Part shown: positions 1-64,000 of the stretch, piece after piece | How the letters are laid out: each line of letters begins with the position of its first letter | Numbering within the stretch: position 1 is the stretch's first letter | Assembly (NCBI RefSeq): GCF_000144695.1 | Contig: NC_014378.1 | Location: forward strand, 248,001 to 312,000 | Length of the DNA: 64,000 nucleotides | Reading direction: 5' to 3' | DNA from: Acetohalobium arabaticum DSM 5501 | GTDB lineage: Bacteria; Bacillota; Halanaerobiia; Halobacteroidales; Acetohalobiaceae | Notes under the pieces: generated by a model | The model's input: only the letters and a program-made list of their open reading frames with translations | Told to the model about the DNA's origin: nothing | Database searches by the model: none | Program-made: the position numbers and the translations under genes

Positions 1-14
1 AGGGAGGGGAGCTG

Positions 15-998
15 ATGGAGATAATAATTCTGCCGGCAGTTTTTTTGGTTGTTACTACTGCAGTAGTAGTTAGTTATAAGTTATTAACTGCCAGAGAGGC
101 CAAAGTTAAAGAGAGGCTGGATAAGTATTCGGCTATAGAAGAGGGGAGGATAGGACAGAATACTGCTTTAGATAGAGAAGAAGATGTAGGCGAGAGGAAA
201 AGCCTAAAGAAGAGGCTATTGGAGAAGTTTAATCAGTTTTTAACTTCTTTTTCGCTGGTAGCTAGCCTGGAAGCTGAACTGCAGAAGACAGATCTGCCGC
301 TTAAGGTTTCAGAATTTATTATTATCAATCTAGTTTCCTGTGTTATTTTAGGCTTAATAGGAATCTTAGTCAGCAATAATTTATTAGTTCCAGTTCTACT
401 GTTGTCGTTAGGCTTGATAATTCCTTACTTTTATCTAAAGTACAGCCAGAAAAAGAGGCTGGATAAATTCAATGAACAGATTAATGATTCGCTGACGATT
501 ATTTCTAACTCCTTAAAAGCAGGATATAGCTTCTTTCAGGCTCTGGAGATGGTAGCTAAAGAGATGCCCCCTCCAATTTCAGAAGAGATCACCAGGGTTC
601 TAAAGGAGATGAATCTAGGTGCTTCGCCGCAGGATGCTCTAACGGCTTTGACTGACCGGGTAGAAAGTGATGATCTTGAGTTGGTAGTTACAGCGGTTTT
701 GATTCAGCGGCAGGTAGGGGGTAATCTATCCGAGATACTGGATAATATCTCTGATACGATTAGAGAACGGATTAAGATTAAAGGTGAGATTCAGACCTTG
801 ACAGCCCAGGGGCGAATGTCAGGGCTGATTATCGGTCTGCTGCCGGTCGGTCTAGGCGGAATGTTATTTCTGATCAGTCCTGATTATATGGCTCCTTTGT
901 TTGGCCATCCCCTAGGGCAGACAATGATTGGAGTAGGGATTATCTCTCAGATTTTGGGAGCAGTATTGATCAAAAAGATTATTGATATCGAGGTATAA
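15..998 (+). CDS. TadB-like type II secretion system F family protein
   Basis: Inner-membrane platform protein of a Tad/type IV-like pilus assembly or secretion system. The 327-residue protein has an N-terminal membrane helix (about residues 4-22), a basic cytoplasmic stretch, a hydrophobic hairpin around 105-140, a T2SF cytoplasmic domain (about 165-265) and two C-terminal membrane segments. This is the usual TadB topology. The ATG at 15 follows a GGGAGGGG ribosome site. It lies 13 bp before a second T2SF gene, the normal tadB-tadC pairing. The ATPase and pilin genes would lie upstream, outside the window. Family assignment is from overall pattern; the substrate is unknown. Confidence 0.82.
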   Translation: MEIIILPAVFLVVTTAVVVSYKLLTAREAKVKERLDKYSAIEEGRIGQNTALDREEDVGERKSLKKRLLEKFNQFLTSFSLVASLEAELQKTDLPLKVSEFIIINLVSCVILGLIGILVSNNLLVPVLLLSLGLIIPYFYLKYSQKKRLDKFNEQINDSLTIISNSLKAGYSFFQALEMVAKEMPPPISEEITRVLKEMNLGASPQDALTALTDRVESDDLELVVTAVLIQRQVGGNLSEILDNISDTIRERIKIKGEIQTLTAQGRMSGLIIGLLPVGLGGMLFLISPDYMAPLFGHPLGQTMIGVGIISQILGAVLIKKIIDIEV

Positions 999-1011
999 GG
1001 AAGGGATTTAG

Positions 1012-1932
1012 ATGTTATTAATAGCTGCTGTCTTTATAGCTGTAGCTGGTTTAACTCTGGTGGTAGGCTATTATCTTAGTCAGCCCTCAAAGCGAGTACA
1101 GAACCGTTTACAGAAGTATGCCCAACTGCAGCGGGAGGTACTGCCCCGCAGAGAAGAGTTAGAGCTTTCGTTTTGGGAGCGGGTAATAAGGCCAGGACTG
1201 CAGAAGATGGCTGTCCTATTTGTCAAGCTTACTCCGCTGGGAGTTAAAGACAGTATCAGAAAGAGACTGATCTTAGCCGGCCGGCCTTTTGATCTGGAGG
1301 CTAAAGAATTTCTTGCTCTGCAGGGGAATTTGATGGCTGTACTGCCTGGAATTATTCTGGGCGGATTGATGATAGCAGGAGTCAGTTTGAATACAGCTTT
1401 AATGTATAGTTTGATCTTCGGTTTTGCTGGTTTTGTAATTCCGAGATTCTTACTCAGTAAGAAGATTTCTGAACGACAGAAGAAGATGCAGCAGGCACTG
1501 CCGGATGTGCTGGATTTATTGACGGTTAGTGTGGAAGCAGGATTGGGATTTGATTCTGCTCTAGTAAGAGTGGTAGATAAGATTGCTGGTCCTATCAGCG
1601 AAGAGTTTGAGCGGTTATTACAGGAGATTAGAATGGGCAAACCCCGCCGTGATGCCATGCGTGATCTAGGCGAGCGGACTAATGTGGAGGATCTGACTAA
1701 CTTCATTACGGCTATAGTTCAGGCCGATAAGCTCGGTGTCAGTATCGGTAAGGTGCTGCGCGTTCAGTCAAAACAGATTCGACAGAAGCGCCGCCAGCGG
1801 GCTGAAGCCCAGGCCATGAAGGCGCCGATCAAGATGTTATTACCGCTGGTCTTCTTTATCTTTCCAACGCTGTTTATTATTCTGTTAGGTCCGGCGGCAA
1901 TTAAGGTTATGAATTCACTGATGGGATTATAA
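1012..1932 (+). CDS. TadC-like type II secretion system F family protein
   Basis: Second membrane platform protein of the Tad-type system, 306 residues. An N-terminal helix is followed by a charged region, a central hydrophobic hairpin (about 108-150), and a T2SF domain with the typical stretch LPDVLDLLTVSVEAGLGFD near 163-181. The C-terminus is hydrophobic (about 275-300). It directly follows the TadB-like gene and ends 4 bp before the DUF192 gene, so the three are probably co-transcribed. The two platform proteins normally form a heteromeric membrane base for pilus extension; here that is inferred from family and order only. Confidence 0.82.
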   Translation: MLLIAAVFIAVAGLTLVVGYYLSQPSKRVQNRLQKYAQLQREVLPRREELELSFWERVIRPGLQKMAVLFVKLTPLGVKDSIRKRLILAGRPFDLEAKEFLALQGNLMAVLPGIILGGLMIAGVSLNTALMYSLIFGFAGFVIPRFLLSKKISERQKKMQQALPDVLDLLTVSVEAGLGFDSALVRVVDKIAGPISEEFERLLQEIRMGKPRRDAMRDLGERTNVEDLTNFITAIVQADKLGVSIGKVLRVQSKQIRQKRRQRAEAQAMKAPIKMLLPLVFFIFPTLFIILLGPAAIKVMNSLMGL

Positions 1933-1936
1933 ATAA

Positions 1937-2281
1937 ATGAAATTAATCAATCGATCTAAAGATATAGAGATAATAGGAAAGTTATCTAAAGCAACAACAT
2001 TCTGGCAGCGGCTGGTGGGATTGTTAGGCAAGGAAGATATTTCATTGGATGAAGGGTTATTAATTACTCCCTGTAAGATAGTTCATACCTTCTTTATGGA
2101 GTTTTCGCTGGATCTTATCTTTTTAGATGATGATAACCGGGTGGTTAAGCTGGTTACTTGCTTACAGCCTAATCGGATTTCTCCTGTTGTATTTTCAGCT
2201 GTAAAGGTGATTGAATTAAAAGCCCGGACAGATTTAGAGACATTAGTAGAGGAAGGTGATCGATTAATTATATTGGATTGA
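1937..2281 (+). CDS. DUF192 family protein
   Basis: Small 114-residue protein of the DUF192 family. The core of the family is visible: a GLLITPCKIVHTFFM stretch at about residues 40-54 followed by an acidic beta segment (LIFLDDDNRVVKL). DUF192 genes often sit beside Tad/pilus genes in Clostridia, as here, 4 bp after the TadC-like gene. No signal peptide is visible, unlike many DUF192 proteins of Gram-negative bacteria. Biochemical role is not established. Confidence 0.75.
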   Translation: MKLINRSKDIEIIGKLSKATTFWQRLVGLLGKEDISLDEGLLITPCKIVHTFFMEFSLDLIFLDDDNRVVKLVTCLQPNRISPVVFSAVKVIELKARTDLETLVEEGDRLIILD

Positions 2282-2283
2282 GG

Positions 2284-2312
2284 TTGTATAAGCCAGTAAA
2301 AAACTGTATAAT
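2284..2312 (+). promoter_or_regulatory. sigma-A-type promoter for the DUF362 gene
   Basis: TTGTAT at 2284-2289 and TATAAT at 2307-2312 with a 17-bp spacer. The next start codon is at 2373, preceded by AAGGAA. Sequence match only. Confidence 0.6.
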
Positions 2313-2372
2313 TAATAATGGAAGATACAATTTACGCATATAATGTAAACAGCAGAAAGGAAGTCCCCAATT

Positions 2373-3530
2373 ATGGTTTCGGTAGCATCAATTAGCTGTG
2401 ATAGGTATCAGGAAGAGGTAGTACAGGAGGCTGTTCGGAAGGCTGTAGCTGAATTAGGCGGGCTGGATAGCTTTGTTTCTCCGGAGGATCGGGTTCTGAT
2501 TAAGCCTAATCTATTGGGGCCTAAGCCTCCGGAAGAGGCGGTTACTACACATCCTTTAGTGTTGAAAGCAGTAATTGAGCTGGTCCAGAACACAGGAGCT
2601 AAACCGGTAGTGGGTGAAAGTTCAGGCGGTTTTCTGGTAGAGGAATCGCTTACAGCTAGGGCTTTTAAAGAGACCGGGACTGAAGAGGTCTGTAAGCAGT
2701 TAGGAGTGGAGATGATTAACTTTGACCGGGTAGCAGCTACAGAAATTATTAATCCCGGCAGTACTGTTGACAGCTTTAAATTACCATTGGCAGTTCTGGA
2801 AGCTGACTTTATTATTTCGCTGCCTAAGCTGAAGACACACGGTTTGACTTTATTTACTGGAGCTGTTAAAAATTTCTACGGTGTAATTCCTGGTTTAGAG
2901 AAGATGGAGTACCACCGCCGCTTTCCTAATGTTAACCGGTTTATGGAAGTGATTGTGGATATCTTTGAGTTAGTGACAGCTGACTTTGCTATTATGGATG
3001 GAGTTGTAGGTCTGGCAGGTGATGGGCCTGGAAGCAGTGGGATTCCCTGTACTGTAGGGAGTATATTGGCCAGTGCTGATCCGGTTGCTTTAGATACAGT
3101 AGCTGCCGGTTATCTAGGCTATAGTGACAGCCAGATAAGATATTTAAATTTGGCTGCCCAGCGCGGTTTAGGTAGAGCTGATCTGGATAGAATTGAAATC
3201 AAGGGTAATTTTAGTCAGTCGGAGTATAAAAAGTATGATCTACCGTCGAATGCTGTTCTGTCCCATCTACCGAATTTTATTCTGCGTCCTCTATTCCAGG
3301 GGCTGATGTCGAAGCCGGTGATTGACCAGCAGAGCTGTACCCAATGTAGAACCTGTCTGGATAGCTGCCCCCAGCAGGTGATTATTGAACAGCAGGATGG
3401 AAATAATACCTATTTGGAGATTGATGAAAGTGAATGCAGCAAGTGTCTTTGTTGTCAGGAAGTTTGTCCGTTTGATGCTATCGAGTTAAAGGAGAATTTC
3501 TTGTTTAAGCTTCTTCGTTATTTCAAGTAG
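2373..3530 (+). CDS. DUF362 domain protein with C-terminal 2x[4Fe-4S] ferredoxin
   Basis: 385-residue cytoplasmic iron-sulfur protein. Residues about 1-290 are the DUF362 domain, with the characteristic stretches VLIKPNLLGPKPPEEAVTTH near 47-66 and LPKLKTHGL near 150. The C-terminus has two ferredoxin motifs, CTQCRTCLDSCP (about 322-333) and CSKCLCCQEVCP (about 354-365), so it should bind two [4Fe-4S] clusters. Proteins of this architecture are common in strict anaerobes; the reaction is not known. It has its own sigma-A-like promoter and ends in TAG. Confidence 0.85.
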   Translation: MVSVASISCDRYQEEVVQEAVRKAVAELGGLDSFVSPEDRVLIKPNLLGPKPPEEAVTTHPLVLKAVIELVQNTGAKPVVGESSGGFLVEESLTARAFKETGTEEVCKQLGVEMINFDRVAATEIINPGSTVDSFKLPLAVLEADFIISLPKLKTHGLTLFTGAVKNFYGVIPGLEKMEYHRRFPNVNRFMEVIVDIFELVTADFAIMDGVVGLAGDGPGSSGIPCTVGSILASADPVALDTVAAGYLGYSDSQIRYLNLAAQRGLGRADLDRIEIKGNFSQSEYKKYDLPSNAVLSHLPNFILRPLFQGLMSKPVIDQQSCTQCRTCLDSCPQQVIIEQQDGNNTYLEIDESECSKCLCCQEVCPFDAIELKENFLFKLLRYFK

Positions 3531-3549
3531 ATCTGAAAGAGATTAGACT

Positions 3550-3578
3550 TTGACTACCTATAATGATTATGGTATAAT
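3550..3578 (+). promoter_or_regulatory. sigma-A-type promoter for sigH
   Basis: TTGACT (3550-3555), 17-bp spacer, TATAAT (3573-3578). This is close to ideal vegetative consensus and lies about 20-40 bp upstream of the sigma-H start. Confidence 0.75.
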
Positions 3579-3619
3579 TGTAGGGAGTAAAAAAATGTAT
3601 GAGGGTGGGGGATAAATCA

Positions 3620-4288
3620 ATGGGTGAGCCTGAGCAAAAGTTCAAGAGTAAATATGATGAAATGCCTGAACAAGAAGTGATTGATTTAGCCCAGAATGGG
3701 GACAAGCTAGCAGAGGAATATCTGCTTGATAATAATATTGATATAGTATATGCTAAATCCAAGTTATTTTATATTAAAGGATTGGACAAAGATGATGTAA
3801 TTCAGGAAGGTTTAGTTGGACTCTATAAAGCAATTCGGGATTATAAAGAGCAGCGGGCAGCATCATTTAGGGGTTTCGCTCATTTATGTGTTAGTCGGCA
3901 GTTGATTTCGGCTATTAAGACTGCTAACCGCCAGAAACATATGCCGTTAAATACTTCCACTTCAATTGACAAGAAGCTGAAGTATTCTAAGGATGACGGC
4001 GGACGAGGCCGTACCTTGCTTGATGTATTACCCGATGATAATAATGATCCCCAGGCTGACTTGGTTAATCGTGAGTTAGTTGATGAAGTTACATACGAAT
4101 TGCGGGATATGTTGACTGAACTGGAATGGAATGTCTTCAGTAGTTACCTGCAGGCTAAATCATATAAAGAGATTGCCCAAGAGATTGACGGTAGTGTCAA
4201 GACAGTAGATAACGCCCTCCAGAGAGCCAGAAGAAAAATCGATGAATTAAAACAGAATCTAGAAGATGAAGTAGTTAATCATGCTTAA
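3620..4288 (+). CDS. sigH: RNA polymerase sigma-H factor (sigma-70 family)
   Basis: Sigma-70 family factor that redirects RNA polymerase to stationary-phase, sporulation or competence promoters in Firmicutes. Region 2 is clear (LDKDDVIQEGLVGLYKAIRD, then FRGFAHLCVSRQLISAIKTA), followed by the SigH signature QKHMPLNTSTSID. A C-terminal region 4 helix-turn-helix includes SYKEIAQEIDGSVKTVDNAL. The frame is open from an ATG at 3599, but the GAGGTGGGGG-like ribosome site just before ATG 3620 favours the shorter 222-residue form. A strong promoter precedes it and a terminator follows. Sigma-H drives early competence or sporulation genes in relatives; comFA and comFC lie next, which may be coincidence. 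Confidence 0.88.
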   Translation: MGEPEQKFKSKYDEMPEQEVIDLAQNGDKLAEEYLLDNNIDIVYAKSKLFYIKGLDKDDVIQEGLVGLYKAIRDYKEQRAASFRGFAHLCVSRQLISAIKTANRQKHMPLNTSTSIDKKLKYSKDDGGRGRTLLDVLPDDNNDPQADLVNRELVDEVTYELRDMLTELEWNVFSSYLQAKSYKEIAQEIDGSVKTVDNALQRARRKIDELKQNLEDEVVNHA

Positions 4289-4345
4289 CTAACTTATATC
4301 TTTCATTCCAACACTGATTATTATAAAAAATTAATTAATATACCG

Positions 4346-4384
4346 AACGCTGCTTTCTTATTTTCTCAAGAGAGCAGCGTTTTA
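4346..4384 (+). terminator. rho-independent terminator after sigH
   Basis: AACGCTGCTTTCTT pairs with AAGAGAGCAGCGTT, followed by TTTTATTATT. The stem has one mismatch and lies 58 bp after the sigH stop. Confidence 0.8.
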
Positions 4385-4423
4385 TTATTCTTCGGCCTGT
4401 TGTCTCTTCAAGATATTGCAGAT

Positions 4424-4551
4424 ATAGTCAACAAATCTCCTACGCTTGTCATTCGTTCAACGTCCTGTCTCACTCATTTTCAAAAAAGAACTTTCCGCCG
4501 TCCATGGCTCCAAGTTCTTTTTAAGAGTCGCTTCGGAGAAATGTTGACTAT
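4424..4551 (-). repeat. 128-bp palindromic repeat, copy 1 (reverse orientation)
   Basis: Exactly 128 bp, bounded by ATAGTCAACAAATCTCC and the inverted GGAGAAATGTTGACTAT. The inner hairpin stem is AGAACTT/AAGTTCT around a CCATGG-containing loop. It forms an inverted pair with copy 2, separated by 60 bp. It sits between the sigH terminator and comFA. Confidence 0.85.
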
Positions 4552-4611
4552 GTTATCTATTTTTAAATATTTGCTTTGAAATTACATTGATTTTATATGT
4601 TAAATAATTTC

Positions 4612-4739
4612 ATAGTCAATATGTGTCTGTAGCGACTCTTAAAACTGGTCCGGAACCATGGACGGTGGAGGGCCAGTTTTTGAAAGCGAATGAGGCAGGA
4701 GGCCGAATGAGCGGCAAGCGGAAGATACATATTGACTAT
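4612..4739 (+). repeat. 128-bp palindromic repeat, copy 2
   Basis: Bounded by ATAGTCAATATGTGTCTG and GATACATATTGACTAT. The inner stem is ACTGGTCC/GGGCCAGT (one G-T wobble) around the conserved loop GGAACCATGGACGGTGGA. The repeat is open in the comFA frame, so naive gene calling extends comFA upstream through it from a TTG/GTG-type codon at 4623. Confidence 0.85.
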
Positions 4740-4799
4740 GCACTGCAGTTACAATTTAAGCCAACGACAGGCCGAAGAATTACATTCGAGGTGAAGAGA

Positions 4800-6686
4800 A
4801 TGAAGAAAGCAGGCTGTGTAATCTATCTTTTATTCGTAAAGGATGAGAAGTTCAGTATCAATCTAGCTTTTGATCCCAAATTTGAGTTAAGCTATTTTTT
4901 ACAGACTAGGGAATGGTCGCCAGGAAATGTAAAAGCATATAGATTAACTGAGCTGTTGCCGGTTGGGTTGGCTAATTATATTTACCGTAAGTTAGGTAGT
5001 TGTTCGGGACAGCAAGAGCTGCAAGAGATAAAGCAGGATGGAAATCTTTTCGATAGTCTAAAGGAGAAGCTGGGTTTAAAGAAGCCGGGGATTGAGGGAG
5101 TAGTAGCTAATTATAGTCAGCAGGTGGAGAATATTCTGGCCTATTATGGTTTAGCAGATTATAGTCAGGTAAGTAAAGTGGAGTTGGATTATCATTTTGA
5201 TTTTCCTGCGCCAGATGAGTTGGCCAGGGTTCAGGAAGCTTTAAATGGTCGGCTGCTCTTTTATAAGGAGATAAAGCAGGCTTTGGGCGAGAACAGGGTT
5301 AAGTTGACGGCTTCGCTGTCTATTCTGTTACAGACTTTGAAGCTGGAGTCTAAACTGGAAGTTAAGTCCGGAATAGCCTACCGCAGTCGGAATGATTTGG
5401 TCTGCCGCCGCTGTGGCCAGAGTGGAAATCTAGTGGAGATAGACTGTAATTACTGTGGATTAACGGATTACTACTGTGCTAACTGTCTGCAGATGGGAAG
5501 GTCAAGGATCTGCCGTCCGTTGTATGCTTTTCAACTAGCGGAGAAGAGGAGCAGCTCAATTACTTTAAGCAGGCGGCAGGAACAGAGAGTAGATCCTAAA
5601 CTGGAGTTTGAACTAACGGCTGCTCAGCGTGATGCTGGACAGGAATTGATTCAGTTTATCTCCAGCCGGCAGGCGGAGGCACTGGTCTGGGCTGTCTGTG
5701 GGGCCGGCAAGACTGAAGTTTCCTTTCAAGCTATTGCTGAGGTATTGACAGAAGGCGGTCAGGTTCTGTTTGCTATTCCGCGTAAGGATGCCGTAATTGA
5801 GCTGGCTCCTAGACTGGAAGAGAGTTTTCCGGATTTTGAGATCAGTCTGCTCCACGGCAGTTCGGAGAATAAGTATCGAGCAGCCCGGATAACAGTGGCT
5901 ACTACCCATCAGGTTTTGCGGTTTGAGGATAAATTCGATTTGGTAGTGCTGGATGAGATGGATGCCTTTCCCTATCAGGGCAGTGAAATGCTTAAGTATG
6001 CTGTCTACCGCTCCTGCCGCCCGGAGGGAAAGATTATATTTATGACAGCAACGCCAGGGGATGAATTAATGGCCTTTAGAGATCATAAGGATAAATTACT
6101 GGTCAAGATTCCGGCTCGCTACCACGGTCATCCTGTTCCTGAACCTGAGCTGTTGACTGCTGAGCTGGATTATAAGCAGGAAGCCCAACAGGTGGAGCTG
6201 CCCGAAAAAGTGATGAAGCTGATCTACCGCTCGGTTAAGAAGGATCAGGCCCAGCTGTTTGTCTTTCTGCCGACAAGGGAACTGGTAGAGCTGGCTGGCA
6301 GAGAGCTACAACAGAGGCTGCCTGAGGAGAATAATCATCCCTGGGTGGAATACAGCCATGCTCAGGATGAGGCCCGGGATAGAAAGCGGGACGGCTTCTG
6401 TGATGGGGAGTATCCTATTCTGGTCTCTACAACTATCATGGAACGGGCCATCACTGTTCCTAAGGCCAATGTATTGGTCTTATTTGCTGACTGGAAGTCT
6501 GTCTTTACTGTATCAGCGTTGATCCAGATGGGCGGTAGGTCTGGTCGGTCGCTGGAGCATCCTGAGGGTAATGTCTGGTTTGTGGGCCAGAGGGTTACTG
6601 CGGAAATGAGACAGGCTAAAAGCAGGATTAAGAGTCTGAATCAGGAAGCTCAACAAAAGGGCTACATAACAGAGCAAGATTACTAG
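4800..6686 (+). CDS. comFA: ComFA-like DEAD-box helicase, late competence
   Basis: ATP-dependent helicase/translocase thought to pull single-stranded DNA through the competence channel. From ATG 4800 (628 residues) it shows a multi-cysteine zinc finger (CRRCGQ...CNYCG...CANC, about 201-235), Walker A VCGAGKTE (about 298-305), a DExD-type box LDEMD (about 382-386), TATP motif III (about 414) and a motif VI-like QMGGRSGRS (about 575). ATG 4800 is chosen because GAGGTG lies 6 nt upstream; the frame stays open upstream only because it runs through a 128-bp repeat. comFC follows 13 bp after the TAG stop, the normal operon order. Confidence 0.85.
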   Translation: MKKAGCVIYLLFVKDEKFSINLAFDPKFELSYFLQTREWSPGNVKAYRLTELLPVGLANYIYRKLGSCSGQQELQEIKQDGNLFDSLKEKLGLKKPGIEGVVANYSQQVENILAYYGLADYSQVSKVELDYHFDFPAPDELARVQEALNGRLLFYKEIKQALGENRVKLTASLSILLQTLKLESKLEVKSGIAYRSRNDLVCRRCGQSGNLVEIDCNYCGLTDYYCANCLQMGRSRICRPLYAFQLAEKRSSSITLSRRQEQRVDPKLEFELTAAQRDAGQELIQFISSRQAEALVWAVCGAGKTEVSFQAIAEVLTEGGQVLFAIPRKDAVIELAPRLEESFPDFEISLLHGSSENKYRAARITVATTHQVLRFEDKFDLVVLDEMDAFPYQGSEMLKYAVYRSCRPEGKIIFMTATPGDELMAFRDHKDKLLVKIPARYHGHPVPEPELLTAELDYKQEAQQVELPEKVMKLIYRSVKKDQAQLFVFLPTRELVELAGRELQQRLPEENNHPWVEYSHAQDEARDRKRDGFCDGEYPILVSTTIMERAITVPKANVLVLFADWKSVFTVSALIQMGGRSGRSLEHPEGNVWFVGQRVTAEMRQAKSRIKSLNQEAQQKGYITEQDY

Positions 6687-6699
6687 GAGAGTGAAATTA

Positions 6700-7446
6700 A
6701 TGGAATTATTACAGAGTTTATGAAGCGGAATACTGGATTTAGTCTATCCTGAGCCGGCCAAATGTCTCTATTGTGATGAGGATAATCTAGTTTCAGACCA
6801 GATTCAGCTATGCAGGGACTGTCTGGAACGGATTGACTATATTACTGATAATTACTGTTCAAAATGCGGCAAACTATTAGATGAAGGCCCAGAATGCAGC
6901 ACCTGTCAGGAACATAAATATTACTTTGATCAGGCCCGAGCAGCAGCTCTGTACAGTGGAGGTTTAGTCGATTATATTCATCAATTTAAATACCAGGGAG
7001 AACAGATACTGGCTAAACCGCTGGGGAGGCTGCTGGCGGTCTGTGGTTCTAATTTCTATAAACAAGAAGAGATAGATGTGATAGTACCGGTGCCGCTGGC
7101 AGTAGAGAAGTTTAAATCACGCGGGTTTAATCAGGCCTATCTTCTGGCTCTGGAGGTAGGAAAGTACTTTGGGCTGTCTGTTGATAATAGAGTTCTTCAG
7201 AGAGCAGTCGATACTGTAAGCCAGAGTAAGCTGTCCCCGGAAGAGAGGCGGAAGAATGTCAGTAATATCTTTTATTGTGAACCGGATAAATTAGGAGTGG
7301 TAGAGGATAAAGAGATATTATTGATCGATGATATCTATACTACAGGGGCTACGGTGAATGAATGTGCTAAAGTACTCTTGCGGGCAGGGGCGGAGAGTGT
7401 TTCAGCCTTAACTCTGGCTACTGGACGGCAGAGGGGAGATAATTAA
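6700..7446 (+). pseudogene. comFC: ComFC phosphoribosyltransferase-like protein, interrupted by an in-frame TGA at codon 8
   Basis: Competence-associated protein of the ComF/GntX family. From ATG 6700 the frame reads seven codons, a TGA at 6721-6723, then an uninterrupted 240-codon ComFC body. Visible are a four-cysteine zinc motif (CLYC...CRDC), a second set (CSKC...CSTC), and the PRPP-binding loop LLIDDIYTTGATVNE (about 207-221). The position of the TGA normally carries a tryptophan or other hydrophobic residue in relatives, so TGG to TGA is the simplest explanation. No ATG, GTG or TTG occurs in frame between the TGA and GTG 7078, which would remove both zinc motifs. It may be a nonsense allele, a sequence error or a recoding site. 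Confidence 0.75.
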
Positions 7447-7495
7447 TGCAGTTTAGAGTTGATATCTTGCAAACGCTCCAGAAATCAGTCCTAAT
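7447..7495 (+). repeat. fragment of composite repeat (left end of the B segment)
   Basis: GCAGTTTAGAGTTGATATCTTG and the following bases up to CAGTCCTA match 62281-62326 almost exactly. The fragment begins right at the comFC stop codon and is cut off by the next element at 7508. Confidence 0.7.
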
Positions 7496-7571
7496 TAATT
7501 AGCGATAAATTGATATATTGTGCCACTTTCCATTTACAGCTAATATGATTTCATTTATGATATTGCAGATT

Positions 7572-7699
7572 ATAGTCAACAAATCTCTTACGCTTGCCGT
7601 TCGCTCAACATCCTGTTTCGCTCACTCTCAAAAAACAGTTTTCCGCCCTCCATGGCTCCAAACTGTTTTTAAGAGTCGCTTCAGAGAAATGTTGACTAT
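7572..7699 (-). repeat. 128-bp palindromic repeat, copy 3 (reverse orientation)
   Basis: Bounded by ATAGTCAACAAATCTCT and AGAGAAATGTTGACTAT; inner stem ACAGTTT/AAACTGT. Lies inside the MITE at 7508-7952 and is paired with copy 4, 26 bp away. Confidence 0.85.
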
Positions 7700-7725
7700 T
7701 TGTAGTTCAATATATTCTATTATCA

Positions 7726-7853
7726 ATAGTCAATATGTTTCCAGAGCGACTCTTAAAACTGACCCGGAACCATGGACGGTGGAGGGTCAGTTTTTGAGAA
7801 CGAATGAGGCAGGACGCCGAATGAGTGGCAAGCGGCGGATACATATTGACTAT
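7726..7853 (+). repeat. 128-bp palindromic repeat, copy 4
   Basis: Bounded by ATAGTCAATATGTTTCC and GGATACATATTGACTAT; inner stem ACTGACCC/GGGTCAGT is perfect. Loop GGAACCATGGACGGTGGA is identical to copy 2. Confidence 0.85.
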
Positions 7854-8146
7854 CCCCCATAATATCATGAATGAGATTATATCGGTTATGCTAAACAACT
7901 ACAAATAATGAATGCATGTGAGAAGACTGCAGAGTGACACAATATATCAATTAAGATGCATTCTCAACTTTAATCTATCAAAATTTAGATTAAGTTGATG
8001 CGCAAGCTATGTTAATAATCAATATTTTCAGGAGTATATTGATCGAACTATTTGGACTTATCCTAGAATGCAGGAAAAATGTAGTTAATTGTTGAAATTA
8101 TAGAATATAAGTAAGCTAATTATCCTTATCTTAAGGGGGAGTTAGA

Positions 8147-8548
8147 ATGGGATTGAAGAATTGTGAACGCTGTGGTCAGGTATTTGCTTCTGATCGAAAG
8201 GAGATTTGTCGGGACTGTGAACAGGAGGTGGAGGAGAATTTTGGGAAGGTAAGGGATTATATTTATGATCATGGACAGGCTACTATTCCGGAGGTTCATG
8301 AGGAAACTGGGGTTAGTGTTAAGGAGATTAAGCAGTTTATTAGAGAAGGTCGGTTAGTAGAGTATGATATGGATATAAGTGTGGAATGTAAAAGATGCGG
8401 TACAGATATTAAGAGTGGCGATTACTGTAGTGACTGTAGGGAGGAGCTATCCCAGGGACTAGCTAGTAAGAAAAAGAAGATCAAGCAGGATTTAGAGGGA
8501 GAGACTAAGACAGGTAAGATGCATACGCGGAGGCGTAGGGATAAGTAA
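8147..8548 (+). CDS. yvyF: YvyF-type flagellar operon protein
   Basis: Small (133 residues) zinc-ribbon protein of the flagellar operon protein family found upstream of flgM in Bacilli and Clostridia. It has an N-terminal CERCG...CRDC pair (residues about 6-23) and a C-terminal CKRCG...CSDC pair (about 84-98). Between them is a MerR/helix-turn-helix-like stretch (ATIPEVHEETGVSVKEIKQF). The ATG follows AAGGGGGAG. Its place at the head of the flgM-flgN-flgK-flgL genes supports the family call. Function is not firmly established; a regulatory role is inferred from the helix-turn-helix-like part. Confidence 0.85.
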   Translation: MGLKNCERCGQVFASDRKEICRDCEQEVEENFGKVRDYIYDHGQATIPEVHEETGVSVKEIKQFIREGRLVEYDMDISVECKRCGTDIKSGDYCSDCREELSQGLASKKKKIKQDLEGETKTGKMHTRRRRDK

Positions 8549-8860
8549 AGTGATTAATAGTAGGATTAATTTAGAGCTAATCACTATAAATTACCTTTAA
8601 TACTGATTAATCTCGGATTATAGAGGTTAATATATCTTCTGTTTTTGTCGATAAAATAAATAGAAGATAAAAACATTAGACACAGAAGACACAGACTGAC
8701 TCAGACAAAAAAGAGACTAAAGCAAAGAATGTAAGTATATTTATTAATTAGATAGGGAACTTTTGAAGTTTAAATATGTCTTGTGTGAAGTCTAGTGTAA
8801 GTCTAGTGTCAGATGATTAAATGATTTTAAGTTTTAAATAGAGAAAGCGGGTGGTTAGCT
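8549..8860. other. 312-bp gap between yvyF and flgM with short direct and inverted repeats
   Basis: No gene seen. It contains ACACAGAAGACACAGACTGA near 8690-8710 and the tandem AGTCTAGTGTAAGTCTAGTG near 8790-8810, which are partly complementary and could pair. Similar GTGTC/GACAC words occur again in the flgK-flgL gap (12092-12180). Confidence 0.4.
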
Positions 8861-9154
8861 ATGAAGATTTCTAATGAACAGTTAAGTCAGGTGCTTAAGA
8901 CTTATAATCAAAAGAAGGCTTCTAAGTCCAATTCGGAGGCTAAGAAGAGTAAAAATAAAGGGGATAAGCTGTTTATTTCCAGTGATGCTAAAGAGATGCA
9001 AGAGGCTAAAAAGGCTTTGGAAAGTCAGCCGGAGGTTCGTAGGGAGAAGGTTGAAAGATTAAAGAAGCAGATTAAGACGGGTAATTATAATGTATCGGGG
9101 GAAGAAGTAGCGGACAAGATGTTATCCCGGACTATTGTTGATAATCTAGTCTAG
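8861..9154 (+). CDS. flgM: Anti-sigma-28 factor FlgM
   Basis: 97-residue negative regulator that holds the flagellar sigma factor (sigma-28/SigD) inactive until the hook is built, then is exported. The N-terminal half is lysine/serine-rich and likely disordered. The C-terminal half has the conserved sigma-binding segment (RREKVERLKKQIKTGNY followed by a VSGEEVADKML helix, about 60-90). Position between yvyF and flgN matches the Bacillus order. It ends 19 bp before flgN. Confidence 0.88.
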   Translation: MKISNEQLSQVLKTYNQKKASKSNSEAKKSKNKGDKLFISSDAKEMQEAKKALESQPEVRREKVERLKKQIKTGNYNVSGEEVADKMLSRTIVDNLV

Positions 9155-9173
9155 TTAGGAAGTGAGATAGCCT

Positions 9174-9674
9174 ATGGTTACTAAATTAATAGAGATTCTG
9201 CAGGCGGAGTATCAGATCTATCAAGAGCTTTACCGGTTAAGTGAAGAAAAACAGGAGATCATTATTGATAATCGAGTTGAGGACCTGTTAGAGATAATTG
9301 AAGAGGAACAAAAAGAGGTACAGAAAATTGATCAACTGGAAGGTAAACGGATAGATATCTTAGAAAAGATTGCAGCAAAGAATTCACTTCAAGAAGGTGA
9401 GCTTTCGTTTGATAAGCTGATAGAGTTAATTAGTGAGCCCCAAAAAAGCCAGCTGCAGGAAATTAGAAGTGATATTCTGGAACTGTTAGAAGAACTTCAG
9501 GAAATAAATGAAATCAATGCTAACCTAATTAGAGAATCTTTACAATTAACTGATTATACATTGGAGTTGTTAACTAACAGTAATATCGGGAAGACTAATA
9601 CATATCAGAAACCGGGCGATAAGGGGCAGGATAGTAGTGATCAACAGCGGAGGATTATCGACCAGAAAGTGTAG
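9174..9674 (+). CDS. flgN: FlgN flagellar export chaperone
   Basis: 166-residue, highly charged, all-helical protein predicted to form a coiled coil, matching FlgN. FlgN binds the C-termini of the hook-filament junction proteins FlgK and FlgL and delivers them to the export gate. It lies between flgM and flgK, ending 11 bp before flgK. No sharp sequence signature is seen, so the call rests on size, helical heptads and context. Confidence 0.8.
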   Translation: MVTKLIEILQAEYQIYQELYRLSEEKQEIIIDNRVEDLLEIIEEEQKEVQKIDQLEGKRIDILEKIAAKNSLQEGELSFDKLIELISEPQKSQLQEIRSDILELLEELQEINEINANLIRESLQLTDYTLELLTNSNIGKTNTYQKPGDKGQDSSDQQRRIIDQKV

Positions 9675-9685
9675 GAGGGACAGCT

Positions 9686-12091
9686 ATGGGTTCTACTTTT
9701 AGCGGTATAGAACTAGGTAAACGTGCTCTACAGGTACAGAGAAAATCACTTGATGTAACAGGCCATAATATTTCAAATGCTAATACAGAAGGCTATAGCC
9801 GACAGGAAGCAATTCATGCAACCAATCGCCCCCATACTATTCAACACGGCACGGGAGCTGGACAAGTAGGGACCGGGGTTAAGATAGATGAGATCAAGCG
9901 GGTTAGAGATGAGTTTATTGATGGGCAGATTAGAGAAGAAACCAGTGCTCAGGGTAAGTGGGAAGTAAAGAATGATGCCTTAGAGCAGATAGAGTTAATC
10001 TTTAATGAACCGTCGGATAAGAGTCTGCGTAACTCAATGGATGAGTTCTGGAATTCGCTCCAGGAGTTGAATAATAATCCAGAGAGTGAAGCGGTACGGG
10101 CTACTGTACGGCAGAGGGCCCTGTCTTTGACGGATACATTTAATCATTTGGATGATCAGCTGCGGGATTATCGGACGTCGCTTAATAATCAGCTCAAGAC
10201 TAAAGTAAATGATATAAATTCTTACGGCCAGCGGATTGCAGACTTGAATGCCCAGATCAGCAGAATTGAGAGTATGGACCAGAATCCGAATGATCTGCGG
10301 GATAAACGGGACTTACTGGTTGAGAAGCTATCCAAGATTACCAGCGTACAGACTAATGAAATGGATAATGGGGCGGTGACAGTCAATATTGAAGGCCAGT
10401 CGTTAGTCTGGCAGGATGAGGTAAGTAAACTAAAGACAGTAGAGACTGCAAGTTCTGATTCTAAATTCGATAAGACAGTGGAAGTTAGATGGGATAAGAC
10501 CAATGAAGAAGTTAACTTTACTAATGGAGAGATGCAGGGGTTACTGGAAGCCAGAGATGAAGAAGTTCCTAAGTATGTAGAGCAGTTGGATAATATGGCT
10601 CAAGAGTTAGCTGCTACCTTTAATGATCAGCATCATCAGGGTTATGGTTTGAGTGATACGGAGATGACTGAGCTGGAGTCGAATGTTCAGGCTACTCCTA
10701 GTGATCCATTAGATGGAGCTACAGGTAAATTTAATGTAGTAGTTAATGGCAGTGTTGAGGATTCTGTTACAGTTAATAGCGGTGATGGTCTTAACACTAT
10801 TGCTAATAAGATAGATGGTGTGGCTAAGGTAGATTCTTTTACTGTAGATAACAATGGAGATGGTGCAGCTGATACTTTGAAGGTTCATAGTTCTCTTTCG
10901 GGGACTGCAATAGACTTAGTGAATACAAGTGATACTGAAGCTGGCGCAGTTAATGTTGTGCAAAAGCTAGGTCTGAAGGGGACAGGAGCTGGACGGGATT
11001 TTTTTACTGGTAAAACTTCGGAGGTTGCTTCTGGAAGTACTGCTGGCAAAGCAGATATAGTATTTGTAGTAGATAATACCAGTAGTATGGATAGTATCCA
11101 AGAGGAAGTTAAAGATAATTTATCAAACTTTATCGATACCATAAAGAGTAAAGGCGTTAATGATATTCAAATGGGAGTAATTGAGTATAGAGATTCTAAT
11201 ATAATTCCTAAAGATTTTTCTGGCAGTAATTGGACATCGGATCCGGATAAGGTCAAGGCTACCCTTGCTAATTTGGACTCTTCAAGTGGTGGATCAGAGG
11301 AATATGCTATGCAGGCGGTTAAGGATACTATTAATAATTATGATTTTCGGTCCAATGAAGCTGGGCTTCAGGTTAAAAATGCAGTTTTGGTTACAAATGA
11401 AGATGCTGATGATGAAGGTCAGCTTAGTTCAACAATAGATAATGCTAATATAGAAGGATTACAAGTACATGGAGTTTATCATGAAGGTACTGATATATAT
11501 GGGGAAGATACTTCAGAATTTGATAATCTTACAAGCAGTACTGGAGGAGAAAGTGTTGATTTATCCGATTCTTCCTGGGGTTCAAAGCTTGCTAATGTAG
11601 TAGGAGGAGCAATAGGTTCAGCAGCAAGTAGTAGCGAAGATAATGGCGAGATTACAGCTAAGAATATAGATTTGGCTAAGGCTATTAAATCTGAAGGCGG
11701 TTTAGCCAAGATAGCAGCAGCTACTAAGGCTTCCGATAATGCCGATAGTAATGGAGTTAATGATTATGCTGGCGACGGTGGAAATGCTTTAGCTTTATCA
11801 CAGGTAGATAATAAGAAGGTATTTAGTTCTGGAACGGCTGATTTTGGTGATTATTATGAGTCCAATATCTCCAAATTAGGAGTAGACAGCCAGCGGGCAG
11901 GAAGAATGGTTAAGAATCAGGAAGTGTTAACTAAGAATTTAAAACAGCAGCGTGATTCGATCTCTGGTGTTTCGCTGGATGAGGAGATGTCGAAGATGAT
12001 TAAGTACCAGCAGTCCTATACTGCGGCAGCTAAGTTTACTTCTACGATGGATGAGATATTGAATACATTAGTGAATGGGATAAAGAGGTAG
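9686..12091 (+). CDS. flgK: Flagellar hook-associated protein FlgK with an inserted von Willebrand A domain
   Basis: First junction protein between hook and filament. The N-terminus is a standard FlgK (GIELGKRALQVQRKSLDVTG, then HNISNANTEGYSRQ), and the C-terminus closes with the usual D0 helices (SLDEEMSKMIKYQQSYTAAA, ending in MDEILNTLVNG). At 801 residues it is 200-300 longer than ordinary FlgK. Residues about 455-640 form a von Willebrand A domain: ADIVFVVDNTSSM supplies a metal-site motif D463-x-T465-x-S467, followed by GVIEYRDSN and a GGSEEYAMQAV segment. The domain replaces the surface-exposed variable part. It follows flgN with GGAGGGA before ATG and ends in TAG. Confidence 0.9.
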   Translation: MGSTFSGIELGKRALQVQRKSLDVTGHNISNANTEGYSRQEAIHATNRPHTIQHGTGAGQVGTGVKIDEIKRVRDEFIDGQIREETSAQGKWEVKNDALEQIELIFNEPSDKSLRNSMDEFWNSLQELNNNPESEAVRATVRQRALSLTDTFNHLDDQLRDYRTSLNNQLKTKVNDINSYGQRIADLNAQISRIESMDQNPNDLRDKRDLLVEKLSKITSVQTNEMDNGAVTVNIEGQSLVWQDEVSKLKTVETASSDSKFDKTVEVRWDKTNEEVNFTNGEMQGLLEARDEEVPKYVEQLDNMAQELAATFNDQHHQGYGLSDTEMTELESNVQATPSDPLDGATGKFNVVVNGSVEDSVTVNSGDGLNTIANKIDGVAKVDSFTVDNNGDGAADTLKVHSSLSGTAIDLVNTSDTEAGAVNVVQKLGLKGTGAGRDFFTGKTSEVASGSTAGKADIVFVVDNTSSMDSIQEEVKDNLSNFIDTIKSKGVNDIQMGVIEYRDSNIIPKDFSGSNWTSDPDKVKATLANLDSSSGGSEEYAMQAVKDTINNYDFRSNEAGLQVKNAVLVTNEDADDEGQLSSTIDNANIEGLQVHGVYHEGTDIYGEDTSEFDNLTSSTGGESVDLSDSSWGSKLANVVGGAIGSAASSSEDNGEITAKNIDLAKAIKSEGGLAKIAAATKASDNADSNGVNDYAGDGGNALALSQVDNKKVFSSGTADFGDYYESNISKLGVDSQRAGRMVKNQEVLTKNLKQQRDSISGVSLDEEMSKMIKYQQSYTAAAKFTSTMDEILNTLVNGIKR

Positions 12092-12183
12092 TGTTTAGTG
12101 TCAGGAACTAGTGTCGGGAATCAGTAAAAAGATAACTGACACAGACAACTACCACAGATAACTGAAAATGGAGGTGAAGATAA

Positions 12184-13050
12184 GTGCGGGTAACGAATGG
12201 AATGATGGTTAATAATTTATTAGGTAATCTTAGTGATAGTAAAGAAAGACTTGATGAATATAATCGGCAATTATCTACTGGTAAGAAGTTTGATATGCCA
12301 TCTCAGAACCCAACTGGTACAGTGCGAAGTATGGATTTAGAATCTACTATCAGTAGTAATAAACAGTATACTCGAAATATAAATCAGTCATTGACCTGGA
12401 TTAAGTCTACCGAAGGTACTTTAAGTCATGCTAATGATATATTACACCGAACAAGGGAATTAGCCGTTAAAGGGGCTAATGGTTCATTAAATGAAACTGA
12501 TAGACAGTCGATTGCTGATGAAGTAAAAGAACTTAAAGCTAATATGAAAGGAGTAGCCAATACCTCTTATAACGGTAAGTATATTTTTGCCGGTCATAAA
12601 GTAAATATTAAGCCTTATTCTGATAATAGTTCTAAGTACCAAGGTGATGATGGTAAAATTATTCGAGAAATTAGTCAAGGAACAGAAGTGAAGATCAATC
12701 AGAGTGGTGATTTTTTTGAACCTATCTTGGATCGAATGGAGAAGTTAATTGATAATTTAGAAACAGGAAATATAGATGGAATTTCTAATAATATATCTGA
12801 TTTAGATGAAAGTCTAGATGAAGTTATAAAAAAGAGGTCGGAAGTAGGTGCTAAGCAGAATCGGTTGGAATTAACTAAGAATCGCTTAGAAGACGATAAA
12901 ATTAAGTTCAAAGAGTTGTTATCACAGAATGAAGATGTCGATATTGCAAAGACGATTATGAATCTAAAGATGAGTGAGAATGTACATCGAGCGGCTTTAT
13001 CTTCAGGGGCAAGGATAATTCAACCTAGTTTAACGGATTTTCTAAGGTAA
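12184..13050 (+). CDS. flgL: Flagellar hook-filament junction protein FlgL
   Basis: Second junction protein, 288 residues, joining FlgK to the filament. The N-terminal flagellin-like helix is clear (MMVNNLLGNLSDSKERLDEY, then QLSTGKKF), and the C-terminus pairs with it (KQNRLELTKNRLEDDK...NVHRAALSSGARIIQPSL). Start is GTG 12184 preceded by GGAGGTGA. Length is normal, unlike FlgK. In the flgK-flgL-fliW-csrA order. Confidence 0.92.
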   Translation: MRVTNGMMVNNLLGNLSDSKERLDEYNRQLSTGKKFDMPSQNPTGTVRSMDLESTISSNKQYTRNINQSLTWIKSTEGTLSHANDILHRTRELAVKGANGSLNETDRQSIADEVKELKANMKGVANTSYNGKYIFAGHKVNIKPYSDNSSKYQGDDGKIIREISQGTEVKINQSGDFFEPILDRMEKLIDNLETGNIDGISNNISDLDESLDEVIKKRSEVGAKQNRLELTKNRLEDDKIKFKELLSQNEDVDIAKTIMNLKMSENVHRAALSSGARIIQPSLTDFLR

Positions 13051-13057
13051 GGGGCGG

Positions 13058-13624
13058 ATGAGGATGAAGTTAAGGTTAGAGATTAATCAGAGGCTGGCTA
13101 AGATTGGTCTGCGGACAACTCCGCCTCAAACAAGTGTTAAACAGAAGCCGGCTGAAGTTAAGCAGAAAACAGTGAATGGAGAGTTGAAGATTGAGTCTAA
13201 GCCTGTTAAAGTAAAAATTGATCAGAAGAAAGCACGGGCTGCTTTGAATTATAAACATTACAAGATTTATGGTAAGGATATAGCTAAACGAGGGAAGCAG
13301 ACAGCTTTAAAAGCTATAGCTGAATACTCTAGTCAAGGAGATCAATTAGCAAGGATTGAAAAGAAAGGTAAGCCTTTAATTGCTCAGGCTAAAAAGAATG
13401 CCTATGGTGATAAAAAGAAAGTAGGATTGAAATGGAAGCCGGGACCTGAAATCAGTGTTACTCCTGGGCAACAGGATATTAATTTTGAAGTCAAGGATTT
13501 AAATGGGATTAAATTAGATACAGAACCTAACTGGCCGCAGATTGATTTACAGTGGGGGAAGGTTGAAGCATATCAAAAGCAGAAAGCTGAATTAGAGATT
13601 AAAGCTGTTGATAAAAAAGTGTAA
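13058..13624 (+). CDS. DUF6470 family protein (YviE-like) in the flgL-fliW interval
   Basis: 188-residue lysine-rich protein starting LRLEINQRLAKIGLRTT, the pattern of the YviE/DUF6470 proteins that lie between flgL and fliW in Bacillus and Clostridia. No membrane segment or signal peptide is visible. Function unknown; the conserved position implies a flagellar role. Two ATGs two codons apart (13058 and 13064) are both possible starts. It ends 15 bp before fliW. Confidence 0.75.
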   Translation: MRMKLRLEINQRLAKIGLRTTPPQTSVKQKPAEVKQKTVNGELKIESKPVKVKIDQKKARAALNYKHYKIYGKDIAKRGKQTALKAIAEYSSQGDQLARIEKKGKPLIAQAKKNAYGDKKKVGLKWKPGPEISVTPGQQDINFEVKDLNGIKLDTEPNWPQIDLQWGKVEAYQKQKAELEIKAVDKKV

Positions 13625-13639
13625 TTAAGGAGGAGCAGA

Positions 13640-14074
13640 ATGGAATTAGAAACGACTCGATTTGGTAAGTTAGAAGTAGATGAAGAAGAGATAATTACTT
13701 TTGAAGATGGGTTGTACGGTTTTGAAGATAATAAACGGTTTACATTAGTAGCTGATGAAGAGCCCTTTTTCTGGCTGCAGTCAATGACTGATCCGGATTT
13801 AGCTTTTGTAATAGTAGAGCCTGGAGTTTTTTGTCAGGATTATGAATTCAGTTTGAATGATAAAGTAAAAGATGAGTTACAGCTTGAATCGAAAGCAGAA
13901 GTATTAGTAATGAATATTGTAGTTGTTCCTGAGAATCCTAAAGAGATGACAATGAATCTTAAAGCGCCGATTATAATTAATGAAAAGAAAAGAATTGCTA
14001 AACAGATTATTCTCGAGGAAGAAGAATATCCAGTAAAGTATCGATTATTTGAAGAAGAAAGTATTTCAGCTTAA
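13640..14074 (+). CDS. fliW: Flagellar assembly factor FliW
   Basis: 144-residue regulator that binds either flagellin or CsrA. When flagellin is exported, freed FliW sequesters CsrA and relieves repression of flagellin translation. The family start ([25 protein letters not shown]...) and the VIVEPGVF and [10 protein letters not shown] segments are visible. It is 15 bp upstream of csrA, and flagellin follows, the usual three-gene control unit. Preceded by AAGGAGGAG. Confidence 0.92.
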
Positions 14075-14088
14075 TAGGGAGGAAGAGG

Positions 14089-14334
14089 ATGTTAGTCTTA
14101 ACTAGAAAGAAAGAGGAAAGTATTATTATTGATGATCAGATAGAAATTAAAATAGTAGATATTGATGGAAATAGAGTTAAGTTAGGGATTGATGCTCCCC
14201 AAAAGATAGATATTCATCGCAAAGAAATTTATGAAGAAATAGTAACTGAGAATAAACAGGCTTCAGATATTAAGGCAAGCAATCTAGCCAGTATAATAAA
14301 AGAAGCTGCAAATCAAAGTAAAAAGGGGGAATGA
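14089..14334 (+). CDS. csrA: Carbon storage regulator CsrA
   Basis: 81-residue RNA-binding dimer that blocks ribosome binding at GGA motifs. The family start [20 protein letters not shown] and the basic RNA-binding beta strand followed by [10 protein letters not shown] are intact. The tail (about residues 62-81) is somewhat longer than in E. coli CsrA, as is common in Firmicutes. It directly follows fliW; its likely main target is the flagellin leader about 260 bp downstream. Confidence 0.93.
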
Positions 14335-14590
14335 AGTAATAAAATAGAGTTATTCTACTTTAAAAATAGGTAGTGATGATTAAAGTACTATAACTAAAAT
14401 TAAATTATTTACTAAATTATCGATAATTATTAGTGAAGAGTAATGATTAGTGAGCAATTAGTAGTTAGTAAGGACTGGTGCTTTAAAGTTAAATTTAAAG
14501 TAGCAGTGGTTACTAACTTTCATTAGCTATCACTAGATTAGCCTACTAGGATTAGTTGATGATTAGTAGCCAAAACCACTTCCTATCAGC
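14335..14590 (+). promoter_or_regulatory. csrA-flagellin intergenic region with candidate sigma-28 promoter and long imperfect hairpin
   Basis: TAAA at 14401-14404, a 14-bp gap, then ATCGATAA at 14419-14426 resembles the sigma-28 pattern TAAA-N15-GCCGATAA. Further on, GTTAGTAAGGACTGGTGC pairs with GCAGTGGTTACTAAC-type sequence (about 14464-14519) around TTTAAA arms, giving a long imperfect hairpin in the leader. No gene is seen here. Confidence 0.45.
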
Positions 14591-14627
14591 AAGGAGGCTG
14601 AAGGAAGTAAAACTATTATCAAGGAGG
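14591..14627 (+). promoter_or_regulatory. CsrA-type GGA sites in the flagellin leader
   Basis: Three AAGGA motifs: AAGGAGG 14591-14597, AAGGAAG 14601-14607 and AAGGAGG 14621-14627. The last is the ribosome site, 9 nt before the flagellin ATG. This matches the known Bacillus hag arrangement in which CsrA occupies an upstream site and the ribosome site together. Confidence 0.6.
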
Positions 14628-14636
14628 AAGATAAAA

Positions 14637-16073
14637 ATGAGAATTAATACTAATGTGACGGCTTTGAATGCTTATAACCAATTAAAATCTACTAATGAAA
14701 ACATGAGTAAATCTTTAGAAAGATTATCTTCTGGGAAGAGAATCAATAGTGCTGCTGATGATGCTGCTGGCTTGGCTATCAGTGAAAAGATGAAGGGGCA
14801 GATGAATGGTCTGGCTCAGGCACAGCGAAATGCTCAGGACAGCATCTCTATGATTCAGACTGCTGAAGGTGCTTTACAGGAAACTCATAGTATTTTGCAG
14901 CGGATGCGTGAACTTTCTGTTCAGGCCGGTAATGATACTAACACGGCTGATGACCGGGCAGAGATTCAGGAAGAGATCGATCAGTTGAAGGATGAAATTG
15001 ATAATATTGGTGAAACTACTGAGTTTAACACCAAGAAGTTGTTAAATGGTGGAGCTGGATTGGAAACGACTACAAATACTGAAACTGTTGATGGAACAGA
15101 TAAAGAGTGGGCTAGTGTACAAGGTGGGTCTGCAGATACGGAAACTGGAACTATTGATATTACTTCTGCTACTGCTGCTAGTGCTGGAAGTTATGACCTT
15201 ACTGTAAGTACTGGTGAAGGTACTAATGAGTCAATTACTGTTAATGGGAATACAGTTAATTATGATGCTTCTGCTTCTAGTGCCACAGTATCTGCAAATA
15301 ATTTGCAAACTGTGCTTAATGACAACGCTGATAAGTTAGGTATTGAAGAAGTTGAAGATGCTGATGTTACTAGTAGTGGAACTATGACAATTGAGAATGC
15401 AGCTATTGGTTCAGCGAATGAACTTGATATTTCTGCTGGTTCTACTGCTGTAGCAACTAGTACTGCTATTGATGTAAGTAATGAAGGCACGGATATTGAT
15501 ATTACGGCTGGTACTAATGGTGGTAATGCTACTGCAATAGCTGATACAGACTATGTTTCTAGTGGGAATTCAATTGAAGTTACTGGAGGTAAATTTGAAG
15601 GATTAAAATTAGAGTTTGATGGAGAAGAGATGAGTACTACTGCAGGTACTAATAAATTTAATGTTGAAATTGAATCCAATGGTGTAGTACAATCACAGAT
15701 TGGTGCTAATGATGGACAGAATATGAGTATTTCTATTAATGATATGAGATCAGAGGCATTAGGAGTCAGTAATCTTGATGTAACAAGTGCTGAGAATGCT
15801 AATGAGGCTATATCAACATTGGATGATGCTATTCAGAAGGTATCCAGTGAGCGTTCTAAGCTCGGTGCTAAGCAGAATCGATTAGAACATATTACAAATA
15901 ATCTCAGTGCTGCCGAAGAAAACTTAACTGCAGCTAATTCTCGAATTCGTGATGTAGATATGGCCAGCGAGATGATGCAGATGAGTAAGACGAGAATTCT
16001 TTCTCAGGCTGGTACTGCTATGTTAGCTCAGGCTAATCAGAAATCACAGGGAGTAATGCAGTTACTTGGATAA
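14637..16073 (+). CDS. hag: Flagellin (filament protein), normal size class
   Basis: Major filament subunit of 478 residues. The N-terminal D0/D1 region is canonical (MRINTNVTALNAYNQLKST, SLERLSSGKRINSAADDAAG) and the C-terminal region closes it (KQNRLEHITNNLSAAEENLT, ending SQGVMQLLG). Residues about 140-395 are a Thr/Ser/Ala/Asn-rich, acidic variable domain, likely surface exposed and glycosylated given the downstream genes. The frame is open from ATG 14556, but ATG 14637 is the real start: it has AAGGAGG 9 nt upstream and gives the conserved flagellin N-terminus. Confidence 0.95.
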   Translation: MRINTNVTALNAYNQLKSTNENMSKSLERLSSGKRINSAADDAAGLAISEKMKGQMNGLAQAQRNAQDSISMIQTAEGALQETHSILQRMRELSVQAGNDTNTADDRAEIQEEIDQLKDEIDNIGETTEFNTKKLLNGGAGLETTTNTETVDGTDKEWASVQGGSADTETGTIDITSATAASAGSYDLTVSTGEGTNESITVNGNTVNYDASASSATVSANNLQTVLNDNADKLGIEEVEDADVTSSGTMTIENAAIGSANELDISAGSTAVATSTAIDVSNEGTDIDITAGTNGGNATAIADTDYVSSGNSIEVTGGKFEGLKLEFDGEEMSTTAGTNKFNVEIESNGVVQSQIGANDGQNMSISINDMRSEALGVSNLDVTSAENANEAISTLDDAIQKVSSERSKLGAKQNRLEHITNNLSAAEENLTAANSRIRDVDMASEMMQMSKTRILSQAGTAMLAQANQKSQGVMQLLG

Positions 16074-16131
16074 TTAGTAATCAGTTTTAAAGATAAATTT
16101 AGAAATAAGGTAAGAAACTATTAGTGAAGTC

Positions 16132-16166
16132 AAAGCCGGCCGGTTTTTCCGGCTGGCTTTAATAAT
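16132..16166 (+). terminator. terminator after flagellin
   Basis: AAAGCCGGCCGG pairs with CCGGCTGGCTTT around TTTTT (one mismatch). The following T-run is weak (TTTAATAATT). It lies 60 bp after the stop codon. Confidence 0.7.
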
Positions 16167-16184
16167 TAATATGGAGGTGAAAGA

Positions 16185-17930
16185 ATGGCTGATTTGAGTT
16201 TGGATGGTTTGGCCAGTGGAATGCCGACTGAAAATACGATTAATCAGATATTAAATGCAGAGTATGGAACAAAGTTGCAGAATTTAAATCAGGAAAAGAG
16301 TAATTTGGAAACACAAAAGAATGCCTGGCGGGATGTTAATTCTAGAATAGATAAGTTAGAACAAAAGGTAACACAGTTAAAATTGTCTTCTACTTTTGCG
16401 TCTAACAAGACAACAAGTAGTGATGAAGAAGTAGTTACTGCTACTTCTACTACAGATGCTACTGAAGGCACTTATGATATAGAGGTAGTAAAGAAAGCTC
16501 TAGCTCATAGAATAGCTGGAACAGATCAGTCTGCTAAAATCGATAGTGCTACTTCTGCTAATAGTGAGGATATTTCTGAGATAGCTATGCAGAATGGGGG
16601 AGAATATACAGCAACCCAGTTTAGTTCAGGGGAAACAATTGATGGTACAACTTATGATTATGGTTTGAAAAATAGTGATGGAAATATTGTTGCTGTGAGT
16701 ACTAACCAACAAGTCTATACTTCCTTAGATAAGGCAACTGCCGAAGGGGATTTGGGCAGTTTAACTTCTTCAAATTTAGGTGAGAGTTATGATTTTGGTT
16801 CTGCGATAGCTAATAATACAGTGGTAAGGATGGATGGGACTGGGGCTAATGAAAAGAATAATTTAGCAACTGCAATTATGATGAATGATGATACAGTAAC
16901 TATTAATGGTACTGATATTAGTGTGTCTGCGACTGATACTCTTGAAGATTTTGTGATTGCAGTTAATGATAGCGATGCTGGTGTTAACGCTAGTACTGTA
17001 TCTAATCGGTTAATACTAGAAAGTAATGAAACGGGAACAGATAATGAAATTACTTTATCTGATAATGGGAATAGTAATGGACAGCATTTATTGGAAGACT
17101 TAGGTCTTATCGACGGTAGTGATAATATTATTACTAGTAATGATGGTTATCAAGCGGCACAAAATGCTGAAGTAACTGTTAATGGGATTACTGGCATTAC
17201 AAGTCAGGATAATACTATTGATGAAGCAGTAAGTAATGTTACTTTTGAAATTAGTGATGCTGCTCAACCTTCACAAGAGACAGAAACAGCTACTGTTACT
17301 GTCAGTCAAGATACTGAGAAAGCTACTTCTAAAATTCAGGCTTTTGTTGACCAATATAATAGTGTGCAGGATTTTATGAATAAAAAGCTTGATTATAATT
17401 CAGAGACTGAGGAAAGCGGTGCATTACAAGGGGATGGAACCTTAATGCGTCTACAGTCTAGGTTACGGCAGTTAGTAATGGAACAAGTAGATAGCGGTAA
17501 TGAATATAATAGTTTGATGTCAGTTGGAATTAGTAGTAAGAAAAATGGAACACTTGAATTTGATTCAGGCAAATTCGAAACTGCTTTGAAAGAAAAGCCG
17601 GAGCAGGTGAAAAATCTCTTTACTAGTGAAGAAGATGATGGTTCTTTTGATGGGGTAGCTACTAAATTAGATAGCTATTTAGATATGGTGATCCAAACTA
17701 ATATAGGAGTAATTCCTGGGAAAATAGATTCTTATGAAAGAATGATGGAGGATGTGGAGCAAAGTATTGCATCTACAAATGATCGATTGGAGCAGGAGAG
17801 AGAAAGATTAACTCAGGAGTTTACATCTATGGAGCAATCTATTTCAGAAATGAATAATCAGATGAGTTGGATGCAGAGTCAACTGGGCAGCATGGGCGGA
17901 ACAAGTAATATGTTAAGTTCTATGATGTAA
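16185..17930 (+). CDS. fliD: Flagellar filament cap protein FliD
   Basis: 581-residue cap protein that sits at the filament tip and folds incoming flagellin. The family N-terminus is present (DLSLDGLASGMPTENTINQI), followed by coiled-coil segments, a Thr/Ser-rich exposed middle, and a C-terminal FliD domain (NLFTSEEDDGSFDGVATKLD and the terminal coiled coil ending MSWMQSQLGSM). Start ATG 16185 follows GGAGGTGA. Length is only modestly larger than usual. It is followed 30 bp later by the glycosyltransferase block. Confidence 0.92.
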   Translation: MADLSLDGLASGMPTENTINQILNAEYGTKLQNLNQEKSNLETQKNAWRDVNSRIDKLEQKVTQLKLSSTFASNKTTSSDEEVVTATSTTDATEGTYDIEVVKKALAHRIAGTDQSAKIDSATSANSEDISEIAMQNGGEYTATQFSSGETIDGTTYDYGLKNSDGNIVAVSTNQQVYTSLDKATAEGDLGSLTSSNLGESYDFGSAIANNTVVRMDGTGANEKNNLATAIMMNDDTVTINGTDISVSATDTLEDFVIAVNDSDAGVNASTVSNRLILESNETGTDNEITLSDNGNSNGQHLLEDLGLIDGSDNIITSNDGYQAAQNAEVTVNGITGITSQDNTIDEAVSNVTFEISDAAQPSQETETATVTVSQDTEKATSKIQAFVDQYNSVQDFMNKKLDYNSETEESGALQGDGTLMRLQSRLRQLVMEQVDSGNEYNSLMSVGISSKKNGTLEFDSGKFETALKEKPEQVKNLFTSEEDDGSFDGVATKLDSYLDMVIQTNIGVIPGKIDSYERMMEDVEQSIASTNDRLEQERERLTQEFTSMEQSISEMNNQMSWMQSQLGSMGGTSNMLSSMM

Positions 17931-17960
17931 TAGAATTAGTTAAATTGGGAGGCTAGTAAT

Positions 17961-20264
17961 ATGAAGTTAAGTATAGGAATGATGGTTAAAAATGAAGCAA
18001 AGTATCTTGAAGAATGCTTAAAGAGTTTACAGCCAATTAGAGAAGCGATAGAATCTGAATTAGTTATAGTAGATACTGGATCTGACGATGGGACAGTAGA
18101 AATAGCCAAACAGTTTACTGATAAAGTTTATTTTCATGAATGGAATGATCATTTTTCGGAAATGAGGAATACAGTTATAAGTTATACTAAGGGGGATTGG
18201 TACTTTTCTATTGATGGAGATGAAGTAGTTGAGAATCCAGAGGGATTCATTCATTTCTTTCAATCTGGTAAATATAAAGAATTTAATTCAGCTCTAGTTA
18301 CTCAGAAAAATTATATTAACAAAGAAAAGACTAACGTTTCAAATTTATTAGTACCACGAGTTTTCAAAAATGATGAAGATTTTCATTTTGAAGGAGCAAT
18401 TCATAATCAACCTGTAGTAAAGAAACCAGTATGTACATTGGATACCGTTTTAGAACATTATGGTTATTTACAAAATGATCAAGAATTAATGGAAAGAAAA
18501 TTTAATAGAACTAGTAATATATTAAAAAGAGAGTTAGAAAATGATCCGGAAAATATTTATTATAGATTCCAATTAGCAAATAGTTATGGGATGCATGGGG
18601 ATTATGATAAAGCTATAGAGAATATTGAAAAGACTTATGAGGTAGTAAATCAAAAGAAAACTGATTTAAGCTCTTATTTATATATACATAATCTGATGGC
18701 TAAAATGTATCTTGGTCAGAATAGGTTAAGTGAGGCAGAAAAGATATGTAAGGAAGCTATTGGCCTTGCAAAAGGTTATTATTCTGATTTATATTATTAT
18801 CTTGGTAAAGCTCAATTAAAATTAAATAAAAATGAAGAAGCAATAGAAAATTTTAAAATTTATCTGGATATAGTTGAAAAAGATGGGCCTTTAGAACAAA
18901 TAAATGATACATCTTTTATTTTTTATACAGAGGATAATTTAGAGCAGGCATATCTATTTTTATTAGTCTTATATGAAAGAATAGAAGACTACGAACAGAT
19001 TATTAATGTTAGTTATAAGATAAAGAGTAAAGATAATATAAAACAAGTTATTCCTAAGGCTATAAAAGCGTGTGTTGAAACAGATAGATTTAATGAAATA
19101 AAAAATTATTATCAGAATAAAATATTGACTGAATTTAAAGATTTATCTGGTAAATATCTAGCTGAATTAGAGTCTAAAATGATGACTATGAATAAAGAGA
19201 AAAAGTATAATATTTTTAATGTTTTTTCAGTAGAAAAAAGTAGTTATGGAATCCTTAATAAAGTAAGGCTGCGGGAACTAAAAGATAATAAATTAGTTAA
19301 TCTGATAACAAAAATGAATTTTAATTCTTTACCTAACTATTATGGTGATATAATTTATTATTTGTTACAGAACAAATATTTTTTAGTAGATGTCTGTGGA
19401 GTTATACAAGAACAAAGATTAAATAAATTTTTGCAGTATGTACTGGATGATAATAAAGAAGAAAATATAAGTTCTGTTCTTTATGAATACTTAGAAAATA
19501 GATTTAATGTTGAAACTTTAAGTCATCTTAATATCAATAAAGTACTAGAACGATATATATTAGTGTTAGATGATCTCAATAATGAGAAGTATTTTAATAT
19601 TTTTCGAAGGTACATTGAGGATGGTACTAAATATATAAAAATGGTATATAGTGATGAAATAATTCAGAATGAAATGACTCAGTTTGTTAAAAATGATGAG
19701 GAAGTTTTCTTATTATATATTTATCTTGCTAATCAACATAAAGAAAATAATCCCAAAAAATATGTTCGATATTTACGAAAAAGTTTAGATGCTTTTCCAG
19801 CGATGAAAAAAGGTATTCAAATGTTGTTAGAAAGATTTGAGAAAAAAGATACTTTAAATGGTGGATTAGAGAACTATCAAGAAAAGATTAAAAATAATAT
19901 AGATAAATTAATTAATAATGGTAATTTAAAAAAAGCAGAAGAATTAATTAATGAGTATGAAGATACTATAGAAGATGATGCTGAAATTTATTCAATGAAG
20001 TCTGTTATTGCAATTATGAAAAATAATTTTAAAAAAGCTAAAAAAATTATAAAGAATGGACTAGAAATTGAGCCTGATAATTTTGATTTGCTTTATAATT
20101 TGGGATATGTATATGAAGAGTTGAATCAATATAATCAAGCTAAGGATTATTATTTACAAGCAAAAAATTCTATTAATTCTTCAAAGCAAAAGGATGATTT
20201 AGCTCAAGCATTGAAGCGAATAGAAGAAAAAACAAAAGAGGTGGAAGAAAAGTATGGACTATAA
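17961..20264 (+). CDS. Glycosyltransferase family 2 fused to TPR repeats
   Basis: 767-residue protein, probably adding sugar to flagellin. Residues about 1-220 are a GT-A fold: LSIGMMVKNEAKYLEECL, VIVDTGSDDGT and the metal-binding FSIDGDE (DxD-type). The rest contains TPR-like helices (for example NIYYRFQLANSYGMHGDYDKA and DNFDLLYNLGYVYEELNQY) with a less clear helical middle. The gene is strikingly A+T rich (AAA, AAT and TTA codons dominate) compared with flanking flagellar genes, which suggests acquisition by transfer. It overlaps the next gene by 11 bp. Confidence 0.85.
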   Translation: MKLSIGMMVKNEAKYLEECLKSLQPIREAIESELVIVDTGSDDGTVEIAKQFTDKVYFHEWNDHFSEMRNTVISYTKGDWYFSIDGDEVVENPEGFIHFFQSGKYKEFNSALVTQKNYINKEKTNVSNLLVPRVFKNDEDFHFEGAIHNQPVVKKPVCTLDTVLEHYGYLQNDQELMERKFNRTSNILKRELENDPENIYYRFQLANSYGMHGDYDKAIENIEKTYEVVNQKKTDLSSYLYIHNLMAKMYLGQNRLSEAEKICKEAIGLAKGYYSDLYYYLGKAQLKLNKNEEAIENFKIYLDIVEKDGPLEQINDTSFIFYTEDNLEQAYLFLLVLYERIEDYEQIINVSYKIKSKDNIKQVIPKAIKACVETDRFNEIKNYYQNKILTEFKDLSGKYLAELESKMMTMNKEKKYNIFNVFSVEKSSYGILNKVRLRELKDNKLVNLITKMNFNSLPNYYGDIIYYLLQNKYFLVDVCGVIQEQRLNKFLQYVLDDNKEENISSVLYEYLENRFNVETLSHLNINKVLERYILVLDDLNNEKYFNIFRRYIEDGTKYIKMVYSDEIIQNEMTQFVKNDEEVFLLYIYLANQHKENNPKKYVRYLRKSLDAFPAMKKGIQMLLERFEKKDTLNGGLENYQEKIKNNIDKLINNGNLKKAEELINEYEDTIEDDAEIYSMKSVIAIMKNNFKKAKKIIKNGLEIEPDNFDLLYNLGYVYEELNQYNQAKDYYLQAKNSINSSKQKDDLAQALKRIEEKTKEVEEKYGL

Positions 20265-22620
20265 CAAAATTAATAAATTAATAAACCAAGGACAATTTGA
20301 TCAGGCAGAAAAAGAGATAAGAAAAATAAAAGAAGAGACTAAGAAAAATAATTTTTTTGGATTATTAAATTATCATAATAATAAATTTGAAATAGCTAGA
20401 AATTATTTTGAAAAAGGATTGGAAAGAAATCCAATGGATATGGAGCTCTTGTATAATTATGGATGTTGTTTGAAGGATTTAGGAGAAGATATGGAAGCTT
20501 GGCGTTATTTTATGAGAATTTCTAATAAAGATTATAAAGTTTATGACCATTTAGGGGATATTGAATATCAAAATAGAAGTAAAGTTGCTGCAATTAAATT
20601 TTATAAAAAAGCTTTTGAATTGAGTCAATTCAAGGAAATAGAAACTAAATATAATGAAGTAAGAAACTTAATGAAAAAGAATACTAAAATCGTATTTCTT
20701 ACGGTACCTGGTATAGGCTGGGGATTTATTGATAATAAAGTAGAAGCTTTGTCTTTGATTTATGATGTAAAGTTTGTAGTTTCAACTGATGGAGAAGAAA
20801 TAAAAGAAGCAGTTGAATGGGCGGATATTGTTTGGTTAGAATGGGCTAATGAAATGGCAGTTCACGTAACAAATAATGTTTCATCTATAAAAGATAAAAA
20901 AGTTATTTGTAGGTTGCATGGTTATGAAGTGTTTAGTGATTATGGTAAAAAAATAAATTTTAATTATATAGATAAAATGATTTTTGTAGCTGAACATAAG
21001 AAAGAGCTTCTTATTGAAAAATATGGAGAATTAATAGATGAAGAAAAAATTGAAGTTATAAGAAATGGTGTAGATTTAGATCAATTCTATATACCAGAAA
21101 ATAAAAAGAAAAATAAGAAGATAGCTTTAGTAGGAAATATTAATTATAGAAAAGGTTTATTATTATTATTAAATCACTTTCATGAGTTATTAAAAGTAGA
21201 TAATGAATATAAATTATTTATTCGAGGGGAACATCAAGATTTCAGATATAAAATGGCTATAGAGACTATGATTGAAGAGTTAGGATTAGAAGATAATATA
21301 GAATTTATATTTGAAAGAGTTGATGACATAAATAAATGGTTAGAAGATAAATCATATATTATTTCTGCTTCTGTTGAGGAATCATTTCATTATGCATTAG
21401 CAGAGGGAATGGCAGCTGGCTTACAGCCGGTTATACATGCTTGGCGAGAAAGTAGAGATATATGGCCTGGTAAATATATATTTAAGGAAACCGAAGAATT
21501 TAAAAAGCTTTTTTTGGAAAGAGAATTAACTCCATTAGAATATCGTGAGTACATTGAAAATAATTATTCTTTGGAAAATCAATTATACGAAGTAGAAAAA
21601 ATAATAAGTAAATTATTAGAAACAAAAACTACTAAAGGCATTAAACAAGATTATAATTCACTAAATAAAGTTAATCGAACAGATGCTGTACAACTTATTA
21701 ATAATTTTATTCCATATTCTGAGCAATTTTTTAGTAATATATCTTTTGATAAATTGAATTTAGTAACTTTAAAAGCGGAAAAAATACAGGAAAAATTATT
21801 TCATTTAGAAATGTTACTGGCAAATAAAAACAATAATATATTTATTCAAAATGTTATTTTTAATAAAAATGTTAATTCACTTCAAATTCCAAATAATTAT
21901 AAAAAAATTAAGCCATTAATTAAAAAGATAGTTAATGGATTAGATTTTAATTTTGAACAAGATATTAAAACATATATATATGATGAAGATTTAAAGAATC
22001 ATATAGAAAGTAATTTTAAAAATTATTTATGGGAGAGGGCATATCCTGGGACACAATTTATGAGATTTCATGGAGAATTAAGAATAGTTTGTTATTATAC
22101 ATTTGCAGAAGACTTAGTGAAAAATAAAAAAGTTTTAGAGGCTGCTTCTGGATTTGGTTATGGAGCTGCTTATTTTTCAAAATATGCTAAGGAGGTAACT
22201 GCTTTAGATATTCTTGAAGAAAACTTAGATTGGGGAAAGAAAACTTTTGGGTTCAACAATGTGAATTGGAAACAAGGAGATGTAACTAATTTACCTTTTG
22301 AAGATAATAGTTTTGATATTTATACATCTTATGAAACAATTGAACATTTAAAAAGTAAAGATATAATAAGTTACTTAAAGGAAGCTAAGAGGGTTGTTAA
22401 AGATAAGGGTATCTTTTTATTATCTACTCCTAATAAAAGAGTTCGAGAAGGAAAAATAGATAATCCATTTCACATTTCCGAAATGTATTTTAAAGAATTT
22501 AATGAGTTTTTACAAGAGGTTTTTGAAGAAATTGAATATTATTCGTATCAGGAATTTAAAATTCATCCAGGAGTAAAGGAAAATAGTGCAGAAAATTTTA
22601 TTGCCATATGTAAAGTATAA
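20254..22620 (+). CDS. TPR / GT-B glycosyltransferase / SAM-dependent methyltransferase fusion
   Basis: 788-residue multidomain enzyme. Residues about 1-135 are TPR helices. Residues about 145-450 resemble a family 4 glycosyltransferase (IEVIRNGVDLDQFY, ALVGNINYRKGLLLLL, and the acceptor/donor segment SVEESFHYALAEGMAAGLQP). Residues about 600-788 are a class I methyltransferase (VLEAASGFGYGAAYFSKYAK for SAM, then VTALDI and FDIYTSYETIEHL). Such fusions add and methylate a sugar. Same A+T-rich composition as its neighbour, with an 11-bp overlap implying translational coupling. The acceptor is probably flagellin, by context. Confidence 0.82.
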   Translation: MDYNKINKLINQGQFDQAEKEIRKIKEETKKNNFFGLLNYHNNKFEIARNYFEKGLERNPMDMELLYNYGCCLKDLGEDMEAWRYFMRISNKDYKVYDHLGDIEYQNRSKVAAIKFYKKAFELSQFKEIETKYNEVRNLMKKNTKIVFLTVPGIGWGFIDNKVEALSLIYDVKFVVSTDGEEIKEAVEWADIVWLEWANEMAVHVTNNVSSIKDKKVICRLHGYEVFSDYGKKINFNYIDKMIFVAEHKKELLIEKYGELIDEEKIEVIRNGVDLDQFYIPENKKKNKKIALVGNINYRKGLLLLLNHFHELLKVDNEYKLFIRGEHQDFRYKMAIETMIEELGLEDNIEFIFERVDDINKWLEDKSYIISASVEESFHYALAEGMAAGLQPVIHAWRESRDIWPGKYIFKETEEFKKLFLERELTPLEYREYIENNYSLENQLYEVEKIISKLLETKTTKGIKQDYNSLNKVNRTDAVQLINNFIPYSEQFFSNISFDKLNLVTLKAEKIQEKLFHLEMLLANKNNNIFIQNVIFNKNVNSLQIPNNYKKIKPLIKKIVNGLDFNFEQDIKTYIYDEDLKNHIESNFKNYLWERAYPGTQFMRFHGELRIVCYYTFAEDLVKNKKVLEAASGFGYGAAYFSKYAKEVTALDILEENLDWGKKTFGFNNVNWKQGDVTNLPFEDNSFDIYTSYETIEHLKSKDIISYLKEAKRVVKDKGIFLLSTPNKRVREGKIDNPFHISEMYFKEFNEFLQEVFEEIEYYSYQEFKIHPGVKENSAENFIAICKV

Positions 22621-22647
22621 TTTATTTTAAAGTAAGGAGATATAAAA

Positions 22648-24351
22648 ATGGAGTTAAAAATTGATTTACCTGATAAAAAAATTAGTGAAGAACAATTAGA
22701 AAAGATTTTAATAGATTTTACTAAAAAGATGTATATAGAAGGGTTTATGAAGAATAGTAACATTAATATTGGGAATTTAAAATTGAGATTTATAGTTTCT
22801 ACAGGGAGGACAGGGACAAAGTTTTTTGCTAAATTTTTTAATTCTTTAGATAAGATTATATCTTATCACGAACCATACCCGAATTTATTTGGACTTAGTA
22901 AAGACTTTGTAATTAATAGAATTAATTCTCAGGAAGTAATTAACACCTTTTTAGTTAATAGAGCTTATTATTTAAATCAAGCTCGAAGAATGAAATTTAA
23001 TTATTATATTGAAAGTAATTCAGGAGGGTTGTGGGGGATAATACCAGTCCTTGGAAAACAATTACCAAATTATAAAATATTACATATAATTAGAGATGGT
23101 AGAGAATGGGTCAGATCTGTCATGAATAGGACTCTCTTTAGAGATAAAGATCCTTTAGATGATATTCGTTTTAAGGCTAATGATTTACCTAATAGCCCTT
23201 ATTTTAGCAGATGGGAAGAAATGAGTAGATTTGAAAAAGCATGTTGGAGTTGGGTAAAAAAGAATAAAATAATGAAAAGAGATGTTTTGCAGGATAAAAA
23301 TTGTCTTACTTTAAAATTCGAAAAATTATTTGATAAAAATGATTATGAGAAAATATTAGTAGAATTATTAAATTTTTTTGAGATAAAAGTAACGGATGAA
23401 ATAATAGATAAATATAGAAAGCATTTAGAATCTCCAGTTAATGAAAATATAAATGATTCTTTTCCGGGATTTGAAGATTGGACTCAAGAACAAAAGAGAC
23501 AATTCAAGAATATTTGTGGGGATTTGATGGAATATTATGGGTATGAAATGAGTGGGATCGAATATAATAAGCCAAAAATTAATACCCAGAAAAAGAAAAA
23601 CTTAATTGTAACCGGGATACCTAAAAGTGGAACAACTTTATTCTCTTATTTAATAAGTTCTTTACCTAATGCTATTTGTCTTGATGAAATATTTTATAAT
23701 ATAAATGAACTGCCTGATAAATTTTCTGAAATTAGAAAAAGATTAATATTAAAGAAACCAATTCCTAATAGTTTTAAAGAAAATGGTGAATTGTCTACGA
23801 ATAAAAGAGGAGAGAAGCGAGAAAAAAAGTTAAAAGTTATTGAAAAGGATTTTGATAAAAATGCAATTGTTGGATCGAAAGTTAATGTTCCTTATTTATT
23901 TCAAATAGAAAAGTTAATAAGTTATGGATATAAAATTATTGCAATAGTTCGAAATCCTCTATATACTATTGGTAGTTGGAGGACATGGATTTCACAAATA
24001 GGTAAGCTAGTACCGGAGACTAGAGTTACAGAGGAAGATATGCATGAACGATATAAAGATTTTCCTTTTAAATCAGATATAGCTGTAGAAAGACAAGCAG
24101 AGGTATGGCAATTTTTAGCATCAATTATATGGGATCATAGACAACATATTAATATAATTACTTATGAACAGCTTACAGAAAACACCAAAGAAACTTTAAA
24201 AGATATTTGTTCTTATTTAAACTTAGATATGCCAAATGAAAAGTTTGAATTAGATAATATGAATGAAGAGGAAAGGTATTCTAATTTAGATGCAATAGAA
24301 AAAGCAGTTAAAAAATATGCACCTATTAGAACTGTTTTTGGCTATGATTAA
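22648..24351 (+). CDS. Tandem sulfotransferase-domain protein
   Basis: 567-residue protein with two sulfotransferase-like halves. The first has a PAPS 5'-phosphosulfate loop FIVSTGRTGTKFF (about 48-60) and a 3'-phosphate motif IIRDGREWVRSV (about 146-158). The second has GIPKSGTTLFSYL (about 324-336) and AIVRNPLYTIGSW (about 431-443). The second half matches the canonical PKSGTT and RxPxxxxxS motifs best. The family transfers sulfate from PAPS to hydroxyls, for example on sugars. Position after two glycosyltransferases suggests sulfation of a flagellar glycan (inference). Same A+T-rich block. Confidence 0.8.
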   Translation: MELKIDLPDKKISEEQLEKILIDFTKKMYIEGFMKNSNINIGNLKLRFIVSTGRTGTKFFAKFFNSLDKIISYHEPYPNLFGLSKDFVINRINSQEVINTFLVNRAYYLNQARRMKFNYYIESNSGGLWGIIPVLGKQLPNYKILHIIRDGREWVRSVMNRTLFRDKDPLDDIRFKANDLPNSPYFSRWEEMSRFEKACWSWVKKNKIMKRDVLQDKNCLTLKFEKLFDKNDYEKILVELLNFFEIKVTDEIIDKYRKHLESPVNENINDSFPGFEDWTQEQKRQFKNICGDLMEYYGYEMSGIEYNKPKINTQKKKNLIVTGIPKSGTTLFSYLISSLPNAICLDEIFYNINELPDKFSEIRKRLILKKPIPNSFKENGELSTNKRGEKREKKLKVIEKDFDKNAIVGSKVNVPYLFQIEKLISYGYKIIAIVRNPLYTIGSWRTWISQIGKLVPETRVTEEDMHERYKDFPFKSDIAVERQAEVWQFLASIIWDHRQHINIITYEQLTENTKETLKDICSYLNLDMPNEKFELDNMNEEERYSNLDAIEKAVKKYAPIRTVFGYD

Positions 24352-24438
24352 TATTTTATAGAATAATAAACTTATTTGCTTTGATTTAGGAAAGAAGTTA
24401 AAAATACTGATTTCTTATTTTTAAAGGAGGAAATTAAA

Positions 24439-24894
24439 ATGACTAACAATCCTTATCAAAAATATAAAAACACCCAAGTTGAAACTGCAAGTCAAGAAAA
24501 ATTACTTTTAATGCTTTATGATGGTGCAATTAAGTTTCTTAAGCAGGCTATCAAAGGAGTAGAGGAAAATGATTATGAAGCAGCAAACAATTATTTAGTC
24601 CGCACTCAGGATATTATTCATGAATTGATGGCTACTTTGGATATGGAAAAGGGAGGAGAAATTGCTAGAAATTTAGAGAGTTTATATGATTATATGAACC
24701 GTAGGTTAATAGAAGCTAATGTTAATAAAGATATTGAACCTATGGAAGAAGTGCGTGATATGTTGGCAGAATTAAGGGAAACATGGCAGGAAGCAATCAA
24801 AAAAGTAAAGCAGAATAAAGCTGATCAGCCTTCAAAAGATGAAACTAATAAGAGGCCGCAGAATCTGTCCGGAGGGATTAATATTGAAGGATAA
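24439..24894 (+). CDS. fliS: Flagellar export chaperone FliS
   Basis: 151-residue chaperone that keeps flagellin monomers unpolymerised before export. The family pattern is clear: NPYQKYKNTQVETASQEKLL, LMLYDGAIKFLKQAI and a Tyr/Leu-rich last helix followed by a charged tail. Preceded by AAAGGAGG. It is in the usual place downstream of fliD, but displaced 6.5 kb by the glycosyltransferase block. Confidence 0.92.
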   Translation: MTNNPYQKYKNTQVETASQEKLLLMLYDGAIKFLKQAIKGVEENDYEAANNYLVRTQDIIHELMATLDMEKGGEIARNLESLYDYMNRRLIEANVNKDIEPMEEVRDMLAELRETWQEAIKKVKQNKADQPSKDETNKRPQNLSGGINIEG

Positions 24895-25396
24895 CAATGA
24901 TAATTTGAGTATTGAAAATTTAATAAAAAAACTTACAAATAATTACGAAGAAGAATTAAATTACTATAAAGAAATGTTGAAATTAACTAATCAACAACAG
25001 CAGGTTATTGAAGATGATGAGTGGCAGAGTTTAAATCAACTTGTGAGTAGGAAACGAGAATTAATGAAGAAAGTTGATGAATTGGAAAAACAGATCCTGT
25101 CTTATCAAGAGAAAATTTCGGCTGAATTAAATCTGCAGATCGGTGATACTTTTTACCCTGAATTATGTAATAAGGACTTACCGGGAACGAAAAAGTTGAA
25201 GCAAGTTCTAATAAATGTTTATCGGCTTATGCAGCAGATAGGTGAATTAGATAAAGTAAATCAAGCTAGAATGGAAGAAAAGAAAAAGCAAAAGCAGCAG
25301 GAATTAAATGATGTTAACCAAGGTTTAAGTGTTAACCGCGCTTATAGTGGAAAATCCGATAGTTCTGAAGGCAAATTCATTGATCAGAATAAGTAA
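24884..25396 (+). CDS. FlgN/FliT-like coiled-coil flagellar chaperone candidate
   Basis: 170-residue charged helical protein (from TTG 24884, which has GGAGGG 7 nt upstream and overlaps the fliS stop by 11 bp). Long heptad-rich helices (about 5-75 and 120-150) and a KKKQKQQE-type tail resemble FliT or FlgN. In Firmicutes FliT commonly follows FliS, and FliT chaperones FliD. No diagnostic motif separates FliT from FlgN, so the subtype is left open. Confidence 0.65.
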   Translation: MKDNNDNLSIENLIKKLTNNYEEELNYYKEMLKLTNQQQQVIEDDEWQSLNQLVSRKRELMKKVDELEKQILSYQEKISAELNLQIGDTFYPELCNKDLPGTKKLKQVLINVYRLMQQIGELDKVNQARMEEKKKQKQQELNDVNQGLSVNRAYSGKSDSSEGKFIDQNK

Positions 25397-25419
25397 GTGA
25401 ATTTAAGGAGGATAATGTT

Positions 25420-25995
25420 GTGGAAGTATACATAAATGAGGACCAACTAGAAGGAGTATCAGGTGATATTGAAGAAATCATAAGTAATGTTCATTCTAGA
25501 TTGGATAGAGAAATTGTAGAACAGATTTATTTAAATGATATGAGAGTTAATGAAGATTTACTATTGAGTAGTGATTTTGAGTTTGATGAAGAGTCTATAT
25601 TAAAATTTGAAACTAAAGAAGTTAATCAATTAATAGAAGAAACTTTATCGGAGATTGATATGTATTTACCTAAGCTTAAAGAGGGAGTTATAAATACTGC
25701 TCAATTATTTCGACAGGAAAAACTAGAAAAGGGTAGAGCAAAATATGAGTCCTGTCTTGAAGGCTTGGAATGGTATATTAATGTATTACAAAATATTTTA
25801 TCACTACTTGATAGTGAAGAATTAACAAAGCAGGGAGAAGAAATATTGATAGAGTTTAACAAAAGGTTAAGAGATGTAATGAAGAAAATGCAAATTAAAG
25901 ATTTTGATTCAGCGGCTGATTTATTAGAGGACGAAATTGTTGATTATATTGGGCAGTTTAATGAACTAAATGATAAACTGACTAATGTAAAATAA
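25420..25995 (+). CDS. Uncharacterised acidic helical protein in the fliS-flaG interval
   Basis: 191-residue protein not recognised. Very acidic; beta-like N-terminal 60 residues (MEVYINEDQLEG, then EESILKFETKEVNQLIEETL) followed by long amphipathic helices. Start is GTG 25420 after AAGGAGG. It sits between two chaperone-like genes and flaG and shares their spacing, so a flagellar role is likely. No membrane segment, signal peptide or catalytic motif is seen. Confidence 0.6.
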   Translation: MEVYINEDQLEGVSGDIEEIISNVHSRLDREIVEQIYLNDMRVNEDLLLSSDFEFDEESILKFETKEVNQLIEETLSEIDMYLPKLKEGVINTAQLFRQEKLEKGRAKYESCLEGLEWYINVLQNILSLLDSEELTKQGEEILIEFNKRLRDVMKKMQIKDFDSAADLLEDEIVDYIGQFNELNDKLTNVK

Positions 25996-26049
25996 TAATT
26001 ATTATTTTTAATTCCATTTAAATCAACCATATTTATTGGGGGTGATAAC

Positions 26050-26424
26050 TTGAAAGTTTCTGAAGTTAGCAACAATCAACCAACTAGTTCAGAACAATCG
26101 AAAACAAGGCAGATTGAAAGTACTTCACAGAAAGATAAGGTTGATCTTCAGGCTGGGGAAGAAGAAACTAAAGAACAGAAGACAGATGAGAAGAAAGTAA
26201 CTGAAGAAAATGTTAAAGATGGCATAGAGAAATTAAATGAAACAGTACAGACCTTTCATGAAGAATTAAAATTTGAAATGCATAAAGAAAGTGAGCGGAT
26301 GATGACTAAAGTAGTAAATACAGAAAAGCATGAAGTAATTAAAGAAATACCACCAAAAGAAGTTCTCGATATGATTGGTCGAATCAAAGATATGGTTGGT
26401 CTTATATTGGATGAGAAGATATAA
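26050..26424 (+). CDS. flaG: FlaG family flagellar protein
   Basis: 124-residue FlaG protein. The N-terminal half is Ser/Gln/Lys-rich and disordered; the C-terminal half has the family core (VQTFHEELKFEMHKESERMM, VNTEKHEVIKEIPPKEVLDM, ending MIGRIKDMVGLILD). FlaG influences filament length in other bacteria; mechanism unclear. Start is TTG 26050 after GGGGGTGA. Followed by a terminator. Confidence 0.88.
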   Translation: MKVSEVSNNQPTSSEQSKTRQIESTSQKDKVDLQAGEEETKEQKTDEKKVTEENVKDGIEKLNETVQTFHEELKFEMHKESERMMTKVVNTEKHEVIKEIPPKEVLDMIGRIKDMVGLILDEKI

Positions 26425-26445
26425 CTTCATATTTAACTTATTCTA

Positions 26446-26470
26446 ATCGGGAATTCTCCCGGTTTTTCTT
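26446..26470 (+). terminator. terminator after flaG
   Basis: TCGGGAATTCTCCCGG followed by TTTTTCTTTT. Short but G+C-rich stem; closes the fliS-flaG transcription unit. Confidence 0.75.
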
Positions 26471-26498
26471 TTATTATGATAGTCTGGAGGAGTCTAAA

Positions 26499-27515
26499 TT
26501 GCATACTAAATCATTGAATGTAGCAGCGATAAACCAGAACCTTGATTGGAACTTTGCAGTCCATTATGGAGTAGTAGAGTATCTAGCTGGCTATGACCCA
26601 GCCGAAGCTTGGAATGTAAGAGGAATTTCCGGCCGCGGCGGTTCTTCACAGAAGTATTTTGACTACCGCCAGGAGAAGGTAGTGGAATTAGAAGACCAGT
26701 TGAAGAACAGTCAAGAGCTCCAAAATAAATTAGATGACTTTTTAGAGGAATGTTTTACTCTATTCAATGCCTTCAGAGATGAAAATCAGCAGATGATTGA
26801 CCAATATCTGGATAAAGAATTCTACTTTATCTTGGGTGCTGATCGAACCGGCGGAACCTTTATGTTAAAAGAGCTAAGTCGAGCACTGGATTGGTCATAT
26901 CAGAACTTACATATGTCTATTCTCCATGAACATATGCCGGACTTTGATATTGAAGAGCCTGATGCTATTGGCTGGCGTAAGCCGGATAATTACTATTATC
27001 TCCTATTTCAGATAGTCCAGTTCTTAGTCTACATCAACCGCGTAGTACCGGAGGAAGAGTATGTAGTCAAGAAGACTCGATTCAGCAAGTGTATGCAGCT
27101 AATAGACTACATCTTTGGTGATAAAGCCTACTACATAGTGACAGTTAGACATCCAGCGGCCATTAATGCTTCCCGGATGGAGACAGGAGCAACAGGAGAA
27201 GTAGTAGATGATGTCAAGCGGGAAGGAAAGCGCACACTTTATCTCTGGCAGACTGTCTATAGAGAGATAGTTAGAGATGGCCAGCCCGAGGGCTTAATTC
27301 TGCCGATCCAGTTTGGCTCAGGGATGGATGAATTTTTGGCCGACTTCTTTGCTCACCATAATGCCTCCGTAGAACCTGATAAGTGTCATATAACTGAGAG
27401 GGATTATGATTATGACTTCTGGACCAGCGATTATGTGGTAAATTCCATGGAATGGGTAAGGATGCTCTGGCAGCTTCATGAGCTTGAATTTCCGGTGCCG
27501 GAGGAGATATTGTAA
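26499..27515 (+). CDS. Sulfotransferase-like P-loop protein
   Basis: 338-residue protein with a sulfotransferase-type nucleotide loop FILGADRTGGTFMLKEL (about 107-123) and a second motif TVRHPAAINASRME (about 222-235), which resembles the RxPxxxxxS 3'-phosphate motif. The rest is Trp/Tyr-rich and not recognised. Base composition is clearly higher in G+C (GCC, CGC and CAG codons) than the block before it, so the two sulfotransferase genes probably have different histories. Start TTG 26499 follows GGAGGAG. Located between flaG and the giant flagellin, hence perhaps specific to that filament protein (inference). Confidence 0.65.
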   Translation: MHTKSLNVAAINQNLDWNFAVHYGVVEYLAGYDPAEAWNVRGISGRGGSSQKYFDYRQEKVVELEDQLKNSQELQNKLDDFLEECFTLFNAFRDENQQMIDQYLDKEFYFILGADRTGGTFMLKELSRALDWSYQNLHMSILHEHMPDFDIEEPDAIGWRKPDNYYYLLFQIVQFLVYINRVVPEEEYVVKKTRFSKCMQLIDYIFGDKAYYIVTVRHPAAINASRMETGATGEVVDDVKREGKRTLYLWQTVYREIVRDGQPEGLILPIQFGSGMDEFLADFFAHHNASVEPDKCHITERDYDYDFWTSDYVVNSMEWVRMLWQLHELEFPVPEEIL

Positions 27516-27576
27516 AGTTGAATTTATTGGTAAGAGGCTTTAATTCTTTATTCTATCAGTGAGGAGGTTGCAAGTC

Positions 27577-27774
27577 ATGAAGGTGAATTCTGCAATGCAA
27601 AGTCAGATAGCAAGTGTTAGGCAGGCATTGAGTACCGCTAGTCTCCAGTAGGCTATGAATCAGGATGGGGCTACAGTTAGTAAACTACTGGAAGGCATGG
27701 AGGAAGAGACAACAGAATCTATTCGTCAAGCAGCAGAACCTTATAAGGGTATTAATATTGATATCCAGTTTTAG
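27577..27774 (+). pseudogene. YjfB-like motility protein with in-frame TAG at codon 25
   Basis: ATG 27577 follows GAGGAGG and opens a 66-codon frame broken only by TAG at 27649-27651. The conceptual product resembles the short YjfB-family motility proteins that lie next to flagellin genes: Ser/Gln-rich helix, then AMNQDGATVSKLLEGMEEE, ending INIDIQF. In relatives the residue before the AM pair is usually lysine, so AAG to TAG is a simple explanation. The coding character resumes after the TAG. It could be a nonsense allele, or, if the organism uses pyrrolysine, a readthrough site; TAG is an ordinary stop in many nearby genes, which argues against routine recoding. Confidence 0.6.
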
Positions 27775-27902
27775 TCATATCTGTTAATAAATGATAAACA
27801 GGAAAATTATACTGCTGAGATAAAGGTTATTATATAAATTTTGTCTAAATTATATTAAAAAGGAAGTAGAATTTTGGATTGTTGGTAAGGGAGGCGACAA
27901 AT

Positions 27903-30900
27903 TTGAGGGTATTAAATAATGCAAATGCTCTTAAAGCCTTAAATCAATTAAAAAAGAATGATAAAAAACGCACTAAATCATTAAAGAAATTATCTTCTGG
28001 AAAGAGGATAGATACCGCAGCAGATGACGCAGCAGGGATGGCAATTTCTCAAAAAATGAGAGCTGAGATAAATGGTTTACAGCAGGCACAGGAGAATATT
28101 CAGAATGGAACTTCTCTATTACAGACTGCCGAAGGAGCAATGGACAGCATTCAGGATATTCTTCACCGTATGAAAGAGCTTACTATTCAGGGAGCTAATG
28201 ATACATTAAGTGAGACAGATAAAGAGAGTATTCAGGCTGAACTTGAAGAATTAAGGTCTAAAGCTGGCAGAATTGCTAATGAGACGAAGTTTAATGGAAT
28301 GCCGCTGATTGACGGGACCTTTAGTCAGAAACAAGAACAGGTTGCAGGAAATTCTAGTCGTGACTTTAATGTTCCCGATGACGGAACTACTGTAACTCGT
28401 CAGATTGAGATTGGGGACTTTATGGTGGACTTTAACTTTACTAAATTATCCGAAGAAGAGGTTAGAATTGATGTTAAGCATGAAGATAAACTGCTAGCTA
28501 CTAAGACTATTACTCAGGACCCGCTAAAGTGGGAGAAGAATCTAGGCGGTAGTTTCTATGACAGTGCCCAGGATATAACTAAGACCAGTGATGGAGGCTA
28601 TGTAGTAATTGGACGAACTGAATCTATAGATGAAGATCTAGAGGACAAGAAATCTAGCTTTGATAGCGATATGTGGGCTGTAAAGCTCGATGAAGATAAG
28701 AATATAAAGTGGCAGACAACCTTAGGAGGCAGTGATTTTGATGAGGGAAGTACAGTTCAAGAAACCAGCAGTGGAGATATAATAATTTCCGGAACTGAAA
28801 CCTCTAATGATGGAGATAAAGATATTTCAGTAGCAAAGTTAAGTGCAGATGGAGATGTGAAATTTACTAAACCGTTTGGCGGTGGAAAAGATCAAGGGAA
28901 GAGCGTTTATCCTACTCAGGACGGTGGATATATTTTAGCCGGTGATTCTGATTCTACTGATAAAGATGATGATATGCTGTTGATGAAGCTGGACCAGAAT
29001 GGTGAATTCCAGTGGGAGAAGTATTTAGACCATGGTGATCTATTTGACGAGGTTAATGATATTAAACAGACAGCTGATGACGGTTATATAGTAGCTGGCA
29101 GTAATAATAATTATGGAACGGCTGGGATGTATAAACTTGATAGCAGCGGTAATCAGGAATGGCATAAGAATTACAGCGGTAACAGCATAGAAAGTGTAGA
29201 GGAATTATCCGGGGGAGATTATGTCTTTGCTGGCCGAGAAGGCAGCGGTGGCGGTAGTGATATGATGATTGTTAAAACAGAGTCTAACGGAGATCAGGTC
29301 TGGAAGAGGTCTTTAGATAATTTAGGTGATTTTGATGAAGGAGTCAGCATAGAAATAACTGATGATGGTAAGTATGTTGTTTCCGGAACTACTACCTCCA
29401 GTAATGAAGATAAAGATATAGCAGCAGTAAAGTTAGACCAGGATGGAAATAAAATTTGGGATACCTTTAATCAGGGCTTTGGTGGAAATGGTGACGAAGG
29501 GACAGAGGTTACAGTAACTAATGATAATGGTTATATAGTAACTAATCCTGACAATAATAGTAAGGATAATTTAGCTATTAAGTTTAATGCACGCGGAGCC
29601 TTTGAATGGGAGACTACCATTGGAGGTAGTAATGATCAGATTAATAATCTTAAGGATACTGGCAGCGGCTATTTAGCCACTGGAAAATCCACCTCTACCG
29701 GTGAGAAGTGGGTTGCTGAGTTAGATTCAGATGGACAGGTTAATGTCAAAAAAGATATAACAGATAGTGCTGATGTAGAAAAGATAACTGATCTGCAGAA
29801 ATTAAACAGCGGAGGCTATGCATTATCAGGAAGAAAGGATGAGAGCGGAAATAAAGAAGGTTGGGTAGCTAAGTTAGGTAGTGATCTGAGTACTACTAAT
29901 ACTGCTACTTTGGGTGGTAGCAGCTTTGATCAAATAAATAGTATTCAACAGACTAGTAATGGTTTTTTAGTAGCAGGTGAAAGTAAATCTAATGATGGAG
30001 ATCTGAGTAATAATTACGGCAGCAGTGATGTCTGGGCAGCTGGATTACAGGATAATTTTAGTTTAGATTGGCAGAAGAACTTTGGGGGTAGTGAATATGA
30101 TGCAGCAAGTAGTATTAGAAAAACTAGTGATGGTGGATATCTGATAGCAGGAGAAACTAAATCTACTGATCATGATTTAAGCAGCGAAAAGAGTGGTACC
30201 AACCGAGATGGTTGGGTTATTAAATTAGATGATACTAAAAGTATTGACTGGCAGAAGAACTTAGGTGGAGCAATAGAAGACCGGTTTACAGATATCAGTG
30301 TTGATGAAGCTAATGATGAATATATAGTTGCGGGGACTAGAGAATCTATATCTGATTATGATAAAGAAGCCTGGGCAGCTAAATTTGCTGAAGATGGAAC
30401 GGAAAAATGGAATAAAACTTTTAGTGATAGGAATTTTAATCAAGGAATTGATTTGAAAAAGACTACCGATGGATATATTCTATCCGGAGTAGATGATGAA
30501 GATAATAAGGTTATGATTAAGCTTGATGCTGATGGAAATAAGGATTGGGAAAATGAATTAAATGACAAGGATGACTCAGCTAGTAGTATCCGCCAGACTA
30601 GTGATGGAGGTTATATAGTAGCTGGAACTAAGACTAGTAATTTTGGCGACAAAGATGGTACCATTATTAAATTGGATGCTGACGGTAATAAAGAATGGGA
30701 ACAGTTAGTAGGAAATGAATATTCTCAGGAAGAGATAAGTAATTTAGAAATTGAACAAGATGGTAGCGGCGATTATATTATTTCTGGAACTAAAAATAAT
30801 CAGTTGTGGGCGACTAAATTAAATAGTGACGGTACTAAAAAGTGGAGCCAGACTTATGATGGATTTGAGGCAACTGATATCAAAGAAGATAATAATGGGA

Positions 30901-32363
30901 ACTATATCATTTCCGGAACTAAGACTTCTACTGATGGCGATGAAGATATGACGATTCTTAATGTTGATCCTACGGATGGAAGTAAGAATTGGCAGCATAA
31001 CTTTGGCGGTGGTGATGACTGGGTAGGTAATGTCCAGGAGACCAGTGATGGTGGATATATTCTATCAGGAACTAAGACTTCTAATGATGGAGATAAGGAT
31101 GCTTTGGTTCTTAAACTAGATTCTACAGGTGATATAAGCTGGGAACAAAAGATAAAAGAAAATAATTTGGATGAAGAAGGAATTACTGCAACTGAAAGTG
31201 ATGAAGGCGGCTATATTCTGTCTGCAACTAAAGAGACAGTAGATGGAGATACAGATGTCTGGATTAGAAAGTTAAATGATGATGGAAGTAAAGACTGGGA
31301 CAAGGCCTTCGGTGGAGATAATGATGAAACAGCAGGAAATATTCAGCAGACTGATGATGGAGGTTATATAGTTTCAGGAACTCAGGTTACAGATGATGGT
31401 GATAAAGATGTATATGCTGTCAAGTTAGATGAAACTGGAACTAAAGAATGGGATACCTCCACAGTAAGCATCGGCGGCAGTGGTGATGAAGAGGCCAATC
31501 ATATTCAGCAGACAATAGATGGCGGATATATTATAGCAGGCCAGAGTGATTCTACTGATATACCGAATAATTCTAATCATGGTGGAGATGATCTGCTGCT
31601 TGCTAAGCTTGATAAGGATGGTAATTTAGAATGGCAGGACTTATTGGGAGGTAGCGGAGATGATGGAGCTAGTTCTGTAGAGGAAATTTCTGATGGGAAC
31701 TATATAATTAGTGGGAGAACAACATCTTCAGATGGAGATGTGGATAATAATTATGGTAGTAGCGATATGTGGGTGGTTAATTATTCTAAAGGAAGAAGTG
31801 AAGTCAGTCTTAACCCAACAGAAGAGGCAAGCAAAAGGGCTAAGTATGGCCATGGAACCTCCTGGCTTGATTTGGACGAGGTTAATATTGACTTCAACTG
31901 GAAAGACTTTAATGTAGAAGAGATTGATGCTCAGGGAGAACAGAGGACCGAAGCCAACTTTGTGGTTCAGGATGATGCTAAAGCAGATGAATCCAATCAC
32001 CTCTGGGCAGAGATTGATAATCTAACTTTAGAAGAACTGGGATTAGATGATTTGCCTAAAGTGGCCTCAGCATCCGAAGAGAAAATCCAGACTTCTTTAG
32101 AAATGATGGATGAAGCAAACCAGAAGGTCAGCACAGCCAGGGCTAAAATAGGTTCTTATCAGAATCGCCTGGAACATACTAGCCAAAATGTAACTAATTA
32201 TAGAACTAATTTAATGGAATCTGAATCTAGAATTGAGGATGCTGATATGGCTCAAGAAATGATGAAGTTAACTAAAAGACAGATTATCAGTCAAGTTTCA
32301 CAGACTATGTTGGCTCAGATGAATAATATAGATAATGGTGTATTGCAGCTGCTTTCTGTGTAG
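27903..32363 (+). CDS. Giant flagellin with about 21 beta-propeller-type repeats in the variable domain
   Basis: 1486-residue flagellin. N-terminus (LRVLNNANALKALNQLKK, LKKLSSGKRIDTAADDAAG, about 1-150) and C-terminus (KIGSYQNRLEHTSQNVTNYR...MAQEMMKLTKRQIISQVSQT, last 120) are normal D0/D1 helices. Residues about 210-1296 hold 21 blocks of 45-60 residues with the pattern W-x4-GG...TxDGGYIVxGTxTSxDGDxDxWxxKLDxxGxxxW, each like one four-stranded propeller blade. Start: TTG 27903 has AAGGGAGG 8 nt upstream and gives the flagellin N-terminus. It ends in TAG and is followed by a terminator and a small coiled-coil gene. Confidence 0.92.
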   Translation: MRVLNNANALKALNQLKKNDKKRTKSLKKLSSGKRIDTAADDAAGMAISQKMRAEINGLQQAQENIQNGTSLLQTAEGAMDSIQDILHRMKELTIQGANDTLSETDKESIQAELEELRSKAGRIANETKFNGMPLIDGTFSQKQEQVAGNSSRDFNVPDDGTTVTRQIEIGDFMVDFNFTKLSEEEVRIDVKHEDKLLATKTITQDPLKWEKNLGGSFYDSAQDITKTSDGGYVVIGRTESIDEDLEDKKSSFDSDMWAVKLDEDKNIKWQTTLGGSDFDEGSTVQETSSGDIIISGTETSNDGDKDISVAKLSADGDVKFTKPFGGGKDQGKSVYPTQDGGYILAGDSDSTDKDDDMLLMKLDQNGEFQWEKYLDHGDLFDEVNDIKQTADDGYIVAGSNNNYGTAGMYKLDSSGNQEWHKNYSGNSIESVEELSGGDYVFAGREGSGGGSDMMIVKTESNGDQVWKRSLDNLGDFDEGVSIEITDDGKYVVSGTTTSSNEDKDIAAVKLDQDGNKIWDTFNQGFGGNGDEGTEVTVTNDNGYIVTNPDNNSKDNLAIKFNARGAFEWETTIGGSNDQINNLKDTGSGYLATGKSTSTGEKWVAELDSDGQVNVKKDITDSADVEKITDLQKLNSGGYALSGRKDESGNKEGWVAKLGSDLSTTNTATLGGSSFDQINSIQQTSNGFLVAGESKSNDGDLSNNYGSSDVWAAGLQDNFSLDWQKNFGGSEYDAASSIRKTSDGGYLIAGETKSTDHDLSSEKSGTNRDGWVIKLDDTKSIDWQKNLGGAIEDRFTDISVDEANDEYIVAGTRESISDYDKEAWAAKFAEDGTEKWNKTFSDRNFNQGIDLKKTTDGYILSGVDDEDNKVMIKLDADGNKDWENELNDKDDSASSIRQTSDGGYIVAGTKTSNFGDKDGTIIKLDADGNKEWEQLVGNEYSQEEISNLEIEQDGSGDYIISGTKNNQLWATKLNSDGTKKWSQTYDGFEATDIKEDNNGNYIISGTKTSTDGDEDMTILNVDPTDGSKNWQHNFGGGDDWVGNVQETSDGGYILSGTKTSNDGDKDALVLKLDSTGDISWEQKIKENNLDEEGITATESDEGGYILSATKETVDGDTDVWIRKLNDDGSKDWDKAFGGDNDETAGNIQQTDDGGYIVSGTQVTDDGDKDVYAVKLDETGTKEWDTSTVSIGGSGDEEANHIQQTIDGGYIIAGQSDSTDIPNNSNHGGDDLLLAKLDKDGNLEWQDLLGGSGDDGASSVEEISDGNYIISGRTTSSDGDVDNNYGSSDMWVVNYSKGRSEVSLNPTEEASKRAKYGHGTSWLDLDEVNIDFNWKDFNVEEIDAQGEQRTEANFVVQDDAKADESNHLWAEIDNLTLEELGLDDLPKVASASEEKIQTSLEMMDEANQKVSTARAKIGSYQNRLEHTSQNVTNYRTNLMESESRIEDADMAQEMMKLTKRQIISQVSQTMLAQMNNIDNGVLQLLSV
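28530..31790 (+). repeat. 21 tandem coding repeats (about 150 bp each) in the giant flagellin
   Basis: Each unit starts near a TGG (Trp) codon and carries GATGGAGGCTATAT-like sequence for DGGYI and GGAGATAAAGAT-like sequence for DGDKD. Units 1, 10, 11, 20 and 21 have longer loops. Nucleotide identity between units is low, so the array is old or under diversifying selection, not a recent expansion. Confidence 0.85.
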
Positions 32364-32433
32364 ATATCTAAACATTGTAGAGGTTAAATTTTCAGGAAGA
32401 ATGGTAAAACCAAAGATTGAAAAAAGGGAAATT

Positions 32434-32464
32434 GCCGTTACCTAACGAGGTAGCGGTTCTTTGC
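32434..32464 (+). terminator. terminator after the giant flagellin
   Basis: GCCGTTACCT pairs with AGGTAGCGGT (one wobble) around AACG, followed by TCTTTG. T-run is poor. Confidence 0.55.
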
Positions 32465-32527
32465 ATTGACATAAAATTCTTAATAATTTATAATATAAGT
32501 TAATCGTATTTAGGAAGGTGATTAAAA

Positions 32528-32848
32528 ATGAAAGTAAATGAAGATGCTGTACCAAAGATAGAAGAACAGGTTGAATTATATCAAGAGTTATTAGAAGTAT
32601 TAAAGAAAGAAAACCAATTACTTACCGAGGATAAAGACGTTAGTGACCTCCAGGAGCAGAAAAGAGAGATTAAAGATGAGATTGCTGATATAAATACCGA
32701 ATTAAATGTAAAGTTTACAATTAGTCAGGGAGATAAGCTGAGAGTAATTATGAATAGTGATTCCGAAAAGTTAAACCAGCTTAAACCAACTTTAGAGGAA
32801 GTATATGAGCTAGAACAGAAGAACCAACAGGCTCTAAATGCAAAGTAG
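32528..32848 (+). CDS. Small coiled-coil protein, possible chaperone of the giant flagellin
   Basis: 106-residue charged helical protein (VELYQELLEVLKKENQLL...) with heptad pattern nearly throughout, like FlgN/FliT chaperones. Start ATG 32528 after AAGGTGA. It is the first gene after the giant flagellin and its terminator. No family signature; the role is inferred from size, coil and position. Confidence 0.55.
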   Translation: MKVNEDAVPKIEEQVELYQELLEVLKKENQLLTEDKDVSDLQEQKREIKDEIADINTELNVKFTISQGDKLRVIMNSDSEKLNQLKPTLEEVYELEQKNQQALNAK

Positions 32849-32863
32849 AGTTAATTTAATTAG

Positions 32864-32927
32864 CATATTGACTATCCCTGCAATATCTTAAGCGAATGAC
32901 AATTACAAAAGATTTGTTGACTATATC
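32864..32927. repeat. deletion remnant of the 128-bp repeat
   Basis: ATTGACTATCCCTGCAATAT matches the right flank of the copy at 35663-35790, and AGATTTGTTGACTAT matches the right end of the copy at 62501-62628. The palindromic middle is missing. Located just upstream of larE. Confidence 0.55.
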
Positions 32928-32948
32928 TAACTAAAAGGAGCTTTATAA

Positions 32949-33767
32949 ATGACATCATTAGAACAGAAATTTACAGAATTAAAAGATATTCTCCGCAGCA
33001 TGGACAGTTTGTTGGTTGCTTTCTCTGGCGGCGTCGATAGTACCCTTCTTTTAAAGGTAGCCCATGATATATTAGGAGACCAAGCAGCAGCTTTGACAGT
33101 CGAGGCCAGCATCCATCCTCCTGGCGAAGCTGAGGAGGCAGAGGAGTTAGCCCAGCAGATGGGTGTAGAACATATCCTTGTTGAAGCCGATCCATTACAG
33201 AATGAAGATTTTGCTCGGAATGATAAACTGCGCTGTTATTACTGTAAGTATAATATCTTCAGTGATCTGAAAGAGATTGCCGCTAAAGAAGGCTATGCAG
33301 AGTTAGCTGATGGCGCCAATTATGATGACTTTACCGGTGATTACCGGCCGGGACTTAAGGCAGCCGAGGAGTTAGGGGTTAGAAGTCCGCTCAAGGAAGC
33401 TGAAATTACTAAGGAGGAGGTGCGCAAGCTGTCTAAAAGGTTAGACCTGCCTACCTGGGACAAGCCTTCTTTATCCTGTTATGCTACCAGATTTCCGTAC
33501 GGCAGTAAGATTACCAAACAGAATCTGGACTTAGTAGCTGCAGCTGAAGAGTATCTCCATCAGTTTGGTCTCAAACAGCTGCGGGTAAGACATCATGACC
33601 AGGCTACTGCCCGGATAGAAGTTCTGCCGGATGATATAGAGAAACTTATAGAGAAGCGACAAGAGATAGTGGCTAAATTGAAGGAACTAGGCTATACTTA
33701 TGTTACTCTGGATTTAGAAGGGTACCGAACCGGTAGTCTGAATGAAATATTAGATGAAGAAGAGTAA
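32949..33767 (+). CDS. larE: ATP-dependent sacrificial sulfur transferase LarE
   Basis: 272-residue enzyme of nickel-pincer cofactor synthesis; it activates the pyridinium dicarboxylate substrate with ATP and donates sulfur. The PP-loop LVAFSGGVDSTLLLKVA (about 18-34) is intact, and the cysteine in PSLSCYATRFPYG (about residue 177) corresponds to the sacrificial Cys176 of Lactobacillus plantarum LarE. An RxGS-like end (LEGYRTGSLNEIL) is also typical. ATG follows AAAGGAG. larB and larC follow, but 313 bp separate larE and larB. Confidence 0.92.
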   Translation: MTSLEQKFTELKDILRSMDSLLVAFSGGVDSTLLLKVAHDILGDQAAALTVEASIHPPGEAEEAEELAQQMGVEHILVEADPLQNEDFARNDKLRCYYCKYNIFSDLKEIAAKEGYAELADGANYDDFTGDYRPGLKAAEELGVRSPLKEAEITKEEVRKLSKRLDLPTWDKPSLSCYATRFPYGSKITKQNLDLVAAAEEYLHQFGLKQLRVRHHDQATARIEVLPDDIEKLIEKRQEIVAKLKELGYTYVTLDLEGYRTGSLNEILDEEE

Positions 33768-34080
33768 AATGAACAATTAGATATTATAATGCTGTATTTT
33801 TAAACCAGGTTAATAAAATTTCTATACTATTAATCATAGCCGGGGTTGTTTCAGAGTTGAATCTAGCTTTTTTCGTCATTATTGTTAATTGTTTTTATAA
33901 TAGATCCTTTTGAATCATATTAATTTAAGTTATTTGTAATTGCAGTAGAAGAGAAAAAGATTTGAAACGTCGAAACATCCCCGGCTAAAATTACGGGATC
34001 ACAGATAATTTTCTGTAATTATATCAACCTTAAAGTGCAGCATTATATCTAAAAAGTTCACTAAGGAGTGGATATATATT
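33768..34080. other. larE-larB gap with a 15-bp inverted repeat spanning about 150 bp
   Basis: AGCCGGGGTTGTTTC at 33838-33852 pairs with GAAACATCCCCGGCT at 33972-33986 (14 of 15). The interior is A+T-rich and codes for nothing evident. A smaller hairpin, ACAGATAATTTTCTGT (about 34001-34016), follows. This could be the ends of a small mobile element or a leader RNA controlling larB; neither is recognised. Confidence 0.5.
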
Positions 34081-34827
34081 ATGCAGCCTGATAGATTAAA
34101 AGAGATTTTAACCAAAGTAGAGGCAGGAAATCTAGATGTCGATACTGCCCTAGAAGAGTTAAAGAGTCCCGGTTATGAGGATTTAGGCTTTGCCAAAGTA
34201 GACCAGCATCGTAATCTACGGCGGGGCTTTCCGGAAGTAGTTCTCTGTGAGGGCAAGACAGAAGAACAGATAGTGAAGATAATGCAGAAGCTGGCTGAAA
34301 CAGAGGAGAATGCTCTGGCTACCAGAGCCGATGAAGATATTTATCAAGCAGTTAAGGAAGAACTGCCCGAGATTGAGTATAATGAAGCAGCGAAAACTTT
34401 AGTCTTACAGCAGACAGATTTAGCCGAGGAAGGATCAATTTTGGTCATCAGTGCCGGAACTTCGGATATTCCAGTAGCCGAAGAGGCTTATGAAACAGCC
34501 CGAATTATGGGTAACTCCGTAGAACGGCTCTATGATGTAGGCGTAGCCGGTATCCATCGTCTATTAGAAAATCAGAAGCAGCTGCGTCAGGCCCGGGTAG
34601 TTATTGTAGCAGCCGGTATGGAAGGAGCATTGGCCAGTGTAGTTGGAGGGTTAGTCGATAAGCCGGTAATTGGTGTGCCGACAAGTGTCGGCTATGGAGC
34701 CAGCTTTGAAGGAGTAGCATCCCTGTTGGGTATGTTAAATAGCTGTTCAGCCGGCGTAGGTGTGGTTAATATAGATAATGGCTTTGGAGCGGCCTATCTA
34801 GCCAGTTCAATCAATAAAATGGAATAG
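34081..34827 (+). CDS. larB: Nickel pincer cofactor biosynthesis protein LarB
   Basis: 248-residue carboxylase/hydrolase that carboxylates nicotinic acid adenine dinucleotide in nickel-pincer synthesis. It has the PurE-like C-terminal domain with ISAGTSDIPVAEEAYETA (about 121-138), VVAAGMEGALASVVGGL and GVPTSVGYGASFEGVASLL. Start ATG 34081 follows AAGGAG. It is 15 bp upstream of larC. Confidence 0.92.
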   Translation: MQPDRLKEILTKVEAGNLDVDTALEELKSPGYEDLGFAKVDQHRNLRRGFPEVVLCEGKTEEQIVKIMQKLAETEENALATRADEDIYQAVKEELPEIEYNEAAKTLVLQQTDLAEEGSILVISAGTSDIPVAEEAYETARIMGNSVERLYDVGVAGIHRLLENQKQLRQARVVIVAAGMEGALASVVGGLVDKPVIGVPTSVGYGASFEGVASLLGMLNSCSAGVGVVNIDNGFGAAYLASSINKME

Positions 34828-34842
34828 AAAGTTGGGATTAGA

Positions 34843-35586
34843 ATGAAAATAGCCTACTTTGATATCTTTTCCGGTATCAGCGGCAATATGATATTAGGTT
34901 CATTATTGAATGCAGGTTTAGAGCTTGATAGATTAAAAGGAGAACTGTCCAAACTTGATCTGACAGGCTACCAACTGCAGGTAGAAACGGCAGTCAAAAA
35001 TGGAGTCAGCGGCACCTATTTAAATGTTGAACTTGAAAAAGATAACCACCATCATGATGATCACGAAGATCACCATGGACGCCATTTAGCAGAAATTGAA
35101 GAGATAATTGCTGATAGTGATTTTGCAGCACCTGTAAAAGAGATGAGCAGCAGGATCTTCAGGCGGCTGGCCCAAGCAGAAGCCAAGATCCATAATAAAG
35201 ATCCCGAGCAGGTCCACTTCCATGAAGTAGGAGCCGTCGATGCCATCGTCGACATTGTCGGAGCAGCAGTAGGAATTCATGAGTTAGGTATCGATCAGGT
35301 AGTAGCTTCCCGGATTCATACCGGCACCGGATTTGTAGACTGCGCCCACGGTAAGATTCCTATTCCAGCACCTGCTACTTTAGAGCTGTTACAGAATACA
35401 CCAGTCTATTCAACCGGTATCGAAAGCGAATTAGTAACCCCCACCGGCGCAGCAATCATCACCACTTTAGCCGATGAATTCGGTCCTTTACCTCTAATGC
35501 AGATAAAGAGCATAGGCTACGGCGCCGGCAGCCGCGACCTCGAGATTCCTAATTTGCTGCGGGTTAGTATTGGAGAATTGGTATAG
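34843..35586 (+). CDS. larC: LarC, N-terminal domain only (nickel insertion)
   Basis: LarC inserts nickel into the pincer cofactor using CTP. This frame is 247 residues, against about 390-430 for full LarC. The N-terminal part is typical (MKIAYFDIFSGISGNMILGS, a His-rich stretch near 65-80, VHFHEVGAVDAIVDIVGAA and the PTGAAI segment). It ends at SIGYGAGSRDLE...LLRVSIGELV, about where the LarC2 part should begin. In L. plantarum LarC2 is reached by ribosomal frameshifting, but no LarC2 sequence is seen in any frame downstream; a repeat begins 18 bp later. So this looks like a truncation. Confidence 0.82.
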   Translation: MKIAYFDIFSGISGNMILGSLLNAGLELDRLKGELSKLDLTGYQLQVETAVKNGVSGTYLNVELEKDNHHHDDHEDHHGRHLAEIEEIIADSDFAAPVKEMSSRIFRRLAQAEAKIHNKDPEQVHFHEVGAVDAIVDIVGAAVGIHELGIDQVVASRIHTGTGFVDCAHGKIPIPAPATLELLQNTPVYSTGIESELVTPTGAAIITTLADEFGPLPLMQIKSIGYGAGSRDLEIPNLLRVSIGELV

Positions 35587-35603
35587 TCTAGCACATTATA
35601 TTT

Positions 35604-35632
35604 ATAGTCAACATTTCTCCGGAGCAGACTTT
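35604..35632. repeat. partial 128-bp repeat end
   Basis: ATAGTCAACATTTCTCCGGAGC matches the end of the 128-bp family; the remainder is missing. It lies 18 bp after the larC stop and 31 bp before a full copy. Confidence 0.6.
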
Positions 35633-35662
35633 ACTATCGTTATTTAAAATACTTTATTGCAC

Positions 35663-35790
35663 ATAGTCAATATGTGTCTGGAGCGACTCTTAAAACTGAC
35701 TCGGAACCACGGATGGTAGAGAGTCAGTTTTTGAGAGTGAGTGAGACAGGACGTCGAACGAACGGCAAGTGGAGGATACATATTGACTAT
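35663..35790 (+). repeat. 128-bp palindromic repeat, copy 5
   Basis: Bounded by ATAGTCAATATGTGTCTGG and GGATACATATTGACTAT; inner stem ACTGACTC/GAGTCAGT. The loop differs at two positions (GGAACCACGGATGGTAGA). Confidence 0.85.
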
Positions 35791-35900
35791 CCCTGCAACA
35801 TCTTGAACGAACGACAAGCAGTCGAAATATATTGATCTGAGCTCATAGATATTTCCTTCTGATGACTCTAACAAGCAAAAGAAATTTTCTGCTTTTATCC

Positions 35901-35929
35901 TTGCAATTCAAAAAAAATAATCTTATAAT
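35901..35929 (+). promoter_or_regulatory. sigma-A-type promoter of the non-coding RNA candidate
   Basis: TTGCAA at 35901-35906, 17-bp spacer, TATAAT at 35924-35929. Expected start near 35936. Confidence 0.7.
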
Positions 35930-35935
35930 AAAAAG

Positions 35936-36335
35936 GGTATTATGGGTATTTACTCAGGTCTGTGGTTGAAAGTTGATGCCAGTCGCAGGCAAAACAATCC
36001 ACGTAAGGTAGTCAAAATGGCTGCTGAGCATGGTGCGGCTTAGAAGTAAGTCCTGCCTAATTAGGAAAATAATAATCTATTCCAGTCTAGTACATAGTAC
36101 TTAAGGCTAATTGATGTTATTTTGCTGGTTAGAGAGAAGTAGTAGTAGGAGGGAACCCCTTATAGGCGAGGCTTCCTGCAGGCGAATGTGGGGGCAAAAA
36201 CCAGGTCAGCTGAGTAAATGCTTGAATTTATTACTTTCCTTTAGGATAAATAGTAAAGAACCCACCCTTATTTATATGGGGGATGAATTTACTACCTATT
36301 CTTTGATTCAATATCAAAGAATAGGTTATTTTTTG
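35936..36335 (+). ncRNA. structured non-coding RNA candidate, about 400 nt, family not recognised
   Basis: A consensus promoter and a strong terminator delimit a transcript with no credible coding frame. The 5' part TATTTACTCAG (about 35945) pairs with CTGAGTAAAT (about 36208-36217), and inside it TGGTT pairs with AACCA, forming a closing stem around some 270 nt. The interior is G+C-richer than the flanks and has further local pairing (for example CCCC near 36155 with GGGGG near 36190, and a CCTGCAGG core). It was compared from memory with RNase P, tmRNA, SRP, 6S and common riboswitches without a convincing match. Between copy 5 of the repeat and an IS200/IS605 element. Confidence 0.55.
36294..36335 (+). 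terminator. strong terminator of the non-coding RNA candidate
   Basis: ACCTATTCTTTGAT pairs perfectly with ATCAAAGAATAGGT over a short loop, followed by TATTTTTTG. Confidence 0.85.
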
Positions 36336-36428
36336 TTTAAATATTAACTATATGTAATTGTATTAAGCCTTGATATTATTGCTATCCAAGGCATTATATG
36401 ATATACTATATATAAAAGGTGATAACAA

Positions 36429-36503
36429 TTGAGTAACCAAAATAATCTAATTCATGCTAGAACATGTGTTTATAATGTTGGCTATCATAAGGAGGTGAGC
36501 TAA
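36429..36503 (+). pseudogene. tnpA: tnpA (Y1 transposase) remnant, internally deleted
   Basis: TTG 36429 opens a 24-codon frame reading MSNQNNLIHARTCVYNVGYH then KEVS and stop. The first 20 residues match the N-terminus of IS200/IS605 Y1 transposases; the last codons are the usual overlap with the tnpB ribosome site. The catalytic HUH and tyrosine regions are gone, so the gene cannot act. Confidence 0.7.
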
Positions 36504-37803
36504 TTGAAGCTAGCTAAGTATTTTATCCATAAACCTAATCAAACCCAACAAATTGTATTAGGTTGTTTAGCCTATGCTAGTGCCAGATTATATAATATCG
36601 GCAATTATCAACGTAAAAATTGGTCTAAAGATAGTGATAAAGAGTATCCTGATTGGTATAAACAAAAAAAGCAATTAAAAACTAACTTTTGGTATAAAAA
36701 CTTACCCTCCCAGACAGCACAGGAAACACTTAAAATTTTAGCTGATAACTGGGATAGTTTTTATCAAAGTATGGAGGATTATCAAGATAATCCTGATAAA
36801 TATAACGGTGAGCCTAATCCACCTAACTATAAACCTAAAGACAGCAAATTTAACTTTCGTTATCTCAATAATGGTTTTAAAATTATTGATGGTAAGTTAA
36901 GATTATCTATTCCTAAACAGTTAAAAAGTATCTAAAAGAGGAATACTCTATTGCCAACAAATTCTTATGGATAAGAGTGCCTAATGAGCTGTTATCCAGT
37001 AATAGAGATATCCTTAACTCAACTACTAGAATTGAGTTTAAACCTTTAAGCGATGATACTTATAAGGTAATCTTAACTTATAAAGTAGAGACTCCTACTA
37101 TTAAAGAAGATAACGGTAATTATTTAAGTATTGACCTAGGAATTAATAATTTGATGACTTGTTATAGTAATCAAAATCAGGAAAGCTTTATTATTGACGG
37201 CGGACAATATTTAGCTATTAATCGTTATTTTGATAAGAAGATTAAACATTATCAATCAATTTTGAATGGTCAAGGTAAAAAGACTTCTAAACGTATTCAG
37301 AACCTATATAAAAAGCGACGAAAACAATTATTTCACCTAATTCATAGTGCAACTAAAAAAGTAGTTAATTACTGTATTGAAAATAATATTTCTAGAGTAA
37401 TCGTTGGTGATATAAAAAATATTCGTGATGATGCTAATTTAGGTAAACAGACTAATCAAAAACTCCATAAACTACCTTTTGATATTATATATCACCAACT
37501 AGAGTATAAACTTAATTTACAGGGGATTACTTTAATCAAGAAGAATGAAAAATATACCAGCCAATGCAGTCCTTACAGTAAAAAGTAACTAAGAAATATG
37601 CTAATAAATCTAACCGGGTTAAAAGAGGGCTTTATATTGATAAAGATAACAATCAAGCTTTTAATGCCGACAGCATAGGTGCATTTAATATCTTACGCAA
37701 ATATCTACAGCAGCGACGTAAAGGTAAAGATATTACTCTGCAGGTTAAAGGTTTATCAAATCCGGTTAAATATAATTGGAATAATCATCAATTTGCAGCT
37801 TAA
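36504..37803 (+). pseudogene. tnpB: TnpB RNA-guided nuclease-like protein, two frameshifts
   Basis: Three collinear pieces in successive frames make a TnpB of about 433 residues: 36504-36935, 36940-37588 and 37585-37803. Both breaks are single-base losses in A5 runs (near 36924 and 37579), each within AAAAAGTA; adding one A restores the frame. RuvC-like residues remain (SIDLGINNLM; VGDIKNIRDD; FNADSIGAFNILRKY), but the zinc finger is degenerate (CSPYSK in place of a two-cysteine knuckle). Start TTG follows AAGGAGGTG. The breaks may be true decay or homopolymer sequence errors. Confidence 0.8.
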
Positions 37804-37860
37804 AAGTAACTCCAAGTCCAATATTAACTGGATAGGAGTAGTGGTGTTGGATACGCCGAT

Positions 37861-37943
37861 TGGGTAACTTGCTTGATATTACGGGTAACTCCCATAAAAG
37901 CAGGCGACCATGAAGCTCGGTATTTCAATGCCGAGTAGTTCAC
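37861..37943 (+). ncRNA. candidate omega RNA (guide RNA scaffold) at the IS right end
   Basis: TnpB proteins use an RNA made from the 3' part of tnpB and the right end of the element, with the guide lying just outside. Here the terminal hairpin and TAGTTCAC end are intact; the bases after 37943 (GTATGTTTTGTTATAGACTT) would be the guide. Assignment rests on family knowledge and the hairpin. Confidence 0.45.
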
Positions 37944-38266
37944 GTATGTTTTGTTATAGACTTCATCATTTTTTGTAAACTCCATCTTCAAAATAAAATT
38001 CAATTATAATTGAATATAGAGAATATTAATTAATTTTATGATAAAAGATTCAAAACAATTTTAAAATAATAAAGGTTTTTTTTGACAGAATATCTAAATA
38101 ATTATATGGTGGATGTCATAACTTAAAATTAAAATTTATAATATATAATAATTTATATAGTATAAAATCTATTTTTATTCTATAAGTGAATAACTTCACA
38201 ATACCTTTTTCTAATAATTCATAATTTTTATAACTTCATTAAATTAAAATTAGGGAGGGGCTAAGT
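37944..38266. promoter_or_regulatory. A+T-rich gap before the hydrogenase operon with a candidate promoter
   Basis: No gene seen. TTGACA at 38092-38097 is a perfect -35 box. A weak -10 (TCATAA, 38116-38121) lies 18 bp downstream, leaving a leader of about 140 nt before hydC. No riboswitch was recognised. Confidence 0.4.
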
Positions 38267-38758
38267 ATGGGATGCCAATGTGGAAAACAGGAGGAAAATC
38301 TTAACAAGTATCTGGAACCGCTGTTTAAAATCCTAGACGGGTATGCAAAAGAAGAGAAGAATCTGATTCCGATTCTACAGGATGTTCAGGATGAGTATGA
38401 TTATCTTCCGGAACCTGTTCTTAAGGAGGTAGCTACGGAGATTGGTCTATCGGCAAGCCAGGTTTACGGAGTTGCTACTTTTTATTCTCAATTCCATCTA
38501 GAACCAAGAGGTGACAATATTATCAGGGTTTGTATGGGAACAGCCTGTCATGTAAGAGGGGCAGAAAACATTCTTAATAAGATCGAAGAAGAGTTAGAAA
38601 TTGAAGAGGGAGAAACTACAGAAAATCTTGAGTTTACTTTAGAATCAGTAGCCTGTATTGGAGCATGTGGATTGGCTCCTGTGATTATGATTAATGATGA
38701 TACTCATGGACGGCTTACTCCTGACAGAGTACCAGAAGTATTAGCACAGTATCAATAA
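38267..38758 (+). CDS. hydC: NADH-dependent [FeFe] hydrogenase subunit HydC (NuoE-like)
   Basis: 163-residue thioredoxin-like [2Fe-2S] subunit. The NuoE fold signature is clear: LIPILQDVQDEYDYLPE, GVATFYSQFHLEPRG, and cluster ligands in CMGTACHVRGA and CIGACGLAPVI. It passes electrons between the flavin subunit HydB and HydA. First gene of the operon; RBS GGGAGGGG. There are three extra cysteines at the very N-terminus (GCQCGK). Confidence 0.92.
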   Translation: MGCQCGKQEENLNKYLEPLFKILDGYAKEEKNLIPILQDVQDEYDYLPEPVLKEVATEIGLSASQVYGVATFYSQFHLEPRGDNIIRVCMGTACHVRGAENILNKIEEELEIEEGETTENLEFTLESVACIGACGLAPVIMINDDTHGRLTPDRVPEVLAQYQ

Positions 38759-38848
38759 TCTGACTCGCTTAATCAATATATTGATTTTAAGCTGTTTGAA
38801 TGGTAAGCGCAACAAATTTATTAACTTTATTCTGGAGGTGACTAATCC

Positions 38849-39214
38849 ATGAAATCATTAGATGAGTTAAATGAATTAAAAGAAAAAGTTCAAAAGGATA
38901 TGAAGACAAGAAAGAGCGAAGGCAAACCTAAAGTAATTGTAGGCATGGGGACTTGTGGTATTGCTGCCGGAGCAAGAGAGATTATGCAGGCGCTTCTGGA
39001 TGAAATAAATAAGCGAGATCTGGATGTAATTGTAACTCAGACCGGCTGTATCGGTATGTGCGAAAAGGAGCCGTTAGTTGATGTTAAACTACCCGGTAAG
39101 GATAGAATCACTTATGGAGGAGTAACTGAAGAAGATGCTCAGAAGATAATAGTAGAACATGTAGTTAACGGTAATATTGTAGAAGATCTATTAGTGGCTA
39201 AATTAGAAGAGTAA
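38849..39214 (+). CDS. Small (2Fe-2S) ferredoxin domain protein of the hydrogenase operon
   Basis: 121-residue thioredoxin-like ferredoxin with GMGTCGIAAGAREIMQALL and TGCIGMCEKEPLVDV providing cysteine ligands for a [2Fe-2S] cluster. It resembles the N-terminal domain of the following HydB, so it may be a duplicated, stand-alone version of it. Such genes occur between hydC and hydB in several anaerobes. Probably an additional electron carrier of the complex (inference). Confidence 0.82.
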   Translation: MKSLDELNELKEKVQKDMKTRKSEGKPKVIVGMGTCGIAAGAREIMQALLDEINKRDLDVIVTQTGCIGMCEKEPLVDVKLPGKDRITYGGVTEEDAQKIIVEHVVNGNIVEDLLVAKLEE

Positions 39215-39243
39215 TTATTAGGTTTTAAAGGAGGTAAAATATA

Positions 39244-41046
39244 ATGGTAGATTCTATTTATAGGTCACACATCATAATATGTGGAGGGACAGGCTGTGTT
39301 TCTTCAGGCTGTGAAGAGGTACAGAAAGCTCTAGAGGATGAGTTGGATAAACAGGATTTAACAGATGAGATTAATATTGTTGAAACCGGGTGCCACGGCT
39401 TGTGTGAAAAAGGACCGGTTATGGTTATTTATCCTGAGGGAATATTCTATTGTGAATTACAGCCTGAGGATATGGAAGAGCTGGTAACAGAGCATATTCT
39501 AAAGGACAGAATAGTAGATAGATTACTTTATAAAGAGCCAATTACTGAGGAAGATATTCCTTCCTATCAAAATATAGATTTCTACGAAAAACAACAGCGG
39601 GTAGTGTTATCTAACTGTGGTAGGGTTGACCCAGAAAGTATTAAAGAATATATTGCTGAAGATGGCTATCAGGCAGTGGGAGAAACCTTAACTACAATGA
39701 CATCCCAGGAGGTAATTGATGAAGTTAAAGAGGCTGGACTACGCGGACGCGGGGGAGGAGGCTTCCCAACAGGAATTAAGTGGCAGTTTGCCCATGACAG
39801 CGAAGATGATAAAAAGTATATTATCTGTAACGCGGACGAAGGTGACCCGGGTGCTTTTATGGACCGGAGTATCCTAGAAGGTGATCCGCATAGAGTCATT
39901 GAGGGAATGATTATTGCTGCTTATGCTATTGGAGCCAGTGAAGGATATATCTATGTGCGGGCTGAATATCCACTGGCTATCGAGAGATTAGAAAAGGCTA
40001 TTGAACAGGCTGAAGAATATGGATTATTGGGGGATAACTTATTTGAGTCAGGCTTTGATTTCAAGTTACAGATTAAGAAGGGTGCCGGAGCATTTGTCTG
40101 TGGTGAAGAGACGGCTTTAATGAATTCTATCGAAGGAAAACGCGGTATGCCTAGACCCCGTCCGCCCTTTCCAGCCCAGAAAGGACTCTGGGGCTATCCT
40201 TCCAATATCAATAATGTAGAGACCTATGCTAATGTGCCGGTGATCATTAACCAAGGTGCCGATGAATATAGTAAAGTTGGAACTGAAGATAGTACGGGAA
40301 CTAAGATCTTTGCTATTACCGGTAAGATCCAGAATACAGGTTTAGCTGAAGTACCGATGGGCATTACAATGCGCGAGATCATCTATGATGTTGGCGGCGG
40401 AATTATGGGCGGCAAGGACTTTAAAGCAGTTCAGATTGGCGGACCATCCGGCGGCTGTCTGCCTGAAGAAAAGTTAGACTTATCTGTTGATTATGATTCT
40501 CTTATCGAGGCTGGAGCTATGATGGGTTCTGGTGGCTTAGTTGTAATGGACGAAGATACCTGTATGGTGGATGTAGCTAAGTTCTTCTTAGACTTTACCC
40601 AGAGCGAATCTTGTGGAAAATGTACTCCGTGTCGTGAAGGTACAAAACGAATGTTAGAGATCTTAAAAAGAATTACTGCTGGGGAAGGAAAAGAAGGAGA
40701 TATTGAATTATTAGAGGAGTTATCCCACCATATTAAGTCTACTTCTCTTTGTGGTTTAGGACAATCAGCTCCTAATCCGGTATTGAGTACTATACAGTAC
40801 TTTCGAGATGAATACGAAGCCCATATCTATGAAGAAACATGTCCGGCTGGAAACTGCCAAGAATTAGTGGCGGGTTATGTAATAGACGAAGAAGACTGTA
40901 TTGGTTGTACATCCTGTGTTGATGTCTGTCCTGTTGATGCAATTGAGGGTGAGAAGAAAGAAGCCCATGTGATTGATACTGATGAATGTATTAATTGTGG
41001 TTCCTGTGTTGATGAATGTCCAGTTGATGCTATTTCACAAGCTTAG
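39244..41046 (+). CDS. hydB: NADH-dependent [FeFe] hydrogenase subunit HydB (NuoF-like)
   Basis: 600-residue flavoprotein that oxidises or reduces NAD(H). Order of domains: N-terminal [2Fe-2S] thioredoxin-like domain (about 8-95), NuoF core with the FMN/NADH glycine-rich loop LRGRGGGGFPTGIKW (about 165-180), the SLBB and [4Fe-4S] part with ESCGKCTPCREG (about 457-468), and a C-terminal 2x[4Fe-4S] ferredoxin (CIGCTSCVDVCP and CINCGSCVDECP). This is the layout of bifurcating HydABC enzymes. Between the small ferredoxin gene and hydA. Confidence 0.94.
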   Translation: MVDSIYRSHIIICGGTGCVSSGCEEVQKALEDELDKQDLTDEINIVETGCHGLCEKGPVMVIYPEGIFYCELQPEDMEELVTEHILKDRIVDRLLYKEPITEEDIPSYQNIDFYEKQQRVVLSNCGRVDPESIKEYIAEDGYQAVGETLTTMTSQEVIDEVKEAGLRGRGGGGFPTGIKWQFAHDSEDDKKYIICNADEGDPGAFMDRSILEGDPHRVIEGMIIAAYAIGASEGYIYVRAEYPLAIERLEKAIEQAEEYGLLGDNLFESGFDFKLQIKKGAGAFVCGEETALMNSIEGKRGMPRPRPPFPAQKGLWGYPSNINNVETYANVPVIINQGADEYSKVGTEDSTGTKIFAITGKIQNTGLAEVPMGITMREIIYDVGGGIMGGKDFKAVQIGGPSGGCLPEEKLDLSVDYDSLIEAGAMMGSGGLVVMDEDTCMVDVAKFFLDFTQSESCGKCTPCREGTKRMLEILKRITAGEGKEGDIELLEELSHHIKSTSLCGLGQSAPNPVLSTIQYFRDEYEAHIYEETCPAGNCQELVAGYVIDEEDCIGCTSCVDVCPVDAIEGEKKEAHVIDTDECINCGSCVDECPVDAISQA

Positions 41047-41071
41047 AAATAAGGAAGGGGAGTGATGAAGA

Positions 41072-42823
41072 ATGGATACAGTTATATTGACTCACAAAGA
41101 TACTGTTAGACTAACAATAGATGGTCAGGAAGTTGAAGTTGAAAAAGGAAGTACTGTTTTAGAAGCAGCTCGTGAATTGGGTATTGAGCTTCCAACTCTC
41201 TGTTATCATGAAGAGTTAACTCTCTTTGGTTCTTGTCGTGTCTGTGAGGTTGAAGATGAAGAAACGGGAAATCTAATGGCTTCTTGTGTAACGCCGGTAA
41301 CTGAAGGAATGAAGATTAGAACTAATAGTTCTAAAGCCCGGCGAGCCAGAAGAATGAATGTCGAACTCTTATTAGCTAACCATCCTAATGAATGTTTGAC
41401 TTGTGATCGGAATGGCACCTGTGAATTACAACAGATTGCGTATGATCTGGGAGTCCATGATATTAGATTTGAAGGGGATACTAGAGACCATCCGATTGAT
41501 AATGATGGACCTTGTTTGGAGCGTGATCCAAATAAATGTATTCTCTGTGGCCGCTGTGTAAGGGTCTGTAATGAAATTCAGGAAGTTGCTGCTTTAGACT
41601 TTACAGAGCGGGGCTTTAATTCTACTGTAACTACCGCTTTTGATCTGCCGCAGAGTGAGATTAATTGTACTAACTGTGGTCAGTGTGCGGTAGTCTGCCC
41701 AGTAGGAGCTATTACTGAAGTGAGTGAGATTAGTGATGTTTGGGATGCATTAGAAGATGAGGATCAACATGTTGTGGTTCAGGTTGCTCCTGCTATTCAG
41801 GCCAGTATCGGAGAAGAATTCGGTATGGAACCTGGAACGATAGTAACCGGTAAGTTAGTAACAGCTTTACAGGAATTAGGTTTTGATAAGATCTTTTCTA
41901 CCGAGTTTACTGCTGACCTGACAATTATGGAAGAAGGTAATGAATTATTAAAAAGAATTAAAGGCCAAAAGAAGCTGCCTCAGTTTACTTCCTGTTGTCC
42001 CGGTTGGGTTAAATTCTGTGAGCATAATTATCCAGAATATTTGGATAATCTATCAACTGCCAAATCGCCCCAGCAGATGTTTTCCACTCTGGCCAAGACT
42101 TATTATGCTGAACAAGAAGATATTGATCCGGAAGATATCTTTACTGTTTCAGTTATGCCCTGTACAGCTAAAAAGTTTGAAAAGAATAGGGAAGAGATGG
42201 CTGATAGCGGTCATCAAGATACAGATGCAGTTTTAACTACCCGGGAAGCAGCAAGAATGATTAAAGAAATGGGGATTCAGTTCCATAAATTAACTGACAG
42301 TAAGTATGATAAGATGATGGGGGCCCACACAGGGGCTGGAACTATCTTTGGTACTACTGGTGGAGTAATGGAGGCTGCACTGCGGACAGCCTATGAAGTA
42401 TTAACAGATGATGAATTGCCGCGTTTGGATCTAACAGAAGTACGAGGTATGGATGGGATACGGGATGCTAATGTTCAGTTAAATGGTGATAATGTAAAAG
42501 TAGCAGTTGTACATGGCTTAAAGAATGCTGCTGATCTGTTAGATAAGATAGAAGCTGGCGAAATAGAGTATGACTTTGTAGAAGTTATGGCCTGTCCGGG
42601 CGGCTGTATCGGCGGTGGCGGTCAACCATTTGCTTCAACTACTATGGATGTCAAAGCCAAACGGGCAGAAGCCCTCTATCAGACTGATAAAGCCAATACG
42701 ATTAGAAAGTCCCATGAGAATCCTCAGATTATTAAACTATATGAAGATTATTTAGGCGAGCCGTTAAGCAGCGACTCACATCATCTACTCCATACAAGCT
42801 ATCAAGAGCGGTCCAAGAATTAA
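41072..42823 (+). CDS. hydA: [FeFe] hydrogenase catalytic subunit HydA
   Basis: 583-residue H2-evolving or H2-oxidising subunit. N-terminal [2Fe-2S] plant-type domain, His/Cys [4Fe-4S] motif (HPNECLTCDRNGTCELQ), two [4Fe-4S] sites (CILCGRCVRVC, CTNCGQCAVVC), then the H-cluster motifs L1 TSCCPGW (about 305), L2 MPCTAKKFE (about 363) and L3 MACPGGCIGGGGQP (about 506). All H-cluster ligands are present, so it should be active. With HydB and HydC it forms the trimeric, probably electron-bifurcating, ferredoxin/NADH-linked enzyme. HydEFG maturases are not in the window. Confidence 0.95.
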   Translation: MDTVILTHKDTVRLTIDGQEVEVEKGSTVLEAARELGIELPTLCYHEELTLFGSCRVCEVEDEETGNLMASCVTPVTEGMKIRTNSSKARRARRMNVELLLANHPNECLTCDRNGTCELQQIAYDLGVHDIRFEGDTRDHPIDNDGPCLERDPNKCILCGRCVRVCNEIQEVAALDFTERGFNSTVTTAFDLPQSEINCTNCGQCAVVCPVGAITEVSEISDVWDALEDEDQHVVVQVAPAIQASIGEEFGMEPGTIVTGKLVTALQELGFDKIFSTEFTADLTIMEEGNELLKRIKGQKKLPQFTSCCPGWVKFCEHNYPEYLDNLSTAKSPQQMFSTLAKTYYAEQEDIDPEDIFTVSVMPCTAKKFEKNREEMADSGHQDTDAVLTTREAARMIKEMGIQFHKLTDSKYDKMMGAHTGAGTIFGTTGGVMEAALRTAYEVLTDDELPRLDLTEVRGMDGIRDANVQLNGDNVKVAVVHGLKNAADLLDKIEAGEIEYDFVEVMACPGGCIGGGGQPFASTTMDVKAKRAEALYQTDKANTIRKSHENPQIIKLYEDYLGEPLSSDSHHLLHTSYQERSKN

Positions 42824-42833
42824 TCATTTTTTC

Positions 42834-42862
42834 TTGCATGTTTATATATCATCATGTATAAT
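42834..42862 (+). promoter_or_regulatory. sigma-A-type promoter of the amino-acid binding protein gene
   Basis: TTGCAT (42834-42839), 17-bp spacer, TATAAT (42857-42862), 46 bp before the start codon. Confidence 0.75.
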
Positions 42863-42907
42863 TATAATAGCTTAATTAAGTATCATCTGAGATTGAGGGG
42901 GATTTTA

Positions 42908-43684
42908 ATGAGTAAAAGAATCAAACTATTCTTAGTAACATTATTAGGATTAGCCTTAGTTGTAGGAGTAGTTGGCTGTACGGGAACAGAAGAAAAGACT
43001 ACCTTTAATGAGATAAAAGAAGAAGGAAAGTTAGTAGTCGGCTGTTCTGCAGATTATAAGCCATTTGAATATCCTAATGAAGAAGGAGAAATTGTCGGCT
43101 TTGATGTAGAACTTATGGAGGCAGTCGGAGAGGAATTAGGGCTGGAAGTAGAATTTAAGGATACAGCCTTTGATGGTTTAATTCCTAGTTTGAAATCTAA
43201 AAAGTTTGATGTAATTGTGTCAGCAATGACAATTACAGATAAGAGGGCTGAAGCAGTAGACTTTTCAGAGCCTTACTTCAATGCTGGCCAGGTTATTGCA
43301 GTTAAAGAAGGAAGTACTGATATTCAGGGGCCAGAAGATTTAGCAGGAAAAGTAGTCGGTGTTCAGTTAGGAACAACAGGAGATCTGGAAGCAAGTGAGA
43401 TGGAAGATATTAAGCAGGTTAAGCGGTATGAGAAGATTACTCAGGCCTTTATTGAGTTAAGGAATGGTCGAATCGATGCAGTAGTTAATGACCTACCGGT
43501 AACAGCAGCCTATATTATGGATAATCCCGATGTAGAGATTATAGGTAAGCCGTTTACTGAGGAAAACTATGGCATTGCGATGCGGCCTAAGGATGATGAG
43601 CTAGAGCAGAAGATTAATGAAACAATTGAAAAGCTACGAGAGAATGGTACTTATGATGAGATCTATAATAAGTGGTTTAAATAA
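42908..43684 (+). CDS. Polar amino-acid ABC transporter substrate-binding lipoprotein
   Basis: 258-residue extracellular binding lipoprotein. Signal peptide MSKRIKLFLVTLLGLALVVG with lipobox VVGC (Cys at about 24). The family 3 solute-binding fold is clear (LVVGCSADYKPFEYPNEEG, VIVSAMTITDKRAEAVDFSE, and VGVQLGTTGDLEA). An upstream ATG at 42854 lies in the promoter; ATG 42908 has GAGGGG upstream and gives a proper signal peptide. Likely ligand is glutamine or another polar amino acid; not resolvable here. Confidence 0.9.
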   Translation: MSKRIKLFLVTLLGLALVVGVVGCTGTEEKTTFNEIKEEGKLVVGCSADYKPFEYPNEEGEIVGFDVELMEAVGEELGLEVEFKDTAFDGLIPSLKSKKFDVIVSAMTITDKRAEAVDFSEPYFNAGQVIAVKEGSTDIQGPEDLAGKVVGVQLGTTGDLEASEMEDIKQVKRYEKITQAFIELRNGRIDAVVNDLPVTAAYIMDNPDVEIIGKPFTEENYGIAMRPKDDELEQKINETIEKLRENGTYDEIYNKWFK

Positions 43685-43711
43685 AGCTTTTAAAATTTAA
43701 TCTTTGATTTC

Positions 43712-43750
43712 AAGAGATATTTATCAATAGCGATAGATATCTCTTTTTCT
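43712..43750 (+). terminator. terminator after the binding-protein gene
   Basis: AAGAGATATTTATC pairs with GATAGATATCTCTT (imperfect) followed by TTTCTTTTC. It may lower expression of the permease relative to the binding protein, though the permease has its own promoter. Confidence 0.65.
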
Positions 43751-43759
43751 TTTCATTCC

Positions 43760-43788
43760 TTGCATACTTATTAAAAATACTTTATAAT
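43760..43788 (+). promoter_or_regulatory. sigma-A-type promoter of the permease/ATPase genes
   Basis: TTGCAT (43760-43765), 17-bp spacer, TATAAT (43783-43788). Nearly identical to the promoter of the binding-protein gene. Confidence 0.75.
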
Positions 43789-43850
43789 CACATATGTCAG
43801 TTGTCAGTGAGTTCAGTTAGCAAGTTAGATTAAGAAAGGAAGTGGACGAG

Positions 43851-44504
43851 ATGTATGAAGCCTTTGTTGAAGCATTACCGTTTCTTCTAAAAGGTTCAGT
43901 AATGACAATTAAGATTACAACGATTGCTGTAGGAATGGGGATTATTCTAGGAAATGTTTTGGGATTAGCCCGTGTTTCTAAGAATCCAATTATCGGCGGG
44001 GTTGCTAAAGGTTATATTGAAATATTTAGGGGAACTCCTTTATTAGTTCAGTTATTTATTCTTTATTACGGTTTACCTTCGCTGGGAATTAATTTAACTC
44101 CTTATATAGCGGCGGTTTTAGGATTAGGATTAAATAGCGGAGCCTATGTAGGAGAGATTGTTCGCGGCGGTATTGAATCGATAGATAAAGGACAGATGGA
44201 AGCAGCCCGATCAGTTGGAATGTCGTATGCACAGTCAATGAGGTATATTATTCTGCCTCAGGCCTTTAAATCGATTGTTCCAGCGTTAGGAAATGAATTT
44301 ATTGCTTTGCTTAAAGATTCATCTTTAGTATCAGTAATTGCTGTTAAAGATTTGACAAGACAGGGAAGATTAATTATTAGTAGAACTTATCAATCCTTTT
44401 TCATATTTTTAACAGTAGCAGTATTCTATTTTATAATGGTATTTATCATGACTAGACTTGTAAATTATGCAGAAAGGAAGTTAAAGACCAGTGATCAAAA
44501 TTGA
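43851..44504 (+). CDS. Polar amino-acid ABC transporter permease
   Basis: 217-residue inner-membrane permease (HisM/GlnP type). Hydrophobic segments around 15-40, 55-80, 90-105 and 185-208; the EAA loop reads [20 protein letters not shown] (about 123-142). Start ATG 43851 preferred over GTG 43842 because AAGGA lies 10 nt before the ATG. It overlaps the ATPase gene by 14 bp. Confidence 0.92.
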
Positions 44505-45213
44505 GAATCTATATAAAAATTTCGGTGATCTGGAAGTTTTAAAGGATATCAATCTTGAAATAGATGCAGGTGAAGTAGTGGTAATCATCGGCCCTAGCGG
44601 TTCCGGAAAGAGTACAGTGCTGCGCTGCATTAATCTTTTAGAGGAGTTGACTTCTGGCCAGATCTATATTGAGGAGACTCCTATGGATGATCCGGAGACT
44701 GATATCAATTTAATGCGTCAAAAAGTAGGTATGGTTTTTCAGCAGTTTAATCTCTTTCCCCATAAGACTTCACTGGAAAATATAACTTTAGCTCCTACTA
44801 AGGTAAAGAAGCTGGCTGAAGATGAAGCAGAGAATATTGCCTATGAATTATTGGATAAGGTAGGTCTACAGGATAAGGCAGATGTCTATCCAGCCCAGCT
44901 TTCTGGCGGCCAAAAACAGCGGATTGCTATAGCCAGAGCGCTAGCCATGGAGCCTAAGGTAATGTTATTTGATGAGCCTACTTCAGCTTTGGATCCCGAA
45001 ATGGTAGGCGAAGTATTGGAAGTAATGGGGACTCTAGCTCAGGAAGGAATGACAATGGCAGTAGTGACCCATGAGATGGGCTTTGCCCGGGAGGTAGGAG
45101 ACAGAATCTGTTTTATGGATGAAGGAAGGATAGTTGAAACAGGTCCTCCTACTCAGATCTTTGATAATCCGCAGGAAGAAAGAACTCAGGAATTTTTGAG
45201 TAAAATTCTGTAA
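44491..45213 (+). CDS. Polar amino-acid ABC transporter ATP-binding protein
   Basis: 240-residue ATPase of the GlnQ/HisP family. Walker [10 protein letters not shown] (about 34-42), Q-loop [11 protein letters not shown], signature [15 protein letters not shown], Walker [15 protein letters not shown], and the switch His in [11 protein letters not shown]. It starts within the end of the permease gene (GTG 44491), giving translational coupling. A weak CTGCT/AGCAG hairpin with a T-run follows at 45234-45254. Confidence 0.94.
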
Positions 45214-45316
45214 TAATATTTTAAATATTCAATCTGCTCTAAGCAGGGATTTTTAGTTTCATATCGAATACCTAATATAAGAGACAGGATTGATAAAAGA
45301 AGGGAGCTGGTCTGTA

Positions 45317-45868
45317 ATGAAATTCATAATCAGAGGTAAGAATATTGAAATTACAGATGCATTGAAGCAGTATGCAGAAGAAAAGATTGGTAAGATTGAG
45401 AGGTATTTTGATGATGATCCACCTATTGAAGCCAGAATTTCATTAGAAGTAGAGAAGGAGAGACATATTGTAGAAGTTACAGTCTATATCGACGGTTTAA
45501 CCATTAGAGGTGAAGAAGTGACCGGAGATATGTATGCTTCAATCGATGGAGTTATCGAAAAACTAGAACGACAAATCCATAAATATAAGACCAAAATCAA
45601 TCGTAAAATAAAAGAAGAAAGAAAAGAACTGAAGGCTAACTTAGCAGAGTCAAATCTTCTGGATGAAGATGAGGAAGAGGATGAACCTAAAATTGTTAGA
45701 ACCAAGCGTTTTGCTATGAAGCCGATGAATGTTGAAGAAGCAGTAATGCAGATGGAGCTTCTTGACCATGACTTCTTTGTCTTCTTTAATTCAGATTCTG
45801 AAGAAGTAAATGTCGTTTATAAACGAAATGCTGGAGATTACGGGTTGATTGAACCAACTTTAGGATAA
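45317..45868 (+). CDS. hpf: Long-form ribosome hibernation promoting factor
   Basis: 183-residue protein that dimerises and inactivates 70S ribosomes in stationary phase. N-terminal domain (MKFIIRGKNIEITDALKQY...) binds the decoding site; an acidic linker (LDEDEEEDEPKIVR) leads to the C-terminal dimerisation domain (KRFAMKPMNVEEAVMQMELL, DHDFFVFFNSDSEEVNVVYKR). ATG 45317 is preferred to 45290: it has AGGGAG upstream and the family N-terminus. secA and prfB follow, a very conserved order in Firmicutes. Confidence 0.93.
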   Translation: MKFIIRGKNIEITDALKQYAEEKIGKIERYFDDDPPIEARISLEVEKERHIVEVTVYIDGLTIRGEEVTGDMYASIDGVIEKLERQIHKYKTKINRKIKEERKELKANLAESNLLDEDEEEDEPKIVRTKRFAMKPMNVEEAVMQMELLDHDFFVFFNSDSEEVNVVYKRNAGDYGLIEPTLG

Positions 45869-45894
45869 ATAGATTCTTTTAATCATGCAGTTTT

Positions 45895-45928
45895 AAGACT
45901 AGTCTGGAGCACTCCAGACTAGTCTTTT
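45895..45928 (+). terminator. terminator after hpf
   Basis: AAGACTAGTCTGGAG pairs perfectly with CTCCAGACTAGTCTT, followed by TTTG. Because it is a perfect palindrome with a very short loop, it could work in both directions. Confidence 0.85.
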
Positions 45929-45940
45929 GTAGTTTTAAGT

Positions 45941-45984
45941 TTGCCCTAACAATAATTCAGTGATATAATTGTGAGTGATATAAT
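45941..45984 (+). promoter_or_regulatory. secA promoter region with duplicated -10
   Basis: TTGCCC (45941-45946), 17-bp spacer, TATAAT (45964-45969). A second TATAAT at 45979-45984 comes from a tandem copy of AGTGATATAATTG (15-bp step). Confidence 0.55.
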
Positions 45985-46026
45985 TGAAAGGAAAATATAG
46001 CGAGATATTAAAAAGGGTGATAATTG

Positions 46027-48624
46027 ATGCTTGGTTTTCTCAAGAAATGGTTATTTAAGGATCCCAATGAAAAAGAATTAGAACGGATACAGCCTATAGT
46101 AGATAAAATTAATGGATTGGAGCCACAGATACAGAAGTTGACTGATGCCGAACTGAGAGCTAAGACTGATGAATTTAAAGAAAGGTTAGAAGAGGGAGAG
46201 ACATTAGATGACCTGATGCCCGAGGCATTTGCTGTAGTACGGGAGGCATCACAGCGGGCAACAGAGGAAGGCTTTCGCCATTATGATGTTCAGGTGGTGG
46301 GAGCTATTGTACTGCATGAAGGTAAGATTGCTGAAATGAAGACCGGGGAAGGAAAGACTTTAGCAGCAACTATGCCGGCCTATTTGAATGCTTTAACCGG
46401 TAATGCAGTCCATATTGTAACGGTTAATGATTATCTAGCTGAACGGGATAGTGAGTGGATGGGCCAGATCTATGAATTTCTGGGACTGGATGTTGGTGTT
46501 ATCTTAGAAGATATGGATACTGAAGAGAGACAGGAAGCCTATCAGGCCGATATCGTCTATGGAACCAATAATCAATTTGGTTTCGATTATCTACGTGATA
46601 ATATGGCCATTGATAAAGATGATTTGGTTCAGGGAGAATTAAGCTTTGCTATTTTAGATGAGGTGGATAGTATCTTAATTGATGAGGCCCGGACGCCGTT
46701 GATTATTTCGGGACCAGCCGAATCATCTCCAGCCCTTTATTATAAGTTTGCCAGGTTAGCTCCGCGCTTTAAAGAAAGTAAAGATTATGAAGTTGATGAA
46801 AAGGCTAATACTGTAACCCTGACTGAAGAGGGGATTGCGCGGGCTGAGGATATACTTGATATTGATAATCTCTATCTGGATGAGAATATGGATCTACATC
46901 GTCATCTCAAACTTTCACTTAGAGCTAAAGCTTTAATGGATAAGGATGAAGACTATATCGTCAAAGATGGAGAGGTCCATATTGTTGATGAATTTACCGG
47001 CCGTTTGATGACCGGCCGGCGGTACGGTGAAGGGCTCCATCAGGCTATTGAGGCTAAAGAAGGAGTCGAAATTCAAAAGGAGACACAGACTCTGGCCAGT
47101 ATTACTTTTCAGAACTTCTTTAGAATGTATGATAAATTGGCCGGAATGACCGGAACAGCAGCCACTGAGGCTGAAGAATTTGATGAAATCTATGATCTGG
47201 ATGTAGTAGTAGTTCCTACTAATGAACCTGTAATCAGAGAGGATTATGATGATGTAATCTACCAGACAGAAGAGGCTAAATTCAATGCCGTAGTCGAAGA
47301 TATTATTGAAAGCCATGAGCGAGGCCAGCCGGTGTTAGTAGGAACGAGATCAATCGAAAAATCCGAGGAGTTAAGCCGGAAATTAAGGCGGAATAATATT
47401 CCCCATAATGTATTGAATGCTAAACATCACGAGCAAGAAGCAGAGATTATTAAGAATGCCGGACAGGAAGGGGCAGTGACAATTGCTACCAATATGGCCG
47501 GCCGGGGAACTGATATTGTTTTAGGGGATGGTGTAGTTGACAAGGGCGGCCTCTATGTGATTGGAACTGAGCGTCATGAAAGCAGACGGATCGATAATCA
47601 GCTTAGAGGACGTTCTGGACGCCAGGGAGATCCCGGTGCTTCCCAGTTTTATGTTTCCCTGGAGGATGATCTGATGCGCCTCTTTGGCTCTGATAAGATC
47701 AGCAGCGTGATGGACAGTTTAGGTCTTGAAGAGGATCAGCCGATTGAACATTCTCTTATCAGCCGAGCCTTGGAGAATGCACAAAAGAAGGTTGAATCCC
47801 GCAACTTTGAGATCAGAAAACAGGTTTTAGAGTATGATAATGTAATGAATAAGCAGCGTCAGGTTATCTATAACCAGCGCCGGAAGATACTCTACGGTGA
47901 GGATTTAAAAGAGAATATTCTGACTATGATTGAGAAGTTAGTTGATGAGAAGTTAGAGGTCTATATTAATGAAGAGGTCCATCATGAGGAATGGGACCTG
48001 GAAGGCTTAATCAATTATGCCGAGACGTTATTTTTAGAAGAAGGAGATCTGGAGATTGATGATTTAGCTGACTGCGGGCGAATGAAGGTTAAAGAGAAGC
48101 TGCTTGCAGTAGCCAAAGAGAATTATGAAGCCCGGGAAGAAGAAGTAGATTCCGAGGTTATGCGTGAATTAGAGAAGATAGTTATGCTGAAGGTGGTTGA
48201 TCAGAAGTGGATGGATCATCTCCAGGCTATGGATGATCTGCGTCAAGGAATCGGACTTAGAGCTTATGGTCAGAATGATCCGCTAGTGGAATATAAAAAT
48301 GAAGCTTATGATATGTTCCAGAATATGATCAGCAGCATTAGAGAAGACATTATCAAGTATATCTTCAGAATCGAGCTGGTTTCTGGTGAATTGGAGTCCA
48401 GAGACAGCAGTATTAATATAGGCCGGGGCGAGGTACCGTCTGCTTATGATACTGTTCGGGCCCAGAAGGAAGCTGAAGCAAAGCAGGCTAAGCGTCAACA
48501 GCAGAAGCAACAGAATCAGCAGCCCCAAAAGCAGCAGCCGATTGTCAAAGAAGAGGAACCGGGACGGAATGATCCTTGTCCTTGCGGCAGCGGCGAAAAG
48601 TATAAAAGATGCTGTGGGCGTTAA
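46027..48624 (+). CDS. secA: Preprotein translocase ATPase SecA
   Basis: 865-residue motor that pushes preproteins through SecYEG. Walker [12 protein letters not shown] (about 100-110), [14 protein letters not shown], the [13 protein letters not shown] segment, [28 protein letters not shown] and [10 protein letters not shown] helicase motifs, and a C-terminal SEC-C zinc tail [13 protein letters not shown]. The tail is preceded by a Gln-rich linker. ATG 46027 is one codon after an alternative TTG and has GGGTG upstream. Followed 27 bp later by prfB. Confidence 0.97.
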
Positions 48625-48650
48625 AGTATAGAGTATAAGGAGGAGTTCAA

Positions 48651-49752
48651 GTGTTAGAAGATAAGCAAGCAAGACTGGAAGGACTAAAAGGAGAGTTAGC
48701 AGAACTGAGGGTCTCTCTTTGACTATGATAAGTTAGAAGAGAAGCATGACCAACTGCGGGCGGAGATGTCAAAGCCTGGTTTCTGGGATGACAGTTCTCG
48801 GGCCCAGCAGATATCAAAAGAGGCCAGTGCTCTCAAAGATATGATGGAAAGCTTTGATAGACTGGAAGAAAGATTGGAAGAAATAGAAGTCTTGATTGAA
48901 TTGGGCCAGGAAGAGGATGATGATTCAGTAACTGAAGAGATTAAAGATAAATTACAGGGTTTAGAAGAGGATATTGAAGAGTTAGAGCTAAAGGTAGTTA
49001 TGGATGGTGAATATGATCAGAATTCTGCTCTGTTATCGATTAATCCCGGAGCCGGCGGAATTGATTCCCAGGACTGGGCTGAGATGCTGCTTAGAATGTA
49101 TAACCGCTGGGCTGAAAAGAAGGATTATCAGATAGAGACCTTGGAATTTATGGCCGGCGAAGAGGCCGGAATTAAGAGTGTAACTTTACAGATTAATGGC
49201 CCTTATGCTTACGGCTATCTGAAGGCAGAAAAAGGAGTCCATCGTATGGTTCGGGTTTCACCTTTTGATTCTTCCGGCCGGCGCCATACTTCCTTTGCTT
49301 CTGTGGAGGTGCTGCCTGAAATCGAGGATGATATAGATATTGATATCGAAAAGAATGATCTGAAGATAGAGACTTATCGGGCCAGCGGTGCCGGCGGCCA
49401 GCATGTTAATACTACTGATTCGGCTGTTAGAATTACACATCAGCCAACAGGAATTGTAGTCCAGTGTCAGTCGCTGCGTTCCCAGCATAAGAACCGCCAG
49501 AAAGCAATGCAGATTCTAAAGGCTAAACTCTTTGATTATATGAAGGAGAAGCAGGCTGAGAAGTTATCCGAGATTCGCGGTGAGAAGAAGGATATCAGCT
49601 GGGGGAGCCAGATTCGTTCTTACTTCTTTGATCCGTATCAGCTAATTAAAGACCACCGGACTAATCTAGAAATTAATAATATTGAAGCAGTGATGGATGG
49701 AGAACTGGATCCTTTGATTGAAGCTTATTTGAAAGAGACTAAGAGAGGATAA
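48651..49752 (+). CDS. prfB: Peptide chain release factor 2 with programmed +1 frameshift
   Basis: Release factor for UGA and UAA. Translation starts at GTG 48651 (AGGAGG upstream), reads 23 codons to CTT-TGA (48717-48722) and must slip +1 to continue with GAC 48721, giving a 366-residue product. This is the classic autoregulated RF2 site: little RF2 means slow termination at UGA and more slippage. The anticodon-like SPF tripeptide (RVSPFDSSG) and catalytic GGQ (GAGGQHVN) are intact. An AGGG lies 6 nt before the CTT, as the stimulatory Shine-Dalgarno-like element. The second-frame part can also be read from ATG 48766. Confidence 0.95.
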
Positions 49753-49756
49753 AATT

Positions 49757-50446
49757 ATGAAGAAATTAATTGGACTTATTGTAGCAGTTTTATTAATCAG
49801 TCAGCTACTGCTGCCGGTTTACTTTTCCCGCCAGTTAGAGCAGAATTTAACCCAGCAGCTGGAATCAGCCCAGAGTTTAGAAGTCGAAGTTAATTCACTG
49901 CCGGCATTGTTGATGCTGGGCGGCCGGTTTCAGAAGGTTAACCTGAGCGGAGAGGAATTAGTAGTTGATGGATTGAAGGTAGCTGAATTAGAAGCTAAAT
50001 TCAGTAATATTAAGTTCAAATCTACTAATAATAGAAATGAAGGACAGGCCTTTGTCGGGACTAATGAAGAGTTGAGACTGGTATTTACCGAAGAGGAACT
50101 GGAGGATTATCTGGCTGAAAGGCTCTCTTCACTCCAGAATATAGTTCTAAATCTAGGTCCTGAACAGACAGTACTCGCCGGAGATTTTGACTTCTTTGGA
50201 AACCCCATCAAGCTTAAGTTAGGTGGTAAGTTTAAGTTAGAAACCGACCAGAAATTAAGTTTTCTTCCTCAGGACTTAATGGTAGCTGAGTTGAGAATTC
50301 CGCGTGAGGTTATAGAGCGGCTGATGAGTGAAGTCAATCTTACTCTGGATCTAACTGAATTACCGGTTCCTCTACAGGCCGATGAGATTAGAGTAAAGCA
50401 GAATAAGTTAGTAATCTTAGGTGGGATGGAAGAAGATAATGTATAA
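49757..50446 (+). CDS. DUF2993 (LmeA-like) membrane-anchored protein
   Basis: 229-residue protein with an N-terminal membrane anchor (about 4-22) and a domain that resembles the DUF2993/LmeA family, which binds phospholipid in actinobacteria. The sequence alternates beta strands typical of that fold (VNLSGEELVVDGLKVAELEA). It starts the envelope gene group and overlaps the next gene. Function here unknown. Confidence 0.7.
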   Translation: MKKLIGLIVAVLLISQLLLPVYFSRQLEQNLTQQLESAQSLEVEVNSLPALLMLGGRFQKVNLSGEELVVDGLKVAELEAKFSNIKFKSTNNRNEGQAFVGTNEELRLVFTEEELEDYLAERLSSLQNIVLNLGPEQTVLAGDFDFFGNPIKLKLGGKFKLETDQKLSFLPQDLMVAELRIPREVIERLMSEVNLTLDLTELPVPLQADEIRVKQNKLVILGGMEEDNV

Positions 50447-52421
50447 AAAAGTCTTGATTATATTGATTATAGCCGGAATGATTACTGGTGCTGTAATTGG
50501 ATATCAACGCTATCAGGTAGAGACTGGAAATCGCAGTGTTGAATTGATTCTGGATCTTAAGCAGTGGCAGAAGCTTAAGCTGCCGCCTGGGGTTGATTTA
50601 GCTGCTCTATTAGAAAAGTATGAAAGCCAGGGCGTTACTTCGCTGGCTATTATAGAACAGGATCTTGGAGATCTAGAAGCCAGCGGTAAGGTTAAGCTAG
50701 TAACTGATCTGGAATTGAGACTATTAAAAGAGACTGTTGGAAATAATTTTCAGCAAATGACTTCTATCTTCTGCCGTACGCCTCAGCTTAAACAGAAGAT
50801 AGAAGAGAGGTTAAGCAGCTATCTAGGTGATAATAAAGTGGTGACAGCAGATAGGAAACTATTAGCAGCTGAAGCTGACCAACAGCAGCTGGTAGATTTT
50901 CCGATAGGATTTACAGCTGAGCAGTTGGACTTAGCCCGTCGGTCTGGGCTGAAAGTAGTACCGCGGTTTGGCAATCAGGCTGTCGATGATTCTAAAGCTA
51001 TCAAGGATAGATTCAGTGAGCTGAATACTCTCCCCCAGGCAGCTTTATCACAGGTGATCTTTAGCGGTACAGAAGTGTTGGGATATCCGGATTATCTATC
51101 CGCGACTGCTGCTTTAATCGAAGAGTATGATCTGCAGTTAGGTATTATTGAACCATTTATTGCTGAACAAACAGGCGTTAATAGGCTGGCTAATAATTTG
51201 GGACCTAATAATATTCGGGTGCATAGTGCTGACCAGCAGGAATTTAATTTACTGCCGGTTGAAAAGTTAGTAGACCGCTATCTGCGGGCAGTAAGAGAGA
51301 GGAATGTTCGGGGCGTCTATCTAAAGCCGATTTTAGAAAGTAAAGACGGAAGATCAGCTGTGGAGTTAACTAATCAGCTGGTGGCTGATTTGACGGCTGG
51401 CCTGCAGGCAGAAGGTTATTCTCTAGCACCTGCCGAGCCTATTTCTGATTTCTCCAGCAGTCTTCTTTTCTTATTTATAATTAATCTGGCAGCTGTAGCT
51501 GCTTTATTCTATTTAGTGGAGTATTTATTCATTTCTGAATTTCCTTTGGTTGTTGCAGGAAGGTATAAGTTGATCCTGTTTTTGATATCTGCTCTGGTAT
51601 CTTTAGTTCTGATTAGTCAGGACTATATCTTTTTAACTAGAGAACTGACTGCTTTATTGGTTGCGATTATCTTTCCTACCTTGGCAGTAGTAAGTACTCT
51701 ATTCCCCTATATTTTTTCTAATCAAGAGATTGAGAATAGAATCAAGGCATTGTTCAATATATTTGTGAGAGTTAGTTTGATTACATTAAGCGGTGGAGTC
51801 TTGTTAGTTGGTGCTCTAGGCAGCTGGCATTATATGGTGAAGCTTCGGCAGTTTAGAGGAGTTAAACTTTCTTTTATAGGACCGATTCTCTTGGTGATTG
51901 CTTATTATCTACATTATCGATTCTGGCTTAATAGAGAAGATTACAGCTTTCAAGCTCTAATAGATAAGGCTAATAGTCTGTTAAATAAGAATTTAAAGTT
52001 AAAAGACCTATTCTTATTAATTTTTTTGGCAGTAGTGGGCATAATATACATAGGACGAACCGGGAACCAGCCCTTAATTCCGGTGCCAGAACTGGAACTT
52101 ATAATTCGGGACTGGCTAGAGCAACTCTTATCAGTACGGCCTAGATTTAAATCATTTCTAATCGGCCATCCCTTATTGGTAATGGCTACCTGGCTGATTA
52201 TAACTGGAAATCGAGATTGGAGTATTCCAGTTCTGTTAGGAGGTTTAGTAGGCCAGATTACTGTTATGAATACCTTCTCTCATATTCATACTCCGCTCTG
52301 GACAAGCGGAGTAAGGGTAGGTCTGGGATTAATGTTAGGTTTTGTTATTGGGATTCTATTAGTTAAGTTAGGGAGAGGCTTACTTATTTGGAAACAGAAG
52401 TTGAGAAAGGAGCTGGATTGA
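50439..52421 (+). CDS. DUF5693 family polytopic membrane protein
   Basis: 660-residue protein (from ATG 50439, which overlaps the previous stop; a GTG at 50421 is also possible). One N-terminal membrane helix, an extracellular part of about 330 residues that resembles a TIM-barrel fold (LIEEYDLQLGIIEPFIAEQT), then about nine membrane segments in the C-terminal half. This family is regularly found immediately upstream of csaB in Clostridia. Role unknown; a link to cell-wall polymer pyruvylation or export is inferred from the constant neighbourhood. Confidence 0.78.
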   Translation: MYKKVLIILIIAGMITGAVIGYQRYQVETGNRSVELILDLKQWQKLKLPPGVDLAALLEKYESQGVTSLAIIEQDLGDLEASGKVKLVTDLELRLLKETVGNNFQQMTSIFCRTPQLKQKIEERLSSYLGDNKVVTADRKLLAAEADQQQLVDFPIGFTAEQLDLARRSGLKVVPRFGNQAVDDSKAIKDRFSELNTLPQAALSQVIFSGTEVLGYPDYLSATAALIEEYDLQLGIIEPFIAEQTGVNRLANNLGPNNIRVHSADQQEFNLLPVEKLVDRYLRAVRERNVRGVYLKPILESKDGRSAVELTNQLVADLTAGLQAEGYSLAPAEPISDFSSSLLFLFIINLAAVAALFYLVEYLFISEFPLVVAGRYKLILFLISALVSLVLISQDYIFLTRELTALLVAIIFPTLAVVSTLFPYIFSNQEIENRIKALFNIFVRVSLITLSGGVLLVGALGSWHYMVKLRQFRGVKLSFIGPILLVIAYYLHYRFWLNREDYSFQALIDKANSLLNKNLKLKDLFLLIFLAVVGIIYIGRTGNQPLIPVPELELIIRDWLEQLLSVRPRFKSFLIGHPLLVMATWLIITGNRDWSIPVLLGGLVGQITVMNTFSHIHTPLWTSGVRVGLGLMLGFVIGILLVKLGRGLLIWKQKLRKELD

Positions 52422-53524
52422 TGAAAAAGATAGCTCTTGCCGGCTATTATGGCTTCGATAATGCCGGAGATGAGGCTATTCTGGCAGCTATTATTTCTAG
52501 TCTGCGCCAGAGGATAGATGAAGAAGTGGAAATTACAGTCTTATCGGCTAATCCAGCCCGGACAGAAAAATTATATAATGTTTCAGCTGTTGACCGTTTT
52601 AGCTTAATTGAAATTATAACAGTCTTTTATCAGGCAGATCTTCTGCTGTTAGGCGGCGGCAGTCTACTTCAGGATACAACTAGCCAGCGGAGTCTGCTTT
52701 ATTATCTGGGATTGGTCTATTTAGCACATAAGATTAATCTATCAGTGGTCTGTTATGCTCAAGGAGTAGGACCTATTACCAGTAGATTAGGGAAGTCTTT
52801 AGTGCCGAAAGTGCTTAATTCAGCAGCCAGGTTGACAGTGCGGGATGAAGAATCTAAAGAACTGCTGGTAAAGTTAGGGGTAAGAAAGCCGATTGAAGTG
52901 ACAGTAGATCCAGTCTTTAATCTGTCACTGGTTTCAGAGGAGAGGAAACAGGAGATTATTACAGCTGAAAGTCTCGAACTGAAGCCGCCTGTAATTGGAG
53001 TTTCAGTCCGCCACTGGACAGCAGAAAGTAATGATTATTTGTCAGTTTTAGCCGGGGTATTGGATCGGATTAATCATAAATTGGAAGGGGGTATTCTCTT
53101 TCTGCCTCTACATTATCCCCATGATTTAACAGCAAGCCGGAAGGTTAAAGAGCAGATGGAGACAGAAACAAAGCTGCTTACAGGCAAGTATCATCCCCGG
53201 GAGATAGCCGGCTTATTTGGTGAGTGCGAATTGGTGATTGGAGTCCGGCTCCATTCGCTGATCTTTGCTGCTGTTAATTATGTACCCCTAGTCGGTATCT
53301 CCTATGATCCCAAAGTAGATAGCCTTCTTAAGCGGCTAGACTTAAGGTCAGCCGGTAGAGTAACTGATCTATCAGCTACAGAGCTATATAATCAAGTTCT
53401 GGATATCTGGCAGAATCGAGGTCAGGCAGAAGAGAAGCTGAGAAGAAAGGCTGTTGAAATGCAGCAGATTGCTTATGACGATATAGATTCAGTCCGGAAA
53501 CTTCTGAAGGATAGGAGTGATTGA
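52421..53524 (+). CDS. csaB: Polysaccharide pyruvyl transferase CsaB
   Basis: 367-residue enzyme that adds pyruvate to secondary cell-wall polysaccharide, which anchors SLH-domain surface proteins. Visible are the GYYGFDNAGDEAIL start, DLLLLGGGSLLQDTTS and the C-terminal VIGVRLHSLIFAA segment. ATG 52421 overlaps the upstream stop as TGATG and has AGGAG 8 nt before it; an earlier in-frame ATG at 52388 lies inside the previous gene. tagA follows directly. Confidence 0.92.
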   Translation: MKKIALAGYYGFDNAGDEAILAAIISSLRQRIDEEVEITVLSANPARTEKLYNVSAVDRFSLIEIITVFYQADLLLLGGGSLLQDTTSQRSLLYYLGLVYLAHKINLSVVCYAQGVGPITSRLGKSLVPKVLNSAARLTVRDEESKELLVKLGVRKPIEVTVDPVFNLSLVSEERKQEIITAESLELKPPVIGVSVRHWTAESNDYLSVLAGVLDRINHKLEGGILFLPLHYPHDLTASRKVKEQMETETKLLTGKYHPREIAGLFGECELVIGVRLHSLIFAAVNYVPLVGISYDPKVDSLLKRLDLRSAGRVTDLSATELYNQVLDIWQNRGQAEEKLRRKAVEMQQIAYDDIDSVRKLLKDRSD

Positions 53525-54262
53525 GTGGAGCAGATTGATATTTTAGATGTTGCTGTTGATCAGGTTAATCTGGATGCTGCCGTGGCAGAAATAGATAGAT
53601 TAATCAAGAACCGGACTGAGTCCCATCTGGTAGTGACTCCTAATTCAGAGATGCTGGTTATGGCTCAGCAGGATTTAGAGCTTAAAAAGATCTTAAATCA
53701 GGCTGATCTGACAGTTCCTGATGGTATTGGAGTAGTCTGGGCGGCTAGATTGTTAGGAGCAGTCATGCCGGAGAGAGTAGCAGGAATCGACCTGATGAAG
53801 CGGTTATTTAGTCTAGCAGCCCAGAAGGATTATCAAATCTATCTGTTGGGCGGAAGACCGGGCATACCTTTTCAGGCAAAAAGAAGGATTTTATCAGAAT
53901 ATCCAGAACTAAGAGTAATTGGAGAACATCATGGCTATTTAGATAATAAAAGTGAAGCTTATGTAATTAAAGAGATTAATCAGCTGCAGCCTGATCTTCT
54001 CTTTGTCGGTATGGGAGTGCCGCTGCAGGAGAAATGGCTGGTAAGGAATTTGCCTTCTCTACAGGCTTCTGTTGGTATGGGAGTTGGGGGTAGCTTCGAT
54101 GTTTTAGCCGGACAGAAAAAGAGAGCACCGGACTGGCTTCAGAAATTAGGTTTAGAGTGGCTCTATCGACTGCTGCAGGAGCCGAAGCGGTTTAGGCGAA
54201 TATTAGCCTTGCCGAAATTTGTTTATTTAGTTACTAAGAGGAAGATTTTGGGGCTAAAATAG
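53525..54262 (+). CDS. tagA: WecG/TagA/CpsF family glycosyltransferase
   Basis: 245-residue glycosyltransferase that adds N-acetylmannosamine or a similar sugar to an undecaprenyl-linked acceptor in teichoic acid or wall polymer synthesis. Family motifs: LVVTPNSEMLVMAQQD, TVPDGIGVVWAARLLG, LLFVGMGVPLQEKWL and GVGGSFDVLAGQKKRAPDWL. GTG start at 53525 immediately follows the csaB stop. The pair csaB-tagA is common in Clostridia. Confidence 0.92.
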   Translation: MEQIDILDVAVDQVNLDAAVAEIDRLIKNRTESHLVVTPNSEMLVMAQQDLELKKILNQADLTVPDGIGVVWAARLLGAVMPERVAGIDLMKRLFSLAAQKDYQIYLLGGRPGIPFQAKRRILSEYPELRVIGEHHGYLDNKSEAYVIKEINQLQPDLLFVGMGVPLQEKWLVRNLPSLQASVGMGVGGSFDVLAGQKKRAPDWLQKLGLEWLYRLLQEPKRFRRILALPKFVYLVTKRKILGLK

Positions 54263-54273
54263 GGGATGTTGAC

Positions 54274-55128
54274 ATGAAAAGAGAAATAGTATATGATTAT
54301 TTAGGAATTACTTTAGGTAGTATATTCACAGCTATAGGATTGGTAGTCTTTTTAGTACCCAATAAGATTGCTTCCGGCGGGATCAGTGGTTTAGCAACTG
54401 TGGTTTATCATCTCTTTAACTTTCCGGTAGGAAGGACGATACTGGTAATTAATGTTCCGCTGTTTATAATCGGTGTTAAGGTATTAGGAACAAAGTTTGG
54501 AGTTAGAACTCTGTACGGTATTTTAGTTCTTTCTCTGGCTACAGATTATTTAGTACCATATTTGCCGGTTTTAACCCATGATCTATTGTTGGCAGCAATC
54601 TACGGAGGAGTATTTGTCGGAACCGGATTGGGGCTGGTTTTTAGGTTTAAAGGAACTACCGGCGGAACTGATCTGGTAGCTCAGTTGGTGAATTATTACT
54701 TTAATATTAGTGTTGGTAAGGCTTTGTTGATGATAGATTTCTGTGTTATTTTTTCTGCTGCTATTGCTTTTAATGCTGAAGTAGCACTGTATGCTTTAAT
54801 TGCTCTCTTTATTACCAGCAAGGCAATTGATCTGGTTCAGGAAGGATTTAATATTTCTAAAGGTGCCTTTATTATCTCTGATGAAGATAGAGAGATTAAA
54901 GAAGAAATTTTACATAAGCTGGATAGGGGAGTAACAGTTTTAGAGGGTAAAGGTGGTTATACTAACAGCGATAAAGAAATTCTGTTATGTATCATCAGCA
55001 GAAGCGAAGTAACTAGATTAAAAAATTTAGTTTATAATTTGGATCAGGAGGCCTTTTTGATTATTACTGATGTTCATGAAGTATTGGGAGAAGGCTTTAA
55101 TGAAAGTATGGTTCGTAGAAGTGAATAG
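54274..55128 (+). CDS. YitT family membrane protein
   Basis: 284-residue protein with five or six membrane segments in the first 200 residues (GSIFTAIGLVVFLVPNKIAS, GGISGLATVVYHL, GTGLGLVFRFKGTTGGTDLV) and a C-terminal DUF2179 cytoplasmic domain (GVTVLEGKGGYTNSDKEILL). Typical length and domain order of YitT proteins. Transport substrate unknown. Confidence 0.9.
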   Translation: MKREIVYDYLGITLGSIFTAIGLVVFLVPNKIASGGISGLATVVYHLFNFPVGRTILVINVPLFIIGVKVLGTKFGVRTLYGILVLSLATDYLVPYLPVLTHDLLLAAIYGGVFVGTGLGLVFRFKGTTGGTDLVAQLVNYYFNISVGKALLMIDFCVIFSAAIAFNAEVALYALIALFITSKAIDLVQEGFNISKGAFIISDEDREIKEEILHKLDRGVTVLEGKGGYTNSDKEILLCIISRSEVTRLKNLVYNLDQEAFLIITDVHEVLGEGFNESMVRRSE

Positions 55129-55156
55129 TTAATCCAACAAGGAGGCTTAGGAGAAA

Positions 55157-55969
55157 ATGACAAAGATTGAAGATTTAGAGGATAAGACAACAGAACTCAG
55201 GCGCAGTATCTTAAAGATGGTAGCTAAGGCAGGTTCTGGACATCCGGGAGGTTCACTGTCAGCAGCAGAGATAGTAACTGCTCTCTATTTTGAAGAGATG
55301 AATTTAGATCCGGCTAATCCGGATTGGGAGGATAGAGATAGATTTGTGCTTTCGAAGGGACATGCTGCTCCGGTGTTATATGCTGCTTTAGCTAAGAAAG
55401 GATACTTTCCAGAGGAAGAGTTGCAGACTTTAAGGGATTTAGACAGTCATCTGCAGGGCCATCCGGATATGAATAAGACGCCGGGAGTAGATATGACAGC
55501 CGGTTCGCTAGGACAGGGTCTTTCTGCTGCAGTAGGTATGGCTTTGGCCGGTAAGTTAGATCAGAAGGATTACCGCGTCTTTGCTATGGTTGGGGATGGA
55601 GAGATTCAGGAAGGCCAGATTTGGGAGGCTGCTATGTCGGCGGCTAATTATAAATTGGACAATCTGATTGCTTTTACTGATTATAACCAGGTTCAATTAA
55701 TAGATAAGACAGAGAAAGTAATGAATGTTCATTCAGTAACTGATAAATTCGAAGCTTTTGGCTGGTATACGATCGAGATTGATGGCCATGAATTAACAGA
55801 AATTTTGGAGGCTTTAGCTGAAGCTAGAGAAGTAACGGACAAGCCGGTGATGATTGTGGCTAATACTGTCAAAGGAAAAGGAGTTTCCTTTATGGAAGAT
55901 AAAGCAGCCTGGCACGGTAATGCACCTGATGAAGAAGAATTAGAGCAGGCTTTAGCAGAATTGAATTAA
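55157..55969 (+). CDS. Transketolase, N-terminal subunit
   Basis: 270-residue thiamine diphosphate-binding half of a split transketolase (pentose phosphate pathway, two-carbon transfer). KAGSGHPGGSLSAAEIVTAL, RFVLSKGHAAPVLYAAL and the TPP motif VGDGEIQEGQIWEAAMSAAN are intact. RBS AAGGAGG. The C-terminal subunit lies 21 bp downstream; the two form the functional enzyme. Confidence 0.94.
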   Translation: MTKIEDLEDKTTELRRSILKMVAKAGSGHPGGSLSAAEIVTALYFEEMNLDPANPDWEDRDRFVLSKGHAAPVLYAALAKKGYFPEEELQTLRDLDSHLQGHPDMNKTPGVDMTAGSLGQGLSAAVGMALAGKLDQKDYRVFAMVGDGEIQEGQIWEAAMSAANYKLDNLIAFTDYNQVQLIDKTEKVMNVHSVTDKFEAFGWYTIEIDGHELTEILEALAEAREVTDKPVMIVANTVKGKGVSFMEDKAAWHGNAPDEEELEQALAELN

Positions 55970-55990
55970 ATATTTGGGAGGTTAAGATTA

Positions 55991-56932
55991 ATGTCAGAAA
56001 AGATTGCTACACGAGATGCCTATGGAGAAACCTTATTGGAGTTAGGAACAGAGAATGAAGATATTGTAGTTTTTGATGCCGATGTAGGTTCATCTACACG
56101 GGTTAAACACTTTGCAGCTGAATTTCCCGAGCGTTTCTTTCAGATGGGAATTGCTGAACAGAATATGATAGGTACGGCAGCCGGAATGGCTACCTGTGGG
56201 AAGATACCCTTTGTTAGTACTTTTGCTGTTTTTGGCAGTGCCCGGGTAGCTGATCAGATCAGAAATTCTATTGCTTATCCTGAGTTGAATGTTAAGATAG
56301 CAGTGACCCATGCCGGAATTACTGTTGGAGCCGATGGAGCTACTCATCAGGCTATTGAAGATATTGGAATTATGAGGTCGATACCAAAGATGACAGTGAT
56401 AGTCCCCGGTGATGCTGTAGAAGCCAAACAGGTAGTTAGGGCTGCAGCTGACTATGATGGTCCGGTCTATATGCGCTTTACTCGCGGTGGAGTTCCTGTT
56501 GTTTTTGATGAGGAAGAATATGAATTTGAGTGGGGTAAAGTAATGCCGGTTCGGGAAGGCAGCGATGTAACTATCTTTGCTACGGGAGTGATGGTTGGTG
56601 AAGCTTTAGAAGCAGCTGATACTTTAGCCCAGGAAGGTATTGAAGCTGAAGTAGTAAATGTCCATACAATCAAGCCTATCGATGTAGAAGGAGTAGTTGC
56701 TGCCGCGGAAAAGACAGGAGCAGTAGTAACTGCCGAAGAACATAATATCTATAACGGATTAGGCAGTGCAGTAGCCGAAGTATTAGGAGAGAACTCTCCA
56801 CTGCCGATGCAACGAGTAGGGATTAAGGATACCTTCGGCCGTTCCGGAGGCCCAGAAGAACTAATGGATCACTTTGAAATTAGTTCTGAAGATGTCATTG
56901 GTGCTGTGAAAGATGTAATGAATAAAAAATAA
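55991..56932 (+). CDS. Transketolase, C-terminal subunit
   Basis: 313-residue pyrimidine-binding and C-terminal half. Catalytic region GIAEQNMIGTAAGMATCG (about 50-67), FAVFGSARVADQIRNSIAYP and the C-terminal domain VNVHTIKPIDVEGVV are typical. Partner of the preceding subunit; followed by a terminator. Confidence 0.94.
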   Translation: MSEKIATRDAYGETLLELGTENEDIVVFDADVGSSTRVKHFAAEFPERFFQMGIAEQNMIGTAAGMATCGKIPFVSTFAVFGSARVADQIRNSIAYPELNVKIAVTHAGITVGADGATHQAIEDIGIMRSIPKMTVIVPGDAVEAKQVVRAAADYDGPVYMRFTRGGVPVVFDEEEYEFEWGKVMPVREGSDVTIFATGVMVGEALEAADTLAQEGIEAEVVNVHTIKPIDVEGVVAAAEKTGAVVTAEEHNIYNGLGSAVAEVLGENSPLPMQRVGIKDTFGRSGGPEELMDHFEISSEDVIGAVKDVMNKK

Positions 56933-56953
56933 ATAAAAATGTAAGCTATAATA

Positions 56954-56992
56954 AAAAAGCCGCAGCTGTTAAGATAGTAGCGGCTTTTTGTT
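56954..56992 (+). terminator. terminator after the transketolase pair
   Basis: AAAAAGCCGC pairs with GCGGCTTTTT around a 16-nt loop; the T-run follows the stem. Confidence 0.85.
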
Positions 56993-57111
56993 TGTTTTCA
57001 ATAATTTCCTGCTATTAAAAACAGGAGTTAGGTTTGAAACCTAGAAAGAATATAATTAAGCTATGTGAATATAGATATAAAGTAGTTGTCTGAGAAAGGT
57101 AGTGACAGAGT

Positions 57112-58329
57112 ATGTTCAAAAGATGGGGCAAGTTAGTAGGGATTGTTACTTTGATTACACTAATTTTAGGAGCCGGTGTTCTAGGTTTCTTTATTAGAGG
57201 TGTCCAGGCCGATGATTATCTATTGGCTGAGGAGATGCCGCAGAAATTCAAGATCTTTGAAAATGTGTTAACTATTGTTCAGCGTTATTATGTTAAAGAG
57301 GTTGAATTAGATAAACTTCTAACAGGAGCCATTAAAGGGATGTTGAATTCTTTAGAGGATCCCTATACTAGATACTTATCAAAAGAGGATTATGAGGATA
57401 TGCAGATGAACTTTGAAGGTGAATTCGGCGGTATTGGAATTGTAGTTACTATGCGTCATGAAGAATTGACAATTGTATCTCCGATTGAAGGTACGCCTGG
57501 GTCTAAAGCAGACTTACAGGCTGGAGATATAATTACTCAGATTGATGGAGAGTCGACAGAAGGAATGACAATCAAGAAAGCAGTCAGTTTGATGAAAGGC
57601 GAACCGGGAACTGAAGTAATCTTAACTATCGAACGTGAAAAAGATGAAGAAAAGGAGCCGGAAGTAATTGAGGTGTCCATTACTAGAGCTATGATAGAAG
57701 TACCTTATGTAGAATCAGAGATAAAAGAGGAGGGTATTGGTTACATTAGAATTGCTCAGTTTGCTGAAGAAGTAGGTGCAGATGTACAGCAGGAATTAAA
57801 GAAACTGGAAGAGCAGAATGCAGAAGCGGTTATTCTTGATCTAAGAAATAATCCGGGAGGAATGTTAAAAGAGGCAGTCAAGGTTGCCAGTAGCTTTATA
57901 CCTAATGGTCCGGTAGTTCATATTAAAGAACGAAATGGAGAGCAGGAAACTCTCTTGGTTTCTTCCGAGATAAAGCCTTCGGAACATCCGTTGGTAGTCT
58001 TAGTCAATGAAGGAAGCGCCAGTGCTTCGGAGATAATAGCCGGAGCAGTTCAGGATACGGATAATGGAGTAGTGATGGGTAATCAGACATTTGGCAAGGG
58101 AGTTGTGCAGTCAGTTATTCCCTTGGATGATGGATCAGCTTTAAAGCTGACAACTGCTAGGTACTATACTCCTGATGAGCGGTATATCAATGAAACAGGT
58201 ATTGAACCTGATATTAAAGTAGAATATGATCCTGATGATACTGAACAGGATGAACAGCTGCAGCGGGCAATTAAGTATTTAAAGAAGAAGATTAAAGAGC
58301 AGCAAGAAGAACTTAAACCAGCCAGTTAG
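57112..58329 (+). CDS. ctpA: C-terminal processing protease CtpA (S41 family)
   Basis: 405-residue membrane-anchored protease facing outside. N-terminal membrane helix (about 8-27), helical segment, PDZ domain (about 100-185; GSKADLQAGDIITQIDGEST), then S41 catalytic part with the Ser in NEGSASASEIIAGA (about 307) and Lys in GNQTFGKGVVQS (about 332). Cleaves at C-termini of exported proteins. The signal is not cleaved in an obvious way. A weak upstream promoter is not defined. Confidence 0.93.
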   Translation: MFKRWGKLVGIVTLITLILGAGVLGFFIRGVQADDYLLAEEMPQKFKIFENVLTIVQRYYVKEVELDKLLTGAIKGMLNSLEDPYTRYLSKEDYEDMQMNFEGEFGGIGIVVTMRHEELTIVSPIEGTPGSKADLQAGDIITQIDGESTEGMTIKKAVSLMKGEPGTEVILTIEREKDEEKEPEVIEVSITRAMIEVPYVESEIKEEGIGYIRIAQFAEEVGADVQQELKKLEEQNAEAVILDLRNNPGGMLKEAVKVASSFIPNGPVVHIKERNGEQETLLVSSEIKPSEHPLVVLVNEGSASASEIIAGAVQDTDNGVVMGNQTFGKGVVQSVIPLDDGSALKLTTARYYTPDERYINETGIEPDIKVEYDPDDTEQDEQLQRAIKYLKKKIKEQQEELKPAS

Positions 58330-58365
58330 ATAGAGAATTTAATAATAGGATAGGAAGGTTTAAAG

Positions 58366-59508
58366 ATGAATCAAAAGCTAGGAAAGATATGCTTAATAAT
58401 TAGCGGGCTGTTAATTATCTCTACTTTAACAGCTTGTAGTAGTTCTACTCCAACTAAAACTAATGTTGAAAAACTGAATTATATTGAAATAAGCAAAGAT
58501 ATTAAAGATAAGGTTAATTCTTACTGGCAGCAACAGGAATTGGATTTTAGGTCTGAAATGGAGTGGGGACGCAAAAAGAAAGAAATGATTGCTGAAAGGG
58601 AAGTTAGTTGGCAGAAGAACTTTCAAAAGATTGAACTGCCCTTTCCTTCCTCAAAAGAACAAGAGTTAGATAGATTATTAACCGGTCTAAAACATAAATT
58701 AACAGCAGATGAAGTCAAAATAGAATTAGAAACGGAATCATCCGGGTCAGAAGTAGCAGAGGCTGAGTTAACAGTTAAGCTGCAGTCGGCAGAATTAAAA
58801 GATAAGGAACTGACTCTGTACCACTTAAAGATGACCCAACCAAAGGTTAAAGCCAGAATGGCCTTTATTATTGATGATTTAGGATTTAATCGAGATGGTA
58901 CGGCAGAATTAATGGAGATCGATCGTCCATTAACAGTAGCAGTTTTGCCGTTTCGTCCTTATTCTACTTCTGATGCTGAAAAAGCCGTTCAAGCAGGCCA
59001 TGAGATTCTGCTGCATTTACCTATGGAGCCTTCATCACCGGTTAGTCCAGGTGAGGGAGCTATCTATACTGATATGGCCCCTGAAGAAATTAGGACTACT
59101 ATACAGAAGGGACTGGCCAGTCTTGGAGTTGAGGTAGCAGGTGTCAATAACCATATGGGTTCTAAGGTTACTGCAGATAATAAGACGATGTCTGTGGTTT
59201 TAGATTATCTCCACCAGCAGGATCTATTCTTTATTGACAGCAGTACAGCACCTCGTTCTGTAGTGCCAGCTGCAGCTAGAGAGGTTGGCGAATCCTATGC
59301 TGTGAATCATCTCTTTATTGATAATATCGATGATAAGGAGAGAATTAATAAGCAGATTCAGTATTTAGCTGATGTAGCTTTGAAACAAGGTGAGCTGATT
59401 ACTATTGGTCATATTAAACCGAATACTATTCAGGCTATTAAGGAGTTGATTCCTAAGCTAGAGGAGAAGGGAATTCAGTTAGTCTATGTTTCTGAATTAG
59501 TGAAGTGA
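58366..59508 (+). CDS. Divergent polysaccharide deacetylase family lipoprotein
   Basis: 380-residue secreted protein of the divergent polysaccharide deacetylase family (DUF610). Lipoprotein signal with LTAC lipobox (Cys at about 24). The C-terminal domain (about 160-380) starts RMAFIIDDLGFNRDGTAEL and includes HEILLHLPMEP, VNNHMGSKVT and FIDSSTAP, the metal-site positions of the family. These genes often follow ctpA. Substrate unknown. Followed by a terminator. Confidence 0.88.
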   Translation: MNQKLGKICLIISGLLIISTLTACSSSTPTKTNVEKLNYIEISKDIKDKVNSYWQQQELDFRSEMEWGRKKKEMIAEREVSWQKNFQKIELPFPSSKEQELDRLLTGLKHKLTADEVKIELETESSGSEVAEAELTVKLQSAELKDKELTLYHLKMTQPKVKARMAFIIDDLGFNRDGTAELMEIDRPLTVAVLPFRPYSTSDAEKAVQAGHEILLHLPMEPSSPVSPGEGAIYTDMAPEEIRTTIQKGLASLGVEVAGVNNHMGSKVTADNKTMSVVLDYLHQQDLFFIDSSTAPRSVVPAAAREVGESYAVNHLFIDNIDDKERINKQIQYLADVALKQGELITIGHIKPNTIQAIKELIPKLEEKGIQLVYVSELVK

Positions 59509-59527
59509 AACTTATTTCATTAAGTTA

Positions 59528-59564
59528 GAGGTTCGATTATCTTTAAAGATGATCGAACTTTTTT
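59528..59564 (+). terminator. terminator after the deacetylase gene
   Basis: GTTCGATTATCTTT pairs with AAAGATGATCGAAC (one mismatch), followed by TTTTTTC. Confidence 0.85.
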
Positions 59565-59623
59565 CTATATACAACAGGAAATTATGCTTCTTTAAGTTGT
59601 AGATAAAGTTCATTATAAAATTA

Positions 59624-60030
59624 AATTGATATATTATTGCAGTTTTACACTTTCATGATATTGCAGTAATAGTCAATATGTATCCGCCACTTGCCGTTCG
59701 TTCGACGTCCTGTCTCACTCACTGTCAAAAACTAACCCTCCACCGTCCATGGTTCCGGGTTAGTTTTAAGAGTCGCTCTGGACACATATTGACTATTTAT
59801 AGCACAGAATTTTCATTAATCTGGTTTTAAACGCTTCCTCAAATAATTTTGCACAATTTAGTTGATATCTTGCAATAAGCGACTTTAAAGCAGCCCCAAA
59901 AGAGAAGGTAAGTATCATATAAAGTAGGATCTTTAAACTGTAGCTATAAAGTTAATTTATTGCTAATTGATTGGGCTGATTTTCGGAGCATTTGCAAGAT
60001 ATCAACTCTAAACTGCAACAATATATCAAT
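59624..60030 (-). mobile_element. composite MITE-like element, 407 bp, left of uvrB (reverse orientation)
   Basis: Starts AATTGATATATTATTGCAG and ends CTGCAACAATATATCAAT. It contains a 128-bp repeat (59669-59796) and the B segment, which has its own inverted ends (TTAGTTGATATCTTGCAA ... TTGCAAGATATCAACTCTAA). It is an inverted copy of the element at 62267-62692, with the flank TAGCACAGAATTTTCATTAA shared. The open frame on the minus strand (59952-60260) is repeat plus uvrB leader, not a gene. Confidence 0.8.
59669..59796 (-). repeat. 128-bp palindromic repeat, copy 6 (reverse orientation)
   Basis: Bounded by ATAGTCAATATGTATCC and GGACACATATTGACTAT; inner stem CTAACCC/GGGTTAG; loop CTCCACCGTCCATGGTTCC is the reverse complement of the family loop. 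Confidence 0.85.
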
Positions 60031-60251
60031 ATTCTTTTAAAAGTAGTATAGTTGAATTTATAGAAGAGCGGCCGATAAGCCATTTCTTTGAGTATAGGTT
60101 TCTTAAACAGGGAGTTTAATTTCAAGGTGAAATCACTTATAATATAATAGTAACAATTATTAATTAGGCTATCAGATAAACTGTTAATTCTTGTTTGCTG
60201 TGATTTGAAATTAATTATGGTATAATAATGATTTGAAGGGAGGGGGAGAAA

Positions 60252-62243
60252 ATGCCCCAATTTGAATTAATTTCAGATTACACTCCCTGCGGTGATCAGC
60301 CGGAAGCAATCGAGAAACTGCAGGCTGGAGTTGAAACAGGAATGCAGCATCAGACACTTTTAGGAGTTACTGGGTCAGGGAAGACTTTTACTATGGCCAA
60401 TTTAATTGAGCAGGTTCAGAAGCCGACTTTAGTAATTGCTCATAATAAGACTTTGGCTGCTCAGTTATGTAGTGAGTTCCGTGAGTTCTTTCCTCATAAT
60501 GCAGTAGAATATTTTGTTAGTTATTATAACTATTATCAACCAGAAGCCTATGTACCACAGACAGATACCTATATTGAAAAGGATGCCTCAATTAATGAAG
60601 AAATAGATAGATTGCGGTTAGCAGCAACTAGTGATTTATTTGAGAGAGAAGATGTAATTATCGTAGCCAGTGTTTCCTGCATTTATGGTCTGGGTTCGCC
60701 GACGGATTATCTGGATTTGACCTGTTCGCTTGAGCGGGGAGCAGTTAAAGAACGAAAAGAGATTATCAGAGAATTAATCTATATTCAGTATGAACGGAAA
60801 GACTATGATTTAGACCGGGGTAGCTTTCGGGTAAGAGGAGATGTAATTGAAATTCATCCGGCCTATGAGGATAGAGTCTATCGAGTAGAGCTTTTCGGCG
60901 ATGAAGTAGATAGAATCCGGGAGATTGATTCTATCACTGGAGAGATTAAAGAGGAGCTGGGGGGATTAACAATCTATCCTGCCAGCCACTTTGTAACCAA
61001 AGAAGAGAAGCTAAAACGGGCAATTAAAAGTATTAGAGCAGAACTTGAGGAACGCCTAAAAGAACTGCGCAGCCAAGATAAATTACTGGAGGCCCAGCGT
61101 TTAGAACAGCGGACAAGATATGATCTGGAGATGTTAGAAGAGGTAGGTTTCTGTCAGGGAATCGAGAATTATTCCCGCCATTTAGCCGATCGAGAGCCGG
61201 GTTCTAGACCACAGACCTTAATAGACTACTTTCCTGATGATTTTCTACTTTTAATTGATGAATCCCATAAAACTATTCCCCAAATCGGCGGTATGTATGC
61301 TGGGGATAGATCGCGGAAGGAAAAGTTAGTGGAGCATGGTTTTAGGCTGCCGTCGGCTTTGGATAATAGACCTTTGGAGTTCGAAGAATTTGAAAGCCTC
61401 ATTAATCAGGCAGTCTATATTTCAGCTACGCCGGGACCTTATGAAGAGGAGCATAGTCAGCAGATAGTAGAACAGATTATTCGGCCCACAGGTCTGGTTG
61501 ATCCCAAGATAGATGTTCGTCCGACCGAGGGACAGATTGATGATCTCTTAGCAGAGATTCGTAAAGTAGTGGAGCGTGATGAGCGTGTTCTAATTACAAC
61601 CTTAACTAAGCAGATGGCCGAAGACTTGACAGAGTATCTCGGCAGTGTCGGAGTCCAGGTAAGATATCTCCATTCCGATATAGATACTATTGAGCGACTG
61701 GAGATTATTCGTGATCTCCGCCAGGGGGAGTTTGATGTTTTAGTCGGGATTAATCTTCTTCGGGAGGGACTGGATCTTCCTGAAGTTTCTTTAGTAGCAA
61801 TTCTGGATGCTGATAAGGAAGGATTTTTGCGTTCCACCCGGTCTCTAATTCAGACAATTGGACGGGCTGCCCGTAATGTCAACGGTCGAGTAATTATGTA
61901 TGGTGATAAGATGACAGATTCAATGCAGGAGGCTATCGAAGAAACTAACCGCCGCAGAAGAATTCAACAGGAGTTTAATGAAGAGAATGAAATTACTCCG
62001 CAGACAATAATCAAGCCGGTTAGAGAAGTGCTGCGGCCGGTGGATATGGTAGCTGAAGAGAGCAATGTAGAATACACCACTGAAGAATCAGATGAGAGAG
62101 ATCCAGAGGATATGACAGCTGAAGAGATAGAAAAGTTAATAATAGAATTAGAAGCAGAGATGGAAGAAGCATCCGATAATTTAGAATTTGAACTGGCAGC
62201 CCAGATTAGAGATGAGATTGAGGAGTTAAATAGTCTATTATAA
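60252..62243 (+). CDS. uvrB: UvrABC nucleotide excision repair protein UvrB
   Basis: 663-residue helicase-like damage-verification subunit. Walker [15 protein letters not shown] (about 36-49), the beta-hairpin region [20 protein letters not shown], helicase motifs ([34 protein letters not shown]) and the C-terminal UVR domain ([20 protein letters not shown]) that binds UvrC. Start ATG 60252 follows GGGAGGGGGAG. uvrA follows, but a 426-bp repeat element lies between them. Confidence 0.97.
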
Positions 62244-62268
62244 AGGCACCTTAAAATGGTGTCTTTTT
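62242..62268 (+). terminator. terminator after uvrB
   Basis: AAGGCACC pairs with GGTGTCTT around TTAAAAT; the T-run runs straight into the terminal repeat of the MITE at 62267. Confidence 0.75.
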
Positions 62269-62692
62269 GATATATTGTTGCAGTTTAGAGTTGATATCTT
62301 GCAAACGCTCCAGAAATCAGTCCTAGTCACTCAGCAGTAAATAAATCTTAGTGTTATGATTTAAAGATTCCGCTTTATATGTTAACTATTCTCTCTTGTG
62401 GGACTGCTTTAAAGTCGCTTTTTGCAAGATATCAACTAAATTGTGCAAAATTATTTGAGGAAGCGTTTAAAACCAGATTAATGAAAATTCTGTGCTATAA
62501 ATAGTCAACATTTCTCTGGAGCGACTCTTAAAACTGACTCGGAACCAGGGATGGTGGAGAGTCAGTTTTTGAGAATGAGTGAGACAGGACGTCGAACGAA
62601 TGGCAAGCGTAAGAGATTTGTTGACTATAATCTGCAATATCATGAAAGAAAACTATATTAGTTGCAAATGGAAAGTGACACAATATATCAAT
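62267..62692 (+). mobile_element. composite MITE-like element, 426 bp, right of uvrB
   Basis: Starts TTGATATATTGTTGCAG and ends GTGACACAATATATCAAT. Holds the B segment (GAGTTGATATCTTGCAAACG ... TTTGCAAGATATCAACTAAA) and a 128-bp repeat (62501-62628). Inverted relative to 59624-60030. The right end matches the end of the MITE at 7508-7952 better than its own left end, so it looks like a recombinant of two subtypes. The uvrB-uvrA gap of 610 bp is this element plus the uvrA promoter region. Confidence 0.8.
62501..62628 (+). repeat. 128-bp palindromic repeat, copy 7
   Basis: Bounded by ATAGTCAACATTTCTC and GAGATTTGTTGACTAT; inner stem ACTGACTC/GAGTCAGT; loop GGAACCAGGGATGGTGGA. Confidence 0.85.
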
Positions 62693-62853
62693 AAAGCTAT
62701 ATTTAAAATCTCAAATTCATCTGGTATAATAGACTCGAAATTAACAGAAAGAATTTTGCAATTAATAACTATTACTGATATAATAACAGGTAGTATTCTA
62801 AAATTAAACCAGAGAATAGACCATTTGGATCTCTTGTAAGGAGGGTGATTAGA

Positions 62854-64000
62854 ATGGTAAAGGATAAAATAGTTATCAAAGGAGCTCAAGAGCATAATTT
62901 AAAGGATCTGGATATAGAGATTCCGCGGAATGAATTAGTAGTGATTACCGGTTTGAGCGGTTCCGGTAAGTCTTCACTGGCCTTTGATACGATTTATGCG
63001 GAGGGACAGCGGAGATATGTAGAGTCGCTTTCAGCCTATGCTCGCCAGTTTTTAGGCCAGATGGAGAAGCCTAAAGTTGAATATATTGAAGGCTTGTCGC
63101 CTTCGATTTCTATTGATCAAAAGAATGCCAGTCAGAATCCCCGTTCTACAGTAGGAACTGTTACTGAAATTTATGACTATCTTCGTTTATTATATGCTAG
63201 AGTAGGGACGCCGCACTGTCCTGAGTGTGATCAGGAGATTACTTCCCAGACAATTGATGAGATTGTAGATCAGGTATTGGAGTTAGAAGAAAGGACCAAG
63301 CTGCAGATTTTAGCTCCGATAGTTAAAGATCGAAAAGGTGAACATAAGGAATTATTAGAAGAGATGCAGCGAGAAGGATATGTGCGGGTTAAAGTCGATG
63401 GTGAAGTTAAAGATTTAGCTGAAGAGATTAATCTAGATTCTAATAAGCGTCACCGGATTGAAGTAGTAATTGATAGACTGATTATTAAAGATGAAATAAA
63501 AGAACGTTTAACTGATTCATTAGAAACTGCTCTGGATTTAGGGGCAGGATTAGTAATTGTGGATGTAATTGATGGTAAGGAGCAGCTTTTTAGTGCCAAT
63601 TTTGCCTGCCCTGATTGTGGAATTAATTTAGAAGAACTGACGCCGAGAATGTTTTCCTTTAACAGTCCCTATGGTGCCTGTTCGACCTGTGATGGACTAG
63701 GAACAAAACGGGAGTTTGATCCGGATTTAATCTTAGATTATGATCAATCAATTAATGATGGAGCAATCATTCCTTGGCGGAGATCGCGCAGTAAGTATTA
63801 TCCACAGTTGTTGGAGGCTTTGGCTGATCATTTTGGTTTTAGCCTGGATACACCGCTTAAGGAATTTGATGAGAAGATTATAGATATATTAATTTATGGT
63901 ACTTCCGAAGAAGTAAGCTTCAGATATACTAATCGCTATAATCGAACTCGAATGCATACTACTAAGTTTAAAGGAGTTATAGGCTATTTGAATCGGAGAT
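62854..64000 (+). CDS. uvrA: UvrABC repair ATPase UvrA, N-terminal part (runs off the window)
   Basis: First 382 residues of the damage-recognition ATPase. Walker [16 protein letters not shown] (about 31-45), [19 protein letters not shown], a first zinc-site CPEC, and the second CPDCG with its downstream CSTCDG. Start ATG 62854 follows GGAGGGTG. TATAAT at 62725-62730 is a possible -10. About 560 residues lie beyond the window edge. No in-frame problem seen. Confidence 0.96.

Follow-up and report, generated by a model that had tools for sequence, protein, structure and literature searches.

Insertion of functional domains into axial proteins of the flagellum has been described for flagellins. 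In a survey of flagellin architectures, vWFA was the eighth most frequent domain in hypervariable regions, with 21 cases (Table 1 of the 2017 flagellinolysin paper, PMC5595980), and for a protease the functional insertion of a domain into flagellin was experimentally established (PMC5595980). The main text of that survey does not mention FlgK. At the hook-filament junction, 11 copies of FlgK are present in Salmonella and Campylobacter, and in Salmonella this layer of 11 FlgK molecules is about 190 angstroms wide, with the D2 domains exposed (PMC12221982). No report of a von Willebrand A (VWA) domain in FlgK was found in the mainly open-access literature searched. As the domain is already known in flagellins and no FlgK case was found, the new element of the locus analysed here is the host protein, FlgK.

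The locus is the flgK gene of the halophile Acetohalobium arabaticum DSM 5501, located in a window of 64,000 nucleotides (contig NC_014378.1, positions 248,001 to 312,000; all coordinates below are those of the window). The reading that we prefer, at a probability of roughly 60%, is that a normal FlgK gained a VWA domain in an exposed loop, probably horizontally, which would give a ring of about 11 copies of a putative binding module.

The flgK gene and its ends

The gene and its parts are as follows:

9686..12091, + strand: flgK, the sole FlgK gene of the genome; continuous ORF of 801 aa, above the cut-off of TIGR02492
9686..10657, + strand: N-terminal half of FlgK, residues 1-324 (D0 helix and D1 helical domain); Flg_bb_rod and FlgK_D1 matches
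10658..10996, + strand: first insert (slot 1), residues 325-437, a small D2-like beta domain recognised by slot lengths and by model strands at 347-413
11018..11650, + strand: VWA domain with linkers (slot 2), residues 445-655, recognised by PF00092, the AlphaFold model, integrin I-domain matches and slot length
11651..12088, + strand: C-terminal half of FlgK, residues 656-801; Flg_bbr_C match, 70% identity to the congener over 657-801

The 801 codons are read without interruption, and the whole protein scores 383.4 bits with the NCBIfam equivalog TIGR02492 (flgK_ends), for which the cut-off is 170.75. Pfam matches to the same 801-aa protein comprise FlgK_D1 (E=7.6e-67), Flg_bbr_C (E=1.7e-11) and the rod motif Flg_bb_rod; Flagellin_C stays below threshold (18.5 vs 23 bits). 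The possibility that the host is a VWA-bearing flagellin was ruled out, as its ends are those of FlgK and not Flagellin_N or Flagellin_C. Residues 12-321 and 422-551 of Salmonella FlgK align to residues 15-324 and 661-797 of the A. arabaticum protein, and the Salmonella D2 region stands opposite residues 325-660. In the model of the full-length protein, pLDDT is mostly 76-95 over residues 80-320. Judged from these alignments and profile matches, both ends are those of an unaltered, ordinary FlgK.

The genome is one finished contig of 2,469,596 bp, in which a single FlgK match was found. The gene lies among late flagellar genes (ORFs at 8861-17930), followed in order by flgL, fliW, csrA, fliC and fliD; the FlgL/flagellin-like and FliD domains were assigned by Pfam, whereas fliW and csrA were recognised by eye from sequence. 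Directly after fliD, at 17961-20264, there is an ORF with Glycosyltransferase-2 and TPR-like parts (read by eye), perhaps a flagellin glycosylation gene. Elsewhere in the window, two direct repeats, of 129 nt (87%) and 128 nt (90%), are present at 4423-4739 and 7571-7853. Through them the start of a ComFA-like helicase ORF (4623-6686), with its first codons and the sequence preceding these, recurs about 3.1 kb downstream, where a truncated ORF remains at 7518-7862; the arrangement looks like an old partial tandem duplication.

The inserted domain

Within the whole 801-aa protein, Pfam places a VWA match at residues 454-655, with VWA_4 above its cut-off. When the domain is excised, VWA (PF00092) is matched at E=5.2e-11 with 43.5 bits against a cut-off of 23.8, followed by VWA_4 (PF25106; 32.1 vs 27 bits) and VWA_2 (PF13519; 27.6 vs 27 bits). 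An AlphaFold model of the domain, built with 12 VWA sequences, reaches pLDDT 85.3 and pTM 0.84, and its strands and helices alternate in the classic VWA order. With Foldseek, this model matched the VWA fold at a probability of 1.00. The search gave 317 solved chains with E-values of 0.001 or lower, and its best matches include TFIIH subunits, integrin I domains, a matrix protein of mussel threads and SpaC, a pilus adhesin. The top VIA match is the Pactolus I-domain (2iue; Z 20.9, rmsd 2.1 over 176 residues), with many integrin domains (I and beta-I) at Z 19-20. In the full-length FlgK model the same region has pLDDT mostly below 50, because the alignment used for that model held no VWA homologues. 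The profile matches and the domain model together indicate that residues ~445-655 form a complete VWA domain.

The preliminary description, made by reading the sequence, had proposed a VWA domain inside otherwise normal FlgK ends, and this proposal is borne out by the Pfam match, TIGR02492 and the AlphaFold model. The domain search and the structure prediction that it called for gave the PF00092 match and the complete VWA fold reported above, so that its reservation that no such fold might be predicted falls away. The motifs lie where it had placed them (DNTSS at 463-467, YRDS at 501-504 and GGSEEY at 535-540).

The insertion site

Slot lengths were measured on an alignment of 13 FlgK proteins from the order, the congener included. 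Slot 2, which extends from 'DFF' (438-440) to 'AKNID' (658-662), comprises 218 residues in A. arabaticum and 5-13 residues in all 12 other proteins. The FlgK of the congener, 585 aa long, matches residues 1-444 and 657-801 with no gap between them, providing an empty site with which the gain is directly comparable. In the full-length model the VWA domain is flanked by short strands at 440-442 and 661-663; as the flanking residues form two short strands, the domain takes the place of the hairpin turn. Alignment and model thus place it in a hairpin loop of D1, the slot where FlgK proteins bear outer domains.

The exact empty site also bears on whether flgK was artificially joined to another gene during assembly, which the preliminary description had named as a possible explanation. 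Both VWA/FlgK junctions are in frame, the genome is finished to one contig in which VWA_4 is matched nowhere else, and the nearest VWA relative is likewise embedded in a flagellar protein. An assembly join was ruled out on the basis of the single contig, the single VWA copy, the in-frame junctions and the congener's empty site, and its probability is negligible. A target-site duplication was also sought at the junctions; only an 8-bp chance match was found, with no sign of a mobile element.

The neighbouring slot 1 varies as well. It comprises 120 residues in A. arabaticum, 117 in the congener, 302 in another member of the order and 11-15 in most relatives. The beta domain in the A. arabaticum slot, which the congener also has and most other members of the order lack, matched no Pfam family. 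The 302-residue slot belongs to a FlgK of 765 aa (L005; genome G012, 1501-3798) and contains two Flagellin_IN motifs, which indicates that FlgK and flagellin-type proteins have insert modules in common.

Relatives and distribution of the domain

The best VWA match outside A. arabaticum in a search of 299 genomes of the phylum has 46% identity and lies in a 477-aa flagellin of Heliophilum fasciatum DSM 11170 (L039:3560-4990), between Flagellin_N (1.9e-39) and Flagellin_C (7.6e-20). In 82 other genomes sampled from the class of Heliophilum, the VWA profile had no match. A metagenome bin of the Lachnospiraceae has a third flagellar VWA (32% identity), in a flagellin whose Pfam flagellin ends are present and whose C-terminal domain is cut by the end of the contig. 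In the tree, the A. arabaticum and Heliophilum domains are joined as sisters at 99/98, and the three flagellar domains are grouped at 83/87, a node that carries a long-branch warning. The nearest relatives found among non-flagellar proteins are mostly large multidomain proteins of Bacillota, apparently secreted or located at the surface. The preliminary description had assigned the domain to a subtype common in secreted adhesins; this assignment is loose, as the non-flagellar relatives have no tested function.

The profile search of a 398-genome sample of the phylum revealed, among the VWA matches inspected, no flagellar ends other than those of A. arabaticum and the Heliophilum flagellin. A search of 58 more genomes of the class gave no other VWA of the same family save one marginal match (E=2e-6) in a 280-aa frame outside FlgK, in a genome whose FlgK is of normal length. 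With this as the sole other match among 59 class genomes, the idea that the VWA is a halophile or family trait was ruled out; the survey of related halophiles for the same insertion, suggested in the preliminary description, found it unique to A. arabaticum among those sampled and no trait of the lineage. The plasmids searched contain only distant VWAs (28-30%), e.g., in TraN.

FlgK itself is present in 326 of the 398 phylum genomes, and among the matches listed, which are about half of the total, most are ~460-640 aa long and a few are longer. The domain does not account for these other long proteins: no VWA motif was seen by eye in nine further FlgKs, among them that of the Heliophilum genome and the longest of the matches listed, and their inserts lie elsewhere in the protein. 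The inserts of four FlgKs of ~746-841 aa (L055-L058; genomes G418, G511, G144 and G272) are long, could be assigned to no known kind and lie at another place, just before the last helices.

The gain of a VWA domain in FlgK thus appears rare and phylogenetically isolated among the sampled genomes. Such a pattern is in keeping with an inferred horizontal transfer of the domain from a flagellar or secreted protein, and the finding of the closest relative in the flagellin of another bacterium suggests that such domains move between flagellar parts.

The restriction to one species would also fit a recently gained domain that is tolerated as a passenger in a permissive loop and has no selected function yet. 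The composition of the gene points the same way, as third-position GC is 0.21 in the VWA, lower than in the FlgK ends (0.41 and 0.38). However, slot 1 and the neighbouring flagellar genes are also low (0.24-0.26), which makes composition weak evidence of recent arrival. The identity of 46% to the flagellin domain, the TNE-x-ADDEG signature common to the two and the fully intact fold argue instead for a domain kept under constraint, and a passenger is considered quite improbable.

The metal site

VWA domains bind ligands, often in adhesion, through a metal ion, held in the metal-ion-dependent adhesion site (MIDAS). The three motif regions are located as follows:

11072..11086, + strand: MIDAS motif 1, D463-N-T-S-S467 (DxTxS); the Asp is invariant among 12 aligned VWAs and the motif aligns with DESNS of integrin alpha-2
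11288..11305, + strand: MIDAS motif 2 region, GGSEEY, residues 535-540, vs GGGDxPE in relatives and GGDLTNT in integrin alpha-2
11387..11416, + strand: MIDAS motif 3 region, LVTNEDADDE, residues 568-577, with N571 at the position of the metal-site Asp

The preliminary description had expected metal-dependent binding from the first motif. This motif is indeed complete and stands, in both the alignment and the AlphaFold model, where the first strand ends, which is its proper place; together with the fold, which resembles integrin I domains, it would be in accordance with a classical metal-dependent adhesin. The other two motifs do not support this expectation. In motif 2, the Thr is not recognisable; there is a serine nearby, and the alignment is gapped there. 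In motif 3, the Asp found in integrin alpha-2 (VVVTDGE) and in distant related VWAs (e.g., LVTDA) is replaced by N571. The Heliophilum flagellin domain has the same Asn (TNENADDEG) and an altered motif 2 too, and since both departures recur in the nearest relative, they look fixed and not like an accident of one sequence. With N571 and the altered motif 2, the canonical site is incomplete and classical MIDAS binding may be lost. The acidic residues that follow N571 might nonetheless contribute to metal binding. The site of the FlgK domain cannot be called a classical MIDAS, and the domain is unlikely to act as a classical MIDAS adhesin.

Proposed role

According to the preferred reading, an exposed D1 hairpin loop of FlgK gained a complete VWA domain, whose probable source is a horizontally transferred VWA gene of the flagellar or secreted kind, while the joining of hook and filament would be left to the unchanged FlgK ends. 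Copy number and exposure of FlgK are taken from other species: because 11 FlgK molecules form each junction in Salmonella and Campylobacter, about 11 VWA domains are expected to form a ring at the base of each filament, and by analogy there would be one to two such rings per cell. The suggestion of the preliminary description that a few VWA domains stand at the filament base is, by the same analogy, supported by the exposed position and by a number of about 11 per junction. The domains would most probably act as protein-, polysaccharide- or surface-binding modules in attachment, aggregation or adhesion to cells, sediment or the cell's own envelope; their metal site may be a modified or weak one. 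On FlgK, a domain would be displayed about 11 times, always at the same position beside the cell, as compared with thousands of copies on the filament. If it binds something, then adhesins or sensors can be positioned in low copy number at the flagellar base, and the FlgK loop is a natural display site.

It is also conceivable that the domain is a structural module with no external ligand, in which the VWAs contact each other or neighbouring FlgK or FlgL, stiffen or shield the junction in brine, and replace a larger D2. The outer domains of FlgK vary widely in size and kind, as seen from the range of slot 1 (11 to 302 residues), the Flagellin_IN repeats and the other large inserts in FlgKs of 746-841 aa, which makes the outer region of FlgK look like a general-purpose slot; the degenerate metal site and the Pactolus I-domain as best VIA match are also in line with a structural module. 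However, the VWA is not generally required, as it is missing from the congener and from most other relatives of the same order, and the related VWA sits in a flagellin, which is another packing environment. A purely structural role is considered unlikely.

A further-reaching, rather speculative proposal builds on the binding ring of the preferred reading. It assumes that flagellar VWA cassettes with the TNE-x-ADDEG signature move between flagellin and FlgK slots, and that the junction may thereby become a ring-shaped binding or contact-sensing device with a modified, non-classical metal site.

Comparison with known systems

The solved FlgK structures of Salmonella (2d4y/9go6), Campylobacter (5xbj/9gsx) and Burkholderia (4ut1) have outer domains between the same FlgK ends, as is the case in A. 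arabaticum; these domains fall into the central part of the family model, which is built for the ends only. However, no VWA was matched in these chains, whereas the outer part of the A. arabaticum protein comprises the small beta domain and the VWA. Integrin I domains resemble the FlgK domain in fold (Z about 19-21) and in the DxTxS/DxSxS motif 1, and so does the VWA of the SpaC pilus adhesin (Foldseek probability 1.00). In contrast to motif 1, the metal-site motifs 2 and 3 of integrin I domains and SpaC are not conserved in the FlgK domain, and identity is 11-20%. In flagellinolysin, a metallopeptidase in flagellin (PMC5595980, PMC7643111), a foreign functional domain is also held in an exposed loop, displayed on the flagellum and scattered in its distribution; both the domain and the host protein are different, and no enzyme activity is expected of the FlgK VWA. 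The closest counterparts are the vWFA flagellins (PMC5595980), in which a domain of the same class sits in the middle, exposed part of an axial protein of the flagellum. Their host is the filament subunit, present in thousands of copies, whereas the A. arabaticum domain is borne by a protein of the junction, of which a flagellum is expected to have about 11 copies.

Follow-up and report, generated by a model that had tools for sequence, protein, structure and literature searches.

A tandem sulfotransferase encoded in a flagellin glycosylation locus of Acetohalobium arabaticum, with a possible role in flagellar glycan sulfation

The window analyzed here is a 64,000-nucleotide stretch of the Acetohalobium arabaticum DSM 5501 genome (NC_014378.1, positions 248,001 to 312,000 of the forward strand), and all window coordinates count its first letter as position 1. 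Its features of interest are collected in Table 1. Between the TPR-GT4-methyltransferase gene and fliS, on the same strand as both, lies an ORF whose product consists of two consecutive sulfotransferase (ST) domains. Each domain has its own pair of PAPS-binding motifs. The ORF runs without interruption from its ATG to its stop codon, and an AGGAG-type site lies directly 5' of the ATG. The tandem ST is thus encoded within a flagellin glycosylation locus, in which the GT2-TPR protein is the probable first flagellin glycosyltransferase.

Table 1. Features of the flagellar region of the window and motifs of the tandem ST.
Feature	Coordinates	Strand	Evidence or remark
Flagellin, TTG start as listed	14556..16073	+	ORF list, Pfam
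fliD	16185..17930	+	Pfam
GT2-TPR glycosyltransferase	17961..20264	+	Pfam
TPR-GT4-methyltransferase	20254..22620	+	Pfam; 11-base overlap with the preceding GT2-TPR gene
Tandem ST, 567 aa	22648..24351	+	ORF, Pfam, profile without window sequences, models
Tandem ST halves: N, residues 1-305; C, residues 306-567			
N half 5'-phosphosulfate loop STGRTGTKFF, residues 51-60	22798..22827	+	
N half E75 in HEP, candidate catalytic base	22870..22872	+	predicted role
N half 3'-phosphate site R149-x7-S157	23092..23118	+	
C half 5'-phosphosulfate loop PKSGTTLF, residues 325-332	23620..23643	+	
C half 3'-phosphate site R435-x7-S443	23950..23976	+	
fliS, flagellin chaperone	24439..24894	+	Pfam
flgN-like	24839..25396	+	Pfam
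191-aa ORF	25420..25995	+	without significant Pfam family
flaG, TTG start	26050..26424	+	
Terminator-like hairpin and T run, 3' of flaG	26445..26464	+	
Third, diverged ST-like protein	26499..27515	+	motifs ADRTGGTF and R217-x7-S225
Giant flagellin, 1494 aa, repeats in variable region	27879..32363	+	

The genes from fliD to fliS are closely packed, with successive gaps of 30, -11, 27 and 87 bases; the tandem ST gene has the 27-base gap upstream and the 87-base gap before fliS. No terminator-like site falls between genes of the same-strand run from fliD to flaG. Because terminator-like sites in the region were at the level of shuffled sequence (3 versus 3.5, the two besides the site 3' of flaG lying inside genes) and promoter-like matches were no commoner than in shuffles, we only infer that this run is cotranscribed. 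The true start of the upstream flagellin is probably downstream of the listed TTG, because residue 30 is the first one covered by its N-terminal Pfam match.

Several other features of the region deserve mention. ORFs of 191 and 201 residues resembling the one that follows the flgN-like gene were found by eye, unaligned, near fliS in the congener (genome G001, below) and in genome G389 (L135 16042-16617 and L155 12868-13473). These ORFs of about 190-200 residues had no significant Pfam family where scanned, and they look like an unnamed flagellar family. A 65-codon ORF at 27577-27774 contains an in-frame TAG and, with the TAG read through, matched PF14070 (YjfB_motility) at 6.6e-6, its score of 26.5 bits falling below the cut-off of 27. 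A. arabaticum uses pyrrolysine at TAG, and this codon could be a pyrrolysine codon or the mark of a broken gene. In the giant flagellin, N- and C-terminal flagellin cores flank approximately 1,250 residues with TSDGGYIVAG-type repeats, which resemble SBBP beta-propeller proteins (a match to NF047494 at 1.5e-21 that stays under the cut-off). Flagellins of more than 1000 residues have been described (PMC6248924).

The preliminary description had read the tandem protein as a doublet from its two pairs of motifs, and both pairs are present. In an alignment of 20 sequences, R149 and S157 of the N half were the sole invariant columns, and R54, G56, T57 and E75 were nearly invariant. When the C half was aligned with 19 distant relatives, G328, S443 and E507 were invariant and the R435 column held Arg in 19 of 20 rows. 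The candidate catalytic Glu of the C half could be E347, judged by motif, or E354, judged by alignment.

Pfam, whose cut-offs are curation thresholds, placed the C half above the line for both PF00685 (1.7e-9, 37.9 bits, cut-off 22) and PF13469 (2.7e-9, 38 bits, cut-off 27). The N half alone fell below both curated cut-offs (PF13469, 1.6e-4 and 22.4 bits against 27; PF00685, 2.9e-4 and 20.8 bits against 22). Two single-domain paralogues at 2.27 Mb in its own genome, which surpass both the PF13469 and PF00685 cut-offs, share 32% and 38% identity with it. Across its closer single-domain relatives, identity ranges from 30% to 41%, the top value being reached in other phyla. An iterated profile started from the C half recruited both halves and is circular, so we relied on an independent profile. 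Its 138 ORFs came from elsewhere, leaving out the window and its relatives' flagellar loci, with the exception that one seed stretch (Catenovulum L055) does contain a flagellin. This profile detected both halves, the N half at 1.9e-75 and the C half at 2.9e-17, against 0.014 for the best reversed-sequence match. By homology and predicted fold, the N half is a member of the ST superfamily even though it scores under the Pfam cut-off.

Other searches returned little. Among 398 genomes, the C half matched only itself. A single-protein scan of genome contigs with the tandem ST found no relatives, a plasmid search gave no match, and a phage search gave one match of 22% identity to an unannotated phage. 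The best match in a PDB sequence search had an E-value of only 0.022, and phmmer matches to TPST were at 0.17 or worse.

We used AlphaFold2 to model the whole chain with 19 relatives. The N half was mostly predicted with pLDDT above 90 over residues 41-304, and the C half was poor. Modeled alone with its 19 distant relatives, the C half reached a mean pLDDT of 63.8 and a pTM of 0.61, which is low to moderate confidence. VIA-align compared the N half model best with TPST1 (Z 17.4, 227 residues, rmsd 3.5) and TPST2 (Z 17.1) among the matches listed, all of which were sulfotransferases or ST-domain proteins; the fold match to TPST is generic to STs. For the C half model, Z was 12.8 to 3-OST-1 over 209 residues (rmsd 4.7), and TPST, at 12.5, was level with it. 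Each of the 50 matches listed was a sulfotransferase or an ST-containing protein. Foldseek ranked TPST1/2 first for both models. An ST fold is therefore predicted for the N half and, with moderate confidence, for the C half. The possibility that one half is not a sulfotransferase was ruled out by the profile, motifs and fold of both halves, and the doublet reading survives.

The two halves did not group together in a tree, where the C half formed a long branch of 2.73 changes per column. Because the halves do not group, the protein seems to have arisen by joining two unlike STs and not by a recent duplication, although the long C branch calls for caution. The C half may be decaying or specialized, given that long branch and its lack of a close relative in 398 genomes. 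The tandem architecture is not unique. Doublets of 477 residues (G002:C41, locus L158, from a genome of the same family) and 517 residues (G197:C45, locus L150) likewise have two ST domains per chain. They belong to other subfamilies than the Acetohalobium ORF, and each combines different ST subfamilies in its halves. Their clusters contain glycosyltransferases but gave no match to flagellin, FliD or FliS in the stretch, whereas the Acetohalobium ORF sits in a flagellar run. In L158 (6643-18886), several small HIPKTGGTTL-type proteins lie beside the tandem ST and are possibly another sulfotransferase class.

The A. arabaticum genome (2,469,596 bases in one contig) encodes the genes expected for PAPS supply. 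A PF01583 search found a canonical stand-alone APS kinase (CysC) at 2.16 Mb (6.9e-69), two weaker matches in proteins of 605 and 630 residues with an EF-Tu-type GTPase domain, and one further marginal match (1.5e-4). By their sequences, the 605- and 630-residue proteins are CysN with a degenerate CysC-like tail. Two CysD-like PF01507 proteins adjoin the CysN genes, and the one other PF01507 match reads as TilS by sequence. No PF01747-type ATP-sulfurylase was found in the genome, and no PAPS reductase, the remaining PF01507 match being TilS-like. The proposed check for PAPS synthesis thus turned up two CysD, two CysN and a stand-alone CysC gene, which rules out a lack of PAPS synthesis; as predicted from these genes, the organism can convert sulfate to PAPS via CysDN and CysC. 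Supply solely by the CysN-fused APS-kinase-like domains was rejected, since both have a degenerate loop (GEEDVGKKPTA) and the stand-alone CysC is canonical. With PAPS predicted to be made and no PAPS reductase found, the STs are therefore its evident users.

The CysD and tailed CysN genes occur as two near-identical copies, at L015 (2.06 Mb) and L016 (2.24 Mb). In L016, CysN is separated from CysD by two reverse-transcriptase-like ORFs, and a truncated-looking AprA-like ORF lies beside CysD in L015.

PF13469 occurs at four places in this genome, including the tandem ST, and there is a PF00685 protein in a cluster at 2.22 Mb. The other STs of the genome are mostly in polysaccharide clusters and would use PAPS too. 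Within this genome, the N half has its closest relatives in a polysaccharide cluster, where glycosyltransferase and heptosyltransferase-like ORFs were recognized by eye. The N half belongs to an ST family that also occurs in the genome's surface polysaccharide cluster.

A third ST-like ORF (26499..27515) lies 3' of the terminator-like site. It scored 0.0022 against PF13469 (18.7 bits, below the cut-off of 27) and, taken as the ORF 26415-27512, 1.3e-7 with the independent 138-ORF profile. Given its Pfam score, we call it ST-like only. Its GC3 is 0.457, compared with 0.15-0.31 in its neighbors, and in the 398 genomes it had one marginal match (7e-4), in another genome. This high GC3 and near lack of relatives suggest that it was probably acquired.

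Sulfotransferases had been described as uncommon in Clostridia, the class under which the genome paper lists Halanaerobiales, the order to which A. arabaticum belongs (PMC3035264). That fits our count of PF13469 in 27 of the 398 genomes of the phylum, for which the stretches we examined cover all PF13469 places except those of G340 and G204. We then asked how often STs occur near flagellar genes. Loci related to the N half lay beside flagellin in only 1 of 80 cases (Catenovulum agarivorans L055), where two ST-like ORFs are in a cluster ahead of flagellin. Our screen with FliS covered the class: 44 of 59 Halanaerobiia genomes had a FliS match, and 42 of these were used after dropping G412 (below cut-off) and G427 (a 52-residue fragment). 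One neighborhood was taken per genome, two each for G416 and G409, for a total of 44; several end at contig ends, the shortest at 4.1 kb. At E < 1e-5, an ST lay near fliS in 5 of the 42 genomes (that of the window, G001, G005, G006 and G389), and within the order in 4 of 13. A weak flag in G010 (3.1e-4) had no Pfam match at that place and was not counted. The 43 neighborhoods outside the window (714 kb) held 5 ST ORFs at 4 loci against 0.26-0.34 expected, a rough comparison in which the background (15-20 ST ORFs per 41.7 Mb) came from hand-counted PF13469 matches and rounded genome sizes, with a detector unlike that of the FliS screen.

The most informative of these loci is in the congener (G001), where a single ORF of 1058 residues joins a GT2-TPR protein to a C-terminal ST (PF13469, 2.7e-39). 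Its GT2-TPR part is 42% identical to that of the window over 761 aligned columns, and the fusion ORF is followed by a TPR-methyltransferase protein and then a second ST. No other single observation suggests as strongly as this fusion that the product of the flagellin glycosyltransferase is what the ST modifies. In G006 and G389, Pfam places an ST alongside Maf-type (PF01973) proteins; G005 has an ORF that looks similar to Maf-type by eye, and the loci of all three carry nonulosonate-type genes, judged by eye only. In a tree with long branches and unsure positions, the flagellar STs did not group, and their distribution required 3 changes or more, roughly as many as with shuffled labels. A common origin of the flagellar STs is unsupported, since the tree shows neither clustering nor a single recruitment. 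Repeated recruitment of STs to flagellar loci is possible.

A. arabaticum grows in the range of 10-25% NaCl. It has been described as having one to two subterminal flagella, although the genome paper's own images do not show them (PMC3035264). The closest known parallel is from the archaea. Sulfated archaellin glycans have been reported in Halobacterium salinarum since Wieland et al. 1985 (PMC6591318, PMC11980604). Mass spectrometry in a 2019 study, by contrast, found no sulfate on its archaellins (PMC6591318), and a 2025 paper reports that VNG1056C and VNG1057C sulfate two sugars of the archaellin N-glycan (PMC11980604). Like Acetohalobium, H. salinarum is a hypersaline organism with a swimming filament, and it has glycan sulfate reported there; two different STs act on two sugars of one glycan, and methylation of the glycan is also discussed (PMC11980604). 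The systems differ in that the H. salinarum one is archaeal, N-linked and encoded by two separate genes, whereas that of Acetohalobium is bacterial, presumably O-linked and cytosolic, and encoded as one fused chain. The preliminary description had not regarded sulfation of flagellar glycans as established. For bacteria, our searches of one open-access library found no report of sulfated flagellin; for archaella, such sulfation is known.

Bacterial STs of the PF13469/PF00685 type from polysaccharide clusters share the fold and PAPS motifs with the Acetohalobium protein (the 30-41% identity is to the N half), which unlike them is a fused doublet inside a flagellin glycosylation run. Human TPST1/2 have the closest solved fold to the N half among the matches listed, at about 16% identity. 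They are eukaryotic Golgi enzymes that act on tyrosine. Clostridioides difficile has a GT2-type glycosyltransferase beside its flagellin genes, followed by glycan-modifying enzymes, and its flagellin glycan cap is a phosphate-linked methyl-amino acid. Acetohalobium is like C. difficile in having a GT2-type gene beside flagellin, and unlike it in encoding STs. The enzyme class is known, and it is plausible that the fused form and the flagellar setting are new.

Taken together, we consider it likely that the ORF encodes a cytosolic tandem PAPS-dependent ST acting on the flagellin O-glycan of A. arabaticum. We infer both the ST activity and the flagellar glycan as its acceptor. Flagellin Ser and Thr residues would receive a first sugar in the cytosol from the GT2-TPR protein, GT4 would extend the glycan, and the fused methyltransferase would O-methylate it. 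The two ST domains would each move one PAPS sulfate to different glycan hydroxyls, before flagellin is handed over to export by its chaperone, FliS. In brine of 10-25% NaCl, the filament would then present a strongly anionic surface. We also lean toward a broader reading, in which flagellin-glycan sulfation recurs, so far unreported, in bacterial flagella, halophilic Halanaerobiia recruited different STs to their flagellin glycosylation islands (as a tandem fusion, as a GT2-TPR fusion, and as stand-alone genes beside Maf-type proteins), and the doublet is a two-step enzyme. Such sulfation in Halanaerobiia would parallel the sulfated archaella of haloarchaea.

One sub-case of this explanation, possible though doubtful, is that the N half alone is catalytic and the C half is inactive, regulatory or acceptor-binding. 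The long branch of the C half, its want of close relatives in the 398 genomes, its less confident model, and the two candidates for its catalytic Glu would all suit such a part, whereas its PAPS-site residues (PKSGTT, R435, S443 and E507) are intact and its scores exceed the Pfam cut-offs. A different possibility is that the enzyme sulfates lipopolysaccharide or another surface polysaccharide and is merely located among flagellar genes. We think this unlikely: the ORF has a glycosyltransferase gene on one side and fliS on the other, all on one strand, STs of different types recur in flagellin loci of other families, and the congener has the GT2-TPR::ST fusion. On the other side are the polysaccharide cluster that houses the closest same-genome relatives (by eye) and the similar location of most ST genes in the genome. 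The single flagellin-adjacent locus among the 80 related to the N half weighs against the flagellar-glycan reading itself, as do the other STs of the genome that would use PAPS.

It is very improbable that the protein is a tyrosylprotein sulfotransferase acting directly on flagellin tyrosines. In its favor, the N half resembles TPST1/2 most among the structural matches listed, and Foldseek ranks them first for both models, which makes a protein acceptor conceivable; the variable region of the giant flagellin also contains 34 tyrosines. Against this, sequence identity to TPST is low, the neighboring genes encode glycosyltransferases, and tyrosines are few in the main flagellin, which has 4, with 3 falling in a variable region that is 25.7% Ser+Thr.

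If sulfation of the flagellin glycan is correct, bacterial flagella would join archaella as sulfated filaments, and a possible role would be to keep highly charged surfaces apart in brine. The GT2-TPR::ST fusion and the tandem enzyme would then be tools to sulfate a protein-linked bacterial glycan. Should the acceptor instead be flagellin tyrosine, tyrosine sulfation would gain a new bacterial example. The proposed glycan sulfation also predicts other flagellins that would be worth examining by mass spectrometry.
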